Part shown: positions 1 to 47,137 of the stretch, in pieces
Numbering within the stretch: the first letter of the stretch is position 1
How the letters are laid out: every line of letters starts with the position of its first letter
Origin: Terasakiella brassicae
GTDB taxonomy: Bacteria; Pseudomonadota; Alphaproteobacteria; Rhodospirillales; Terasakiellaceae
Direction of reading: 5' to 3'
DNA length: 47,137 bases
Assembly (NCBI RefSeq): GCF_014641495.1
Contig: NZ_BMHV01000025.1
Location: forward strand, 1 to 47,137
Notes under the pieces: model-generated
Databases searched by the model: none
Told to the model about the DNA's origin: nothing
Seen by the model: the letters and a program-made list of their open reading frames with translations, nothing else
Program-made: the position numbers and the translations under genes

Positions 1-1
1 G

Positions 2-3000
2 GTGACCTTTAACGCTGATGGCACGGTGACCTATCAACCCCATGATGATTTCAACGGCAGCGATATCTTTACCTATACGGTGACCGATGAAGACGGTGAA
101 ACTGTCACCGCCACGGTCACCATGACGGTGAGCCCTGAAAATGATGCCCCGGTGGTCGGGGCGATCAGCTTGCCGGACGGCACCGAATATCAGTCTTACA
201 CGGTGACCAAAGAACAACTTTTGGGCAATGCGTCCGATGTGGATGGCGATGCGTTGAACATCACCGCTGTGTCCGGTGGATCCAATTTGGCGATCACCGA
301 TAACGGCGATGGCACCTGGACGATCATTTCTGATGAGGAAGGGGCGCAAGACATCAGCTTCACCGTGTCCGATGGCACGGCCGAGGTCACACAAAGCGCG
401 ACCATCAACTTTGCCGATGTGGATAACACGGCCAATGATGATGCGGCGAGTGTTGCAGAAGACGGCAGCAAAACCATCAATGTTCTATCCAATGATCAGA
501 TCATCGATGGCGGCGAGCTGACCTCTGTCACCCAGCCGGAAAACGGCGAAGTGGCGTTTAATGCCGATGGCACGGTGACCTATCAACCCCATGATGATTT
601 CAACGGCACCGATAGCTTTACCTATACGGTGACCGACGAAGACGGTGAAACTGTCACCGCGACCGTGACCATGACGGTTAATCCAGAGAATGATGATCCG
701 ATCGCAGTTGATGATATTACGGTCACTGAGGAAGATCAGGCCGTAACAATTGATCTGTTAGATAATGACAGTGATATTGATGGCGATAGCCTGAGCATTA
801 CACAAGTGGATGGTCAGGATATTGCAGCCGGGCAGACCATAACCTTGTCTGACGGGTCCGGTACGGTGACCTTGAATGCGGATGGGACGGTTAGTTTTGA
901 CCCGACCGATGATCTGAATGGGGATGTGAATTTCAGTTACACCATTTCTGACGCTCACGGCGGGACAGATACAGCAACGGCCACGGTGACGATTGATGCG
1001 GTCAATGATGGTCCGGTTGCGACCGATGATAGCTTCAGCGGTAACGAAGATACGACTATTACCTTTAGTGCCACTGATTTGTTAGGCAATGATAGCGATG
1101 TGGATAGCACTGGATTGTCTATTGCTCAGATCAACGGGGTCAGTCTGGATAACTTCCCGGCAGAAGGTCTGGACCTTGGCAACGGAATGCTGACATTTAA
1201 CAGTGCGGATAATACCTTTAGCTTCGCCCCGACCGAAGATTGGAGCGGGACGGAGACCTTGAGCTATACCGTGACCGATGGTGACGGTGGGTCTGCACAG
1301 GCCAATATTGCACTGAATGTGGATGGTGTTGCCGATACGCCGGAGCTTGCGGTTTCATTGGTTGAAAGCGGTCATACGGGTGATAGTGTGACGGTGACCT
1401 TCCAAGATACGAATGCCGGATATCACAATACCTATGGGTATTACATTCTGGATGAAAATGGTGAACCGAGCACAGGGCAAATTATCTTTGCCGACCTGCA
1501 TGATCAAAGTCAGGGCGATAGTTTTGTTCTGGACGGGGTTGATCAGGACCGTGTTGGTTTCTTCCTATTATCTGATGGCGATGGTGAAAACACAGGCCTG
1601 AGCAATGGCATGGAGGTGACTTTCCAACAGGACGCTGCCGGGAATTGGCAGGTTGTTGCGGATGGGAACGTCCTTGAACATGACAATAACGGCGGTCTGT
1701 ATTTCAGTGATGAAGAGTTCAATGCCGATAATCTGGATCATTCGTTCGATGATTCCGATGTCATTGGAACGCAAAACTGGGAAGATCAGGCCAGCCAGTA
1801 TGGCGGTAATGACTTTGACTTTAATGATGCATCGTTCAATGTGGAGTGGGATACGTCAAATTCCGAAACCACATATGATGTCAATATTTCAGCAGCGATC
1901 ACCGATGATGACCTTTCTGAAAGCCTGACTGTAACCATCGAGGATTTCCCAGAAGGCGCGACCTTTAATATGGGTGAAATCGTTGACGGAACGTTGGTCA
2001 TCAGCGGAGATGATCTGAACCGTCTGGAAGATTTGACCATGACGGTGACAGGTGATGTCACAGACTTCCAGATCAATGTGACGGCAACGGCAACAGAACC
2101 GAACGGATCAACAGCCAGCACATCGCTGACAGTTAGTTCCAGCTTTGACCCGGATGCGATTGATGACACGGGTTCCGTGACAGAAGGTCAAAGCATTACG
2201 ATGGATGTGGTTGCCAATGATGTGGCGGGTGACAGTGAAAGTCTGAACATTGTTGAAATCAACGGGCAGGCTGTTGAAGCTGGTGATAGCGTGAATGTTA
2301 ATCACGGTAGCGTGACATTGAACGAAGATGGCTCCATTACCTTTGCTGCCGATAATGGCTACGAAGGGCCTGCTGATTTCACTTATACGGTTTCCGATGG
2401 GCAGGGTACAGATACGGCCACGGTCAATCTGGACATTACCGATGGGAATATTGCCCCGGTTGCCGGGGATGATACAGCCAGCACAAATGAAGATACATCT
2501 GTTGTGATTGATCTGCTGGATAATGACAGCGATGCGAATAATGATGCACTGAGCATTACCCAGATCGATGGTCAGGACGTGAATGTCGGTGAAACGATTA
2601 CACTGTCTGATGGATCCGGTCAGGTAACGCTGAATAATGACGGGACGGTTACGTTTGATCCAAGCGATAATCTGAACGGTGACGTCAGTTTTGATTACAC
2701 CATCCGTGATCCGGAAGGCATGAGCGATACGGCAACCGTTACGGTTGATATTGACGCCGTTAATGACGGCCCGGTTGCAGGTGCCGACAATGCCCAAACA
2801 TTGGAAGATAACGCGGTTACTTTCAACCCATTGGGCAATGACAGTGATGTGGACGGCGATAGTCTGAGTATTACCCAGATTAATGGCCAGAACATTGAGG
2901 TCGGCGGCAGTGTCGAATTGGATAACGGGACCTTGACGTTGAATGAAGACGGTACGGTCACCTTTAATCCTGATCAACATTATGCCGGCACGCAGGACTT

Positions 3001-6000
3001 TACCTATACGGTTTCTGATGGTCAGGGCGGCGTGACAACGGCAACGGCCACCGTTGATGTTGAAGCTGATGCGGATGCACCTGTGATTTCCATTAATATC
3101 GGGGCACCGGAAGCTGTCAGTGATGATGGTGCGGTTGCCGGTGGCAGTGTCAGCGGTGACGATGTGGCATCCGGTTCTGTTCAAGGTGTGACGATCTCGG
3201 GCTTTGATTCAGAAGGGAACCCGGCGGCTGTTGAACAAGTGACCAATGGTCATGGGGGCGGCATCGGTGTCGCAGCCCATACAACAGGGTCAAAAGACCT
3301 GTTGGGTTATGACAGCAAAGAAGGTGCAAGCGAGAGCCTCGTCTTTGAATTTGACGAAGATGTAAACAATGTCAGCTTCAACGTTGAACAATTCGGTGAA
3401 GGCGGCAATGGGGCGAATGCAAGCTTCGAACAGGGGATCTGGGAAGCCTATGACAATGGTGAACTGGTTGCCAGTGGTACATTCGATGGTCGTGGTTTGA
3501 ACAACGCCGATGATACGGCCAGCGTGTCTATCAACGGTGTGACCTTCGATAAGCTGGTTGTCAAAGCAGATACGACCATTAATGCGGACGGATCAACAGC
3601 AGCCGGAGACAGCGATTTCGCAATTGATAATCTTGAATTTACCTATGCCGATGCATCCGGGGAAGTCGCTTATTACGACTATCCGTTGGATGTGTCTGCT
3701 GAACTGGTGGATCAGGATGGATCGGAAAGCCTGTCCCATGTGACCTTGAGTGGCTTGCCTGAAGGGGCTGTTCTGACACAAAACGGTGTCGAAATTACAA
3801 TTACGGATGGAAGTGCAACAGTCTCTGTCAATCATCTTGATGGATTGTCTTTGCGCGTACCAGCCGATGCGGAAGATTTCAGTATTGATGCTTCTGTGAC
3901 CTCAACCGATAGCAATGGTGATCAGGCAACATCAACGGCAAGTGATACGGCTGAAGTTCCTGATATCGATATCAACAACGGCCCGGATGCTGTTGCAGAT
4001 AGCTTAAGTGGTGTCGAAGACCAGCCGATTACGTTTAACACCACCGATCTGTTGGGCAATGATACGGACGTGGATGGCGATAGCCTGAGCATTGTCAGTT
4101 TTGATCAACCGGAATTCGGGACGATCACAGATGATGGCAACGGTAACTTTACATTCACGCCGAATGAAAACTGGAATGGTCAAACTGACTTTACCTATAC
4201 GATCTCTGATGGTCAGGGTGGGACAGATACGGCCACCGTTTCCATTACGGTTGAGGGTGTAAATGATGGCCCGGTCGCGACACATGACGAAGCCGATACG
4301 TTGGAAGATAACGCAGTTACCTTCAATCCACTGGGCAATGACAGCGATGTTGAAGGCGATAGCCTGAGCATTACGCAAATTAACGGTCAGGATATCGAAG
4401 TCGGCGGCAGTGTTGATGTCGACAATGGTTCCGTCACCTTGAATGCAGACGGCACAGTGACCTTTAACCCGGATGGGAATTATGCGGGGTCACAATCCTT
4501 TGAATATACCGTTTCTGATGGTCAGGGCGGTACAAGTACCGGGACTGCAAATGTCGATGTGGAAGCCGATGCAGATGTTCCTGACTTAAGTGTTTCTGTC
4601 GGTGAAGGTGTCACGCAAACAACAGGTGGTGAGCCGGTTGATGTGATGATCAATTCCGAAAATGCGACCAGTACAGGCGGTGGCTTTACAGTTACAGCAC
4701 GTACGGTTGATGAAAACGGTAATCTGGAAGATACCGATATTGCCTATAACAATAATCCGGTTGGTTTCGGTGTTGCCGGTGCGTCTTCCGGTGCGGCGTC
4801 TGAAATCGGATATGACAATACGCATCAAGCATCCGAAGAACTGGTCTTTGATTTCGATCACGATGTATCTTCTGTTGATGTTTCCGTTTCCTGGTTGCAT
4901 GGCGGTGAAGATGCGATCTACACCATGTATAAAGATGGTGTGGAAGTTGGTCGTGGCATGATTGACGGTGGTTCTGATCGTGTTGATCCCGCCATTACCT
5001 TGACGGCAGATGGCGGTGTTGATTTTGATCAGATCGTCTTTAGTGCCGAAGGCAGTGGCGATGACTATCTGATCCATTCTTTGGAATTTGAAGTATCCGA
5101 TGGTGGGGAAACCACAACGACCTATCCATTGAATATCACATCTGGTTTGAATGATCAGGATGGTTCAGAAAGTCTGAGCCTGAGCGTGGATGGCCTGCCT
5201 GATGGTGCGGTTCTGTCTGCCGGAACGCAAAATGAAGACGGTAGCTGGATATTGTCCGCCGATGATTTGGAAGGTTTGACGGTTACTGTTCCGGGTACTG
5301 GCGAAGACTTTACGGTTGAAGTCTCTGCAACGGCGACAGAAAGCTCAAACGGTGATTCTGAAACCGTGACCGCCAGTGCAACCGTGGTTGCCAATCAAGC
5401 ACCAGAGGCCGGTGATGACAGTGGGGCCACAACGGAAGATCACAGTGTTGTTCTGGACCTGACAGCCAATGACAGCGATGCCAATAATGATGAATTGAGC
5501 GTGACACAAATTAACGGTCAGGACATCGAAGTTGGCGGCAGTATTGATGTCGGTAATGGTAGTGTTACCCTCAATGAAGACGGGACTGTGACCTTTAACC
5601 CGGATGGTGATTTTGCAGGCACGCAGGACTTCACTTATACCGTATCCGATGGTCAGGGTGAAACCAGCACGGCAACTGCTTCTGTTGATATTGAGGCCGT
5701 TGCGGATATGCCGGAACTCAGCCTTGAAATCGGTGAAGGTAATAAGGTGACCTTGGGGGCGTCTGAAGGGGAAAGCTCCACTATCTTCACAACGACCTTT
5801 GGTCAAACCGATGGTGGGTTCCATACATCACCTGTGGATGGCTGGAACACGTCTTCCGATGCGATTGAGGTCTGGGACACGGATGGGGACGGTTCTTATA
5901 TTGAACTCAACGATGACAATCGTGACCATTATGCAGATGCCACCAGTATTAACCGGACGCTAGATACGGTCGAAGACGCGACTTATACGGTCGATTTTGA

Positions 6001-9000
6001 TTATTCTGGTCGGGCGGGCTATGACGAAACCGTCAATGCCATCGAAGTTCGTGTCAATGGGGTTGTGGTTGGTGAGTTCAACCATGACAACGCCAATGGC
6101 AATGATAATGATTGGCAGGATGGCTCTTTCACCTTCACAGGCACGGGTGAGCCGATGACAATTGAATTTGTCAGTGTTGGCGAGGCGATCGATTATGGTC
6201 GCGGCATGTATCTGGATAACATTGAAGCCGTTCAAACCCTGCCGGATAATGCGGGTGAGGAATTTGTCGAATACCCGCTGAACCTCAGCACCAATTTGAC
6301 AGATATCGACGGGTCGGAAAGCCTGTCGGCTGTGACCTTGTCCGGCCTGCCGGACGGGGCTGTGGTTCTGGTGGATGGTCAGGAAGTCACGGTCAGCAAT
6401 GGTACGGCGTCTATTGCCAGTAACAATCTGGATGATGTGGTTCTGCGTGTGCCGGCGGATCAAACAAACTTTGATCTGTCTGCAAGTGTCACATCTACGG
6501 AAGGCACCAATGGTGATAGTGAAACCGCAACCGTAACTGCCAGCGTCCATACAAACAGCGAACCTGTTCTCAGTGATGACAGTGCGGTGACGAACGAAGA
6601 TACCAGTGTAGTGCTGGATCTGGTTGCCAATGACAATGATGCTGATAACGACACATTGACAATTACCCATATTAACGGGGAAGAAATCAGTGTGGGCGGA
6701 CAGGTCGATGTGGGTAATGGAACCGTGACGCTGGAAGCTGACGGGACCGTGACCTTTACACCGAAAGGCGATTATGCCGGGGCACAAAGCTTTGAATATA
6801 CGGTGTCTGATGGTGAAGGCCATAGTGCAACGGCAACCGCCGATATTGATATTGAAGCCGTGGCAGATGCACCGGAACTGACGGTTAATCTGGGTGAAGG
6901 TCAACTGGTTGGCGGTGATGCCGGGGGCGATAGCTCCGGTGGTGCCGGTGACAGCACAGGCGGGGGATCCGGTTCCTATGACAATACAATCACAGGAACA
7001 ACCGGTAATGATTACAGTATCGTTGGAACCAATGACGACGATTATATCGATGCGTCTCATGGCAATGACAAGGTCTATGCCGGTAAAGGCGATGATTATA
7101 TCGATGGCAATACCGGGAACGATACCCTTTATGCAGATAAAGGGGACGATACGGTCATTGGCGGACACGGAGATGACTATCTATCCGGTGATCAAGGCGA
7201 TGATTATCTGGATGGCGGAACGGGCCATGACCGGATTTACGGTGGGTCCGGTGATGACACCATCATCGGGGATCATGGCAACGATACACTGTTTGGTGGA
7301 TCGGGCGATGATAGCATTTCAGCTGGTACGGGCAATGATTATGTCTCCGGTGAAGACGGTGACGATATCATCGATACGGATAGTGGCAATGACGTGATCT
7401 ATGGCGGCAGTGGGGACGATACAATCACTGCCGGTATGGGCAACGATTACATCAATGGTCAGGGCGGCGACGATACGCTGGTCCTGAGCGGGAATTCCAG
7501 TGAATATGCCATCAATGCCTATGGGGGCGGCTATCTGGTCACCCATTACGGCAGTGATGGAACGGATTACATCGAAGGTGTCGAAGAACTGCAATTTGCA
7601 GATGGCAAAATTGATGTAACTGACTTTGCCAATGGTGGCTCCGTTTCTGACAGTTCTGGTGGTGGTGACAGCTCTGGTGGATCCGGTGATAGCACAGGTG
7701 GTGGATCCAGTGGTGATGCCTATATGGAATATCCGCTTGATATCGCCGTTGGCGAAACCGATGTGGACGGGTCTGAAACATTGTCGGCGGTGACCTTGTC
7801 CGGTCTGCCCGATGGGGCGGTTCTGTTGCTGGATGGTCAGGCCGTTTCCGTTACAAACGGGACGGCAACCCTGTCCAGTGATGATCTGGATAACTTGACC
7901 CTGCGTGTCCCCAGTGATGCAGGCAGCTTTGAATTGACAGCGTCTGTTACCTCAACAGATGGGGATGACAGCGCAACAACCACCGTGAATACAGCGGTGG
8001 GCAATGACGCGCCTGTTGCCAATAATGATTATGCAACGACGAACGAAGACACGGCGATTGTTCTGGATCTGGTCGGTAACGATACGGATACAGGCAGTGA
8101 TAGTCTGAGCATCACACAAATTGACGGTGTTGATATCTCCATTGGTGATACGGTCAATGTTGGTAATGGTACGGTCACACTGAATGCAGATGGTTCGATC
8201 AACTTTATGCCGTCTGATGATTTCAGTGGGGAAGTCAGCTTTGATTACACTGTTTCTGATGGTCAGGGTGCGAGCGATACCGCCACGGCATCGATTGATG
8301 TCGCAGGTGTTGCCGATGGGGCCGAAGTCAGCGTGAATATCGGTGAGGGCAGCATTCAAAATGGTGCAGCTCAATCCGGGGTGATCTCGCCCAGCAACTG
8401 GGATGAGACCAACGATGGTATCAGTGTTACCGGTTATACCTATGACAGCAGTGGTGGCTGGTATTCCAGTGCGGACCATATTCAGGAAACGCAAGGCGGC
8501 CTTGGTGTTGCAGATAGCAGTGGTGGCAAAGAGATTACAGACGGTGAAAATATTACCTTCACCTTTGAGAATGATCTCAGCCAGGCCACTGTGAATTTAA
8601 GCGGTCTGAAATCACAGGAACAAGCGGACTACACCCTGTTGGATGATAACGGTCATGTTGTCGGTAGCGGGACGATCTATGGTTCCGGCAACGGTGAAAT
8701 TTCTGCGACCTTGACAGGCAGCAGTGAATTTTCACAAATTGTGATCACGGGTGAACATAAAACCGATAATTACTGCAAAACGTCCAAGTTTGTGATCGAC
8801 TCGGTTGATTACACACCAGCTGCGGCTGCTGCCGTCATGGCCTATCCGGTGACTTTCGCACTCAGCATGAACGATGCCAGCGAAAGCCTGCTGGGGGATG
8901 AATTGAGTGTGGATCTGTCAACGATCCCGCATGGTTCTGAACTCAGCATTGGGGATGCGACTGTCAGTATTGACCAAAATGGCAGCATCTCGGTAACGGG

Positions 9001-9670
9001 CGGGGATGACGTCAGTGTTGACGGTTCAACCTTGAAAATTCCGAGTGCCACATTGGGTGAAGACCTGAGTGTCAGTGGAACCGTGACGGTTCCGGTTGAC
9101 GAAAATGGTCATCACGATAGTTTCGATCTGACAGCCAGCGTTCAAACGGTGGATGGCATGGATGTCAGCATTGAAAATATCGATGCTGATGTTGCCGGTA
9201 CCTACAGTAATGAAATCGGTACCGATGGGAATGACATCCTGTATGCCGATGATAACGGGGCTCAGTTGGCCGGTGGCGATGGTAATGACATTCTGGTCGA
9301 TGGTGACGGGGATGATGTTATGATCGGCGGCGATGGTAATGACACATTCTACGTCAGTGACGGCGAAGATGTTATGAGCGGTGGTGCTGGTAATGATCTC
9401 TTTATCTTTAGCGGAAGCGCCGACAGCGGGACCAGTGGTCAGGATTGGGTCGATGGCGGTGCCGATTTCGATACGATCCATCTGAACGGTTCGGAAGGTT
9501 GGACATTGACCATTACCAACGACGATGGTTCGCAGGATGTTATTTCTTCGGACTCTGCAACGGCCGAACAAATGGCCGATTATCACGATGTATCCGGTCT
9601 GACAGGTCAGATCGAATTCGACGATGGTTCCACAGTCATCTTCGAAGGTGTGGAAAAAGTCGAGTGGTAA
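2..9670 (+). CDS. Giant RTX/cadherin-like repeat adhesin, 3' part (5' end outside window)
   Basis: Open from the left edge; 3222 residues are visible and no true start is present. The protein is very rich in Asp, Gly, Thr and Ser, with one visible Cys. It is built of about 95-residue cadherin/VCBS-like units (NEDT...LLxNDSDxDGDxLSI...FTYTVSDGQG). These alternate with a second unit that begins YPL and contains DxDGSESLS and LSGLPDGAVL (around 3680, 5125, 6270 and 7725), and with lectin-like sandwiches near 3200-3650, 4640-5100, 5760-6230 and 8380-8810. Residues about 450-620 look like DUF4114 (GFFLLSDG, DFDFND). RTX nonapeptides (GGxGxDxxx) occur at 6979-7480 and 9217-9410. The end resembles a type I secretion signal region (DWVDGGADFDTI, then EGVEKVEW). 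Known large RTX adhesins are exported by ABC-type secretion systems, bind Ca2+ and mediate attachment and biofilm. Function here is inferred; the ligand is unknown, and no secretion genes lie in the window. Confidence 0.9.
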   Translation: MTFNADGTVTYQPHDDFNGSDIFTYTVTDEDGETVTATVTMTVSPENDAPVVGAISLPDGTEYQSYTVTKEQLLGNASDVDGDALNITAVSGGSNLAITDNGDGTWTIISDEEGAQDISFTVSDGTAEVTQSATINFADVDNTANDDAASVAEDGSKTINVLSNDQIIDGGELTSVTQPENGEVAFNADGTVTYQPHDDFNGTDSFTYTVTDEDGETVTATVTMTVNPENDDPIAVDDITVTEEDQAVTIDLLDNDSDIDGDSLSITQVDGQDIAAGQTITLSDGSGTVTLNADGTVSFDPTDDLNGDVNFSYTISDAHGGTDTATATVTIDAVNDGPVATDDSFSGNEDTTITFSATDLLGNDSDVDSTGLSIAQINGVSLDNFPAEGLDLGNGMLTFNSADNTFSFAPTEDWSGTETLSYTVTDGDGGSAQANIALNVDGVADTPELAVSLVESGHTGDSVTVTFQDTNAGYHNTYGYYILDENGEPSTGQIIFADLHDQSQGDSFVLDGVDQDRVGFFLLSDGDGENTGLSNGMEVTFQQDAAGNWQVVADGNVLEHDNNGGLYFSDEEFNADNLDHSFDDSDVIGTQNWEDQASQYGGNDFDFNDASFNVEWDTSNSETTYDVNISAAITDDDLSESLTVTIEDFPEGATFNMGEIVDGTLVISGDDLNRLEDLTMTVTGDVTDFQINVTATATEPNGSTASTSLTVSSSFDPDAIDDTGSVTEGQSITMDVVANDVAGDSESLNIVEINGQAVEAGDSVNVNHGSVTLNEDGSITFAADNGYEGPADFTYTVSDGQGTDTATVNLDITDGNIAPVAGDDTASTNEDTSVVIDLLDNDSDANNDALSITQIDGQDVNVGETITLSDGSGQVTLNNDGTVTFDPSDNLNGDVSFDYTIRDPEGMSDTATVTVDIDAVNDGPVAGADNAQTLEDNAVTFNPLGNDSDVDGDSLSITQINGQNIEVGGSVELDNGTLTLNEDGTVTFNPDQHYAGTQDFTYTVSDGQGGVTTATATVDVEADADAPVISINIGAPEAVSDDGAVAGGSVSGDDVASGSVQGVTISGFDSEGNPAAVEQVTNGHGGGIGVAAHTTGSKDLLGYDSKEGASESLVFEFDEDVNNVSFNVEQFGEGGNGANASFEQGIWEAYDNGELVASGTFDGRGLNNADDTASVSINGVTFDKLVVKADTTINADGSTAAGDSDFAIDNLEFTYADASGEVAYYDYPLDVSAELVDQDGSESLSHVTLSGLPEGAVLTQNGVEITITDGSATVSVNHLDGLSLRVPADAEDFSIDASVTSTDSNGDQATSTASDTAEVPDIDINNGPDAVADSLSGVEDQPITFNTTDLLGNDTDVDGDSLSIVSFDQPEFGTITDDGNGNFTFTPNENWNGQTDFTYTISDGQGGTDTATVSITVEGVNDGPVATHDEADTLEDNAVTFNPLGNDSDVEGDSLSITQINGQDIEVGGSVDVDNGSVTLNADGTVTFNPDGNYAGSQSFEYTVSDGQGGTSTGTANVDVEADADVPDLSVSVGEGVTQTTGGEPVDVMINSENATSTGGGFTVTARTVDENGNLEDTDIAYNNNPVGFGVAGASSGAASEIGYDNTHQASEELVFDFDHDVSSVDVSVSWLHGGEDAIYTMYKDGVEVGRGMIDGGSDRVDPAITLTADGGVDFDQIVFSAEGSGDDYLIHSLEFEVSDGGETTTTYPLNITSGLNDQDGSESLSLSVDGLPDGAVLSAGTQNEDGSWILSADDLEGLTVTVPGTGEDFTVEVSATATESSNGDSETVTASATVVANQAPEAGDDSGATTEDHSVVLDLTANDSDANNDELSVTQINGQDIEVGGSIDVGNGSVTLNEDGTVTFNPDGDFAGTQDFTYTVSDGQGETSTATASVDIEAVADMPELSLEIGEGNKVTLGASEGESSTIFTTTFGQTDGGFHTSPVDGWNTSSDAIEVWDTDGDGSYIELNDDNRDHYADATSINRTLDTVEDATYTVDFDYSGRAGYDETVNAIEVRVNGVVVGEFNHDNANGNDNDWQDGSFTFTGTGEPMTIEFVSVGEAIDYGRGMYLDNIEAVQTLPDNAGEEFVEYPLNLSTNLTDIDGSESLSAVTLSGLPDGAVVLVDGQEVTVSNGTASIASNNLDDVVLRVPADQTNFDLSASVTSTEGTNGDSETATVTASVHTNSEPVLSDDSAVTNEDTSVVLDLVANDNDADNDTLTITHINGEEISVGGQVDVGNGTVTLEADGTVTFTPKGDYAGAQSFEYTVSDGEGHSATATADIDIEAVADAPELTVNLGEGQLVGGDAGGDSSGGAGDSTGGGSGSYDNTITGTTGNDYSIVGTNDDDYIDASHGNDKVYAGKGDDYIDGNTGNDTLYADKGDDTVIGGHGDDYLSGDQGDDYLDGGTGHDRIYGGSGDDTIIGDHGNDTLFGGSGDDSISAGTGNDYVSGEDGDDIIDTDSGNDVIYGGSGDDTITAGMGNDYINGQGGDDTLVLSGNSSEYAINAYGGGYLVTHYGSDGTDYIEGVEELQFADGKIDVTDFANGGSVSDSSGGGDSSGGSGDSTGGGSSGDAYMEYPLDIAVGETDVDGSETLSAVTLSGLPDGAVLLLDGQAVSVTNGTATLSSDDLDNLTLRVPSDAGSFELTASVTSTDGDDSATTTVNTAVGNDAPVANNDYATTNEDTAIVLDLVGNDTDTGSDSLSITQIDGVDISIGDTVNVGNGTVTLNADGSINFMPSDDFSGEVSFDYTVSDGQGASDTATASIDVAGVADGAEVSVNIGEGSIQNGAAQSGVISPSNWDETNDGISVTGYTYDSSGGWYSSADHIQETQGGLGVADSSGGKEITDGENITFTFENDLSQATVNLSGLKSQEQADYTLLDDNGHVVGSGTIYGSGNGEISATLTGSSEFSQIVITGEHKTDNYCKTSKFVIDSVDYTPAAAAAVMAYPVTFALSMNDASESLLGDELSVDLSTIPHGSELSIGDATVSIDQNGSISVTGGDDVSVDGSTLKIPSATLGEDLSVSGTVTVPVDENGHHDSFDLTASVQTVDGMDVSIENIDADVAGTYSNEIGTDGNDILYADDNGAQLAGGDGNDILVDGDGDDVMIGGDGNDTFYVSDGEDVMSGGAGNDLFIFSGSADSGTSGQDWVDGGADFDTIHLNGSEGWTLTITNDDGSQDVISSDSATAEQMADYHDVSGLTGQIEFDDGSTVIFEGVEKVEW
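8..685 (+). repeat. Recently duplicated 183-codon repeat unit in adhesin
   Basis: The stretch at about 8-136 recurs at about 557-685, offset by 549 bp (183 codons), with only scattered mismatches (roughly nine bases in ten identical by eye). Both encode the NADGTVTYQPHDDFNG segment and the following YTVTDEDGETVTATVTMTV strand. Units further downstream match at protein level but are diverged in DNA. The copies are most alike at the left edge, so more near-identical copies probably lie upstream. Confidence 0.75.
6909..7720 (+). repeat. Internal RTX nonapeptide block flanked by Gly/Ser linkers
   Basis: Two matching linkers (GGDSSGGAGDSTGGGSG at about 6924-6974, and SGGGDSSGGSGDSTGGGSSG near 7655-7715) bracket about 18 RTX nonapeptides of the GGSGDDTI type. 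A capping segment follows (EYAINAYGG... then GVEELQFADGKIDV), of a kind usually found at the C-terminus of RTX proteins. The block occupies the slot that holds a lectin-like sandwich in the sister repeat units. RTX turns bind Ca2+ and fold outside the cell (known for the family). Confidence 0.8.
9217..9410 (+). repeat. C-terminal RTX repeats of adhesin
   Basis: A short run of Ca2+-binding nonapeptides (GTDGNDILYAD, GGDGNDILVDGDGDDVMIGG, GGAGNDLFIF) precedes the last ~85 residues, as is usual ahead of a type I secretion signal. Confidence 0.8.
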
Positions 9671-9690
9671 GCCTCTTGGTAACCAAGACA

Positions 9691-9726
9691 AAAAGCTGCG
9701 GTGTCAAACCCGCAGCTTTTTTTTTT
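9691..9726 (+). terminator. Rho-independent terminator of the adhesin gene
   Basis: A perfect 11-bp stem, AAAAGCTGCGG with CCGCAGCTTTT, has an 8-nt loop (9702-9709) and is followed by T residues to 9726. It begins 21 nt after the adhesin stop and separates the gene from the kinase operon. Confidence 0.95.
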
Positions 9727-9765
9727 AAGCTTGTGCAGGCGTTCTAATTTTGGTCTTCTCTTTTT

Positions 9766-10656
9766 ATGAGAGAGATGCCGCAAATCGCCTATGACAAGAT
9801 AGGCAAATACATCGTGAAACGCATAATTCGGTCAACGGGAAGTTCTGACCTGTACGAATGTTTTGACCCTGATTTACAGACTCGGGTGGCGGTCAAAGTT
9901 TTTGATGTTAAAAAACGTCTGTTGAAGAAACTGCCCTATTCGATTGCCAGTTGGCATCGGCGTTTTTTACGTGAGGCTCGCGTTCTGGCGCAAATAGATC
10001 ATCCTCATGTAATTGCGGTGCGTGACCTTTCATATGTGGGGGATAAGCCCTTTTACGTCATGCCCTATATCGCGACGAATTTGTTATATGAGATGGGACG
10101 GGACGGCCCGGCACAGGGCTATGCACCCGAAATTCAAGATGCGCCGGAAGCACGCATGCTGGATATTTTACGGGCGTGTGATATTTTGTTTCAGGTTGGT
10201 AGTGCGTTGTCGGCGTTTCATGGGCGGGGTCTTGTTCATCGTGATATTAAACCGGCAAATGTTTTATTAACCCAGTTAAATGTCGGGTTGGTGAAGCTAT
10301 GTGATACCGGCATGGTTAAATTCCCGGATAGCGAGGAATCGCAGGCGGGATATTGGATTGGCACCGAAGATTTCATCGCACCGGAACAAAAACGTGATTC
10401 AAAAAGCGTGGATACGCGGGCCGATATTTTTGCATTGGGTGTTTTGGGGTATCGGATGCTGACGGGGGAACTGCCGCGTGGGGCCTTTGACACCCCAAAA
10501 GAAATGCGCACGGATGTCCCGGAAGATTTAAGCCAGCTTGTGATGCGCGCTTTATCGCCTAAATTGGAAAGAAGACCCGCAAATGCTTTGGCGTTTTTGC
10601 AAGAGGTCGCACCGATCCGGGCAAATATACGTATGAAAGGAACGAAAATTGGCTGA
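9766..10656 (+). CDS. Hanks-type Ser/Thr protein kinase, soluble
   Basis: A 296-residue protein with one kinase domain and no visible membrane segment. Visible motifs are VAVK with Lys44, the helix-C stretch FLREARVLAQIDHPHV, the catalytic loop H158-R159-D160-I-K with N165, and IAPEQ (APE motif). The metal-binding DFG is DTG (D180-T181-G182), which retains the Asp. The glycine loop is poor (RSTGSSDLYE). Most catalytic residues are present, so activity is plausible. The gene overlaps the TTG start of malonyl-CoA decarboxylase by 8 nt, which suggests translational coupling and a role in that pathway (inference). There is no clear ribosome site before the first ATG; a second in-frame ATG lies at 9775. 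The substrate is unknown. Confidence 0.88.
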   Translation: MREMPQIAYDKIGKYIVKRIIRSTGSSDLYECFDPDLQTRVAVKVFDVKKRLLKKLPYSIASWHRRFLREARVLAQIDHPHVIAVRDLSYVGDKPFYVMPYIATNLLYEMGRDGPAQGYAPEIQDAPEARMLDILRACDILFQVGSALSAFHGRGLVHRDIKPANVLLTQLNVGLVKLCDTGMVKFPDSEESQAGYWIGTEDFIAPEQKRDSKSVDTRADIFALGVLGYRMLTGELPRGAFDTPKEMRTDVPEDLSQLVMRALSPKLERRPANALAFLQEVAPIRANIRMKGTKIG

Positions 10657-12052
10657 TTTGCTGGAAAAAATCAAAAGCTGGAGCTTCAATTGGCGAACCA
10701 TTGCGCAGGCTGGCGGGAGTGAAGACGCATTAAACCTATCCCCGGATTTACCTGTGCATCAATGTCAACAGGTGCGCAAACAATTGAATGCCTGTTTGCA
10801 GTCTCAGGGTGGAGAGGTCTCGGCGCGTCAACGGGCAGCAACTTTGGGACAGGCTTATCTGGAATTGAATACAGAGGGGCGAAAACGGTTTTTAAAAATT
10901 CTGGCGGAAGATTTTGGAACGGATCGCCAAGCGGTTGATCAATCGATTTCTAATTTCCAAAATGCCACGGATGAAGAAGCCAAACGGGGTTTTGAAATCG
11001 AATTACGCCGCAATTTGGAACCTGCACGCATGACGTTGCTCCGTCAGTTTAATGCTTTGCCGCAAGGGGTTAAGTTCTTGGTTGATTTGCGGGCCGAGTT
11101 GATGCAAATGGCCCGTGAAGAGAGCAGTTTGAAAATCGTGGAACGCGATTTGAAAGATGTTCTGATTTCGTGGTTCGACGTGGGGTTTCTGGAATTACGG
11201 CGTCTGACATGGGATAGCCCCGCCAGTGTTCTGGAAAAAATTGCGGAATATGAGGCCGTTCATTCCATCCAAAGCTGGTCGGATTTGAAAAACCGTCTGG
11301 CGCGTGATCGTCGTCTCTTTGCCTTTTTCCACCCCCGTATGCCGGATGAACCGCTGATTTTTGTCGAGGTTGCTCTGGTAAACGGTATGGCGGACAATGT
11401 GCAGGATTTGTTGGACGAAAATGCGCCCCTTTTGGACCCGGATGCCGCTGATACCGCTATTTTCTATTCTATTTCCAACGCACAGGCCGGATTGGCAGGC
11501 ATCAGTTTTGGCAATTTCCTGATCAAGAAAGTTGTGGCAAGCCTGAAAAAGGATCTGCCGAACCTGAAGACATTTGCCACGCTTTCACCTATTCCCGGTT
11601 TTCGAAAGTGGCTGGATGAAACACTGGCGGAAGGCGATAGTGCGCTTTTACAAACAAGTGAACGCGAAGCCCTTAAACTTGCCAGCGGACAAAAAGGGGC
11701 CAAGGGGGGCTTGAAGGCCTTGCTGGATGATGGACGGTGGGTTAATAAACCGGAGGCATGTGAGGCATTAAAAGCACCGTTGATGCGCTTGGCGGCACGT
11801 TATTTGACGGAAGCAAAGCGCAAGGGCGCGCGCCCGCTGGATCCGGTTGCACATTTCCACCTTAGCAACGGGGCACGTATGGAACGTCTCAATTGGTTAG
11901 GGGATGTGTCGCAAAAAGGTATGAAACAATCTGCGGGCATGATGATTAACTATCTTTATAAACTGAGCGATATAGAAAAAAACCACGAAGCATATCGCGG
12001 TGATGGGCAAATCATCGTTTCTTCGCAAATCAAATCACTGAAAAAAGGATAA
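10649..12052 (+). CDS. Malonyl-CoA decarboxylase
   Basis: A 467-residue protein that would convert malonyl-CoA to acetyl-CoA and CO2. Family signatures are MTLLRQFNALPQGVKFLVDLRAE near residues 130-152, SPIPGFRKWL, and the C-terminal stretch from DPVAHFHLSNGARMERLNW to SAGMMINYLYKL, which holds the catalytic His/Ser region known for the family. Length fits bacterial members. The start is TTG at 10649, with AAAGGA 8 nt upstream, overlapping the kinase stop. The ICL/PEP mutase-like gene follows 5 nt after the stop. The operon would feed malonate or malonyl-CoA carbon into acetyl-CoA. No malonyl-CoA synthetase or malonate transporter gene lies in the window. Confidence 0.93.
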   Translation: MADLLEKIKSWSFNWRTIAQAGGSEDALNLSPDLPVHQCQQVRKQLNACLQSQGGEVSARQRAATLGQAYLELNTEGRKRFLKILAEDFGTDRQAVDQSISNFQNATDEEAKRGFEIELRRNLEPARMTLLRQFNALPQGVKFLVDLRAELMQMAREESSLKIVERDLKDVLISWFDVGFLELRRLTWDSPASVLEKIAEYEAVHSIQSWSDLKNRLARDRRLFAFFHPRMPDEPLIFVEVALVNGMADNVQDLLDENAPLLDPDAADTAIFYSISNAQAGLAGISFGNFLIKKVVASLKKDLPNLKTFATLSPIPGFRKWLDETLAEGDSALLQTSEREALKLASGQKGAKGGLKALLDDGRWVNKPEACEALKAPLMRLAARYLTEAKRKGARPLDPVAHFHLSNGARMERLNWLGDVSQKGMKQSAGMMINYLYKLSDIEKNHEAYRGDGQIIVSSQIKSLKKG

Positions 12053-12057
12053 ACAAC

Positions 12058-12912
12058 GTGTCGACGGCTTCAAACCTGCGCGCTTTATTGGCGGGAGATG
12101 ACTTTTTAATGATGCCGTGTTGCTTTGACGGCTTAAGCGCAACGTTGATCGAACGGGCAGGGTACCCCTTAACATTTATGAGCGGCTTCAGTGTTTCTGC
12201 GGCCCGTCTGGGGATGCCGGATACGGGCTTGATCTCTTATGGGGAGATGGTCGATCAGGGGCGTTCCATCTGTCAGGCAACGGCGTTGCCGGTTATTGGG
12301 GATGGCGATACAGGCTATGGCAATGCGTTAAATGTCAAACGAACTGTCCAAGGATATGCCCAAGCCGGGTTTGCCGGGATTATGATTGAAGATCAGTTGT
12401 CCCCCAAACGATGTGGGCATACCAAGGGGAAACAAACCGTTGGTTTTGACGAAGCCTGCATGCGTATTCAGGCTGCTGTTGATGCCAGAAACGAAGGGGC
12501 TGATATTTTGATTATGGCGCGCACCGATGCCCGTCAAACCGAAGGGCTGGACGAAGCAATTCGTCGTATGAAGGCTTTTGAAAAGATCGGGGCCGATATC
12601 CTGTTTCTGGAAGCTCCGCAGTCTGTTGACGAAATGACGTTTTTTTGCCAAGAGGTCAAAGGGGCAAAAATGGCCAATATGGTGGAGCAAGGCAAGACAC
12701 CGGTATTGCCGCCGATGCAGTTGGCTGAAATGGGCTATAAAATCGCTGCTTATCCTTTGACGCTGATTTTATCGGCGGTTCAGGCAATGGAAACCGCGTT
12801 GGAAGAACTGAAAGGCGGGTATCACCCGAAGTCACTGGCAAGCTTTGAACACCTTCAAGAGGTTATAGGCTTTCCAGACTATTATCAGAATGAAGAACGA
12901 TATAAGATATGA
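12058..12912 (+). CDS. Isocitrate lyase/PEP mutase superfamily enzyme
   Basis: A 284-residue TIM-barrel enzyme. Visible motifs are the PCCFDGLSATLIERAGY N-terminus, the metal-site loop GDGDTGYGN, IEDQ, and the K117-R118-C119-G120-H121 motif in which the Cys is catalytic in the lyase branch. Members cleave or decarboxylate 2-oxo or hydroxy acids (2-methylisocitrate lyase, oxaloacetate decarboxylase and others); the exact substrate cannot be read from the sequence. The start is GTG at 12058 with AAAAAAGGA just upstream. It is third in the kinase/decarboxylase operon, so a role beside malonyl-CoA or C3-C4 acid metabolism is inferred. Confidence 0.85.
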   Translation: MSTASNLRALLAGDDFLMMPCCFDGLSATLIERAGYPLTFMSGFSVSAARLGMPDTGLISYGEMVDQGRSICQATALPVIGDGDTGYGNALNVKRTVQGYAQAGFAGIMIEDQLSPKRCGHTKGKQTVGFDEACMRIQAAVDARNEGADILIMARTDARQTEGLDEAIRRMKAFEKIGADILFLEAPQSVDEMTFFCQEVKGAKMANMVEQGKTPVLPPMQLAEMGYKIAAYPLTLILSAVQAMETALEELKGGYHPKSLASFEHLQEVIGFPDYYQNEERYKI

Positions 12913-12914
12913 TT

Positions 12915-12948
12915 GAAAAAAGGCACCCATCCAAGGGAGCCTTTTTTC
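12915..12948. terminator. Bidirectional terminator between convergent genes
   Basis: The stem GAAAAAAGGC with GCCTTTTTTC has extra CCC/GGG pairing inside. It gives a U-tract on either strand and lies between the stop of the ICL-like gene (12912) and that of the chemoreceptor gene (12963). Confidence 0.85.
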
Positions 12949-12962
12949 AAAAGAGTGATCAA

Positions 12963-14660
12963 TTAGGCACCTTTTTGTCTCAGGTCATTGACGAGGTCAG
13001 TCATGGCGCGATCAAGTGCATCGGAGCTTGCGAGCAATTCATCACTTGCACTTTTGACTTCATCGGCGGACAGCATCGTTTGATTTGCATCTTCGGCAAC
13101 CGCTGCAATATGGCTGGAAATTTCTTGCGTGCCGCGTGAGGCTTCCTGAACACTTCGACTGATTTCCTGAATGGCGGCGTGTTGTTCTTCAACGGCAGCA
13201 GCAATGGCGGTTGAGGCTTCGCGCATGTTGGAAATCGTGTTGGTGATCCCTTCAATTGCGCCAACCGCATCACTGGTTTGGTGCTGAATAGCTGAAATGT
13301 GTTGTGAGACTTCATCTGTTGCCCGTGCGGTCTGATTTGCCAGATTTTTAACTTCTGAGGCGACGACAGCAAAGCCTTTTCCGGCTTCGCCTGCGCGGGC
13401 GGCTTCGATGGTGGCGTTCAATGCCAGCAGGTTGGTTTGTTCCGCGATATCTTGAATGATACTGACGACTTCACCAATTTTTCCGGCGGCCCCGCTCAAC
13501 CCCTGAATAACGATGTTGGTTTGTTGGGCTTCCTGGGCTGCGGCTTCAGCGGTTTGATTTGTATGTTCAACCTGTCTGCCGATCTCGTGACTGGAGGAAT
13601 TCAACTCTTCAGTTGCGGCTGCAACGGTTTGAACATTGGTAGAGGTTTGCTCAGAAATACTGGCAACCGAGGAACTTTGCTGGTTTGTTGCTTCTGCGTT
13701 GTTATGCATGGTATCGGCCGATTGGCCAAGCCGGGCGACAACACCGCCCATTTTTTCCATAACGCTATGTATTTGGTTATGGATATTGTCCGCCATTGTG
13801 ATCAGGCTTTGTTTTTGCTCTTGTTCTGCTAAAATCCTGTTTTCTTCCTGACTGGTACGCAGTTGGTTGGCTTCAATACTGTTTTGTTTGAAAACTTCAA
13901 CCGCACGCGCCATTTCGCCAATTTCGTCGCCACGATGCTGACCGGAAACCTCAATATCCAGCTTCCCTTCAGCCAAGTGAGACATCTGATTGGAAATTCG
14001 GCTCAGGCCAGTGCTGAGGTTTTTTGCGACCAGAAATGAGATTGCGCCAGCAACGAGCAAAGCCACGATCACCATAATGGCAAAAATCTTAAATTGTGCC
14101 CAGAAGGCCGCATCGACATCATCGGTATAAAGACCGCTGCCAATAATCCAGCCCCAGTCTTTTATAAGCGAGACAAAGGAGATTTTATGGACCGCGTCTT
14201 CAAATCCGGGCTTTGGCCAGAAATAATCGACAAAACCGGAACCGCTTTCATTTTGTACCGCCTGAATAAATTCAGTGAACAGATATTTCCCGTTTTTATC
14301 TTGCAACTTATCAAGCTTTTGACCATCCAGTGCGGGCTTGATCGGATGCATGATCATGATGTTGTTGGTATCGTTGATCCAAAGATATTCCGACCCGCCG
14401 TAACGAATGGATTTAATGACCTCTCGTGCGCGCTTTTGTGCGTCTTCGGTACTAAGTTCACCGGATTTGACTCTGGCAACATAGCCTTCGACAATGCTAT
14501 GTGCTTCTTCAACAACGCTACGAACTTTGTCCTGACGGTCTGTTAGCAAAGTTTGCTTCATGTTTTGAGCCGCAATACCGGCGACCGCGACCAGTGCGAT
14601 TGTAAAAATAATAGCCGGAAGCCATATTTTCGAGCTGATTTTTAATTTATCTAAGAACAT
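12963..14660 (-). CDS. Methyl-accepting chemotaxis protein, sCache-HAMP-MA
   Basis: A 565-residue receptor. TM1 is at about residues 12-32, followed by a single-Cache periplasmic domain at about 35-190 ([23 protein letters not shown], then [15 protein letters not shown]). TM2 is at about 193-215, then HAMP ([14 protein letters not shown]...DEIGEMA), then the signalling hairpin with the conserved tip [19 protein letters not shown]. There is no C-terminal CheR-docking pentapeptide. sCache domains of this kind often bind small carboxylates, but the ligand here is unknown. ATG start with GAGGG about 8 nt upstream. A long AT-rich leader holds an FNR-type palindrome at 14908-14925, so oxygen-linked expression is possible. 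Confidence 0.93.
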
Positions 14661-14907
14661 GATTTTTGCCCTCTTTTTAGTTAGCTCTTAGGGAAAGCAA
14701 GGAGCTGGCATTTTATTTTCTCGGCATGCCTAATCTTATAAATGTTTCCCGGTCGAGGTTATAGATTCAGATATATGGTATATCTTTTTATATCGAAATG
14801 GTACGGACAATATCAGGTTTGCTATTTTGAAATATGATAATAATCCTGTTTAAATAAGCCGCATGAAAATCAATTTGTAATTGAATGCCATATTGCAACG
14901 GTCGAGT

Positions 14908-14925
14908 GATTGATATAAATCAATC
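14908..14925. promoter_or_regulatory. FNR/FixK-type binding site
   Basis: GATTGAT-ATAA-ATCAATC is a perfect 7-bp inverted repeat containing the TTGAT-N4-ATCAA consensus of the FNR/FixK/ANR family. Centred near 14916.5, it would put a class-II start near 14875 on the minus strand, with CATTCA at 14882-14887 as a possible -10. That would leave a leader of about 210 nt before the chemoreceptor gene (inference). Confidence 0.6.
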
Positions 14926-14967
14926 TGTATAGGGCAGACAAAGTTCTTAATCTTACATAAAAATATC

Positions 14968-14974
14968 TAAAGTA
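14968..14974. repeat. IS target-site duplication, left copy
   Basis: TAAAGTA directly abuts the left inverted repeat and is identical to the copy at 15970-15976. Confidence 0.85.
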
Positions 14975-15969
14975 ACGTCAATTCGGGATAAGGAATGTTG
15001 TCGGCAAGCCTTTCAGTGAACATGCAGGTTTCCTCGGTTTCAAAACATATGCAGCCAATCCTGCAAGCAGATTGATGAAGAAATGATCTGTTTTCCTGTG
15101 TCTTGAATGTTCAATCTGGCAAATTTCTTTCAGTTGTCCGATAACAGCTTCGACAATTGCCCGCTTGGACAGGAACCATTTCTGGAAAGAAGTATGATTG
15201 GCTGGTTTCATTTTCTTTCGGTGTTTTGTAATGAACTCAACCCCTTGTTCTGACAAATCTTGCGTCAACTTTTTGGAGATGTAGCCTTTGTCACCTGCGG
15301 CTAAGCCTTTCAGGCTCTTGAATAATCCAGGAACAGGCTTGCGATCATCGACATTGCCCGGCGTCAGGTGAAATGACATCAACTCACCGCGATTGTTGAT
15401 AACCAGATGAAGTTTGAAGCCGTAGAACCAGCCCATGGAAGACTTTCCCCGTTGGGCCAGATCGACAAATGTTTTGTGACTGTTGATGCGTTGATTGCGG
15501 CACACGCTCAAAGTCGTGCTATCAACAAAATACAGTCCTGTTGGTAAGGCTGTTTTCGATTTGAGAAACGCACAAAAAGCAGGAAATACACGCCCCTGAA
15601 TTTCCACAAAACGATTATATGAGAGAAGGTTAGGGAAATAACTGGATAATTGCCGATGAACGCAATGAAGATAAAAATTCTTGAAATCACGATAATGACT
15701 GAGATGAAACAAGATCAGAATAGTCATGATCTCACTGGCATTCATGCGGCTGGCTCGTAGACGTTTGCTTCCTTCTTCTTTAGGAAGGAGACCGCGTTCA
15801 AAAGCAGGAAAGAAACGCTTGCAGAAATCGTCGATCTCACAGAAAATCTCTTCGATGGGAACCATGGATACCTCCATTGTAGGCCGTTTTGTAGCTATAA
15901 ATAGCCTACTCCCATCACCTTATACTTGTGAATCAATAACTTAATAAATCCCTTATCCCGAATCCGCGT
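14975..15969 (-). mobile_element. Complete IS982-family insertion sequence
   Basis: A 995-bp element bounded by terminal inverted repeats of about 22 bp, 14975-14996 and 15948-15969. Both begin ACG and share the core ATTCGGGATAAGG, with four mismatches overall. It is flanked by the 7-bp direct repeat TAAAGTA. One intact transposase gene fills the element, and its stop codon and last codons lie within the left repeat. Size, ends and transposase fit IS982 family elements. Intact ends, ORF and target duplication point to a recent, possibly still active insertion. Confidence 0.92.
14978..15865 (-). CDS. IS982-family transposase
   Basis: 295 residues from the ATG at 15865, which is preceded by GGAGG at 5-nt spacing; an upstream ATG at 15877 contains that ribosome site. 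The DDE set is visible as FVDSTTL (Asp), AAGDKGYIS (Asp) and AIVEAVIGQLK (Glu). The C-terminal segment QIEHSRHR...FFINLLAGLAAY is typical of IS982 transposases. No frameshift or truncation is seen, so transposition competence is plausible. Confidence 0.93.
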   Translation of the reverse strand: MVPIEEIFCEIDDFCKRFFPAFERGLLPKEEGSKRLRASRMNASEIMTILILFHLSHYRDFKNFYLHCVHRQLSSYFPNLLSYNRFVEIQGRVFPAFCAFLKSKTALPTGLYFVDSTTLSVCRNQRINSHKTFVDLAQRGKSSMGWFYGFKLHLVINNRGELMSFHLTPGNVDDRKPVPGLFKSLKGLAAGDKGYISKKLTQDLSEQGVEFITKHRKKMKPANHTSFQKWFLSKRAIVEAVIGQLKEICQIEHSRHRKTDHFFINLLAGLAAYVLKPRKPACSLKGLPTTFLIPN

Positions 15970-15976
15970 TAAAGTA
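15970..15976. repeat. IS target-site duplication, right copy
   Basis: TAAAGTA directly abuts the right inverted repeat. The duplicated bases are part of a hairpin that would have followed the EF-G-like gene before insertion (arms now at 14966-14972 and 15982-15988). Confidence 0.85.
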
Positions 15977-15991
15977 GTTTTCTTTAGACCT

Positions 15992-18007
15992 TTAAATCTG
16001 ATTATTGTTGTTAACGACTTGGTCTGCTTGTTTACCACTGAGTTCCTGAAGGTGATCGAATTGGTCAATATAGGATCCAATCCCTAAAGTTTGTGACCTT
16101 AACTCTAAAATCATGTCTTGCAGTTCGGCTTCCGGGATGAAGGCGTTGACCTCGTCCCAGGCTTTCCAGCCTTTTTTTGCATCGAATCCAAGGATTTGTC
16201 CTCGTCGCCCGGAAATAATGCGTTGCACTTTTGAGGTATAGATACTGGGAACCTGAATGGTCACATTGTGAATAGGTTCCAGCAAGACGGGGGAACAATC
16301 GGGCATGGCTTCTCGCATTGCGGTTTGCGCCGCTTTTTTGAAAGCCATTTCGGAACTGTCTACGGCATGAAAACCACCATCAATTAACACAACGCTGATA
16401 TCGACAACCGGAAAACCCAATGGACCTTTTTGCATATATTCCATGACACCGTTTTCCACAGCGGGAATATATTGTTTAGGGACCGCACCGCCCGTGATGG
16501 TATCGTTAAATGAGAAACCGCTACCACGCGGTAGGGGACTGATTTCAATATGAACATCGCCATATTCACCGTGACCGCCACTTTGTTTGCGGTGTCTTGC
16601 GTGTTTGGTTGCGCTTTTGCGAATGCTTTCTTTATAGGCGACTTTTGGGGGATGGGCGTCAACGTCCATTGAAAAACGATCCGCCAGACGTTCCAGTGCA
16701 ATTTTGATATGCATATCGCCCTGTCCGCGTAAAAGAAGTTCTCCGCTGGTCTGATTTTGCTCGACAATCAAAGACGGGTCTTCGTCGTTTAATTTGGCGA
16801 GGGCTGCGGAAAGTTTGACTTCATCGGCCCGCTTGAGCGCCTGCACAGCCTTGGCATACATCGGTGGAAGGGGATCCGGCCAATAGGGGGGCTTTGTTTC
16901 CCCGTCTTCGGATAAGATTTGTCCGGCTGTTGTGTTTTCCAATCGTCCCAAGGCAACAACCTGTCCGGTGCGGGCTGTATTTATTTTATGTCCTTCACTG
17001 CCCAACATATGTTGAATACCGGATACACGTTCGCCGTTTAAGGTCATGCCGTCTTTGAGGTGGCCGGACCAGACACGTGCAAAGGAAAGTTTACCGGCAT
17101 GGGCAGCATGAATGGTTTTAAAAACCTGTGCGCTGTTGCCGACCGTGTCTATACCGTGTTGCTCTGCCGTTTGCATGACTTCGGGGGCATCATGGCGCAA
17201 CGCTTTGAGAAGACGTGTGATGCCGCCACGATGTTCGGCTGAACCAAAAAAAACAGGTACAATGACATCTTCTGCAAGGTCTTTATGAATGTTTTCGTAA
17301 ATCTCGGATTTTGGTGGCTGAACTTCTTCCAATATTTCTTCCAGCAGCTTGTCGTCAAAATCCGCGAGTGATTCCAGAAGTTCTGTGCGGGCTTCCTGTT
17401 CGCGATCTTGAATGGCTTGCGGCATTTTGATCAATTCAGAGCGTTCCCCGTCATGCCATTTATAGGCTTTTTCCGACACCAGATCGACGTAACCAGTAAT
17501 CTCGCCATTTTCGCGGATGGGCACTTCACGCAGCAAGAGCGGGTGTTCGCTAATGTCTTGCAGGGCGTTCATCAATTCACGCACGCTGGCTTCCGGTTGA
17601 TCCATTTTATTGATGAAAACCATATGGGGAATGTTGTGCTCATCCAGAAATTTGAGAACCGGGGCGATTGTAATGGCTTTTTCCGGTGAAGGATCACATA
17701 CGACAACAGCGACATCACAAACCATTAAGGCCTGATAGGTGTCCTGCATAAATTCGACCGAACCGGGACAATCTATAAAGGTCCATTCTTCTTCAAGGTA
17801 TGATGTTGTGGCAATATTGAGTTGAGTCGTCATGGTATGGGCGCGGGCCTCGGCTGACGAGTCGCCGACCGTATTTCCCTGATTGACATTGCCTTTTCGA
17901 TTGATTGCGCCTGTTGTAAAGAGAATTTCTTCCAACAGGCTTGTCTTCCCGCTTAGATAGGCGCCAACGATAGCGCAGCAGCGCGGTTGTGATGGTTGTT
18001 TGGACAC
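15992..18007 (-). CDS. EF-G-like translational GTPase (second EF-G-type paralogue)
   Basis: 671 residues with the five-domain layout of EF-G. G1 is G15-AYLSGKT-S23 and G4 is NKMD. G3 is DCPGS (79-83) where EF-G has DxPGH, so the His needed for ribosome-stimulated GTP hydrolysis is Ser83. Switch I also departs from EF-G (AHTMTTQLNIAT). C-terminal domains IV and V are present (GSGFSFNDTITGGAVP, VPSIYTSKVQRIISGRRG). EF-G-like paralogues of this type are common in alphaproteobacteria; a role distinct from normal translocation is likely but not established. The start is GTG at 18007, with GGGAGGG about 8 nt upstream. The IS is inserted just past the stop. Confidence 0.88.
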   Translation of the reverse strand: MSKQPSQPRCCAIVGAYLSGKTSLLEEILFTTGAINRKGNVNQGNTVGDSSAEARAHTMTTQLNIATTSYLEEEWTFIDCPGSVEFMQDTYQALMVCDVAVVVCDPSPEKAITIAPVLKFLDEHNIPHMVFINKMDQPEASVRELMNALQDISEHPLLLREVPIRENGEITGYVDLVSEKAYKWHDGERSELIKMPQAIQDREQEARTELLESLADFDDKLLEEILEEVQPPKSEIYENIHKDLAEDVIVPVFFGSAEHRGGITRLLKALRHDAPEVMQTAEQHGIDTVGNSAQVFKTIHAAHAGKLSFARVWSGHLKDGMTLNGERVSGIQHMLGSEGHKINTARTGQVVALGRLENTTAGQILSEDGETKPPYWPDPLPPMYAKAVQALKRADEVKLSAALAKLNDEDPSLIVEQNQTSGELLLRGQGDMHIKIALERLADRFSMDVDAHPPKVAYKESIRKSATKHARHRKQSGGHGEYGDVHIEISPLPRGSGFSFNDTITGGAVPKQYIPAVENGVMEYMQKGPLGFPVVDISVVLIDGGFHAVDSSEMAFKKAAQTAMREAMPDCSPVLLEPIHNVTIQVPSIYTSKVQRIISGRRGQILGFDAKKGWKAWDEVNAFIPEAELQDMILELRSQTLGIGSYIDQFDHLQELSGKQADQVVNNNNQI

Positions 18008-18181
18008 GATTTCGACCCTCCCGATCTATGTCAGGGACGCGTCCGTACAAATCAAGTGGGCACAGGCGCGTGCCTCTCTAGGATTCTACTTATCTTATAG
18101 GAGAGGCTAACGCGAATTGTGTGTGATGGAAAGGACATTGATCAAATTGGAGGCGGCAAAAAGCGCAAAGCCGCATAAAAA
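18008..18181 (-). promoter_or_regulatory. Probable promoter/leader of the EF-G-like gene
   Basis: This 174-bp gap holds an imperfect hairpin at about 18071-18106 (arms GCCTCTC and GAGAGGC). On the minus strand it also holds a TATAAGAT-like -10 inside that hairpin, and a short GCGGC/GCCGC stem near 18153-18175. The promoter assignment is weak. Confidence 0.3.
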
Positions 18182-19945
18182 TCAGGAAATACCTTCATAT
18201 TCACTGCGTTCGGCAAAAAGATTAAATTCATCAATGCGTAAAGGTCGGCTGAAATAATAGCCTTGCCCCAATTGACACCCTTTTGCAAACAGGAAATCAT
18301 TGTGGTCTTTGGTCTCAATCCCTTCGCCGACGACTTCCAGTCCCATACTGTGTGCCATTGTTAAAATGGCGGCAACAACAGCGGCATCTTCCGGGTTTGT
18401 GGTGACATCGCGCACGAACATCCGATCAATTTTCAAGGTATCGAGCGGGAAGCGTTTGAGATAGTTCAGGCTGGAATATCCTGTGCCGAAATCGTCAATG
18501 GACAGGCGCACACCCATTGCTTTTAATTCGTGCAGCATTTTCAGAGCCTCATCCAGATTTTCCATCATCAGCGTTTCTGTAATTTCCAATGATAACTGGT
18601 TCGGATTGAAGCCAGTTCGGTCCAGTACTCCTTTGATCACCTCGGGCAGGTTGTCTTCTTTGAATTGACGACTGGACAGGTTGATGCTGACGCGGAAAGG
18701 CGTTTGCGATTGTTCCGACCAGCTTTTAATTTCGCGGCAGGCCGTTTCCAGAACCCATTCACCAATCGGCAGGATCAGGTGGTTGCGTTCTGCCAGCGGG
18801 ATGAACTGGTCAGGCGAGACAAGGCCCCGTTCCGCACTATGCCAACGGATCAAGGCTTCGGCGCTTTTCATCTGACCTGTTTCAAGATCAACAATCGGTT
18901 GATAGACAATGTGGAATTCGTCAAATGTTTTAATGGCGTGGCGCAGGTCTCGTTCAATGGCGCGCTTGGCCTGTGCGGTGGCATCCAGATCCGGGGTAAA
19001 GAAATGATAGGTATTGCGCCCTTTTTCCTTGGCCTGATGCATGGCGCTATCGGCGTTTCGCAACAAGGTTTCCACATCATCGCCATCGCCGGGCCATGTG
19101 CAAATACCGATGGAACAGGAAATATGAATTTCTTCATTTTCAATTTCAAAGGGACGGTCCAGCGAGGCCAGAATAGCTTCCGCTGCTTGACGTGTTTCTT
19201 CATCATCTTTGATGTTGGGGAGAACAGCCGTGAACTGATCGCCGCTAAAACGGGCAACCGTGACATTGTGTTCCAGTGCGTTGCTAAAGCGCAGGGCGAC
19301 CTCTTGTAACAGCTTATCACCGATGGTATGCCCCAAGGTATCGTTAATAACTTTAAAACCGTCCAGTCCGATAAAGAGTAAGGATGTCTGTGTTCCGCTT
19401 TGCCCTGAGGTATAAAGAGAATTGATAAATCGATTGAGGAACAAGTTCCAGTTGGGTAAATCGGTAATCAGATCGTAATTGCTGCGTCGGTCAAGTTTTT
19501 CTTCGGTCTCTTTCTCGGATGTGACATCGCGGAAGAAAAAAACGAAGCTGGCCGTATCCAGATCATCGTTATGTAAATTCTGGATATGGGTTTCAACACG
19601 ATAGATATGGCCGAACTTGCTTTCGTTCCACAACAAGCCTTCCCAATGGCCTTCTTGTTCCAGGCTGATTTGGACGGCGGGCCAAAGCTCATCGCGTTTG
19701 TGGTGCGCAATTAAGCCGTTAATGGGGAAATACTGAATTTCATTGGCGTCATATCCGGTCAGGGTTGAAAAGGCTGGATTGATACTGATGATTTGATAGT
19801 TGGCGTTTACCAAGGCAATCGGTTGTGTCGCCGACTGAAAGACAGACGACATCATGCGATAGCGCGCAACCTCTCGGCGCTGCGCAACCAGTTTGCCTTT
19901 AAGCGAGGCAATCTCATTTTTAAGGCTCGCGATATCTTCAGTCAT
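18182..19945 (-). CDS. PAS-GGDEF-EAL protein, probable c-di-GMP phosphodiesterase
   Basis: 587 residues from the ATG at 19945 (a TTG three codons upstream is possible). A short coiled coil at about 5-30 is followed by PAS at 35-150, GGDEF at 160-320 and EAL at 335-580. The cyclase signature is SGDQF (ARFSGDQFT) in place of GGDEF, so diguanylate cyclase activity is doubtful. The EAL side is intact by eye (SAEALIRW, NLSSRQF, EITETL, IDDFGTGYSSL, LKIDRMFV, EGIET). It therefore probably hydrolyses c-di-GMP, perhaps with the GGDEF-like domain as a GTP-sensing part (inference). It is cytosolic, with no membrane segment. The PAS ligand is unknown. c-di-GMP turnover commonly controls large adhesins, though no link to the adhesin at 2-9670 is shown. 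Confidence 0.9.
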   Translation of the reverse strand: MTEDIASLKNEIASLKGKLVAQRREVARYRMMSSVFQSATQPIALVNANYQIISINPAFSTLTGYDANEIQYFPINGLIAHHKRDELWPAVQISLEQEGHWEGLLWNESKFGHIYRVETHIQNLHNDDLDTASFVFFFRDVTSEKETEEKLDRRSNYDLITDLPNWNLFLNRFINSLYTSGQSGTQTSLLFIGLDGFKVINDTLGHTIGDKLLQEVALRFSNALEHNVTVARFSGDQFTAVLPNIKDDEETRQAAEAILASLDRPFEIENEEIHISCSIGICTWPGDGDDVETLLRNADSAMHQAKEKGRNTYHFFTPDLDATAQAKRAIERDLRHAIKTFDEFHIVYQPIVDLETGQMKSAEALIRWHSAERGLVSPDQFIPLAERNHLILPIGEWVLETACREIKSWSEQSQTPFRVSINLSSRQFKEDNLPEVIKGVLDRTGFNPNQLSLEITETLMMENLDEALKMLHELKAMGVRLSIDDFGTGYSSLNYLKRFPLDTLKIDRMFVRDVTTNPEDAAVVAAILTMAHSMGLEVVGEGIETKDHNDFLFAKGCQLGQGYYFSRPLRIDEFNLFAERSEYEGIS

Positions 19946-20053
19946 ATCAAACAATTAGCCAATGAATAATGGAGTATTCTTGTTTATCGTCGTGCGCACT
20001 TTAGTTTTTCAGCCTAATGGTGTGCTTGATGATGGTCAAAAGATTTATAGATT

Positions 20054-20099
20054 GAACAAAAAAACTGCGCAAGGAGTTACTCACTCGTTGCGCAGTTTT
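20054..20099 (-). terminator. Terminator of the aspartate aminotransferase gene
   Basis: A 12-bp stem, AAAACTGCGCAA (20061-20072) with TTGCGCAGTTTT (20088-20099). On the minus strand the stem runs into a tract of at least seven T, starting 20 nt past the aminotransferase stop. Confidence 0.9.
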
Positions 20100-20118
20100 A
20101 TCGATTTTAAACCAAGAA

Positions 20119-21603
<1,485 letters not shown>

Positions 21604-23040
21604 TTATGCTTTCTTTAGGCTGCGAATACTGAAAAAAGTTTTGATTTTTTCAAGGAAAAGGCCTGTTTCTTTTTCAATCATTTCTGGGCTGCTGTCTTCT
21701 TTGTCTTCAGACAGTGCAGATTGATTTTGCAGGTCACGAATGGCGATGGCCTTGCTGAGCTGTTCTGCAACTTCGGGGCTGCGCTCAAACAGTTGTGCCA
21801 TAACCGGTTTTGTGATCTCGCAGACAACGGTGTCTGTTACGCAGATGATAGTGGCGGAACGTTGATCCCCGCTAAGCAGGGACTTTTCACCGAAGAAAGT
21901 ACCTGGCGCCAGATCGGCGACTTTCAAAAGTTCACCGTTTTCGCGTTCCACCAGAACTTCCAGCAAGCCTTCTGCCAGAATAAACATCGAGTCGCCGTGT
22001 TCACCTTGATGAACGATGGTATCTTTTGCCTTATAGTTCCTCACTTTGACACCTTGGGCGATATATTCCAAATCGTCTAATTCCAGAAATTCGAAAAGAG
22101 AGATCTTTTGAATTTGTCCGACAAGGTCTTTCGGATAGGCCCAACTTTTTTGTCGCCACGGCATGCGGGTAAAATATACGTCACGTTTTGGATAAGATAA
22201 AGTCAGGCCCGCATGGTTCAGGTGTTCCATGACATGTGTGATAATTGTATTGCGTGCCTTTGCTGTGGTGACAAAATCAGGGTCAATATAATAACGAATT
22301 TTGTACTCAACACCATAGGGGGTAATGTTATTTGCGCGAACCTTGGGCGCGGGTTTGGGCAGGGGGCCTTTGTCACCGATCGAGGCCTGAACCGCAGCCG
22401 TTAAAACACGAATGGCCCGTTCTGTCGGGACAGAAAAATCCAGTGTAAAAACCAATTCGAAGCGCGAGACCTCGCCCAACCCACCCATACTGTAATTGGA
22501 TAAGATTGTGGTGGTGATAAAGCTGTTGGGGATAATGATGATGTTGCGCCCTGTCGTCCAAAGACGCGTTGTGCGCCAGTTGGTTTCTTCAACACGGCCT
22601 TTATATTCACCAAAACGTGTGTGAACGTTAATCCATTGACCAACTTTGAAAGGGCGCTCCATATGGATGGCGAGGCCCGAAAATGTATCCAGAATAAGGT
22701 TGCGAAGCGCAAAACCGACCACAATACCAATAGCCCCGGAGGCCGTCCAAAACCCGGTAATGGATTGTCCAAAGACGAAAGCTGCCGCACCGGAAACGGC
22801 GAGAAAGACAATAACGATATTACCTAACTGTACAATTAATCGAGGCGGTGCCATACCGCTTGCGCGGGTGACAATGCCTTCCCACAAAACTATACGTGCA
22901 ATCCTGATGACAAGCAGGGCGCCTATAATCCACGCCAAGGTTGAGAGCGTGCGCACAGCAAAAACCTGCCAGTCTTGTGTAAGGCCCAGTTCCGAGAGGA
23001 TAAGGTCAATTTGCGAGATTGTAAAAATCAATACGATCAA
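21604..23040 (-). CDS. Cyclic-nucleotide-gated MscS-family channel
   Basis: About 478 residues. N-terminal membrane helices lie at roughly 1-20, 30-52, 68-90 and 95-120; the last is the pore helix (GAIGIVVGFALRNLILDTFSGLAI). The MscS beta domain follows (RPFKVGQWINV, IPNSFI). A C-terminal cNMP-binding domain at about 325-440 contains FGEKSLLSGDQRSATI, the phosphate-binding cassette. Proteins of this layout are known as cyclic-nucleotide-gated small-conductance channels with little or no tension gating. The start is uncertain: TTG at 23040 is the only standard start codon near the 5' end of the frame and has no clear ribosome site. The C-terminus is a charged tail. Confidence 0.88.
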   Translation of the reverse strand: MIVLIFTISQIDLILSELGLTQDWQVFAVRTLSTLAWIIGALLVIRIARIVLWEGIVTRASGMAPPRLIVQLGNIVIVFLAVSGAAAFVFGQSITGFWTASGAIGIVVGFALRNLILDTFSGLAIHMERPFKVGQWINVHTRFGEYKGRVEETNWRTTRLWTTGRNIIIIPNSFITTTILSNYSMGGLGEVSRFELVFTLDFSVPTERAIRVLTAAVQASIGDKGPLPKPAPKVRANNITPYGVEYKIRYYIDPDFVTTAKARNTIITHVMEHLNHAGLTLSYPKRDVYFTRMPWRQKSWAYPKDLVGQIQKISLFEFLELDDLEYIAQGVKVRNYKAKDTIVHQGEHGDSMFILAEGLLEVLVERENGELLKVADLAPGTFFGEKSLLSGDQRSATIICVTDTVVCEITKPVMAQLFERSPEVAEQLSKAIAIRDLQNQSALSEDKEDSSPEMIEKETGLFLEKIKTFFSIRSLKKA

Positions 23041-23171
23041 AAGGGTGCTGGAGGCCCAGACTTTGCCGAAAATATTTTTTCATCAAGAGTACCAATTTTT
23101 AAATATAATAATTTTGAATGACTATGAATTAAATTTTTTTGAGGGTCTATAAGAATAATAACGTGTGATGC

Positions 23172-23200
23172 TTGAGCAATTGCGGTCTTCGGGCTATATC
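23172..23200 (+). promoter_or_regulatory. Possible uvrB promoter giving a leaderless mRNA
   Basis: TTGAGC (23172-23177), a 17-bp spacer and TATATC (23195-23200) resemble a housekeeping promoter. A start 7-8 nt later falls on the A of the uvrB ATG at 23208, which has no ribosome site. Confidence 0.4.
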
Positions 23201-23207
23201 TCAATCC

Positions 23208-25325
23208 ATGACAGTTGATGCGATATTTACCCCACCGAAACATCCTGTCCCCAAGGGGGGCAAGGATTTCAAGCTCGTCAGCGATTATAAGCCGGCAGGT
23301 GATCAACCGACGGCAATTCGCGAGTTGGTGGAAGGTATTCAAAATGGTGAAAAAGATCAGGTTCTTCTGGGGGTAACGGGATCGGGTAAAACCTTTACCA
23401 TCGCCCATGTCATTCAGGAAATGCAGCGCCCAGCCGTTGTCTTGGCGCCAAACAAAACCTTGGCAGCCCAATTGTATGGGGAAATGAAAAGTTTTTTCCC
23501 GGACAATCATGTGGAATATTTCGTTTCCTTTTATGATTATTATCAGCCGGAAGCCTACGTTCCCAAGACCGATACCTATATAGAAAAAGACAGCTCCATC
23601 AACGAACAGATTGACCGGATGCGTCACGCTGCAACGCGATCTTTGCTGGAATATCGCGATACGATCATTGTTGCTTCTGTTTCCTGTATCTACGGGATTG
23701 GGGCGGTGGAAACCTATTCTGAAATGACGCTCGGCATTGAAGCAGGTCACGAATATGACGTGCGTGATTTGATGAAAGGCCTTGTTGAACTGCAATATAC
23801 CCGCAATGACAATAATTTTCATCGTGGCACGTTCCGTGTGCGCGGCGATGTGGTTGAGGTTTTCCCCTCCCACTTTGAAGACCGGGCATGGCGTTTGTCT
23901 TTCTTTGGCGAAGAATTGGAAGATATTTGGGAATTTGATCCCCTGACTGGTGAGAAAATTACGGCGCTGGATAAAGTCACGGTCTATCCCAACAGTCACT
24001 ATGTGACCCCGCGCCCGACCTTGATGCAGGCGTCCAAGAAAATCAAGGCAGAGATGAAAGAGCGTGTTGAATGGTTCCGCGCCAACAATAAACTGATTGA
24101 AGCCCAGCGTATTGAAGAGCGCACGATCTTTGATCTGGAAATGATCGAAACCACGGGCTTTTGTTCGGGGATTGAGAATTATTCGCGTTATTTGACAGAT
24201 CGTCTGCCCGGTCAGGCTCCCCCGACCTTGTTTGAATATTTACCCGATGATGCCTTGTTAATCGTGGATGAAAGCCATGTCGGCGTGCCGCAAATCGGCG
24301 GTATGTATCGCGGGGATTATAATCGAAAAAGCACCTTGGCCTCTTATGGATTCCGCCTGCCGTCCTGTGTGGATAACCGCCCGTTGAAGTTTGAAGAATG
24401 GGATGCCATGCGTCCGCAGTCTATCTTTGTGTCTGCGACACCGGGGGACTGGGAAATGGAACGCACCGGTGGTGTCTTTGCCGAACAGGTGATCCGCCCC
24501 ACGGGTTTGATCGATCCGGTCTGTATCGTGCGCCCGGTGGAAACACAGGTGGATGATTTATTGAACGAATGCCGTGAAACGGCGGCACGCGGTGAACGGG
24601 TTCTGGTTACAACTCTGACAAAACGTATGGCGGAAGATTTAACCGAATATTTCCATGAACAAGGCGTGCGTGTGCGTTATATGCACAGTGATATTGATAC
24701 GTTAGAACGCATTGAAATTATCCGGGATTTACGTCTGGGTGCCTTTGACGTGCTGGTCGGGATCAACCTGTTACGTGAAGGCCTGGACATCCCGGAATGT
24801 TCGCTGGTTGCGATTTTGGATGCGGATAAAGAAGGGTTTTTGCGTTCCAAGCGATCCTTGGTTCAGACCATTGGGCGGGCGGCACGTCATATCAACGGGC
24901 GTGTTTTGCTTTATGCCGATAAAATGACGCAAAGTCTGGATTACGCCATTGGCGAAACCAATCGACGGCGTGCCAAACAGCAGGCCTATAACGAAGCCAA
25001 CGGTATTACACCGCAAACGGTAAGATCCCATATTTCAGATGTTCTGGAGGACGTATCACAGGGCGACTATATGACGGTTGACACCGGGGCGGGCAACAAA
25101 AAGCATTTGGTCGGTAAAGACCTGAAATCGGTTCTGTCCGATCTGGATAAGCAGATGAAGGATGCGGCTGCTAATCTGGAATTTGAAGAAGCCGCCCGCC
25201 TGCGTGACGAAATCCGTCGTCTGGAAGCCGCTGATCTGGGGCTGAACAAAGCCGGGGTCGCCAAGGGGGCGGCAGAACGCGCGGGTGCGGGGGGCGGAAA
25301 AAAAGCCAAACGGCGCGGGCGTTAA
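23208..25325 (+). CDS. uvrB: Excinuclease ABC subunit B
   Basis: 705 residues from the ATG at 23208; damage-verification helicase-like subunit of nucleotide excision repair, partner of UvrA and UvrC. Walker A is G55-VTGSGKT-62. The beta-hairpin region ([19 protein letters not shown]) and LIVDESH (motif II) are present, and helicase motifs V/VI follow ([22 protein letters not shown]). The C-terminal UVR domain ([24 protein letters not shown]) binds UvrC. The frame is open back to a TTG at 23172, but that stretch overlaps promoter-like sequence and the family starts near this ATG. No GTTC-N7-GTTC alphaproteobacterial LexA box was seen upstream. Confidence 0.97.
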
Positions 25326-25331
25326 GTTGGG

Positions 25332-25970
25332 TTAAGAGTGCGCATCCCGAAGAATTGCATGTTCAATCCGGTGGCAATTTGCACAGAGGCATTGCAGATC
25401 ATCCAATGTGGTTTCTCGTGTATCCTTGAGACTGGATAAGGGGATCTTGTGATGAACTTCAATACAGCTTTCCCCGATTTTGCCATAGGCTTGGATGGGT
25501 TCCAGTCCGCAAAGTTCGCAAAACAGATATCCGTGTTTTAGCTTGAATATCTCGTTTTTACGTTTGGCTAATGTGCGGTTTCTTTCTCGGACATAATGCT
25601 TCTGTAGGCGCTTTTGACCTTCATATTCACGCTCGTTTTGTCTGTCGTTTGCACTGGGCTGGTGGGGGTGAGTGTTGATGCATTCAAAACCACGCATTTG
25701 CAAAATTTTAATGGCAGTCCGGCTATTGAAGTGAAAGGGGCGTATACGTTCCCCGTTACGGCAAATGGAAAGGGCTTTGCCAAAAACCATTTTGACGGCA
25801 AGAGGCGGACAGAGAGGGAAAATCAGATAGCAGGACTTTGCACTTTTGAAATTGGCGTAGCTTTTATGAATTTGCAGAAAGTCGATTGCCTCCAAAATAT
25901 GAATGTGGGAGACTTTCTCCAATTCCTCATTCGGAAGGGGAAGTTTTTGCATGTTTCTTTTTTCAGACAT
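25332..25970 (-). CDS. HNH endonuclease domain protein
   Basis: 212 residues. The C-terminal ~80 residues form an HNH nuclease: CELCGL (zinc ligands), IEVHHKIPLSSL (catalytic His pair), DDLQCLCANCHRIEH (second zinc pair and last His). The N-terminal ~120 residues are not recognised and contain a basic linker (REYEGQKRLQKHYVRERNRTLAKRKNE). Such stand-alone HNH proteins are often called McrA-like restriction nucleases, but no methylase or partner is adjacent. The stop is 6 nt from that of the convergent uvrB. ATG start with a weak ribosome site. Confidence 0.85.
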   Translation of the reverse strand: MSEKRNMQKLPLPNEELEKVSHIHILEAIDFLQIHKSYANFKSAKSCYLIFPLCPPLAVKMVFGKALSICRNGERIRPFHFNSRTAIKILQMRGFECINTHPHQPSANDRQNEREYEGQKRLQKHYVRERNRTLAKRKNEIFKLKHGYLFCELCGLEPIQAYGKIGESCIEVHHKIPLSSLKDTRETTLDDLQCLCANCHRIEHAILRDAHS

Positions 25971-26098
25971 TTATTGCGGCAAGAGCAACTAAAAAGTGTC
26001 ATGCATATAATGCAGAGTCAAGTTGAAAAAATAGATTATTTTTCATCTTTTACTCTACATATGGTTTATAAAAACAAAATGATAGGAGACCTTTTAGA

Positions 26099-26716
26099 AT
26101 GGATATCCAATCCTTAGTCGCATTGGTTGGTGCAACGATTATTCTGGCCCTGGTTCCGGGACCGGTGGTTGCAGCCCTTGTCGGACGCGCTTTGTTTGGT
26201 GGGATTGCCTCGACATTTGGGTTCATCGGCGGTGTCTTTTTGGCAGATTTGCTCTGGCTAATTGCGGCGATTTCGGGTCTGGGATATGTGGCGGCCAGTT
26301 ATTCAACATTGTTTCTGGTGATCAAATACTTGGGGGCTTGCTATTTGATTTATTTAGGGATACAGGCCATTCGTCATGCCATGCAGGACAATCAGGAAAT
26401 TAAGATCCCTAAAAAGTCTTATAAGGGGGCTGGATTCGTCAGTGGTCTATTGGTGACATTGGGCAATCCGAAACTGGTGGCGTTTTATGTCGGTTTTTTA
26501 CCGACGTTCATTGATATGGAAGCTTTGAGTCTGCAAGAAGCCCTCTGGGCGGCTGTTCTCGTTCCTGCGACATTTGCCAGCATCAATTTCTGTTGGGCAT
26601 TAAGTGCATCCAAGGCGCGCCGTGTTTTTAAATCCGCAACTCCCATGCGTGTGTTGAATTTTATGTCCGGTGGTCTTTTGGTCGGGGCAGGTGTTGTGAT
26701 GTTAAGGGAAGATTAA
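26099..26716 (+). CDS. LysE/RhtB-family amino-acid exporter
   Basis: 205 residues, about six membrane helices. Family features are the N-terminal VGATIILALVPGPVVAALVGRALFGG, the second-helix region GFIGGVFLADLLWL, GACYLIYLGIQAIR, and GFVSGLLVTLGNPKLVAFYVGFLP. LysE/RhtB proteins export amino acids or related small molecules; the substrate is not predictable. The ATG at 26099 is preceded by AGGAG. The glycerophosphodiesterase gene follows after 6 nt, likely in the same transcript. The 128 bp between this gene and the divergent HNH gene are AT-rich and hold a near-palindrome of TGAAAAA/TTTTTCA type near 26025-26046. Confidence 0.9.
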   Translation: MDIQSLVALVGATIILALVPGPVVAALVGRALFGGIASTFGFIGGVFLADLLWLIAAISGLGYVAASYSTLFLVIKYLGACYLIYLGIQAIRHAMQDNQEIKIPKKSYKGAGFVSGLLVTLGNPKLVAFYVGFLPTFIDMEALSLQEALWAAVLVPATFASINFCWALSASKARRVFKSATPMRVLNFMSGGLLVGAGVVMLRED

Positions 26717-26722
26717 AAAAAT

Positions 26723-27448
26723 ATGCAGATGGCAAACGTGATCGGTCATCGTGGGTGTGCTGCACATGCACCTGAAAATTCATTAGCAGGGATTCGGGAT
26801 GCCGCGCGGGTGGGGTGTCGCTGGATTGAAGCGGATGCAACTTTGCTGGCGGATGGAACGGTGGTTCTTTTCCATGATGACAGTCTGGACCGTTGCACAA
26901 ATGCATCGGGCTTTATTCGTGAGCAGGATTGGGAACAAGCGGTTCAGTTGGATATAGGGCAATGGTTTGGTGATGGTCGCTTTGTCGGGGAACGTATGCC
27001 GCTGCTGCGTGATGCGCTGGCCTGTTGTCGCGCGTTGAATTTGGGCTTCAATATCGAATTGAAAACCCATCGTGGTGAAGGGGAGCAATTGGGTCTGGCC
27101 GTTGCTGATATTGTGGGCGAAGAAACAGATAACATCCTTGTTTCCAGCTTTGATCAGGCGGCTTTGCTTGGTTTTCGACAAAAAAATCCGCATTGTCCGC
27201 TAGCCATCATATATGACGAACTTCCACAGGATTGGGAACAACAGGCAAATGACCTGAATGTTGTTTCCATTCATCTGTGGGAACGCCCTTTGACAAAAGA
27301 AACCATCGAGGCTGTCAAGCAGTCAGGGCGTGACCTGTATGTGTTTACCATCAATGACCGTCGGGCCGCAAAGCGCCTGTGGGCCATGGGGGTTGATGGT
27401 GTATTTAGCGATTATCCCGATACGGTTTTGTCGGTTCAAGGGTCATAA
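26723..27448 (+). CDS. Glycerophosphodiester phosphodiesterase
   Basis: 241 residues; hydrolyses glycerophosphodiesters to glycerol-3-phosphate and an alcohol. The catalytic set is visible: HRG near residue 8, the PENS stretch, EADATLLADGTVVLFHDD (metal Glu/Asp and second catalytic His), and NIELK. No signal peptide, so a cytosolic UgpQ-like enzyme. There are two close ATGs (26723 and 26729). The 3' end overlaps the convergent YjbR gene by 6 nt. Confidence 0.92.
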   Translation: MQMANVIGHRGCAAHAPENSLAGIRDAARVGCRWIEADATLLADGTVVLFHDDSLDRCTNASGFIREQDWEQAVQLDIGQWFGDGRFVGERMPLLRDALACCRALNLGFNIELKTHRGEGEQLGLAVADIVGEETDNILVSSFDQAALLGFRQKNPHCPLAIIYDELPQDWEQQANDLNVVSIHLWERPLTKETIEAVKQSGRDLYVFTINDRRAAKRLWAMGVDGVFSDYPDTVLSVQGS

Positions 27449-27799
27449 TCCCAATTCGTGTCGCAAGGTCTTGGTCAATTTGGTCGTAATGATTTCATAA
27501 GCATCGGTGACATGCTGGATCAAGTCCTCATCCGTCATAGCATCCGGGGATTGAATTTGAATCCATTTGGCGCGCGCAAGATAGGGGGCCGGAACAATGC
27601 CGTCTTTCTGGGTAAGGATTTCATATACAAAATCATTGACCTTAATGCTGATTGTTTGAAATTCCCCTTCGCCAACATGCGGCGCAATGGCAAATATTTT
27701 GCCGCCAATTTTCCAAACATCCGCACCACCCCATTGAATAACATGGGTACTCCCCTTCAGGGTGGCACAGTGTTGATTGAATTGCTCGCGTGTGATCAT
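27443..27799 (-). CDS. MmcQ/YjbR family protein
   Basis: 118 residues with the compact YjbR fold: THVIQWGGADVWKIGGKIFAI, ISIKVNDFVYE, and PYLARAKWIQI near the end. The family is annotated as DNA-binding-like with no settled function. The start ATG overlaps the rlmJ stop (ATGA), indicating translational coupling. Confidence 0.85.
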   Translation of the reverse strand: MITREQFNQHCATLKGSTHVIQWGGADVWKIGGKIFAIAPHVGEGEFQTISIKVNDFVYEILTQKDGIVPAPYLARAKWIQIQSPDAMTDEDLIQHVTDAYEIITTKLTKTLRHELGL

Positions 27800-28566
27800 G
27801 TGTTAAACAGTAAGCTTTCCATCTCTGTTGCGGCTTCTGTAAAGGCGCTGTCAAAGTGTTCAGGTGCGTTGATTAGCGCAAGGCCCGTTCCGTACATGCC
27901 GCGTTCTTTACGTGGGCCTATGAGTTCATAAAAAGTTGCGTCTTTCAAACCTTTTTTGAGTTCTTCATGGCGGTCTTCCGGCAACAGGGGATACCAAACC
28001 ATTTTCACGCCACCCGGCCAGCGTTTATGGGCCTGATTAACCAAACGGGCGATACTGGCATATTCTTCTTTAACTTCATAAGAGGGATCAACCAATAGCA
28101 GACCGTCTGCATTGCGTGGGGGGAGATAGTCGATTAAACGATCCATTGCATTGCTATGGATCAGGCGTTGGCGTTTATCGCTGGACAGGTTCTCTTTGAG
28201 AATCTCAAATTCGCCGGGGTGGAGTTCAAAGAACAAGCCACGATGATTGGCCGCCATCATCTGTGCGGTTAAGGCCGGGGAACCGGGATAAATGTTTTCG
28301 TCAAAGGTTGCCACTTGGGCAACATAATCCTTCAAGGCCTGAGAATGGAGGTCTTGTCCATTTAGACGAGCAATGCCGTCTTTCCATTCCCCCGTTTTTT
28401 CAGATTGTTCCGAGGTCAGGTTATAGAGGTCACGCCCACTGTGACTGTCAATAAAGGTCACGAGTTTCGACAATGTGCCTAAATATTTAAGCAACAGGAC
28501 AAGGGCCGTATGTTTATGTACATCGGCGATATTGCCGGCATGGTAGCCGTGCTGGTAACTGAGCAT
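27796..28566 (-). CDS. rlmJ: 23S rRNA (adenine-N6)-methyltransferase RlmJ
   Basis: 256 residues, near the family length. By homology it methylates the N6 of an adenine in 23S rRNA (A2030 in E. coli). Visible features are the N-terminal YQHGYHAGNIADVHKH (family HAGN-AD-xKH), the SAM-site region FIDSHSGRDLYNL, and catalytic LLVDPSYE, which stands for DPPYE with Ser in place of the second Pro. It is the middle gene of a coupled trio: a TAATG overlap with the 75-aa gene upstream and an ATGA overlap with the YjbR gene downstream. Confidence 0.93.
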   Translation of the reverse strand: MLSYQHGYHAGNIADVHKHTALVLLLKYLGTLSKLVTFIDSHSGRDLYNLTSEQSEKTGEWKDGIARLNGQDLHSQALKDYVAQVATFDENIYPGSPALTAQMMAANHRGLFFELHPGEFEILKENLSSDKRQRLIHSNAMDRLIDYLPPRNADGLLLVDPSYEVKEEYASIARLVNQAHKRWPGGVKMVWYPLLPEDRHEELKKGLKDATFYELIGPRKERGMYGTGLALINAPEHFDSAFTEAATEMESLLFNT

Positions 28567-28793
28567 TATTTAAGAGCTTCGACTTCTGCGGCCAATTTTT
28601 GCAGGTGATTGAGACGCCCGAGGCTTTCGCAATTTAGCTCTTTGCGTACGGCCTCTAACTCGTCCAGATGTTTGTTCACACTGCGTAAACGATTACTGGC
28701 GGCGGCTTTCTTACCACTTTCCAGATCGTCTTTGGCCTGATTGATTTTAGCGCGGTATTCCACGAACGTAGGGTAGGTAATTGTTTGTGACAT
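28566..28793 (-). CDS. Small conserved-looking coiled-coil protein, unknown
   Basis: 75 residues, not recognised. It is highly charged and predicted largely helical (FVEYRAKINQAKDDLESGKK, then VNKHLDELEAVRKELN), with heptad-like Leu spacing. A strong ribosome site (AAGGAGGG) and a TAATG junction with rlmJ make it a real gene. Its position suggests a link to RlmJ or ribosome biology (inference only). Confidence 0.75.
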   Translation of the reverse strand: MSQTITYPTFVEYRAKINQAKDDLESGKKAAASNRLRSVNKHLDELEAVRKELNCESLGRLNHLQKLAAEVEALK

Positions 28794-28812
28794 AAAACCC
28801 TCCTTCCTTTTA

Positions 28813-28852
28813 CATCATTAAAAATGATGGCAAGTTAGAAAGAACCTGTCAA
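28813..28852 (-). promoter_or_regulatory. Promoter with palindromic operator-like site for the rlmJ trio
   Basis: On the minus strand TTGACA (28847-28852), a 17-bp spacer and CATCAT (28824-28829) form a good promoter. The -10 lies inside the palindrome CATCATT-AAA-AATGATG (28813-28829), which could be an operator or a 5' hairpin. The -35 overlaps the T-tract of the atp terminator. Confidence 0.5.
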
Positions 28853-28885
28853 AGAAAAAGGGCGCATGGCAAAACCATACGCCCT
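28851..28885 (-). terminator. Terminator of the atp operon
   Basis: On the minus strand the stem AGGGCGTATGG pairs with CCATGCGCCCT (one mismatch) over a short loop, followed by TTTTTCTTT. It lies 28 nt past the atpC stop. Confidence 0.9.
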
Positions 28886-28912
28886 GTTTTCATGTTTCTT
28901 GAGAGTGCTTAA

Positions 28913-29317
28913 TTACGCACCACAAGCTGCGAGCATTGCTTCAGCAGCGCGTAATTCACGCTCCGCATCTTTTTTTGCAATGTCGTTGTCTGCGGCTTGC
29001 AAGGCATCATTTGCCTTTTGCAAGCGGGCTTCAGCGTGATCACGGTTGAGTTCATCAAGCGCAATCGCTTCTTCAGCCAAAACAGCACAGCGTGTTCCAG
29101 AAACTTCAGCAAAACCGCCTTCGACAAAAATACGTTTTGCAATTTTGTCGTTTTCATAGATGTCGATGATGCCGGGACGAACCGTCGTCAGCATCGGCGT
29201 GTGTCCGGGCAGAACACCGAAGTCACCTTCGCCGCCCGGAACCACAACCATTTCTACATCTTCAGACAGAAGCAGCTTGGCCGGGGAAACGAGTTCGAAC
29301 TGGACAGTGTCAGTCAT
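28913..29317 (-). CDS. atpC: ATP synthase F1 subunit epsilon
   Basis: 134 residues. The N-terminal beta-sandwich (VQFELVSPAKLLLSEDVEMVVVPGGEGDFGVLPGHTPML) is the family signature, and a C-terminal helical hairpin rich in Ala, Asp and Lys follows. It forms part of the central stalk and can inhibit ATP hydrolysis. AGGAG precedes the ATG. Last gene of atpHAGDC. Confidence 0.97.
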   Translation of the reverse strand: MTDTVQFELVSPAKLLLSEDVEMVVVPGGEGDFGVLPGHTPMLTTVRPGIIDIYENDKIAKRIFVEGGFAEVSGTRCAVLAEEAIALDELNRDHAEARLQKANDALQAADNDIAKKDAERELRAAEAMLAACGA

Positions 29318-29350
29318 TGTATTGTCTCCTGGCTAGTGGTTTCTGAATGA

Positions 29351-30790
<1,440 letters not shown>

Positions 30791-30818
30791 CTACTTCGCA
30801 AATATTTGCGTCTAACGG

Positions 30819-31712
30819 TTACAGCGCTTCTGCGCCGGAAATGATTTCGATCAGCTCACTTGTAATAGCGGCTTGACGTGCACGGTTGTAAGTCAGGGTC
30901 AGATTATCGATCATATCCCCGGCGTTACGTGTTGCGTTGTCCATGGCTGCCATACGGGCACCTTGTTCGGAAGCAAAGCTTTCCAACATGGCGCGGAAAA
31001 TCTGTACCGAAAGGTTACGCGGCAGAAGTTCTTCCAGAATGTCTTCTTCAGAAGGTTCGTATTCATACAAAGCCTTCAGTTCGTCATTCTCTTCTTCCTC
31101 GTTGGACTCAACTTCATCCAACTGGAAAGGAATAACCTGCAGCGGCGTGACTTCTTGTGTGATGGCGGATACAAACTTGTTGTATACGACCGTACAAACA
31201 TCGATTTCACCTTCTTCAAACATCGTACGGATGCGAAGTGCGATGGCATCGGCGTCTGAATATTGCGCACCGTTCTTTGTCAGATCTTCCATCGTTTCAA
31301 GGATTGTTTCCCCGAACTGACGGCGAACCTGATCACGACCTTTGCGCCCCAGACACAAGACTTTTACAGACTTGCCAGCTTGTTGAAGCTGGGCAATCTT
31401 ATTGCGGGCAAAACGACCAATGTTTGCGTTGAAACCGCCACACAAACCACGGTCAGAAGACACCAGCACGATGAGGTGCTTTTCGTCCTTGCCGTTACCT
31501 GCAAGCAGTTCCGGAGCGCCTTGGACACCGTCGAAGCTCTTTGCAAGAGCTCCGACCATAGCTTCCATACGCTCGGCATAGGGGCGGGCGGATTCTGCAG
31601 ACATTTGTGCCTTACGCAGTTTCGCGGCCGCCACCATCTTCATGGCCGAAGTGATCTTCTGTGTCGATTTGACACTGTCGATCCTGATCTTTAGGTCCTT
31701 GAGGTTGGGCAT
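30819..31712 (-). CDS. atpG: ATP synthase F1 subunit gamma
   Basis: 297 residues; rotor shaft. The N-terminal helix ([30 protein letters not shown]) and C-terminal helix ([31 protein letters not shown]) are the family hallmarks. An acidic insert ([11 protein letters not shown]) sits in the middle domain. GAGGAA precedes the ATG. Confidence 0.98.
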
Positions 31713-31746
31713 ATGCCTAATTCCTCTTCTTCAACGATGAAAACGA

Positions 31747-33279
31747 TTAAGCGAAAGACTTGGTGAAGTCGTCTAGGTACTTCTTCAGTTTTTCGGTGGT
31801 CTCATCGCTAAGGGCCTTCTCACTACGGATCGTTGTGAGGATATCAGCACCGTTTGCGCGAACATCGTTCAGCATGGCAGCTTCATAACGGTTAACGTCT
31901 GTTGCTTTGATGCCGTCCAGATAGCCGTTCACACCAGCGAAGATGGATACAACTTGCTCTTCAACCGGAAGCGGAGAGAATTGCGGTTGTTTCAGCAACT
32001 CTGTCAGGCGCTCACCACGAGCCAGCAGTTTTTGCGTAGACGCATCCAAATCGGATGCGAACTGAGCAAAGGCTGCCATTTCACGATACTGAGCCAATTC
32101 CAGTTTAACGGAACCCGCGACCTGTTTCATGGCTTTGATCTGTGCAGAAGACCCTACACGAGATACAGAAAGACCAACGTTAACAGCCGGACGGATACCT
32201 TTATAGAACAGTTCTGTTTCCAGGAAGATCTGACCGTCTGTAATGGAAATTACGTTTGTCGGAATAAACGCGGAAACGTCACCACCTTGTGTTTCAATAA
32301 CCGGCAAAGCAGTCAAAGAACCAGCACCCATCGCGTCAGACATTTTACACGCACGTTCCAGCAGACGGGAGTGCAAGTAGAATACGTCACCCGGATAAGC
32401 TTCACGGCCCGGCGGGCGACGAAGCAGCAGGGACATTTGACGATAAGCAACCGCCTGTTTGGACAGGTCATCGTAACCGATCAGGGCGTGCATGCCGTTG
32501 TCACGGAAGTACTCACCCATCGCAGCGCCACAGTAAGGTGCCAGGAACTGCATCGGAGCCGGTTCAGAAGCTGTCGCCGCAACGATGATGGAATATTCCA
32601 GCGCGCCGTTTTCTTCGAGAACTTTAACCAACTGTGCAACAGTCGAACGTTTCTGACCAACCGCAACATAGACGCAGTACAGCTTTTCGCTTTCGTCTTT
32701 GGCGTTGTCGTTTACGTTTTTCTGGTTCAAAATGGTGTCCAGAATGATGGCTGTTTTACCAGTCTGACGGTCACCAATGACCAATTCACGTTGACCACGA
32801 CCAACCGGGATCAAGCTGTCAACAGCTTTCAAACCAGTTTGAACAGGTTCGTGTACAGACTTACGCGGGATGATGCCCGGCGCTTTTACTTCCATCAACT
32901 GATTGGTAACGTCTTTCAACGGGCCTTTGCCGTCGATCGGGTTGCCCAGACCGTCAACAACACGACCCAAAAGGCCACGACCAACCGGCACTTCCACGAT
33001 GGCGCCAGTACGTTTAACTGTATCGCCTTCTTTGATAGCGCGGTCATCACCGAAAATAACGATACCGACGTTGTCGGTTTCCAAGTTCAGTGCCATACCT
33101 TTCAAGCCACCCGGGAATTCAACCATTTCCCCGGCTTGAACGTTATCCAAACCATGTACGCGGGCGATACCGTCACCCACAGACAAGACTTGACCAACCT
33201 CGGCTACGTCAGCCTCGGTTCCGAAATTAGCGATCTGTTCTTTGAGGATCGCAGAAATTTCCGCGGCGCGGATTTCCAT
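31747..33279 (-). CDS. atpA: ATP synthase F1 subunit alpha
   Basis: 510 residues from the ATG at 33279; a GTG one codon earlier is also open. Visible features are the [17 protein letters not shown]-terminus, the P-loop GDRQTGKTA, and [14 protein letters not shown] near the nucleotide-site Arg. This is the non-catalytic nucleotide-binding subunit. The start overlaps the atpH stop (TGATG), giving coupling. Confidence 0.98.
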
Positions 33280-33839
33280 CACCCAACCCCTTTCATGGCG
33301 AGTTGAAGATGCTGCAACTTGGTGCGCAAGGAACTATCTACCATGCGCGAACCGACCTTGACGATTAAACCGCCAAGGAGTGCAGAGTCCACCTTCTGTT
33401 CAACAGCGACATCACTGCCAATTGCTTCTTTAAGAGAAGCGGTCAACGAATCAACTTGCTTTTGCGTTAGCTTTTTAGCGGAAGTAACTTCAGCAGATAC
33501 TTCGCCTTTATGCGCGGCAAGAAGCGATTGGAACGCAAGGATCATGCCTTCCAGTTCAAAGAGGCGACGATTTTGTGCCACCACCCCGATAAATCGTTTC
33601 GTGAGATCTGAAATTTGTGCCTTGTCCATGACAGCAGTCATGGCGCGGCCTTGTTCTTCGCGTGCAATCACGGGACTTAGAACAAGTTTGGTTAGATCTT
33701 CACTTTCGCTCAGCATTGCGCTGAGGTCAGAAAGATCCTGAGCCACTTGATCGACCGCACCGTTATCAACCGCTAACTCAAATAGAGCATTGGCATAACG
33801 ACCGGCAAGTCCGCTTGCACCTTGTGCTTTAGAAGCCAC
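33279..33839 (-). CDS. atpH: ATP synthase F1 subunit delta
   Basis: 186 residues; peripheral-stalk connector. Visible features are [14 protein letters not shown] at the N-terminus and the C-terminal [26 protein letters not shown] start at 33839 with only a distant AGGG upstream. First gene of the F1 operon; the F0 genes are not in the window, as is usual for alphaproteobacteria with a split atp locus. Confidence 0.96.
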
Positions 33840-34127
33840 CTGGGACAGCCCTCGACATCTGGTCCACCCGAAGGGACATGGTAACCACGTCCCCCAACGA
33901 CAAAATCACCCTGTTCGCGCAGCACACAGCTTTACGACAGAGTGGCGATGTCATAACACACCGTTGATGGTAGATGCAAGCGGGCATCTCGCACTTGCCC
34001 AAATTATTCGAAACATGCGGAAAATAAGGCAGATTCGCGGGTGTGGTCATACCAAAATCGTTAAGAAATTGACTTCTGAAGCAAGAGAATCGGGCCGCCA
34101 TTTCGAATTCTTCAGGTTGAAAGATTC
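33840..34127 (-). promoter_or_regulatory. Leader/promoter region of the atp operon
   Basis: 288 bp between priA and atpH without a credible gene. A hairpin near 33873-33894 (GGGAC with GTCCC, extended by TGG/CCA) would lie in the 5' leader close to the atpH start. No clear -35/-10 pair or terminator for priA was found, so readthrough from priA is possible. Confidence 0.35.
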
Positions 34128-36341
34128 TTACAAAAAACTGTAGGGATCAATATCGACCTGAACGCGAACAGCGTTGGAAATGTTCGTTCGCCCCAGCCAG
34201 TCTTTCACAATCGCCTGAATGGGGATGTTTTTATCTGTTTTCAGAAGCAGGCGCCGACGATGACGACCCCGGATCATGGATAAGGGGGCCGGTGCGGGAC
34301 CAAGCGCGAGGAGGCCGGGACCATGCGGAGCGTTGCGTCCCAGTGCATTGGCCGCATCATCGACCAGAACTTCATCTTCGCCGGAAACAATCAAGGCACA
34401 AAGTCGACCAAAGGGCGGCATGCCTGCCCCGCGCCGGGCTTCGGCTTCGGTTTGCAAGAAGCGATCGCGTAAACCGGATTTTAAGGCCTTCATCACCGGA
34501 TGATCGGGCATGAAGGTCTGCAACATGACGGTTCCCGGCTTATTCCCCCGTCCGGCACGACCAGCCACCTGATATAAAAGTTGGTAGGTGCGTTCGCTGG
34601 CACGCAGGTCACCGCCTGACAATCCTAAATCGGCATCAACCACACCGACAAGGGTCAGCATGGGGAAATGATAGCCTTTGGCAACCATTTGGGTTCCGAT
34701 CAGTAAATCGACCTCGTGGTTTTCGATTTTTGCGACCAGTTCTGCGGCTTGCGCGGGCGAGGTCACCGTGTCACTGGCGGCAACAATGGTGCGCAGTTCG
34801 GGGAAGGTTTCTTCGACTTCTTCGGCGAGACGTTCCACACCGGGACCGCAGGCTGCGAAATTGTTTTCGCTTTCACAGGACGGGCAGGTGCGCGGCGGTC
34901 GGGTGAAATATCCACAATGGTGGCATTGCAGTTTTCCGGCCTTGCGGTGTTCCACCAGCCAGCTTGTGCAATTGGGGCATTGCAGGCGATGTCCGCAGGA
35001 CCGGCACAGGGTCAAAGGCGCATAGCCGCGCCTGTTGAGATACAGCATAACCTGTTCGCCGCGTGCCACCGTTTCTTTGATCGCGGTGATCAAACTGGGG
35101 GAAAGCCATTTCTGGCGTTCGGGTTTGTCCAGTCGTAAATCAATTGTGATGACGCAAGGCAACGGCACATCGGCATGGCGTGCCGGCATATGCAAGTTAT
35201 CATAGCGCCCTTCCCAGCTATTGACCGCTGTTTCCAGTGAGGGGGTGGCAGAGGCCAGCACGACAGGTAAGTGCCCCATCTGCGCGCGCACAACGGCCAT
35301 GTCCCGCCCGTTATAAATGACCCCTTCTTCTTGTTTGAAAGAGGCATCATGTTCTTCATCGACAACGATTAATCCGAGATCGCGAAAGGGTAGGAACAAA
35401 GCAGAGCGGGCACCAATAACGACTTTCGCCTGTCCGCGCACAACGGCGCGCCATGTTTGTTTGCGCCGGGCTTGCCCGATATCGGAATGCCAAACCGCCG
35501 GTTCTGTCCCGAAACGTGTTTTAAAACGATTGAGCCATTGTGAGGACAAGGCGATTTCAGGCAAGAGAACAAGTACTTGTTTGTTGCAGGAAAGCGCCTT
35601 GGCCACCGCTTCGAAATAGACTTCGGTTTTTCCCGAACCGGGGACACCATCCAGCAAGGTGACGCTGAAACCATCTTTTGTGCCAGCTTTTTGTGTCTTT
35701 GCCACCAGATCGTCGGCGGCCTTTTCCTGTTGTTCGGCCAGCTTATAGCCATCGCGCTGCCAATCCGGTTCCCCAAAAGGAGATGGATCATGGATTTGAA
35801 CCGGTTCTAAAAGGCCGAGATCAACCAATCCTTTGACAACACTGGTCCCGACACCGGCTTCGCGGGCGATATCGCTGGCGGCCATCGGGATCATGCCTTC
35901 CATAAAATCCAGCACGTTTTGCCGGGCCTTGGTGATTTTTAGGCCATCCGGGAGTGGGGAAGACTTCTTTATATAAGCCACTTTTGGCGCCGGATCTTTC
36001 AACGCGCCGGGGACCGACATGACCATTTTCAGGATCGAACCTGCGGGTTGCAAGGTATAACGCGCCACCCAATCGACAAATTTACGCGAAGCTTCCGGGA
36101 TAGGTGGTTGATTTAAGGCGTCCTGAACACATTTCAGTTTTTCAAAGGGAAGATCGTTTTCTGGTGGATCTATGGCCCAGACAACACCGATACGTTCGCG
36201 CGATCCAAGTGGCACGACGACGAAATCGCCTTCATTCACCGTCATGGCAGGCGGTAGAGCATAATCGTACACCCCGCTCAAGGGCAGGGGAAGCAGGACG
36301 CTGATGCGTCTTTCCTGATCGGCAAATAAGGACACGCCCAC
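34128..36341 (-). CDS. priA: Primosomal protein N' (replication-restart helicase PriA)
   Basis: 737 residues. The N-terminal DNA-binding domain (RISVLLPLPLSGVYDYALP) is followed by a winged-helix stretch around 130-190. Walker A is GVPGSGKTE, with VVDEEHDASFKQ (DEEH) and ASATPSLET after it. The zinc-binding insert has four Cys pairs (LCRSCGHRLQCPNC, LQCHHC, RTCPSC). The helicase motif region (GTQMVAKGYHFP, QVAGRAGRG) is intact. It restarts stalled forks by loading the replisome. GTG start at 36341, with another GTG two codons downstream. Confidence 0.97.
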   Translation of the reverse strand: MGVSLFADQERRISVLLPLPLSGVYDYALPPAMTVNEGDFVVVPLGSRERIGVVWAIDPPENDLPFEKLKCVQDALNQPPIPEASRKFVDWVARYTLQPAGSILKMVMSVPGALKDPAPKVAYIKKSSPLPDGLKITKARQNVLDFMEGMIPMAASDIAREAGVGTSVVKGLVDLGLLEPVQIHDPSPFGEPDWQRDGYKLAEQQEKAADDLVAKTQKAGTKDGFSVTLLDGVPGSGKTEVYFEAVAKALSCNKQVLVLLPEIALSSQWLNRFKTRFGTEPAVWHSDIGQARRKQTWRAVVRGQAKVVIGARSALFLPFRDLGLIVVDEEHDASFKQEEGVIYNGRDMAVVRAQMGHLPVVLASATPSLETAVNSWEGRYDNLHMPARHADVPLPCVITIDLRLDKPERQKWLSPSLITAIKETVARGEQVMLYLNRRGYAPLTLCRSCGHRLQCPNCTSWLVEHRKAGKLQCHHCGYFTRPPRTCPSCESENNFAACGPGVERLAEEVEETFPELRTIVAASDTVTSPAQAAELVAKIENHEVDLLIGTQMVAKGYHFPMLTLVGVVDADLGLSGGDLRASERTYQLLYQVAGRAGRGNKPGTVMLQTFMPDHPVMKALKSGLRDRFLQTEAEARRGAGMPPFGRLCALIVSGEDEVLVDDAANALGRNAPHGPGLLALGPAPAPLSMIRGRHRRRLLLKTDKNIPIQAIVKDWLGRTNISNAVRVQVDIDPYSFL

Positions 36342-36502
36342 TTGATTTTGTCCGCGAAAGGGACACTCCTCTTTTTATGTTTCTCAGCACAGGGTTTGAA
36401 ACTTTATATCATTCTGTGTTTTTATGTCATAAAGTCTTTACCAAATCCGCCTAAAACGGAAAAACAGATAGTGTCTTATATTGTTAAGCAAGGAAGTGCC
36501 AG

Positions 36503-37159
36503 ATGAAGTTTTTTGTCGATACCGCCGATGTAACGGAAATTACAGAGCTTGCCGATGTCGGTCTGTTGGATGGCGTGACAACCAATCCCTCGCTGATTGC
36601 CAAGTCGGGCCGCAAGTTTCTGGATGTGGTGGGGGAGATTTGCGACATTGTCGATGGCCCTGTCAGTGCCGAAGTGACCGCACCTGATTTTGACACCATG
36701 ATGAAAGAAGCGGCTGTTCTGCGCAACATTGCCGATAATGTGGCCATTAAGGTCCCGATGACCCGTGATGGGATCAAAACCTGTAAACATTTGGCCGATG
36801 ATGGTTGCAAGGTAAATGTAACGCTGGTCTTTTCTGCGGCACAAGCCTTGCTGGCGGCCAAGGCCGGGGCGGCGTTTGTTTCCCCGTTTATCGGGCGTTT
36901 GGATGATTTGGGTCAGGACGGCATGAACCTGATTGAAGATATTGTCGAAATTTACGCCAATTACCCGGATTTCCAAACCGAAGTTCTGGCAGCTTCCATC
37001 CGTGGGCCGTTGCATGTGGTACAGGCCGCACAAGCCGGTGCTGACGTTGCAACTGTTCCGGCGAAAGCCTTGTGGCAGCTGTTTAATCATCCGCTGACAG
37101 ACAAGGGGCTGGAAGCCTTTGAAGCCGATTGGGCCAAGACAGGCCAGAGTATTCTGTAA
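36503..37159 (+). CDS. Transaldolase, small FSA/TalB-like type
   Basis: 218 residues with Schiff-base Lys83 in [48 protein letters not shown] and SPFIGRLDD are family signatures. It transfers dihydroxyacetone units between sugar phosphates in the non-oxidative pentose phosphate pathway; the short form is sometimes a fructose-6-phosphate aldolase, and the two are hard to separate by eye. AAGGAAG precedes the ATG. It is divergent from priA; the 161-bp gap is AT-rich and probably holds both promoters. Confidence 0.93.
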
Positions 37160-37179
37160 AATCAGGGTGTTGTTTTTGT

Positions 37180-37217
37180 CTTCACGGCCTATCTTCCTAT
37201 AAGAACAGGCCGTGAAG
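37180..37217. other. Perfect inverted repeat between transaldolase and DUF484 genes
   Basis: CTTCACGGCCT (37180-37190) pairs perfectly with AGGCCGTGAAG (37207-37217) across a 16-nt loop. No U-tract follows on either strand, so it is not a classic terminator; it may attenuate or protect the mRNA. Confidence 0.5.
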
Positions 37218-37283
37218 AAGTGATTCAAATTTACCCTTCTATGCTTTACACTGATAGAGACACATTTTGCGAAGGCTGATCCC

Positions 37284-37982
37284 ATGACGACAAACAGCAG
37301 GGATAAACATATTTGCAATGATTTAGGCGATAACGATATCATTGCCTATCTCAAGAAACATCCCGATTTTTTTGTGCAAAACCCAAACATTCTTGAAGTG
37401 ATGGAGCTTCCCGCGCGTTACAGCGGGGAACAAATCGTTGATTTGCAGCACGAAGCCTTGAAGCGTTTGCGTGCCAGACAGGATGTGCTGGTTGATAATT
37501 CGCGCACAAATATGTCGATCCAAACCGCAACCCATGAAGCGGTTCTGGCGATGATGGAAGCGCGTTCGCTGGATGAATTTATCGGTATCGTACAGGATGA
37601 ATTGCCGGTCTTGCTGGATATTGATATGGCAGCGGTTGCCTTGGAAGGGGCCGTGGAGGCAATTGATATGTCTGCGGATGGCATGCCGGTTTTACTGCCC
37701 AACGGCGAAGTGCAAAAAAGACTGGGCGATAGTGATGTTCAACTGATTGCCCGTGTTGAAAGCGGGGATCCTTTGTTTGGTGCGGCGCGCGATCTGGTGC
37801 GTTCTGTTGCCTTGGCGCGTCTGTATCCGAGCGAAGTCATGCCGACCGGTCTTTTGATTTTAGGGGCACGCGATGAAAATATGTTTCACCCCCATCAGGG
37901 AACCGAGTTGATTACTTTTATGGCGCGGGTTGCTGAAATTCTGGTGGAAAAATGGCTCGAGCAAGGCGAACTGGACGACTGA
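37284..37982 (+). CDS. DUF484 family protein
   Basis: 232 residues. The N-terminus (DIIAYLKKHPDFFVQNPNILEVMELP) and a GAF-like C-terminal part (LPNGEVQKRLG, LARLYPSEVMPTGLLILGARDENMFHPHQGTELITFMARV) match DUF484. The family has no firm function but is typically encoded directly before xerC, as here: the xerC start follows its stop by 1 nt. Confidence 0.9.
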   Translation: MTTNSRDKHICNDLGDNDIIAYLKKHPDFFVQNPNILEVMELPARYSGEQIVDLQHEALKRLRARQDVLVDNSRTNMSIQTATHEAVLAMMEARSLDEFIGIVQDELPVLLDIDMAAVALEGAVEAIDMSADGMPVLLPNGEVQKRLGDSDVQLIARVESGDPLFGAARDLVRSVALARLYPSEVMPTGLLILGARDENMFHPHQGTELITFMARVAEILVEKWLEQGELDD

Positions 37983-37983
37983 T

Positions 37984-38961
37984 TTGGCAACAAATGCAGA
38001 CAGCCTGAACCGGATACAGTTTGACTGTGAACCGGCCTTGAAAGAGGCGATTGCCGTCTGGCGGCGCTGGCTGGAAAGTGAACGTCGTGCCTCTAAACAC
38101 ACGCTGGATGCTTATTTACGCGATTTGTCGGCTTTTTTTATCTTTTCGCAAAATCTGCTGGGGTATCCGGCCGGGGTGGAAGATTTACGCAGTTTCAGTG
38201 CCGCTGATTTTCGCGGGTTTTTGGCAGACCGGACCGAAGCCGGAATTGCGCGCAGTTCCATCAATCGGCAAATGTCGACGCTGCGTAATTTCTTTAAGTT
38301 TTTAAATCAGCAAGGCATTTTGGAAAATCCGGCATTGGCGGCGGTTCGAACGCCCAAACAAAAACAGGCGGTTCCCAAGGCCTTATCCCAACAAGAAGCC
38401 GTTGTGTCGTTGGATGCGATTGCACAACTGAGCCAAGGCGATTGGCATGACAAACGCGGCCTGTCGTGGGTTGCAAAACGTGATGCGGCGGTTTTAACCC
38501 TGCTTTATGGCTGCGGCTTGCGCATTGGGGAGGCATTGAGCCTGAAACGCAAAGAAGCCCCCAACACAGATGTCATGCGCATTACCGGGAAGGGCAATAA
38601 GGAACGCATGGTCCCGGTTCTGCCGCTGGTGATCGCGGCGGTCAATGCCTATCTGGAAGATTGCCCGTTTGATTTAAAACAAAATGGCCCGTTGTTTGTC
38701 GGGGCACGGGGCAAGGCGCTGGACCCCGGTGTGATACAACGCCAAATTCGAAAATTACGCCCCCTGTTAAACTTGCCCGAAACGGCAACACCCCATGCTT
38801 TACGCCACAGTTTTGCAACGCATTTGCTGGCAGGTGGCGGGGATTTGCGCACGATTCAGGAATTGCTGGGACATGCTTCGCTGTCGACAACGCAACGCTA
38901 TACCGCCGTGGATGAAGTCAAGCTGAATGCGGAATATAAGAAAGCTCATCCTCGCGCTTAA
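37984..38961 (+). CDS. xerC: Tyrosine recombinase XerC
   Basis: 325 residues from the TTG at 37984. The frame is open further upstream inside the DUF484 gene, but the family N-terminus fits this start. A SAM-like core-binding domain occupies about 20-105. The catalytic domain shows YGCGLRIGEAL (Arg I), TGKGNKERMVP (Lys), HALRHSFATHLL (His-x-x-Arg), LGHASLSTTQRY (second His and nucleophile Tyr). It acts with XerD at dif to resolve chromosome dimers. The stop overlaps that of a convergent 55-aa gene. Confidence 0.94.
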   Translation: MATNADSLNRIQFDCEPALKEAIAVWRRWLESERRASKHTLDAYLRDLSAFFIFSQNLLGYPAGVEDLRSFSAADFRGFLADRTEAGIARSSINRQMSTLRNFFKFLNQQGILENPALAAVRTPKQKQAVPKALSQQEAVVSLDAIAQLSQGDWHDKRGLSWVAKRDAAVLTLLYGCGLRIGEALSLKRKEAPNTDVMRITGKGNKERMVPVLPLVIAAVNAYLEDCPFDLKQNGPLFVGARGKALDPGVIQRQIRKLRPLLNLPETATPHALRHSFATHLLAGGGDLRTIQELLGHASLSTTQRYTAVDEVKLNAEYKKAHPRA

Positions 38962-39125
38962 GGCTTATCCTTGTTGGCTGCATCTCCGAAGAAAAACTGT
39001 TTGCCGAAAATCAGCATGATAAAGACTGCGCCGAGTTCAGCGGCAAAGGCGAGCAACAGGTCCTGTGTGAAAAAGAAGGTGGCGAGGAAGACAATCGCCA
39101 TAAGAACCCAAGCAAGATATCTCAT
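38958..39125 (-). CDS. 55-aa membrane protein, unknown
   Basis: A small ORF encoding 55 residues, beginning MRYLAWVLMAIVFLATFFF and ending NKDKP. It has two hydrophobic stretches (about 4-20 and 25-42), the second followed by GKQFFFGD and a short charged tail. AAGGAAA precedes the ATG. It lies 11 nt past the stop of the phosphatase gene, so it is probably the last gene of the receiver-exonuclease-phosphatase operon. Its stop overlaps the xerC stop. Function not recognised. Confidence 0.65.
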   Translation of the reverse strand: MRYLAWVLMAIVFLATFFFTQDLLLAFAAELGAVFIMLIFGKQFFFGDAANKDKP

Positions 39126-39136
39126 TTTATGTTTCC

Positions 39137-39928
39137 TTATTGATCGGTTGTGACCTGAAAGACGGTCATTTCAGAATTGAAAAAAAGCGCACCGGATAAA
39201 ACACCATACAGGCAAGCCCCTGTATCCAGCCCAATGCGATGGGGTTCCAGAACAGGGTCGGGCAGCACGGTATGTCCATGCACAATAAAGGTGCCATCCT
39301 CAAAAGGGCCTGTATGTTCCAAAAACTCATCGCGGATCCATGCCCAATGTTTCGGGTGGGTTGATAATTTCGTTGCATTGAAATTATCTTCGATGGAAAT
39401 GGTTGGGTCGATCCCGGCATGAACACACAGAATATTCCCGCTTTTATAATGGCTGGCAAAGGTATTGAGTTGTTCAATGCGTTGTGGCCCCAAGGCTTTG
39501 ACGAGGGCTTTGCGATGTTCATAAATCGGGGTTTGTGCAATCGGGGGGATTTTAATATTCAGGTTTTCCAATGTGGAAAGCCCGCCGTTTCCCCGCCATA
39601 AAGCCCACTGCATACGATAATTGGCCATATCAGCATTTAGAACCCGTAACAAAAGCTGTTCGTGATTGCCCATAAGGGGAATGATATTCCAATCATTAAT
39701 CCCTTCACGGATCAGATCCAGAACCTCAATGGCAGCATCCCCGCGATCAATAATATCGCCAAGCAAAACCAAATCGACCCGTTTGCAGGCGGGCGGGATC
39801 ACTTTTTTGATTGTCGGCAGGATGCGCACCAATAGATCAAAACGCCCATGAATATCCCCGACTGCCACAAGGGCGACATCTTTTTCAGCAATGGCGGGAA
39901 CAGGGCAGGCGTTGCGAATAATTTCCAA
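39137..39928 (-). CDS. PPP-family metallophosphatase (Ser/Thr phosphatase type)
   Basis: 263 residues. The PPP metal and catalytic motifs are complete: VGDIHGRFD, LGDIIDRGD, LMGNHEQLL, CVHAG and IVHGHTV. Members dephosphorylate phosphoproteins or hydrolyse dinucleoside polyphosphates; the substrate is open. No membrane segment. The start is TTG at 39928, with AAGGAG upstream overlapping the end of the exonuclease gene (12-nt gap). Confidence 0.9.
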   Translation of the reverse strand: MEIIRNACPVPAIAEKDVALVAVGDIHGRFDLLVRILPTIKKVIPPACKRVDLVLLGDIIDRGDAAIEVLDLIREGINDWNIIPLMGNHEQLLLRVLNADMANYRMQWALWRGNGGLSTLENLNIKIPPIAQTPIYEHRKALVKALGPQRIEQLNTFASHYKSGNILCVHAGIDPTISIEDNFNATKLSTHPKHWAWIRDEFLEHTGPFEDGTFIVHGHTVLPDPVLEPHRIGLDTGACLYGVLSGALFFNSEMTVFQVTTDQ

Positions 39929-39940
39929 GGGGAAGGCTCC

Positions 39941-42082
39941 TTAGAATTGCGCTTGTTGGGCGCGCACTTCAACGATTTTATGGCTGGCGCGAAGCGCATC
40001 GTTAAGCGTGATAATTCCGCGTGCCTTTAACATCGGTATCATGCGCAGGAAAATACCGGCGGTGACCAGCGTATCGCCAATGGCGGTATGGCGTCCTTCG
40101 ATTTCAATACCGAAACGACGGGCGATGTCATCAAGGGAATGTTCCGTTTTATGGTCATGCAGCAACACAGAAAGCAATAAGGTATCCAGCACGGGATGAT
40201 CAAAATTCAATCGGCATTCATCCTGTTTGAGGTGCAGAAATTTCATATCGAAGGCCGCATTATGGGCAACCAAAACCGTGTCTTTCGCAAATTCAAAGAA
40301 TTGCGGCAGAACGATTTGTGCAGGTGGTTTATCTTTAACCATATCATCCGTGATACCATGAAATCTGATGGATGATTTGGGGATTTTGCGATTGGGGTTG
40401 ACGAGACGGGCAAAGGATTCCCCGGTTAAAATGCGCCCATTGAGGATGCGTACGCCTGCCAATGCGATAATTTCATCACCGCCGGACGGTTTAAGCCCTG
40501 TCGTTTCTGTATCAAAAACCACGTAAGATAAGTCACTTAACGGGCGTTCCCCCCATTCACCCAGCGGTTTATCGGAGGGATTGAGCAAAGAGAAATCATA
40601 AAATTCCGGTCGGGCGGGCAAATCTTCGCTGGTCTTATCCGCCATTGGGCGTTGTGCCGTCATCATGGGCAGGCGCAATCGAGACCAGCCGTTTTCCATT
40701 CGTTCGCTCCACATCTCGCAACGATGATGTTCCAGAATGTCGCGCAGGCTCATACCGCCGATGGATTCCTGCAAGTTGATGTCCAGCCAGCTATCAATCT
40801 CGGCTGAGGAAAGTTCCTTGCCGGACCAGATGACATCAATATGAATGCGCTCATTGCGTTGCACGGATTGCAGATCAAAATCCCGCGCCCCGGTGATTTT
40901 ATGGATGTTGTGAACGATCTGATCCAGTGCCAGCACAAGGGAATGGCTATCCCCGCGCAGCCAACAGGGAATACCGGTCATCATCGCAGTGATGTTTTTT
41001 TCATCCTTCAGGCGCAAGGAGACGAGGCTGAGCAGGTTGGCTGAATAAATATCGGCCATTGGCCAATGCCCGGTGGCAAGACCGTGATAATCGCCTGCCA
41101 AGCGATTAATCCGCTCAGAAAGTTTCTGACTTTCTTCCAACAGTACATTTTGAAAGCGGGTACGCATTTGTTCGGGCATTTCGTCGTTTTTTGTTACCAT
41201 TTCCGCAGCGGCACGCAGATTGGCGATGGGTTGGCGCAGGCCTTCGGTGGCTTCGCGCAACAGATGGTCCCGTTTCCCCAACGCCCCCAGTTCTTCGGTA
41301 ATATCGTGAAAGGTCAGGACATAGCTGACCGGGATGTTTTCTTCATCACCCAACAACAAGGTCATGCGCGCTTCCAGCGTAAAACGACCATCGCGGGTTG
41401 CGCAGACAAAAGAGGTACTGAGGCCTTCCGGGTGCTTTTCGTGGCGGTGTTCTGCCAAACGATTGCGCAGACGGCGAAGCGAATGCAGCAAGGGCGGGTT
41501 GTCAATTACACTGAAGAGTGAACGCCCCAGTCCGATATCCCCGCTGACATGCAACAGGGAAAGGGCGCGTTGATTATAAAGCAAGACCTGATTGTTGAGG
41601 TTGCAGATAATAACCCCTTCGTACAAATCCTTTAAAACGGCTTCCAGTGTTTTCTTTTGGTCAACGGTTTTGGCGGTTGCCTCCTTAATCGCCTGATCGA
41701 TTTCAAGGCGTTGGCGGCGATACTGGCGGGCGAGGTCGCGCACCGTTTCCGGCAAATGGTCCAGATAACGCCCCGATGAAACCTCAACACGGTGGTTTTT
41801 GTTGCTGTGCAGGATGGTTTGAATATCGCGGATAAGCCCCTGAATGGGGGATGCAACGTTCAGGTCGAACAGGGCCCCGATGGCGATGATGGATAAACCG
41901 ATTCCAATCGTTGCCCCCAGTCCGAACAACAGCAGGCTGTCGGCCGGGTCGTTATGGGTCTGGATATGGTCAAAGGCGAAATAAAAACTGGCAACGATTA
42001 TGGACAGACAGAAGAATCCCAAAAGGGCGAAAAACAGCAACGTGCGGACACGCAAGCTTAATTTTGAAATACGCCTGAGCAT
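39941..42082 (-). CDS. Membrane pseudo-histidine-kinase fused to DEDDh 3'-5' exonuclease
   Basis: 713 residues from the ATG at 42082, which has AAAGGAGGGG at ideal spacing. TM helices lie at about 12-36 and 48-72, then a helical linker, then PAS at about 146-265. A DHp-like region (TEGLRQPIANLRAAAE) carries Glu280 where kinases have the phospho-acceptor His. The ATPase-like region keeps an N-box-like VHNIHKITG but has no DxGxG. The C-terminal exonuclease has FDTETTG (D524, E526), HNAAFD (D612) and HTAIGD (H665, D670), the full DEDDh set of DnaQ-type proofreading enzymes. Exonuclease activity is therefore likely and kinase activity unlikely. It follows a receiver gene by 38 nt and precedes a phosphatase gene by 12 nt. 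Confidence 0.88.
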   Translation of the reverse strand: MLRRISKLSLRVRTLLFFALLGFFCLSIIVASFYFAFDHIQTHNDPADSLLLFGLGATIGIGLSIIAIGALFDLNVASPIQGLIRDIQTILHSNKNHRVEVSSGRYLDHLPETVRDLARQYRRQRLEIDQAIKEATAKTVDQKKTLEAVLKDLYEGVIICNLNNQVLLYNQRALSLLHVSGDIGLGRSLFSVIDNPPLLHSLRRLRNRLAEHRHEKHPEGLSTSFVCATRDGRFTLEARMTLLLGDEENIPVSYVLTFHDITEELGALGKRDHLLREATEGLRQPIANLRAAAEMVTKNDEMPEQMRTRFQNVLLEESQKLSERINRLAGDYHGLATGHWPMADIYSANLLSLVSLRLKDEKNITAMMTGIPCWLRGDSHSLVLALDQIVHNIHKITGARDFDLQSVQRNERIHIDVIWSGKELSSAEIDSWLDINLQESIGGMSLRDILEHHRCEMWSERMENGWSRLRLPMMTAQRPMADKTSEDLPARPEFYDFSLLNPSDKPLGEWGERPLSDLSYVVFDTETTGLKPSGGDEIIALAGVRILNGRILTGESFARLVNPNRKIPKSSIRFHGITDDMVKDKPPAQIVLPQFFEFAKDTVLVAHNAAFDMKFLHLKQDECRLNFDHPVLDTLLLSVLLHDHKTEHSLDDIARRFGIEIEGRHTAIGDTLVTAGIFLRMIPMLKARGIITLNDALRASHKIVEVRAQQAQF

Positions 42083-42120
42083 GGATCCCCTCCTTTGCCA
42101 CGACCACAACAGCGCCTGTT

Positions 42121-42492
42121 TTACGCGTCGCCTAACAGTTCCTTGACCCGTTTGGTCAATTCGCTGGTGGAAAACGGCTTGGTCACATAATCGGTTGCCC
42201 CAAGGGCGAGGCCTTTTTCTTTTTCCACTTCCCGTCCCTTTGCGGTCAGCATAATAATGGGGATGGCGGCCCATTCTTCGGATCGGCGCAAGGTTTGACA
42301 CACATCATAACCGTCACGTCCCGGAATCATGAGGTCCAGTAAGATCAGGTCCGGTGTTTTTTCAACAACGGCTTCCAGTGCTTCGTTTCCATCGCGTGCG
42401 ATACGGACTTCGTATCCGGCTTGGGTCATCAGAAATTCAAGTGACAAAACAATATTGGGTTCGTCATCCACGACAAGGACCGATTTGGTCAT
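42121..42492 (-). CDS. Single-domain response regulator (receiver only)
   Basis: 123 residues from the ATG at 42492, with GGGAG upstream. Receiver motifs are D9-D10-E11, phospho-acceptor Asp53 ([10 protein letters not shown]), IIMLTAKG (Thr switch) and the KPF loop ([10 protein letters not shown]). No output domain. It heads the operon with the pseudo-kinase/exonuclease, so it may be an input to, or partner of, that protein. As that protein lacks the phospho-His, a kinase elsewhere would be needed. Confidence 0.92.
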
Positions 42493-42648
42493 TTTAACTC
42501 CCTGAATATAGACTGTTTCTTTTTTTAGAGGTCTTATAATCCTTTTTTCTGCATAATAACACGTTTTTATAGGCATGACATAGCCTCGCAGTCCTGCTAA
42601 AAGACTATCCAAATCATCTTTCATTTTACATTTGGATATTAAGGTACG

Positions 42649-44328
42649 ATGGCATCTTATCAGTACGTATATGTTATGAAGGGCCTTTCCAAGGTCTATC
42701 CGGGCGGCAAAAAAGTTGTAGAGGATGTGTTCCTTTCCTTCCTGCCGGGTGCAAAAATCGGTGTTCTGGGTCACAACGGCACAGGTAAATCGACCCTGAT
42801 GCGCATTATGGCGGGGCTGGACACGGAATATAACGGCGAAGCATGGGCCGCCGATGGGGCAAAAGTCGGCTATCTGCCGCAGGAACCACAACTGGACCCG
42901 ACCAAGACAGTTGCGGAAAACGTCATGGAGGCCTTGGGTCAAACCAAGCGCGATCTGGATCGTTTCAACGAAATCAGCGCCAAGTTCATGGAACCCATGA
43001 CAGATGACGAGATGAACGAACTGCTGGCTGAACAAGGCGAATTGCAGGAACGCATTGATGCCTCAAACGGTTGGGAAATCGAACGCACCATCGAAATTGC
43101 GATGGATGCGCTGCGTTGCCCGCCGGGGGACTGGTCGGTTGATAAACTGTCCGGTGGTGAAAAACGCCGTGTGGCTTTGTGTAAACTGCTGCTGGAAAAA
43201 CCCGATCTGTTGCTGCTTGACGAACCGACAAACCATTTGGATGCAGAATCGGTTGCATGGTTGGAACGTTTCCTTGAAACCTACGAAGGCACTGTTGTCG
43301 CTGTTACCCACGACCGTTACTTCCTGGATAATGTCGCAGGCTGGATTCTGGAACTGGACCGGGGCCGCGCTATTCCTTACGAGGGCAATTACACACAATG
43401 GCTGGAACAGAAGAAAAAACGTCTGGAACAGGAATCCAAAGAAGAAGCCGCGCGCCAAAAGACTTTGGATCACGAGATGGAGTGGATCAAACAATCCCCG
43501 AAAGCCCGTCAGGCCAAATCCAAAGCCCGTATCAAATCTTACGAAGAACTGCTTAACAAAGATATTAAAGAGCAGATCAATAACGCGCAAATCGTCATTC
43601 CGGCTGGGCCGCGTTTGGGGGATGTGGTTATCAAGGCCGAAGGTGTCGCCAAGGGCTTTGACGATAAACTGCTTTATGAAAACCTTGAATTCAACCTGCC
43701 TGCCGGTGGCATCGTCGGGATTATCGGGCCGAACGGTGCGGGTAAAACCACGTTGTTCCGTATGATTACAGGTCAGGAAACACCAGATGCCGGGACATTT
43801 ACGGTCGGGCAAACGGTCAAGCTTGGTTATATCGATCAAAGCCGTGACAGCTTGGCAGATGACAAAACGGTCTGGGAAGAAATTTCAGACGGTCTGGATG
43901 TGATTGAACTGGGTAAAGGTTCCATGCAAAGCCGGGCTTATGTGTCGCGCTTTAACTTTAAAGGCAGTGATCAACAGAAAAAAGTCGGCCAGCTTTCCGG
44001 TGGGGAACGTAACCGCGTTCATCTGGCGAAAATGCTGAAAGAAGAAGCCAACGTGCTGCTGCTTGACGAACCGACAAACGATCTGGACGTCGATACCTTG
44101 CGCGCATTGGAAGACGCCCTTGAAAACTTCGCCGGTTGTGCCGTGGTGATCTCACACGATCGCTGGTTCCTCGATCGTATCGCCACCCATATCCTCGCGT
44201 TTGAAGGCAACTCCGAAGTCGTCTGGTTTGAAGGAAACTACCAAGACTACGAAGCCGATCGCAAACGCCGCCTCGGCGCCGATGCCGATCAACCCCACCG
44301 CTTGAAATTCAAGCCACTGACGCGTTAA
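42649..44328 (+). CDS. ettA: Energy-dependent translational throttle protein EttA (ABC-F)
   Basis: 559 residues, close to E. coli EttA in length. There are two ABC domains: first Walker A G41-HNGTGKS, signature [16 protein letters not shown]; second [25 protein letters not shown]. The linker between them ([27 protein letters not shown]) binds the ribosome P-site region in EttA. It gates the first peptide bond according to ATP/ADP. Divergent from the receiver operon; the 156-bp gap holds AT-rich promoter-like sequence. Confidence 0.95.
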
Positions 44329-44379
44329 CCCACGATAACGTCATCCCTCGCGAAAGCGGAGGACCAGCCTTGGATTTAA

Positions 44380-44425
44380 AAGAAATATCCCGGATCAGCG
44401 CAATGCTTATCCGGGATATTTTTTT
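44380..44425. terminator. Bidirectional terminator after ettA
   Basis: A perfect 13-bp stem, AAATATCCCGGAT (44383-44395) with ATCCGGGATATTT (44409-44421). T residues follow on the plus strand and a T-rich stretch on the minus strand. It lies between the ettA stop and the stop of the convergent DUF4405 gene. Confidence 0.93.
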
Positions 44426-44436
44426 GATGTTGCTTC

Positions 44437-44943
44437 TTACTTCCGGGCAGGCAATAAATCTGTGACCAGAGAGGGGCCTAAGGGTTTGCCGGAGGATTGG
44501 GCGATGTCGGCCAAGGTCTGTGTGGAACTGGTGATTTTATATCCTTTGGCGCTAAGTTGTTGGCTCAGGGCTTCGGGGGTGAGTTTAAACAAGGGCGCGA
44601 CTTGGGCCACGGTTCCGTTTTGCAGGGCACCGATGGCGGCGCGCATCGGGTTTTTGTTTCCGCCATTGTTTGTCAGAGCCGGATAGGCGAAGGCGAGGCT
44701 GGCCACAAGGGAAAGAACCAACGGGATATAGATGGTTTTTCTTTTGAAATATCCCATGAAGCCGGGCCAGTTGCGCCACAGATGAAAGCCAACCGGGATT
44801 AATAACACCATAGAAAGCCATTCGTGCATGGCATGAAAGGCGCTTGAATATAAATGGAAAAACAGGAAAACACCTGAAATCGTGGAGACAAGGAAAAGGC
44901 CAACCGTCAGGGTGGTCCCATGTGTTTTAAGAAATTTGATCAT
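44437..44943 (-). CDS. DUF4405-type membrane protein, cytochrome b-like
   Basis: 168 residues. TM helices lie at about 10-30, 38-56 and 70-88, with His residues in and between them (LFFHLYSSAFHAMHEW, VGFHLWRNW) placed like haem ligands of small cytochrome b-type proteins. A C-terminal ~75-residue part (TPEALSQQLSAKGYKI, TLADIAQSSGKP) would face the periplasm. The family role is uncertain, probably electron transfer (inference). ATG start. A direct repeat resembling an RstA-type site lies about 90 bp upstream. Confidence 0.75.
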   Translation of the reverse strand: MIKFLKTHGTTLTVGLFLVSTISGVFLFFHLYSSAFHAMHEWLSMVLLIPVGFHLWRNWPGFMGYFKRKTIYIPLVLSLVASLAFAYPALTNNGGNKNPMRAAIGALQNGTVAQVAPLFKLTPEALSQQLSAKGYKITSSTQTLADIAQSSGKPLGPSLVTDLLPARK

Positions 44944-45029
44944 TTTTCCTACCCCAATGAGGAAAGCGTTTGAATAAAAGCAGTCTAATCTGTTGATGTT
45001 ACCGCTTTATTTCAGAAAACAGGCTTGCC

Positions 45030-45046
45030 TGTAACGCAATGTAACG
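45030..45046 (-). promoter_or_regulatory. Direct repeat resembling an OmpR/RstA-type response-regulator site
   Basis: TGTAACG-CAA-TGTAACG has a 10-bp period. The minus strand reads TACATTGCGTTACA, one mismatch from the published RstA box TACATNTNGTTACA. It is about 90 bp upstream of the DUF4405 gene. Confidence 0.4.
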
Positions 45047-45053
45047 GGGGTTT

Positions 45054-45956
45054 TCAAGAGGTGCGAAAGCTTTCTGCCACACTTTCGAACACGGCCCTGA
45101 TCCGGCGGTTTGTTTTAAGTTCACGATGTGTGACCAGCCAGACAGGAACGGGAACGCCGGGCAGGTCCGGCAATATCCGGTGAATACCGGGGGTGCGTGC
45201 GGCGACTTCCTGTACCATGATGCCGATCCCTAATCCCTGTTTGACCATTTCCCACGCGACCAGACCGTTTTCCGATCTTATGGGGAAGTTTCGTTCACTT
45301 ACCGGACAGCCAATGGACTGAAAGTAATCCAGCAGACGGTTGGATTGATCAAAACCGATCAGGGAAGCCTCTTTTAAATCGTCAGGACTTTGCGGGCAGT
45401 CAAATTTTTCCAGATAACGATCACTGACATACAAATGCGCGTTGGTTTCATAAAGCAGTTGGGCATACAGGTCAGGCTGTGTGGGGCGGGCATGGCGAAT
45501 GGCGATATCGGCCTCGCGTCGTTTTAAATCGCTTAGGGCGTTGGAGGCGACAATATCCAGTTGAATGGCGGGATAACGTTGACGGATTTTTACCAGAATG
45601 TCAGGCAGGAAATAAACGGCCCAGACGTTGGTTGCCGACAGACAAACCCGTCCTTCGATGCTTTGGGATTGCCCCGATGCGGTCAGCGATATTTGGGCGG
45701 CGGCCTCCCCCATTGCCTGCACATGTTGTAACAGGTCAACCCCGGTCTGGGTCAGTTCCAATGTGCGGCCCATGCGTTCAAATAATGTGATGCCAAGGTG
45801 GTCTTCCAAGGCGGTGACTTGGCGCCCAACTGTGGGCTGGGTCACGCCCAAGGCTTTGCTGGCAGCGGTGAAGGATCCTTCTTGCGCGGCGACTAAAAAA
45901 GCGCGAATTTGGTTCCAGTCAAAGGTAATTGATTTCCATTCCATGCATATATGCAT
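45054..45956 (-). CDS. LysR-family transcriptional regulator
   Basis: 300 residues (296 if the ATG at 45944 is used). The N-terminal winged helix-turn-helix (FLVAAQEGSFTAASKALGVTQPTVGRQVTALEDHLGITLFER) is typical, and the effector domain follows from about residue 95 (GRVCLSATNVWAVYFLPDIL, VWLVTHRELKTNRRIRAVFE). It is divergent from the methyltransferase gene, its likely target by the usual LysR layout. A perfect 14-bp palindrome covers its start. Confidence 0.92.
   Translation of the reverse strand: MHICMEWKSITFDWNQIRAFLVAAQEGSFTAASKALGVTQPTVGRQVTALEDHLGITLFERMGRTLELTQTGVDLLQHVQAMGEAAAQISLTASGQSQSIEGRVCLSATNVWAVYFLPDILVKIRQRYPAIQLDIVASNALSDLKRREADIAIRHARPTQPDLYAQLLYETNAHLYVSDRYLEKFDCPQSPDDLKEASLIGFDQSNRLLDYFQSIGCPVSERNFPIRSENGLVAWEMVKQGLGIGIMVQEVAARTPGIHRILPDLPGVPVPVWLVTHRELKTNRRIRAVFESVAESFRTS
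45943..45956. promoter_or_regulatory. Perfect palindrome over the lysR start codon
   Basis: ATGCATATATGCAT is its own reverse complement and contains both candidate start codons' surroundings. It could be an autoregulatory site, though such simple A/T-rich palindromes also arise by chance. Confidence 0.35.
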
Positions 45957-46037
45957 ACTATAACTAAATATTTATGCAATTCACATTTGTTTGAGATCGC
46001 GTAAGCTGCGACGAAATATGTATGTGAGGTCGAAGAT

Positions 46038-46661
46038 ATGACAAAACAAAACCAATTTTGGGACCGTGTTGCGCACAAATATGCCAAACGCAAAGTAACC
46101 AATGAAGATGCCTATCAAAAAAAGTTGCAGCAGACGCGGGGTTATCTCAACAAGGATGTCGAGATGCTGGAATTGGGGTGCGGGACGGGGACAACGGCGA
46201 TCCATCTGGCCCCTTGTGTTCGTCATATTCGGGCGGTGGATATTTCATTAAATATGTTGGAAATCGCACAGGAAAAAGCCCAAAAGGCAGGCGTTGACAA
46301 TATCAGCTTTGACTGCAGTGATTTGGATGAAATGGCGGTGGAGAACCAGAGGTATGATGTCATCCTTGCCCATAATATTTTGCATTTGCTGGAGGATAAA
46401 GCCGTTGCCATTCACCGTATTTTCAAGATGTTGAAACCGGGGGGTGTTTTTATCAGCTCCACAGCCTGTCTGGGGCAGGGTTTTTTGTGGCTGAAAGTGA
46501 TTGTCGGGGTGGGAAGCTTTTTTGGTTTTCTGCCTGCTGTAAAATTTTTTCGTGTTGATGAGCTGAAAAAGGATTTTATCGATGCCGGTTTTCAAATTGC
46601 AGAAGACTGGCAACCTAGTAAATCACAAGCCTTGTTTATCATTGCACGAAAGCCGCAATAG
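46038..46661 (+). CDS. Class I SAM-dependent methyltransferase
   Basis: 207 residues. Motif I is MLELGCGTGTTAIHLAP, followed by RAVDISLNMLEIAQEKA (motif II acidic residue), the ISFDCSDLDEM segment, YDVILAHNILHLLED, and LKPGGVFISS. The substrate is not predictable; the fold resembles small-molecule or lipid methyltransferases. The ATG at 46038 has GAGG about 9 nt upstream. It is divergently transcribed from the LysR gene across 81 bp. Confidence 0.88.
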   Translation: MTKQNQFWDRVAHKYAKRKVTNEDAYQKKLQQTRGYLNKDVEMLELGCGTGTTAIHLAPCVRHIRAVDISLNMLEIAQEKAQKAGVDNISFDCSDLDEMAVENQRYDVILAHNILHLLEDKAVAIHRIFKMLKPGGVFISSTACLGQGFLWLKVIVGVGSFFGFLPAVKFFRVDELKKDFIDAGFQIAEDWQPSKSQALFIIARKPQ

Positions 46662-46767
46662 GGCGTTTATTCGAAAATAAAAAGCATACCCTGTGAAGAC
46701 AAAGATGTCCTTCTCATTAAATAATAATCCCTTTATACTCAAATGATTATAACGTGTGGGGCAAGAC

Positions 46768-47058
46768 ATGGCATTTCTGGATCAATATCCGGCCTGGGTG
46801 ACGGCTCTTCTTTTTTCGACCTTTGCCGGTGTGACAATTCCGCTTGGGGCCTATTTGGCGAAGGTTGAACATATCAGTCCGAACTGGCTGGAAAAGGAAT
46901 TTCGCCATTTTGTTATTGCTTTTGGCGGTGGGGCCTTATTTGCGGCGGTGTCGTTGGTTCTGGTCCCGGAAGGTACCAAGGGATTGGATGTTTTTTGGGC
47001 CATCGGGTTGTTTCTGGCCGGGGGCTTATACATTAAGAGGCAGAAAGATTTGTTATGA
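46768..47058 (+). pseudogene. ZIP-family metal transporter, apparently truncated
   Basis: 96 residues from the ATG at 46768 (a GTG four codons upstream is also in frame). The visible part matches the first three helices of ZIP transporters: ALLFSTFAGVTIPLGAYLAK, FVIAFGGGALFAAVSLVLVPEG, and FWAIGLFLAGGL. Family members usually run to roughly 240 residues or more, with the metal-binding helices 4 and 5 following. Here the frame leaves the family pattern after AGGL and ends in YIKRQKDLL, which is encoded by a terminator-like hairpin. It is unlikely to transport metal as it stands; it could also be a genuine short relative. Confidence 0.6.
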
Positions 47059-47079
47059 TCTTTCTGCCTCTTTTGTTTG
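47035..47079 (+). terminator. Terminator-like hairpin inside the end of the ZIP-like frame
   Basis: A perfect 15-bp stem, AAGAGGCAGAAAGAT (47035-47049) with ATCTTTCTGCCTCTT (47058-47072), has an 8-nt loop and is followed by TTGTTTG. The stop codon (47056-47058) lies at the loop/stem edge. Confidence 0.8.
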
Positions 47080-47108
47080 TCAGGGAGGTGTTGCAACACC
47101 TCCCTGAC
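47079..47108. repeat. 30-bp perfect palindrome
   Basis: GTCAGGGAGGTGTTG (47079-47093) is followed at once by its exact reverse complement CAACACCTCCCTGAC (47094-47108), with no loop. No U-tract follows within the window. It could be a second terminator stem, a binding site, or part of a mobile-element end. Confidence 0.7.
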
Positions 47109-47137
47109 GGTGCCTGAAGCGGTTGAGCCCATCGGGG

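Follow-up and report, generated by a model that had tools for sequence, protein, structure and literature searches.

Related systems

DivL of Caulobacter has a PAS plus DHp-CA skeleton in which the phospho-accepting His is replaced, and it is proposed to read the phosphorylated single-domain receiver DivK at the normal docking face; replacement of its Arg553 by Ala weakened DivK~P binding, and it acts on the CckA relay with no nuclease (PMC4211667). Among the SLC5/STAC kinase systems CrbS/CrbR (MxtR/ErdR), RpuS/RpuR and CbrA/CbrB, CrbR and RpuR are LuxR-type regulators (PMC9100948), and in the P. fluorescens CrbS/R paper a term search found no words beginning with "nuclease" or "DUF294" (PMC5715377). 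P. putida PP_0353 is an RNase_T putative exonuclease of an SSS/STAC regulon; the bacterium requires it to grow normally on pyruvate, and its deletion causes a delay. It forms an operon with PP_0354, called a CBS-domain protein, whose own deletion gave no growth phenotype under the conditions tested (PMC9927547). PP_0354 is, by our own reading, a DUF294 protein. DUF294_C has been grouped with GlnD/E-like nucleotidyltransferases (PMC3710099).

The Terasakiella brassicae locus considered here shares features with each of these systems and differs from each. Its 713-aa protein has the DivL type of skeleton with the His replaced; unlike DivL, it ends in a DEDDh exonuclease, and its nearest kinase by sequence, in each of the genomes tested, is of the SLC5/STAC type. 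That kinase type is common to the CrbS, RpuS and CbrA systems; however, in place of a LuxR-type regulator there is a 123-aa one-domain receiver together with the pseudo-kinase/exonuclease. The TM-HAMP-PAS-DHp-CA order is that of WalK/VicK kinases, whereas the phospho-His and G2 motif are missing and a C-terminal exonuclease is added. With the DEDDh domains of PolC and DnaQ (epsilon) it has in common the fold and all five catalytic residues, here carried on a membrane pseudo-kinase and not as part of a polymerase. The P. putida pair is similar in that an exonuclease is tied to an SSS/STAC system and a CBS-domain partner gene, but PP_0353 is itself one of the genes that the regulator controls, and the paper gives an RNase_T match only, with no pseudo-kinase (PMC9927547). 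A full-text literature search, mostly excluding subscription journals and thus leaving absence unproven, yielded no description of a pseudo-kinase-exonuclease fusion, and the literature searched held no biochemistry of a full-length family member.

Organization of the locus

The window is the whole 47,137-nucleotide stretch analysed (contig NZ_BMHV01000025.1, here C25). The original prediction described an operon of four packed minus-strand genes, and this is confirmed: the order is receiver, pseudo-kinase/exonuclease, PPP phosphatase and 55-aa protein, with verified coordinates and gaps of 38, 12 and 11 nt. The open frame of the 713-aa protein extends to 42301, yet the extension falls inside the receiver gene. 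The features are as follows.

42121..42492, minus strand: single-domain receiver, 123 aa; acidic pair D9/D10, phospho-acceptor D53, T83 and K105 intact; Response_reg 4.1e-31 (Pfam)
39941..42082, minus strand: pseudo-histidine-kinase/exonuclease, 713 aa; ATG at 42082
41630..42082, minus strand: its residues 1-151, two probable TM helices (within helices 10-42 and 46-92) with a short turn between, and HAMP-like coil; AlphaFold model, VicK 4i5s profile match from residue 49
41300..41629, minus strand: residues 152-261, PAS domain; Pfam and AlphaFold model
41063..41299, minus strand: residues 262-340, DHp-like hairpin with Glu280 replacing the phospho-His, and Arg283; sequence, model, hhalign
40655..41062, minus strand: residues 341-476, ATPase-like (CA) domain; fold in AlphaFold model, no HATPase_c match, hhalign against intact kinase
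39944..40540, minus strand: residues 515-713, DnaQ/PolC-type DEDDh 3'-5' exonuclease domain (predicted activity), D524, E526, D612, H665, D670; Pfam, profile and fold matches
39137..39928, minus strand: PPP/calcineurin-like phosphatase, 263 aa, TTG start; motifs GDIHG, GDIIDRG, GNHE, HAG, HGH
38958..39125, minus strand: hydrophobic micro-protein, 55 aa; reading frame
42649..44328, plus strand: divergent ABC-F gene, which we take to be EttA-like; a recurring neighbor that serves as landmark

The phosphatase matches Metallophos (2.9e-16, 60.9 bits against a cut-off of 21.5) and contains what we take to be the PPP metal motifs. It and the micro-protein adjoin the gene in the genus only (the window and L049-L052) and in 0/56 other loci; G003, the sixth genome of the genus, shows no match to either in the 417 nt that remain of its contig downstream. 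Since this adjacency is seen solely in the genus, the two are ruled out as core parts and are probably local additions. Thus, of the proposal that a signal-gated, membrane-tethered nuclease has a receiver and a phosphatase as modulators, the tethered pseudo-kinase-exonuclease and the receiver partner stand, but the phosphatase was found beside the gene only in the genus.

A kinase skeleton joined to an exonuclease

The 713-aa protein is a WalK/VicK-like membrane kinase skeleton without the kinase residues, followed by a DnaQ/PolC-type exonuclease. Its AlphaFold model (mean pLDDT 87.7, pTM 0.53) shows in order two long N-terminal helices, coil, PAS, helical hairpin, ATPase-like domain and exonuclease; at this pTM the relative placement of the domains is uncertain, and the two helices are read as transmembrane from sequence and model, in agreement with the original prediction. 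RNase_T is matched strongly by Pfam (2e-38, residues 521-678, 133 bits, cut-off 24), PAS_9 (155-263) and PAS (146-261) are barely above cut-off, HisKA reaches merely 16.3 bits against a cut-off of 26.9, and HATPase_c has no Pfam match at E<=1. The DHp hairpin and CA fold are present, as seen from Foldseek matches of the model to WalK, VicK, HK853 and DivL. The WalK/VicK-type fold matches (9a5d, E 3e-20; 4i5s, 3.5e-15) superpose at 20-27 A rmsd overall, so that it is the domain order and not the domain placement that matches; DivL (4q20) is matched weakly by profile (E 8.4e-5) and also by fold.

A PAS domain, a DHp-like segment with Glu280 for His and an ATPase-like domain lacking a G1 box had been read from the letters, and Pfam, the sequence positions and the model bear this out. 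In an hhalign comparison with the intact kinase, Glu280 lies opposite the invariant His of the SLC5 kinase, and no N-box, G1 Asp, ATP lid or G2 motif is recognizable in residues 341-476. G[TSK]GLG is absent from all 129 full-length homologue rows; D.G.G strings occur in 36 rows, that of the window copy at residues 180-184, i.e. within the PAS and outside the CA-like domain. Position 280 is His in 0/157 distinct homologues (E 106, R 18, D 12, others), which rules out an ordinary kinase with an odd residue and leaves the fusion reading standing; as a control, the H-box is found in 73/79 SLC5 kinase rows of the same loci, the remaining six being split genes or contig ends. The pseudo-kinase family has members in the Alpha- and Gammaproteobacteria, as well as in MAGs that carry the labels Desulfobulbaceae and Nitrospirota.

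The five DEDDh residues are at the positions first given for them, and the domain (profile match 2p1j, 1.3e-46; fold match 9qpc, rmsd 1.4 A, 34% identity) is apparently an intact 3'-5' exonuclease, its activity being predicted from sequence. All five residues are kept in 147/157 homologues. Loss of these residues in close relatives, which would have counted against the original reading, is seen in none of the six genus genomes; it does occur in 10/157 overall (His665 or most of the residues), all in one family of the order (f22). These ten copies all adjoin a receiver, as does an eleventh similar copy in G101, and the receiver link can therefore be useful without nuclease activity. Among 15 pairs from the six genus genomes mean pN/pS is 0.15-0.38 across six segments of the protein (single values 0.08-0.56), the exonuclease segment having the lowest mean (0.15) and the DHp and CA segments (0.30 and 0.27) being under purifying selection. 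Because the DEDDh set is so generally complete, His280 is always missing and these pN/pS means are low, the pattern is not due to chance. One clade retains the exonuclease alone (L104, separate and on a long branch, was left out of it), and 10/16 such loci share the EttA neighbor.

The receiver and the DHp hairpin

The receiver is conserved: it lies directly upstream on the same strand in 97/157 distinct homologues, and the upstream receivers keep Asp53 in 86/90 and Lys105 in 90/90. The DHp hairpin is full-length in 97/97 receiver-adjacent copies, and receivers adjoin 0/39 short-DHp copies, the length cut-off between full and short having been chosen after inspection of the data. All 39 short-DHp copies have intact nuclease residues, and the two halves of the protein are therefore inheritable apart. 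Arg283 corresponds in its +3 offset to DivL Arg553 and is found in 91/97 receiver-adjacent copies, 20/21 full-DHp copies that are not receiver-adjacent and 6/39 short-DHp copies (26 have Glu); in this comparison with DivL only Arg283 and nearby DHp positions were counted.

At the genome level, among 225 genomes of the order, a receiver orthologue (E<=1e-33) is present in 39/41 with a full DHp versus 2/25 with a short DHp only. In G078 and in G154, the two full-DHp genomes without one, a 46-48% receiver lies upstream, and the G101 copy has a full DHp, matching its class in this count. G099 and G108 fall outside the two classes: G108 has a short DHp and no receiver orthologue, and G099 has a copy without most of the DHp in a genome with the orthologue. 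Eight genomes have a full DHp at a receiver-less locus; six of them contain an unlinked 60-66% receiver in a short frame, G245 a 50% receiver and G241 none. The receiver is missing from five of six genomes that have a short-DHp copy; the sixth, G113, has one (57%). The correlation rests on a small number of evolutionary events: one clade comprises the six short-DHp rows of f22 that were used, a second comprises 15 exonuclease-only rows, and Ciceribacter L112 comes in addition. A third f22 copy (L078, L079) has no adjoining receiver, yet a full DHp. None of the first 90 distinct receiver-bearing loci carries a natural receiver-pseudo-kinase fusion that could stand in for a complex.

An SLC5/STAC kinase as likely partner

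An SLC5/STAC-type histidine kinase, its His kept, accompanies many of these loci, and several relatives also have ActP, DUF4212, ACS and DUF294 among the neighbors; neither this kinase nor the association with DUF294 nucleotidyltransferases and with acetate/pyruvate loci had been noticed earlier. The kinase is downstream in 61/90 distinct receiver-bearing loci and within 6 kb in 65/90. Within the window's genus the kinase gene lies apart from the operon, and the wiring is therefore assigned by orthology; the kinase is nevertheless present in 6/6 genomes, the window genome's own copy being on contig C12 (G000:C12). That copy has HisKA and HATPase_c both above the Pfam cut-off and no SSF match at E<=0.01; its profile, built with 20 relatives, has as top PDB match 10ed (positions 2-621), a CbrXA SLC5-STAC entry (PMC13022988).

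With a profile of the pseudo-kinase DHp-CA region, the SLC5 kinase ranks first among true kinases in 15/15 genomes, chosen for having it (own genome, 57.6 bits; next kinase, 35.0). With the generic HisKA model PF00512 it is first in 1/15, among 17-87 HisKA matches per genome; a generic HisKA cause of the likeness is thus unlikely, although PF00512 covers the DHp only and our profile DHp plus CA. By genome, association of the kinase with the full-length protein is modest (42/68 versus 7/22 exonuclease-only and 52/135 other genomes); only with short-DHp copies separated, a split made post hoc, is it sharp (40/41 versus 1/25). Receiver and SLC5 kinase also occur together in 32/135 order genomes without a family match (E<=1e-50) and in 7/22 exonuclease-only genomes, and the receiver therefore has further targets.

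Proposed pathway and alternatives

On balance we consider it probable that this is a two-component system with an exonuclease output. The SLC5/STAC kinase would respond to a solute outside the cell, which may be a small carboxylate, by phosphorylating the single-domain receiver; the receiver would dock on the kinase-dead DHp hairpin as DivK~P does on DivL. The 713-aa protein would thereby change conformation and switch its membrane-tethered DEDDh exonuclease, which may trim RNA or another nucleotide-bearing substrate and so adjust carbon metabolism. Somewhat more tentatively, it may represent a class of system with a nuclease as effector: a transporter-like kinase would phosphorylate a lone receiver, and the receiver would allosterically drive the tethered exonuclease by way of a pseudo-kinase that was copied from, or co-specified with, the kinase. 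Such a system would trim RNA or nucleotides at the membrane and involve no transcription factor; within a single lineage the halves would later have split into short-DHp constitutive nucleases and nuclease-dead receiver readers.

It is unlikely, and still the best of the alternatives, that the main role of the pseudo-kinase is to tune the receiver on behalf of the SLC5 kinase, acting as a sink, an anchor or a phosphatase aid, with the exonuclease a separate activity of the same chain outside receiver control. The nuclease-degraded copies that all keep the upstream receiver would fit this, as would loci L240-L246, where the SLC5 kinase is immediately downstream in 7/7, and the intact nucleases of the receiver-less short-DHp copies; however, 87/97 receiver-adjacent copies hold the complete DEDDh set, and the exonuclease is the most constrained segment in the genus. 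A lower probability attaches to an add/remove switch in which the exonuclease leaves bulk nucleic acid alone and strips off nucleotides that the DUF294 nucleotidyltransferase has added to a protein or to the 3' end of an RNA. DUF294 is near 15/16 exonuclease-only, 20/27 receiver-less and 44/102 receiver-bearing loci (not de-duplicated), and both the PP_0354/PP_0353 operon and the GlnD/E-like grouping of DUF294_C agree with such a switch; but no DUF294 match occurs at 47 of the 69 receiver-bearing loci that offer 5 kb to search, the DUF294 gene of the window's genome is unlinked to the 713-aa gene and sits, in a cluster with ActP, beside a separate 232-aa RNase_T exonuclease, and pp_0354 deletion, as noted, had no growth phenotype. 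That the sensor half is a relic, a decaying kinase ahead of a loosely constitutive DnaQ-type exonuclease with the receiver serving other targets, is very improbable, for despite the exonuclease-only clade with its common EttA neighbor and the genomes with receiver and SLC5 kinase alone, the DHp and CA are under purifying selection, every receiver-adjacent copy holds a full DHp and likeness to the SLC5 kinase persists in all 15 genomes.

Implications

If the exonuclease-output pathway is correct, the DivL type of reversed signaling, in which a dead kinase reads a receiver, would reach beyond its cell-cycle case to a family found in several bacterial groups, and two-component signaling would gain a nucleolytic output. 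The CrbS/RpuS type of carboxylate system would likewise gain a post-transcriptional arm, which may bear on the requirement of PP_0353 for normal pyruvate growth. The natural paralogue pairs, one with a short DHp and no receiver and the other with a full DHp, a receiver and a damaged nuclease, make the coupling directly testable. Relatives across several bacterial groups suggest a nutrient-sensing pathway with a nuclease output instead of transcription.

Operon and domain architecture

The four genes of the operon are packed with gaps of 38, 12 and 11 nt, just as originally predicted:

42121-42492, minus strand: 123-aa single-domain receiver
39941-42082, minus strand: 713-aa protein
39137-39928, minus strand: phosphatase
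38958-39125, minus strand: 55-aa protein

The 713-aa protein joins a pseudo-histidine-kinase (DHp and CA domains, with Glu280 at the phospho-His position) to a DEDDh exonuclease (D524, E526, D612, H665, D670). Pfam finds RNase_T (2e-38) and a PAS domain barely above cut-off, with HisKA below cut-off and no HATPase_c match. An AlphaFold model from 79 input sequences (mean pLDDT 87.7, pTM 0.53) begins with helices 10-42 and 46-92, which a coil reaching residue 151 connects to PAS; a helical hairpin (262-338) and an ATPase-like domain (343-475) come next, and the exonuclease stands last, behind a linker of low confidence. A Foldseek search of the PDB matches the front of the protein to WalK, VicK and other PAS-kinases, with rmsd values of 13-27 A across whole alignments, so that these matches support domain order only, and the back to the PolC, epsilon and DinG exonucleases; DivL and HK853-RR468 are also among the matches, and the sequence profile agrees with Foldseek.

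Distribution and residue conservation

Matches to the 713-aa protein occur in 27 of 60 near genomes (E<=1e-30), in 90 of 225 genomes of the order (E<=1e-50; 68 full-length, 22 exonuclease-only) and in 38 plasmid records, 19 of which cover at least 80% of the protein. At least 501 candidate places in the named genome collection encode a relative; the best 80 of these lie in Rhodospirillales, Azospirillum, Cohaesibacter, Competibacteraceae, Ectothiorhodospira and MAGs labelled Desulfobulbaceae and Nitrospirota. A first set of 145 loci (the window, L049-L112 and L127-L206) held 129 full-length and 16 exonuclease-only members, and 40 further loci gave 169 rows, i.e. 157 distinct sequences, picked by similarity and hence biased to near relatives. 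Among these 157, His is never found at position 280 (E 106, R 18, D 12, Q 5, others), and DEDDh is complete in 147, with Arg replacing His in seven and all five residues gone in three.

The receiver as conserved partner

In 97 of the 157 distinct homologues a receiver match starts upstream, no more than 900 nt away and on the same strand. The upstream receivers of the first set keep the acceptor Asp (86/90) and Lys (90/90), and their start-to-stop spacing from the pseudo-kinase has a median of 6 nt (83 loci with a placeable start). Across the genus, receivers share 94-98% identity with that of the window, vs 71-79% for the 713-aa protein, as would be expected if the receiver must fit more than one partner.

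Presence of the receiver correlates with the length of the DHp hairpin, the proposed receiver-docking element. By a length cut-off chosen after the data were seen, the hairpin is full in 97/97 copies with an adjacent receiver, and the 60 copies lacking one comprise 39 with a short hairpin (~8 to 18 residues fewer) and 21 with a full one. Eight genomes with a full hairpin and no adjacent receiver were searched: six have a 60-66% identical receiver elsewhere (a short frame of 125-197 codons), G245 has a 50% match and G241 has none. Among searched genomes with a short-hairpin copy, five of six have no receiver, and the sixth, G113, has one (57%) adjoining its SLC5/STAC-type histidine kinase (SLC5 kinase); likewise seven of nine searched exonuclease-only genomes have none, G082 and G236 still holding it. 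Across the order, with two genomes omitted, a receiver orthologue (E<=1e-33) is present in 39/41 full-hairpin vs 2/25 short-hairpin-only genomes, and in 7/22 exonuclease-only genomes and 33/135 without a family match; the two full-hairpin exceptions, G078 and G154, have a diverged receiver (46-48%) upstream.

Counted from the lost His, Arg283 has the same +3 offset as DivL Arg553, one of four positions whose mutation reduced DivK~P binding (PMC4211667). Arg occupies this position in 91/97 receiver-adjacent vs 6/39 short-hairpin copies, where Glu is commonest (26/39).

Relationship to the SLC5 kinase

A frequent operon order in relatives is receiver, pseudo-kinase/exonuclease, small membrane protein, histidine kinase. 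Of 90 distinct receiver-bearing loci, 65 have this SLC5 kinase within 6 kb; in 61 of the 90 it is encoded on the same strand and starts 1.4-3 kb past the match start. In two Candidatus Thiodiazotropha MAGs (L142, L144) the operon is rearranged: the SLC5 kinase precedes the pseudo-kinase/exonuclease, one receiver comes after it, and another receiver lies further upstream. The kinase is found in 6/6 genus genomes; in the window's own it is on a different contig from the operon, with a weak (34-bit) small-membrane-gene match just before it. The H-box is present in 73/79 extracted kinase rows, the remainder being split or truncated, and a 21-sequence alignment shows no variation at the His or at the N, G1 and G2 residues. 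Some frames have one internal stop (G053:C3, G008:C23 and others) or lie in two pieces (G121:C2), and are possibly pseudogenes or assembly errors. The kinase profile matches PDB 10ed, the CbrXA SLC5-STAC structure (PMC13022988), across positions 2-621; since Pfam finds no SSF in the own-genome kinase, its SLC5 assignment rests on this match.

Profile-profile comparison of the hhalign type aligns the pseudo-kinase DHp-CA with the SLC5 kinase (probability 98.4), Glu280 standing opposite His. In 15/15 genomes, chosen for having both genes, the DHp-CA profile ranks the SLC5 kinase above all other true kinases (57.6 bits vs 35.0 for the next in the own genome), and a generic HisKA model puts it at the top in 1/15, among 17-87 HisKA matches each. 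These rankings suggest either that the pseudo-kinase descends from the SLC5 kinase or that both are constrained by one receiver.

Paralogues and history

In a 72-row exonuclease-domain tree, drawn midpoint-rooted with a poorly resolved backbone and a very long outgroup branch, 15 of 16 exonuclease-only rows form one clade (99/92), as do the six short-hairpin rows used from f22, one family of the order (100/99). Both clades are nested among receiver-bearing forms; on this reading of the tree, the correlation of receiver and hairpin would reflect a few events, not dozens.

At least two copies occur in 13 of 42 f22 genomes with a match. In the pairs fetched, one copy (L227-L239) has no receiver, a short hairpin and an intact nuclease; receiver-bearing copies keep the hairpin, and their nuclease is usually damaged (6/7 of L240-L246; L085; L106-L108; G101's copy). 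Two genomes carry a third copy (L078, L079) whose hairpin is full and whose nuclease is intact, with no receiver alongside. This incomplete split of roles speaks for the receiver-hairpin coupling and also shows that a receiver link can persist after loss of the nuclease. At loci L107, L108, L246 and L247 (genomes G139, G133, G129 and G101) few or none of the five catalytic residues survive; the kinase and nuclease parts of the protein are both dead there, yet the receiver and SLC5 kinase neighbours are retained.

Other neighbours

The phosphatase and micro-protein did not hold up as core parts of the system: they adjoin the gene in five genus loci, window included, and in 0/56 others, and neither is found in the 417 nt remaining on the contig of G003. 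An ABC-F (EttA-like) gene (42649-44328, plus strand) is divergent from this family's gene in many relatives, and such a neighbour is present at 10/16 exonuclease-only loci.

A separate 232-aa exonuclease is encoded in the window's genome, within a DUF4212-ActP-DUF294-exonuclease cluster. In annotated relatives the pseudo-kinase/exonuclease family itself stands in such surroundings: acs-DUF4212-symporter-DUF294-hypothetical-receiver-exonuclease in Marivivens and DUF294-hypothetical-kinase-receiver-exonuclease in Paracoccus. Linkage of kinase and receiver is also seen in the laboratory strain P. pantotrophus DSM 2944. DUF294 neighbours 15/16 exonuclease-only, 20/27 receiver-less and 44/102 receiver-bearing loci (not de-duplicated), a frequency that makes a nucleotide add/remove pair possible. 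A small protein (162-171 aa, no Pfam match) recurs in the ActP-DUF294-exonuclease clusters (L120, 9829-10344, plus strand; L111, 5925-6413, plus strand).

Elsewhere in the window, a 3222-aa open frame running to the window start (2-9670, plus strand), with cadherin-like/bacterial Ig, CshA and RTX calcium-binding repeats, encodes a giant adhesin-like protein, secreted or at the cell surface. A protein-kinase-like gene, a malonyl-CoA decarboxylase gene and a PEP-mutase/isocitrate-lyase family gene stand in a row at 9766-12912 (plus strand).

Proposed function

The signal would pass from the SLC5 kinase to the receiver, from the receiver to the pseudo-kinase by a mechanism patterned on DivL (PMC4211667), and from the pseudo-kinase to the attached exonuclease; the attached nuclease is the difference from DivL. 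The pseudo-kinase/exonuclease cannot be the only target of the receiver, since 32/135 genomes without a family match and 7/22 exonuclease-only genomes have receiver and SLC5 kinase without it. In G082, G073, G074, G072, G059, G009, G148, G152 and G205 the kinase follows the receiver after 284-424 nt, which leaves no room for a pseudo-kinase/exonuclease, so that the receiver, standing alone, must act on some other target in those genomes.

The sole physiological hint found comes from P. putida: deleting PP_0353, which encodes a putative exonuclease and belongs to the MxtR/ErdR (CrbS/R) targets, delayed growth on pyruvate and not on acetate; a role in mRNA decay is the authors' speculation (PMC9927547). 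The literature searched yielded no binding, phosphotransfer or nuclease assay of a full-length member and, within a scope that excluded most subscription journals, no description of the fusion. The architecture and receiver linkage of the original prediction stand, and its putative nucleolytic output is plausible. The receiver-linked pseudo-kinase/exonuclease is real and widespread, a new variation on DivL-type signalling that is tied to SLC5/STAC systems.
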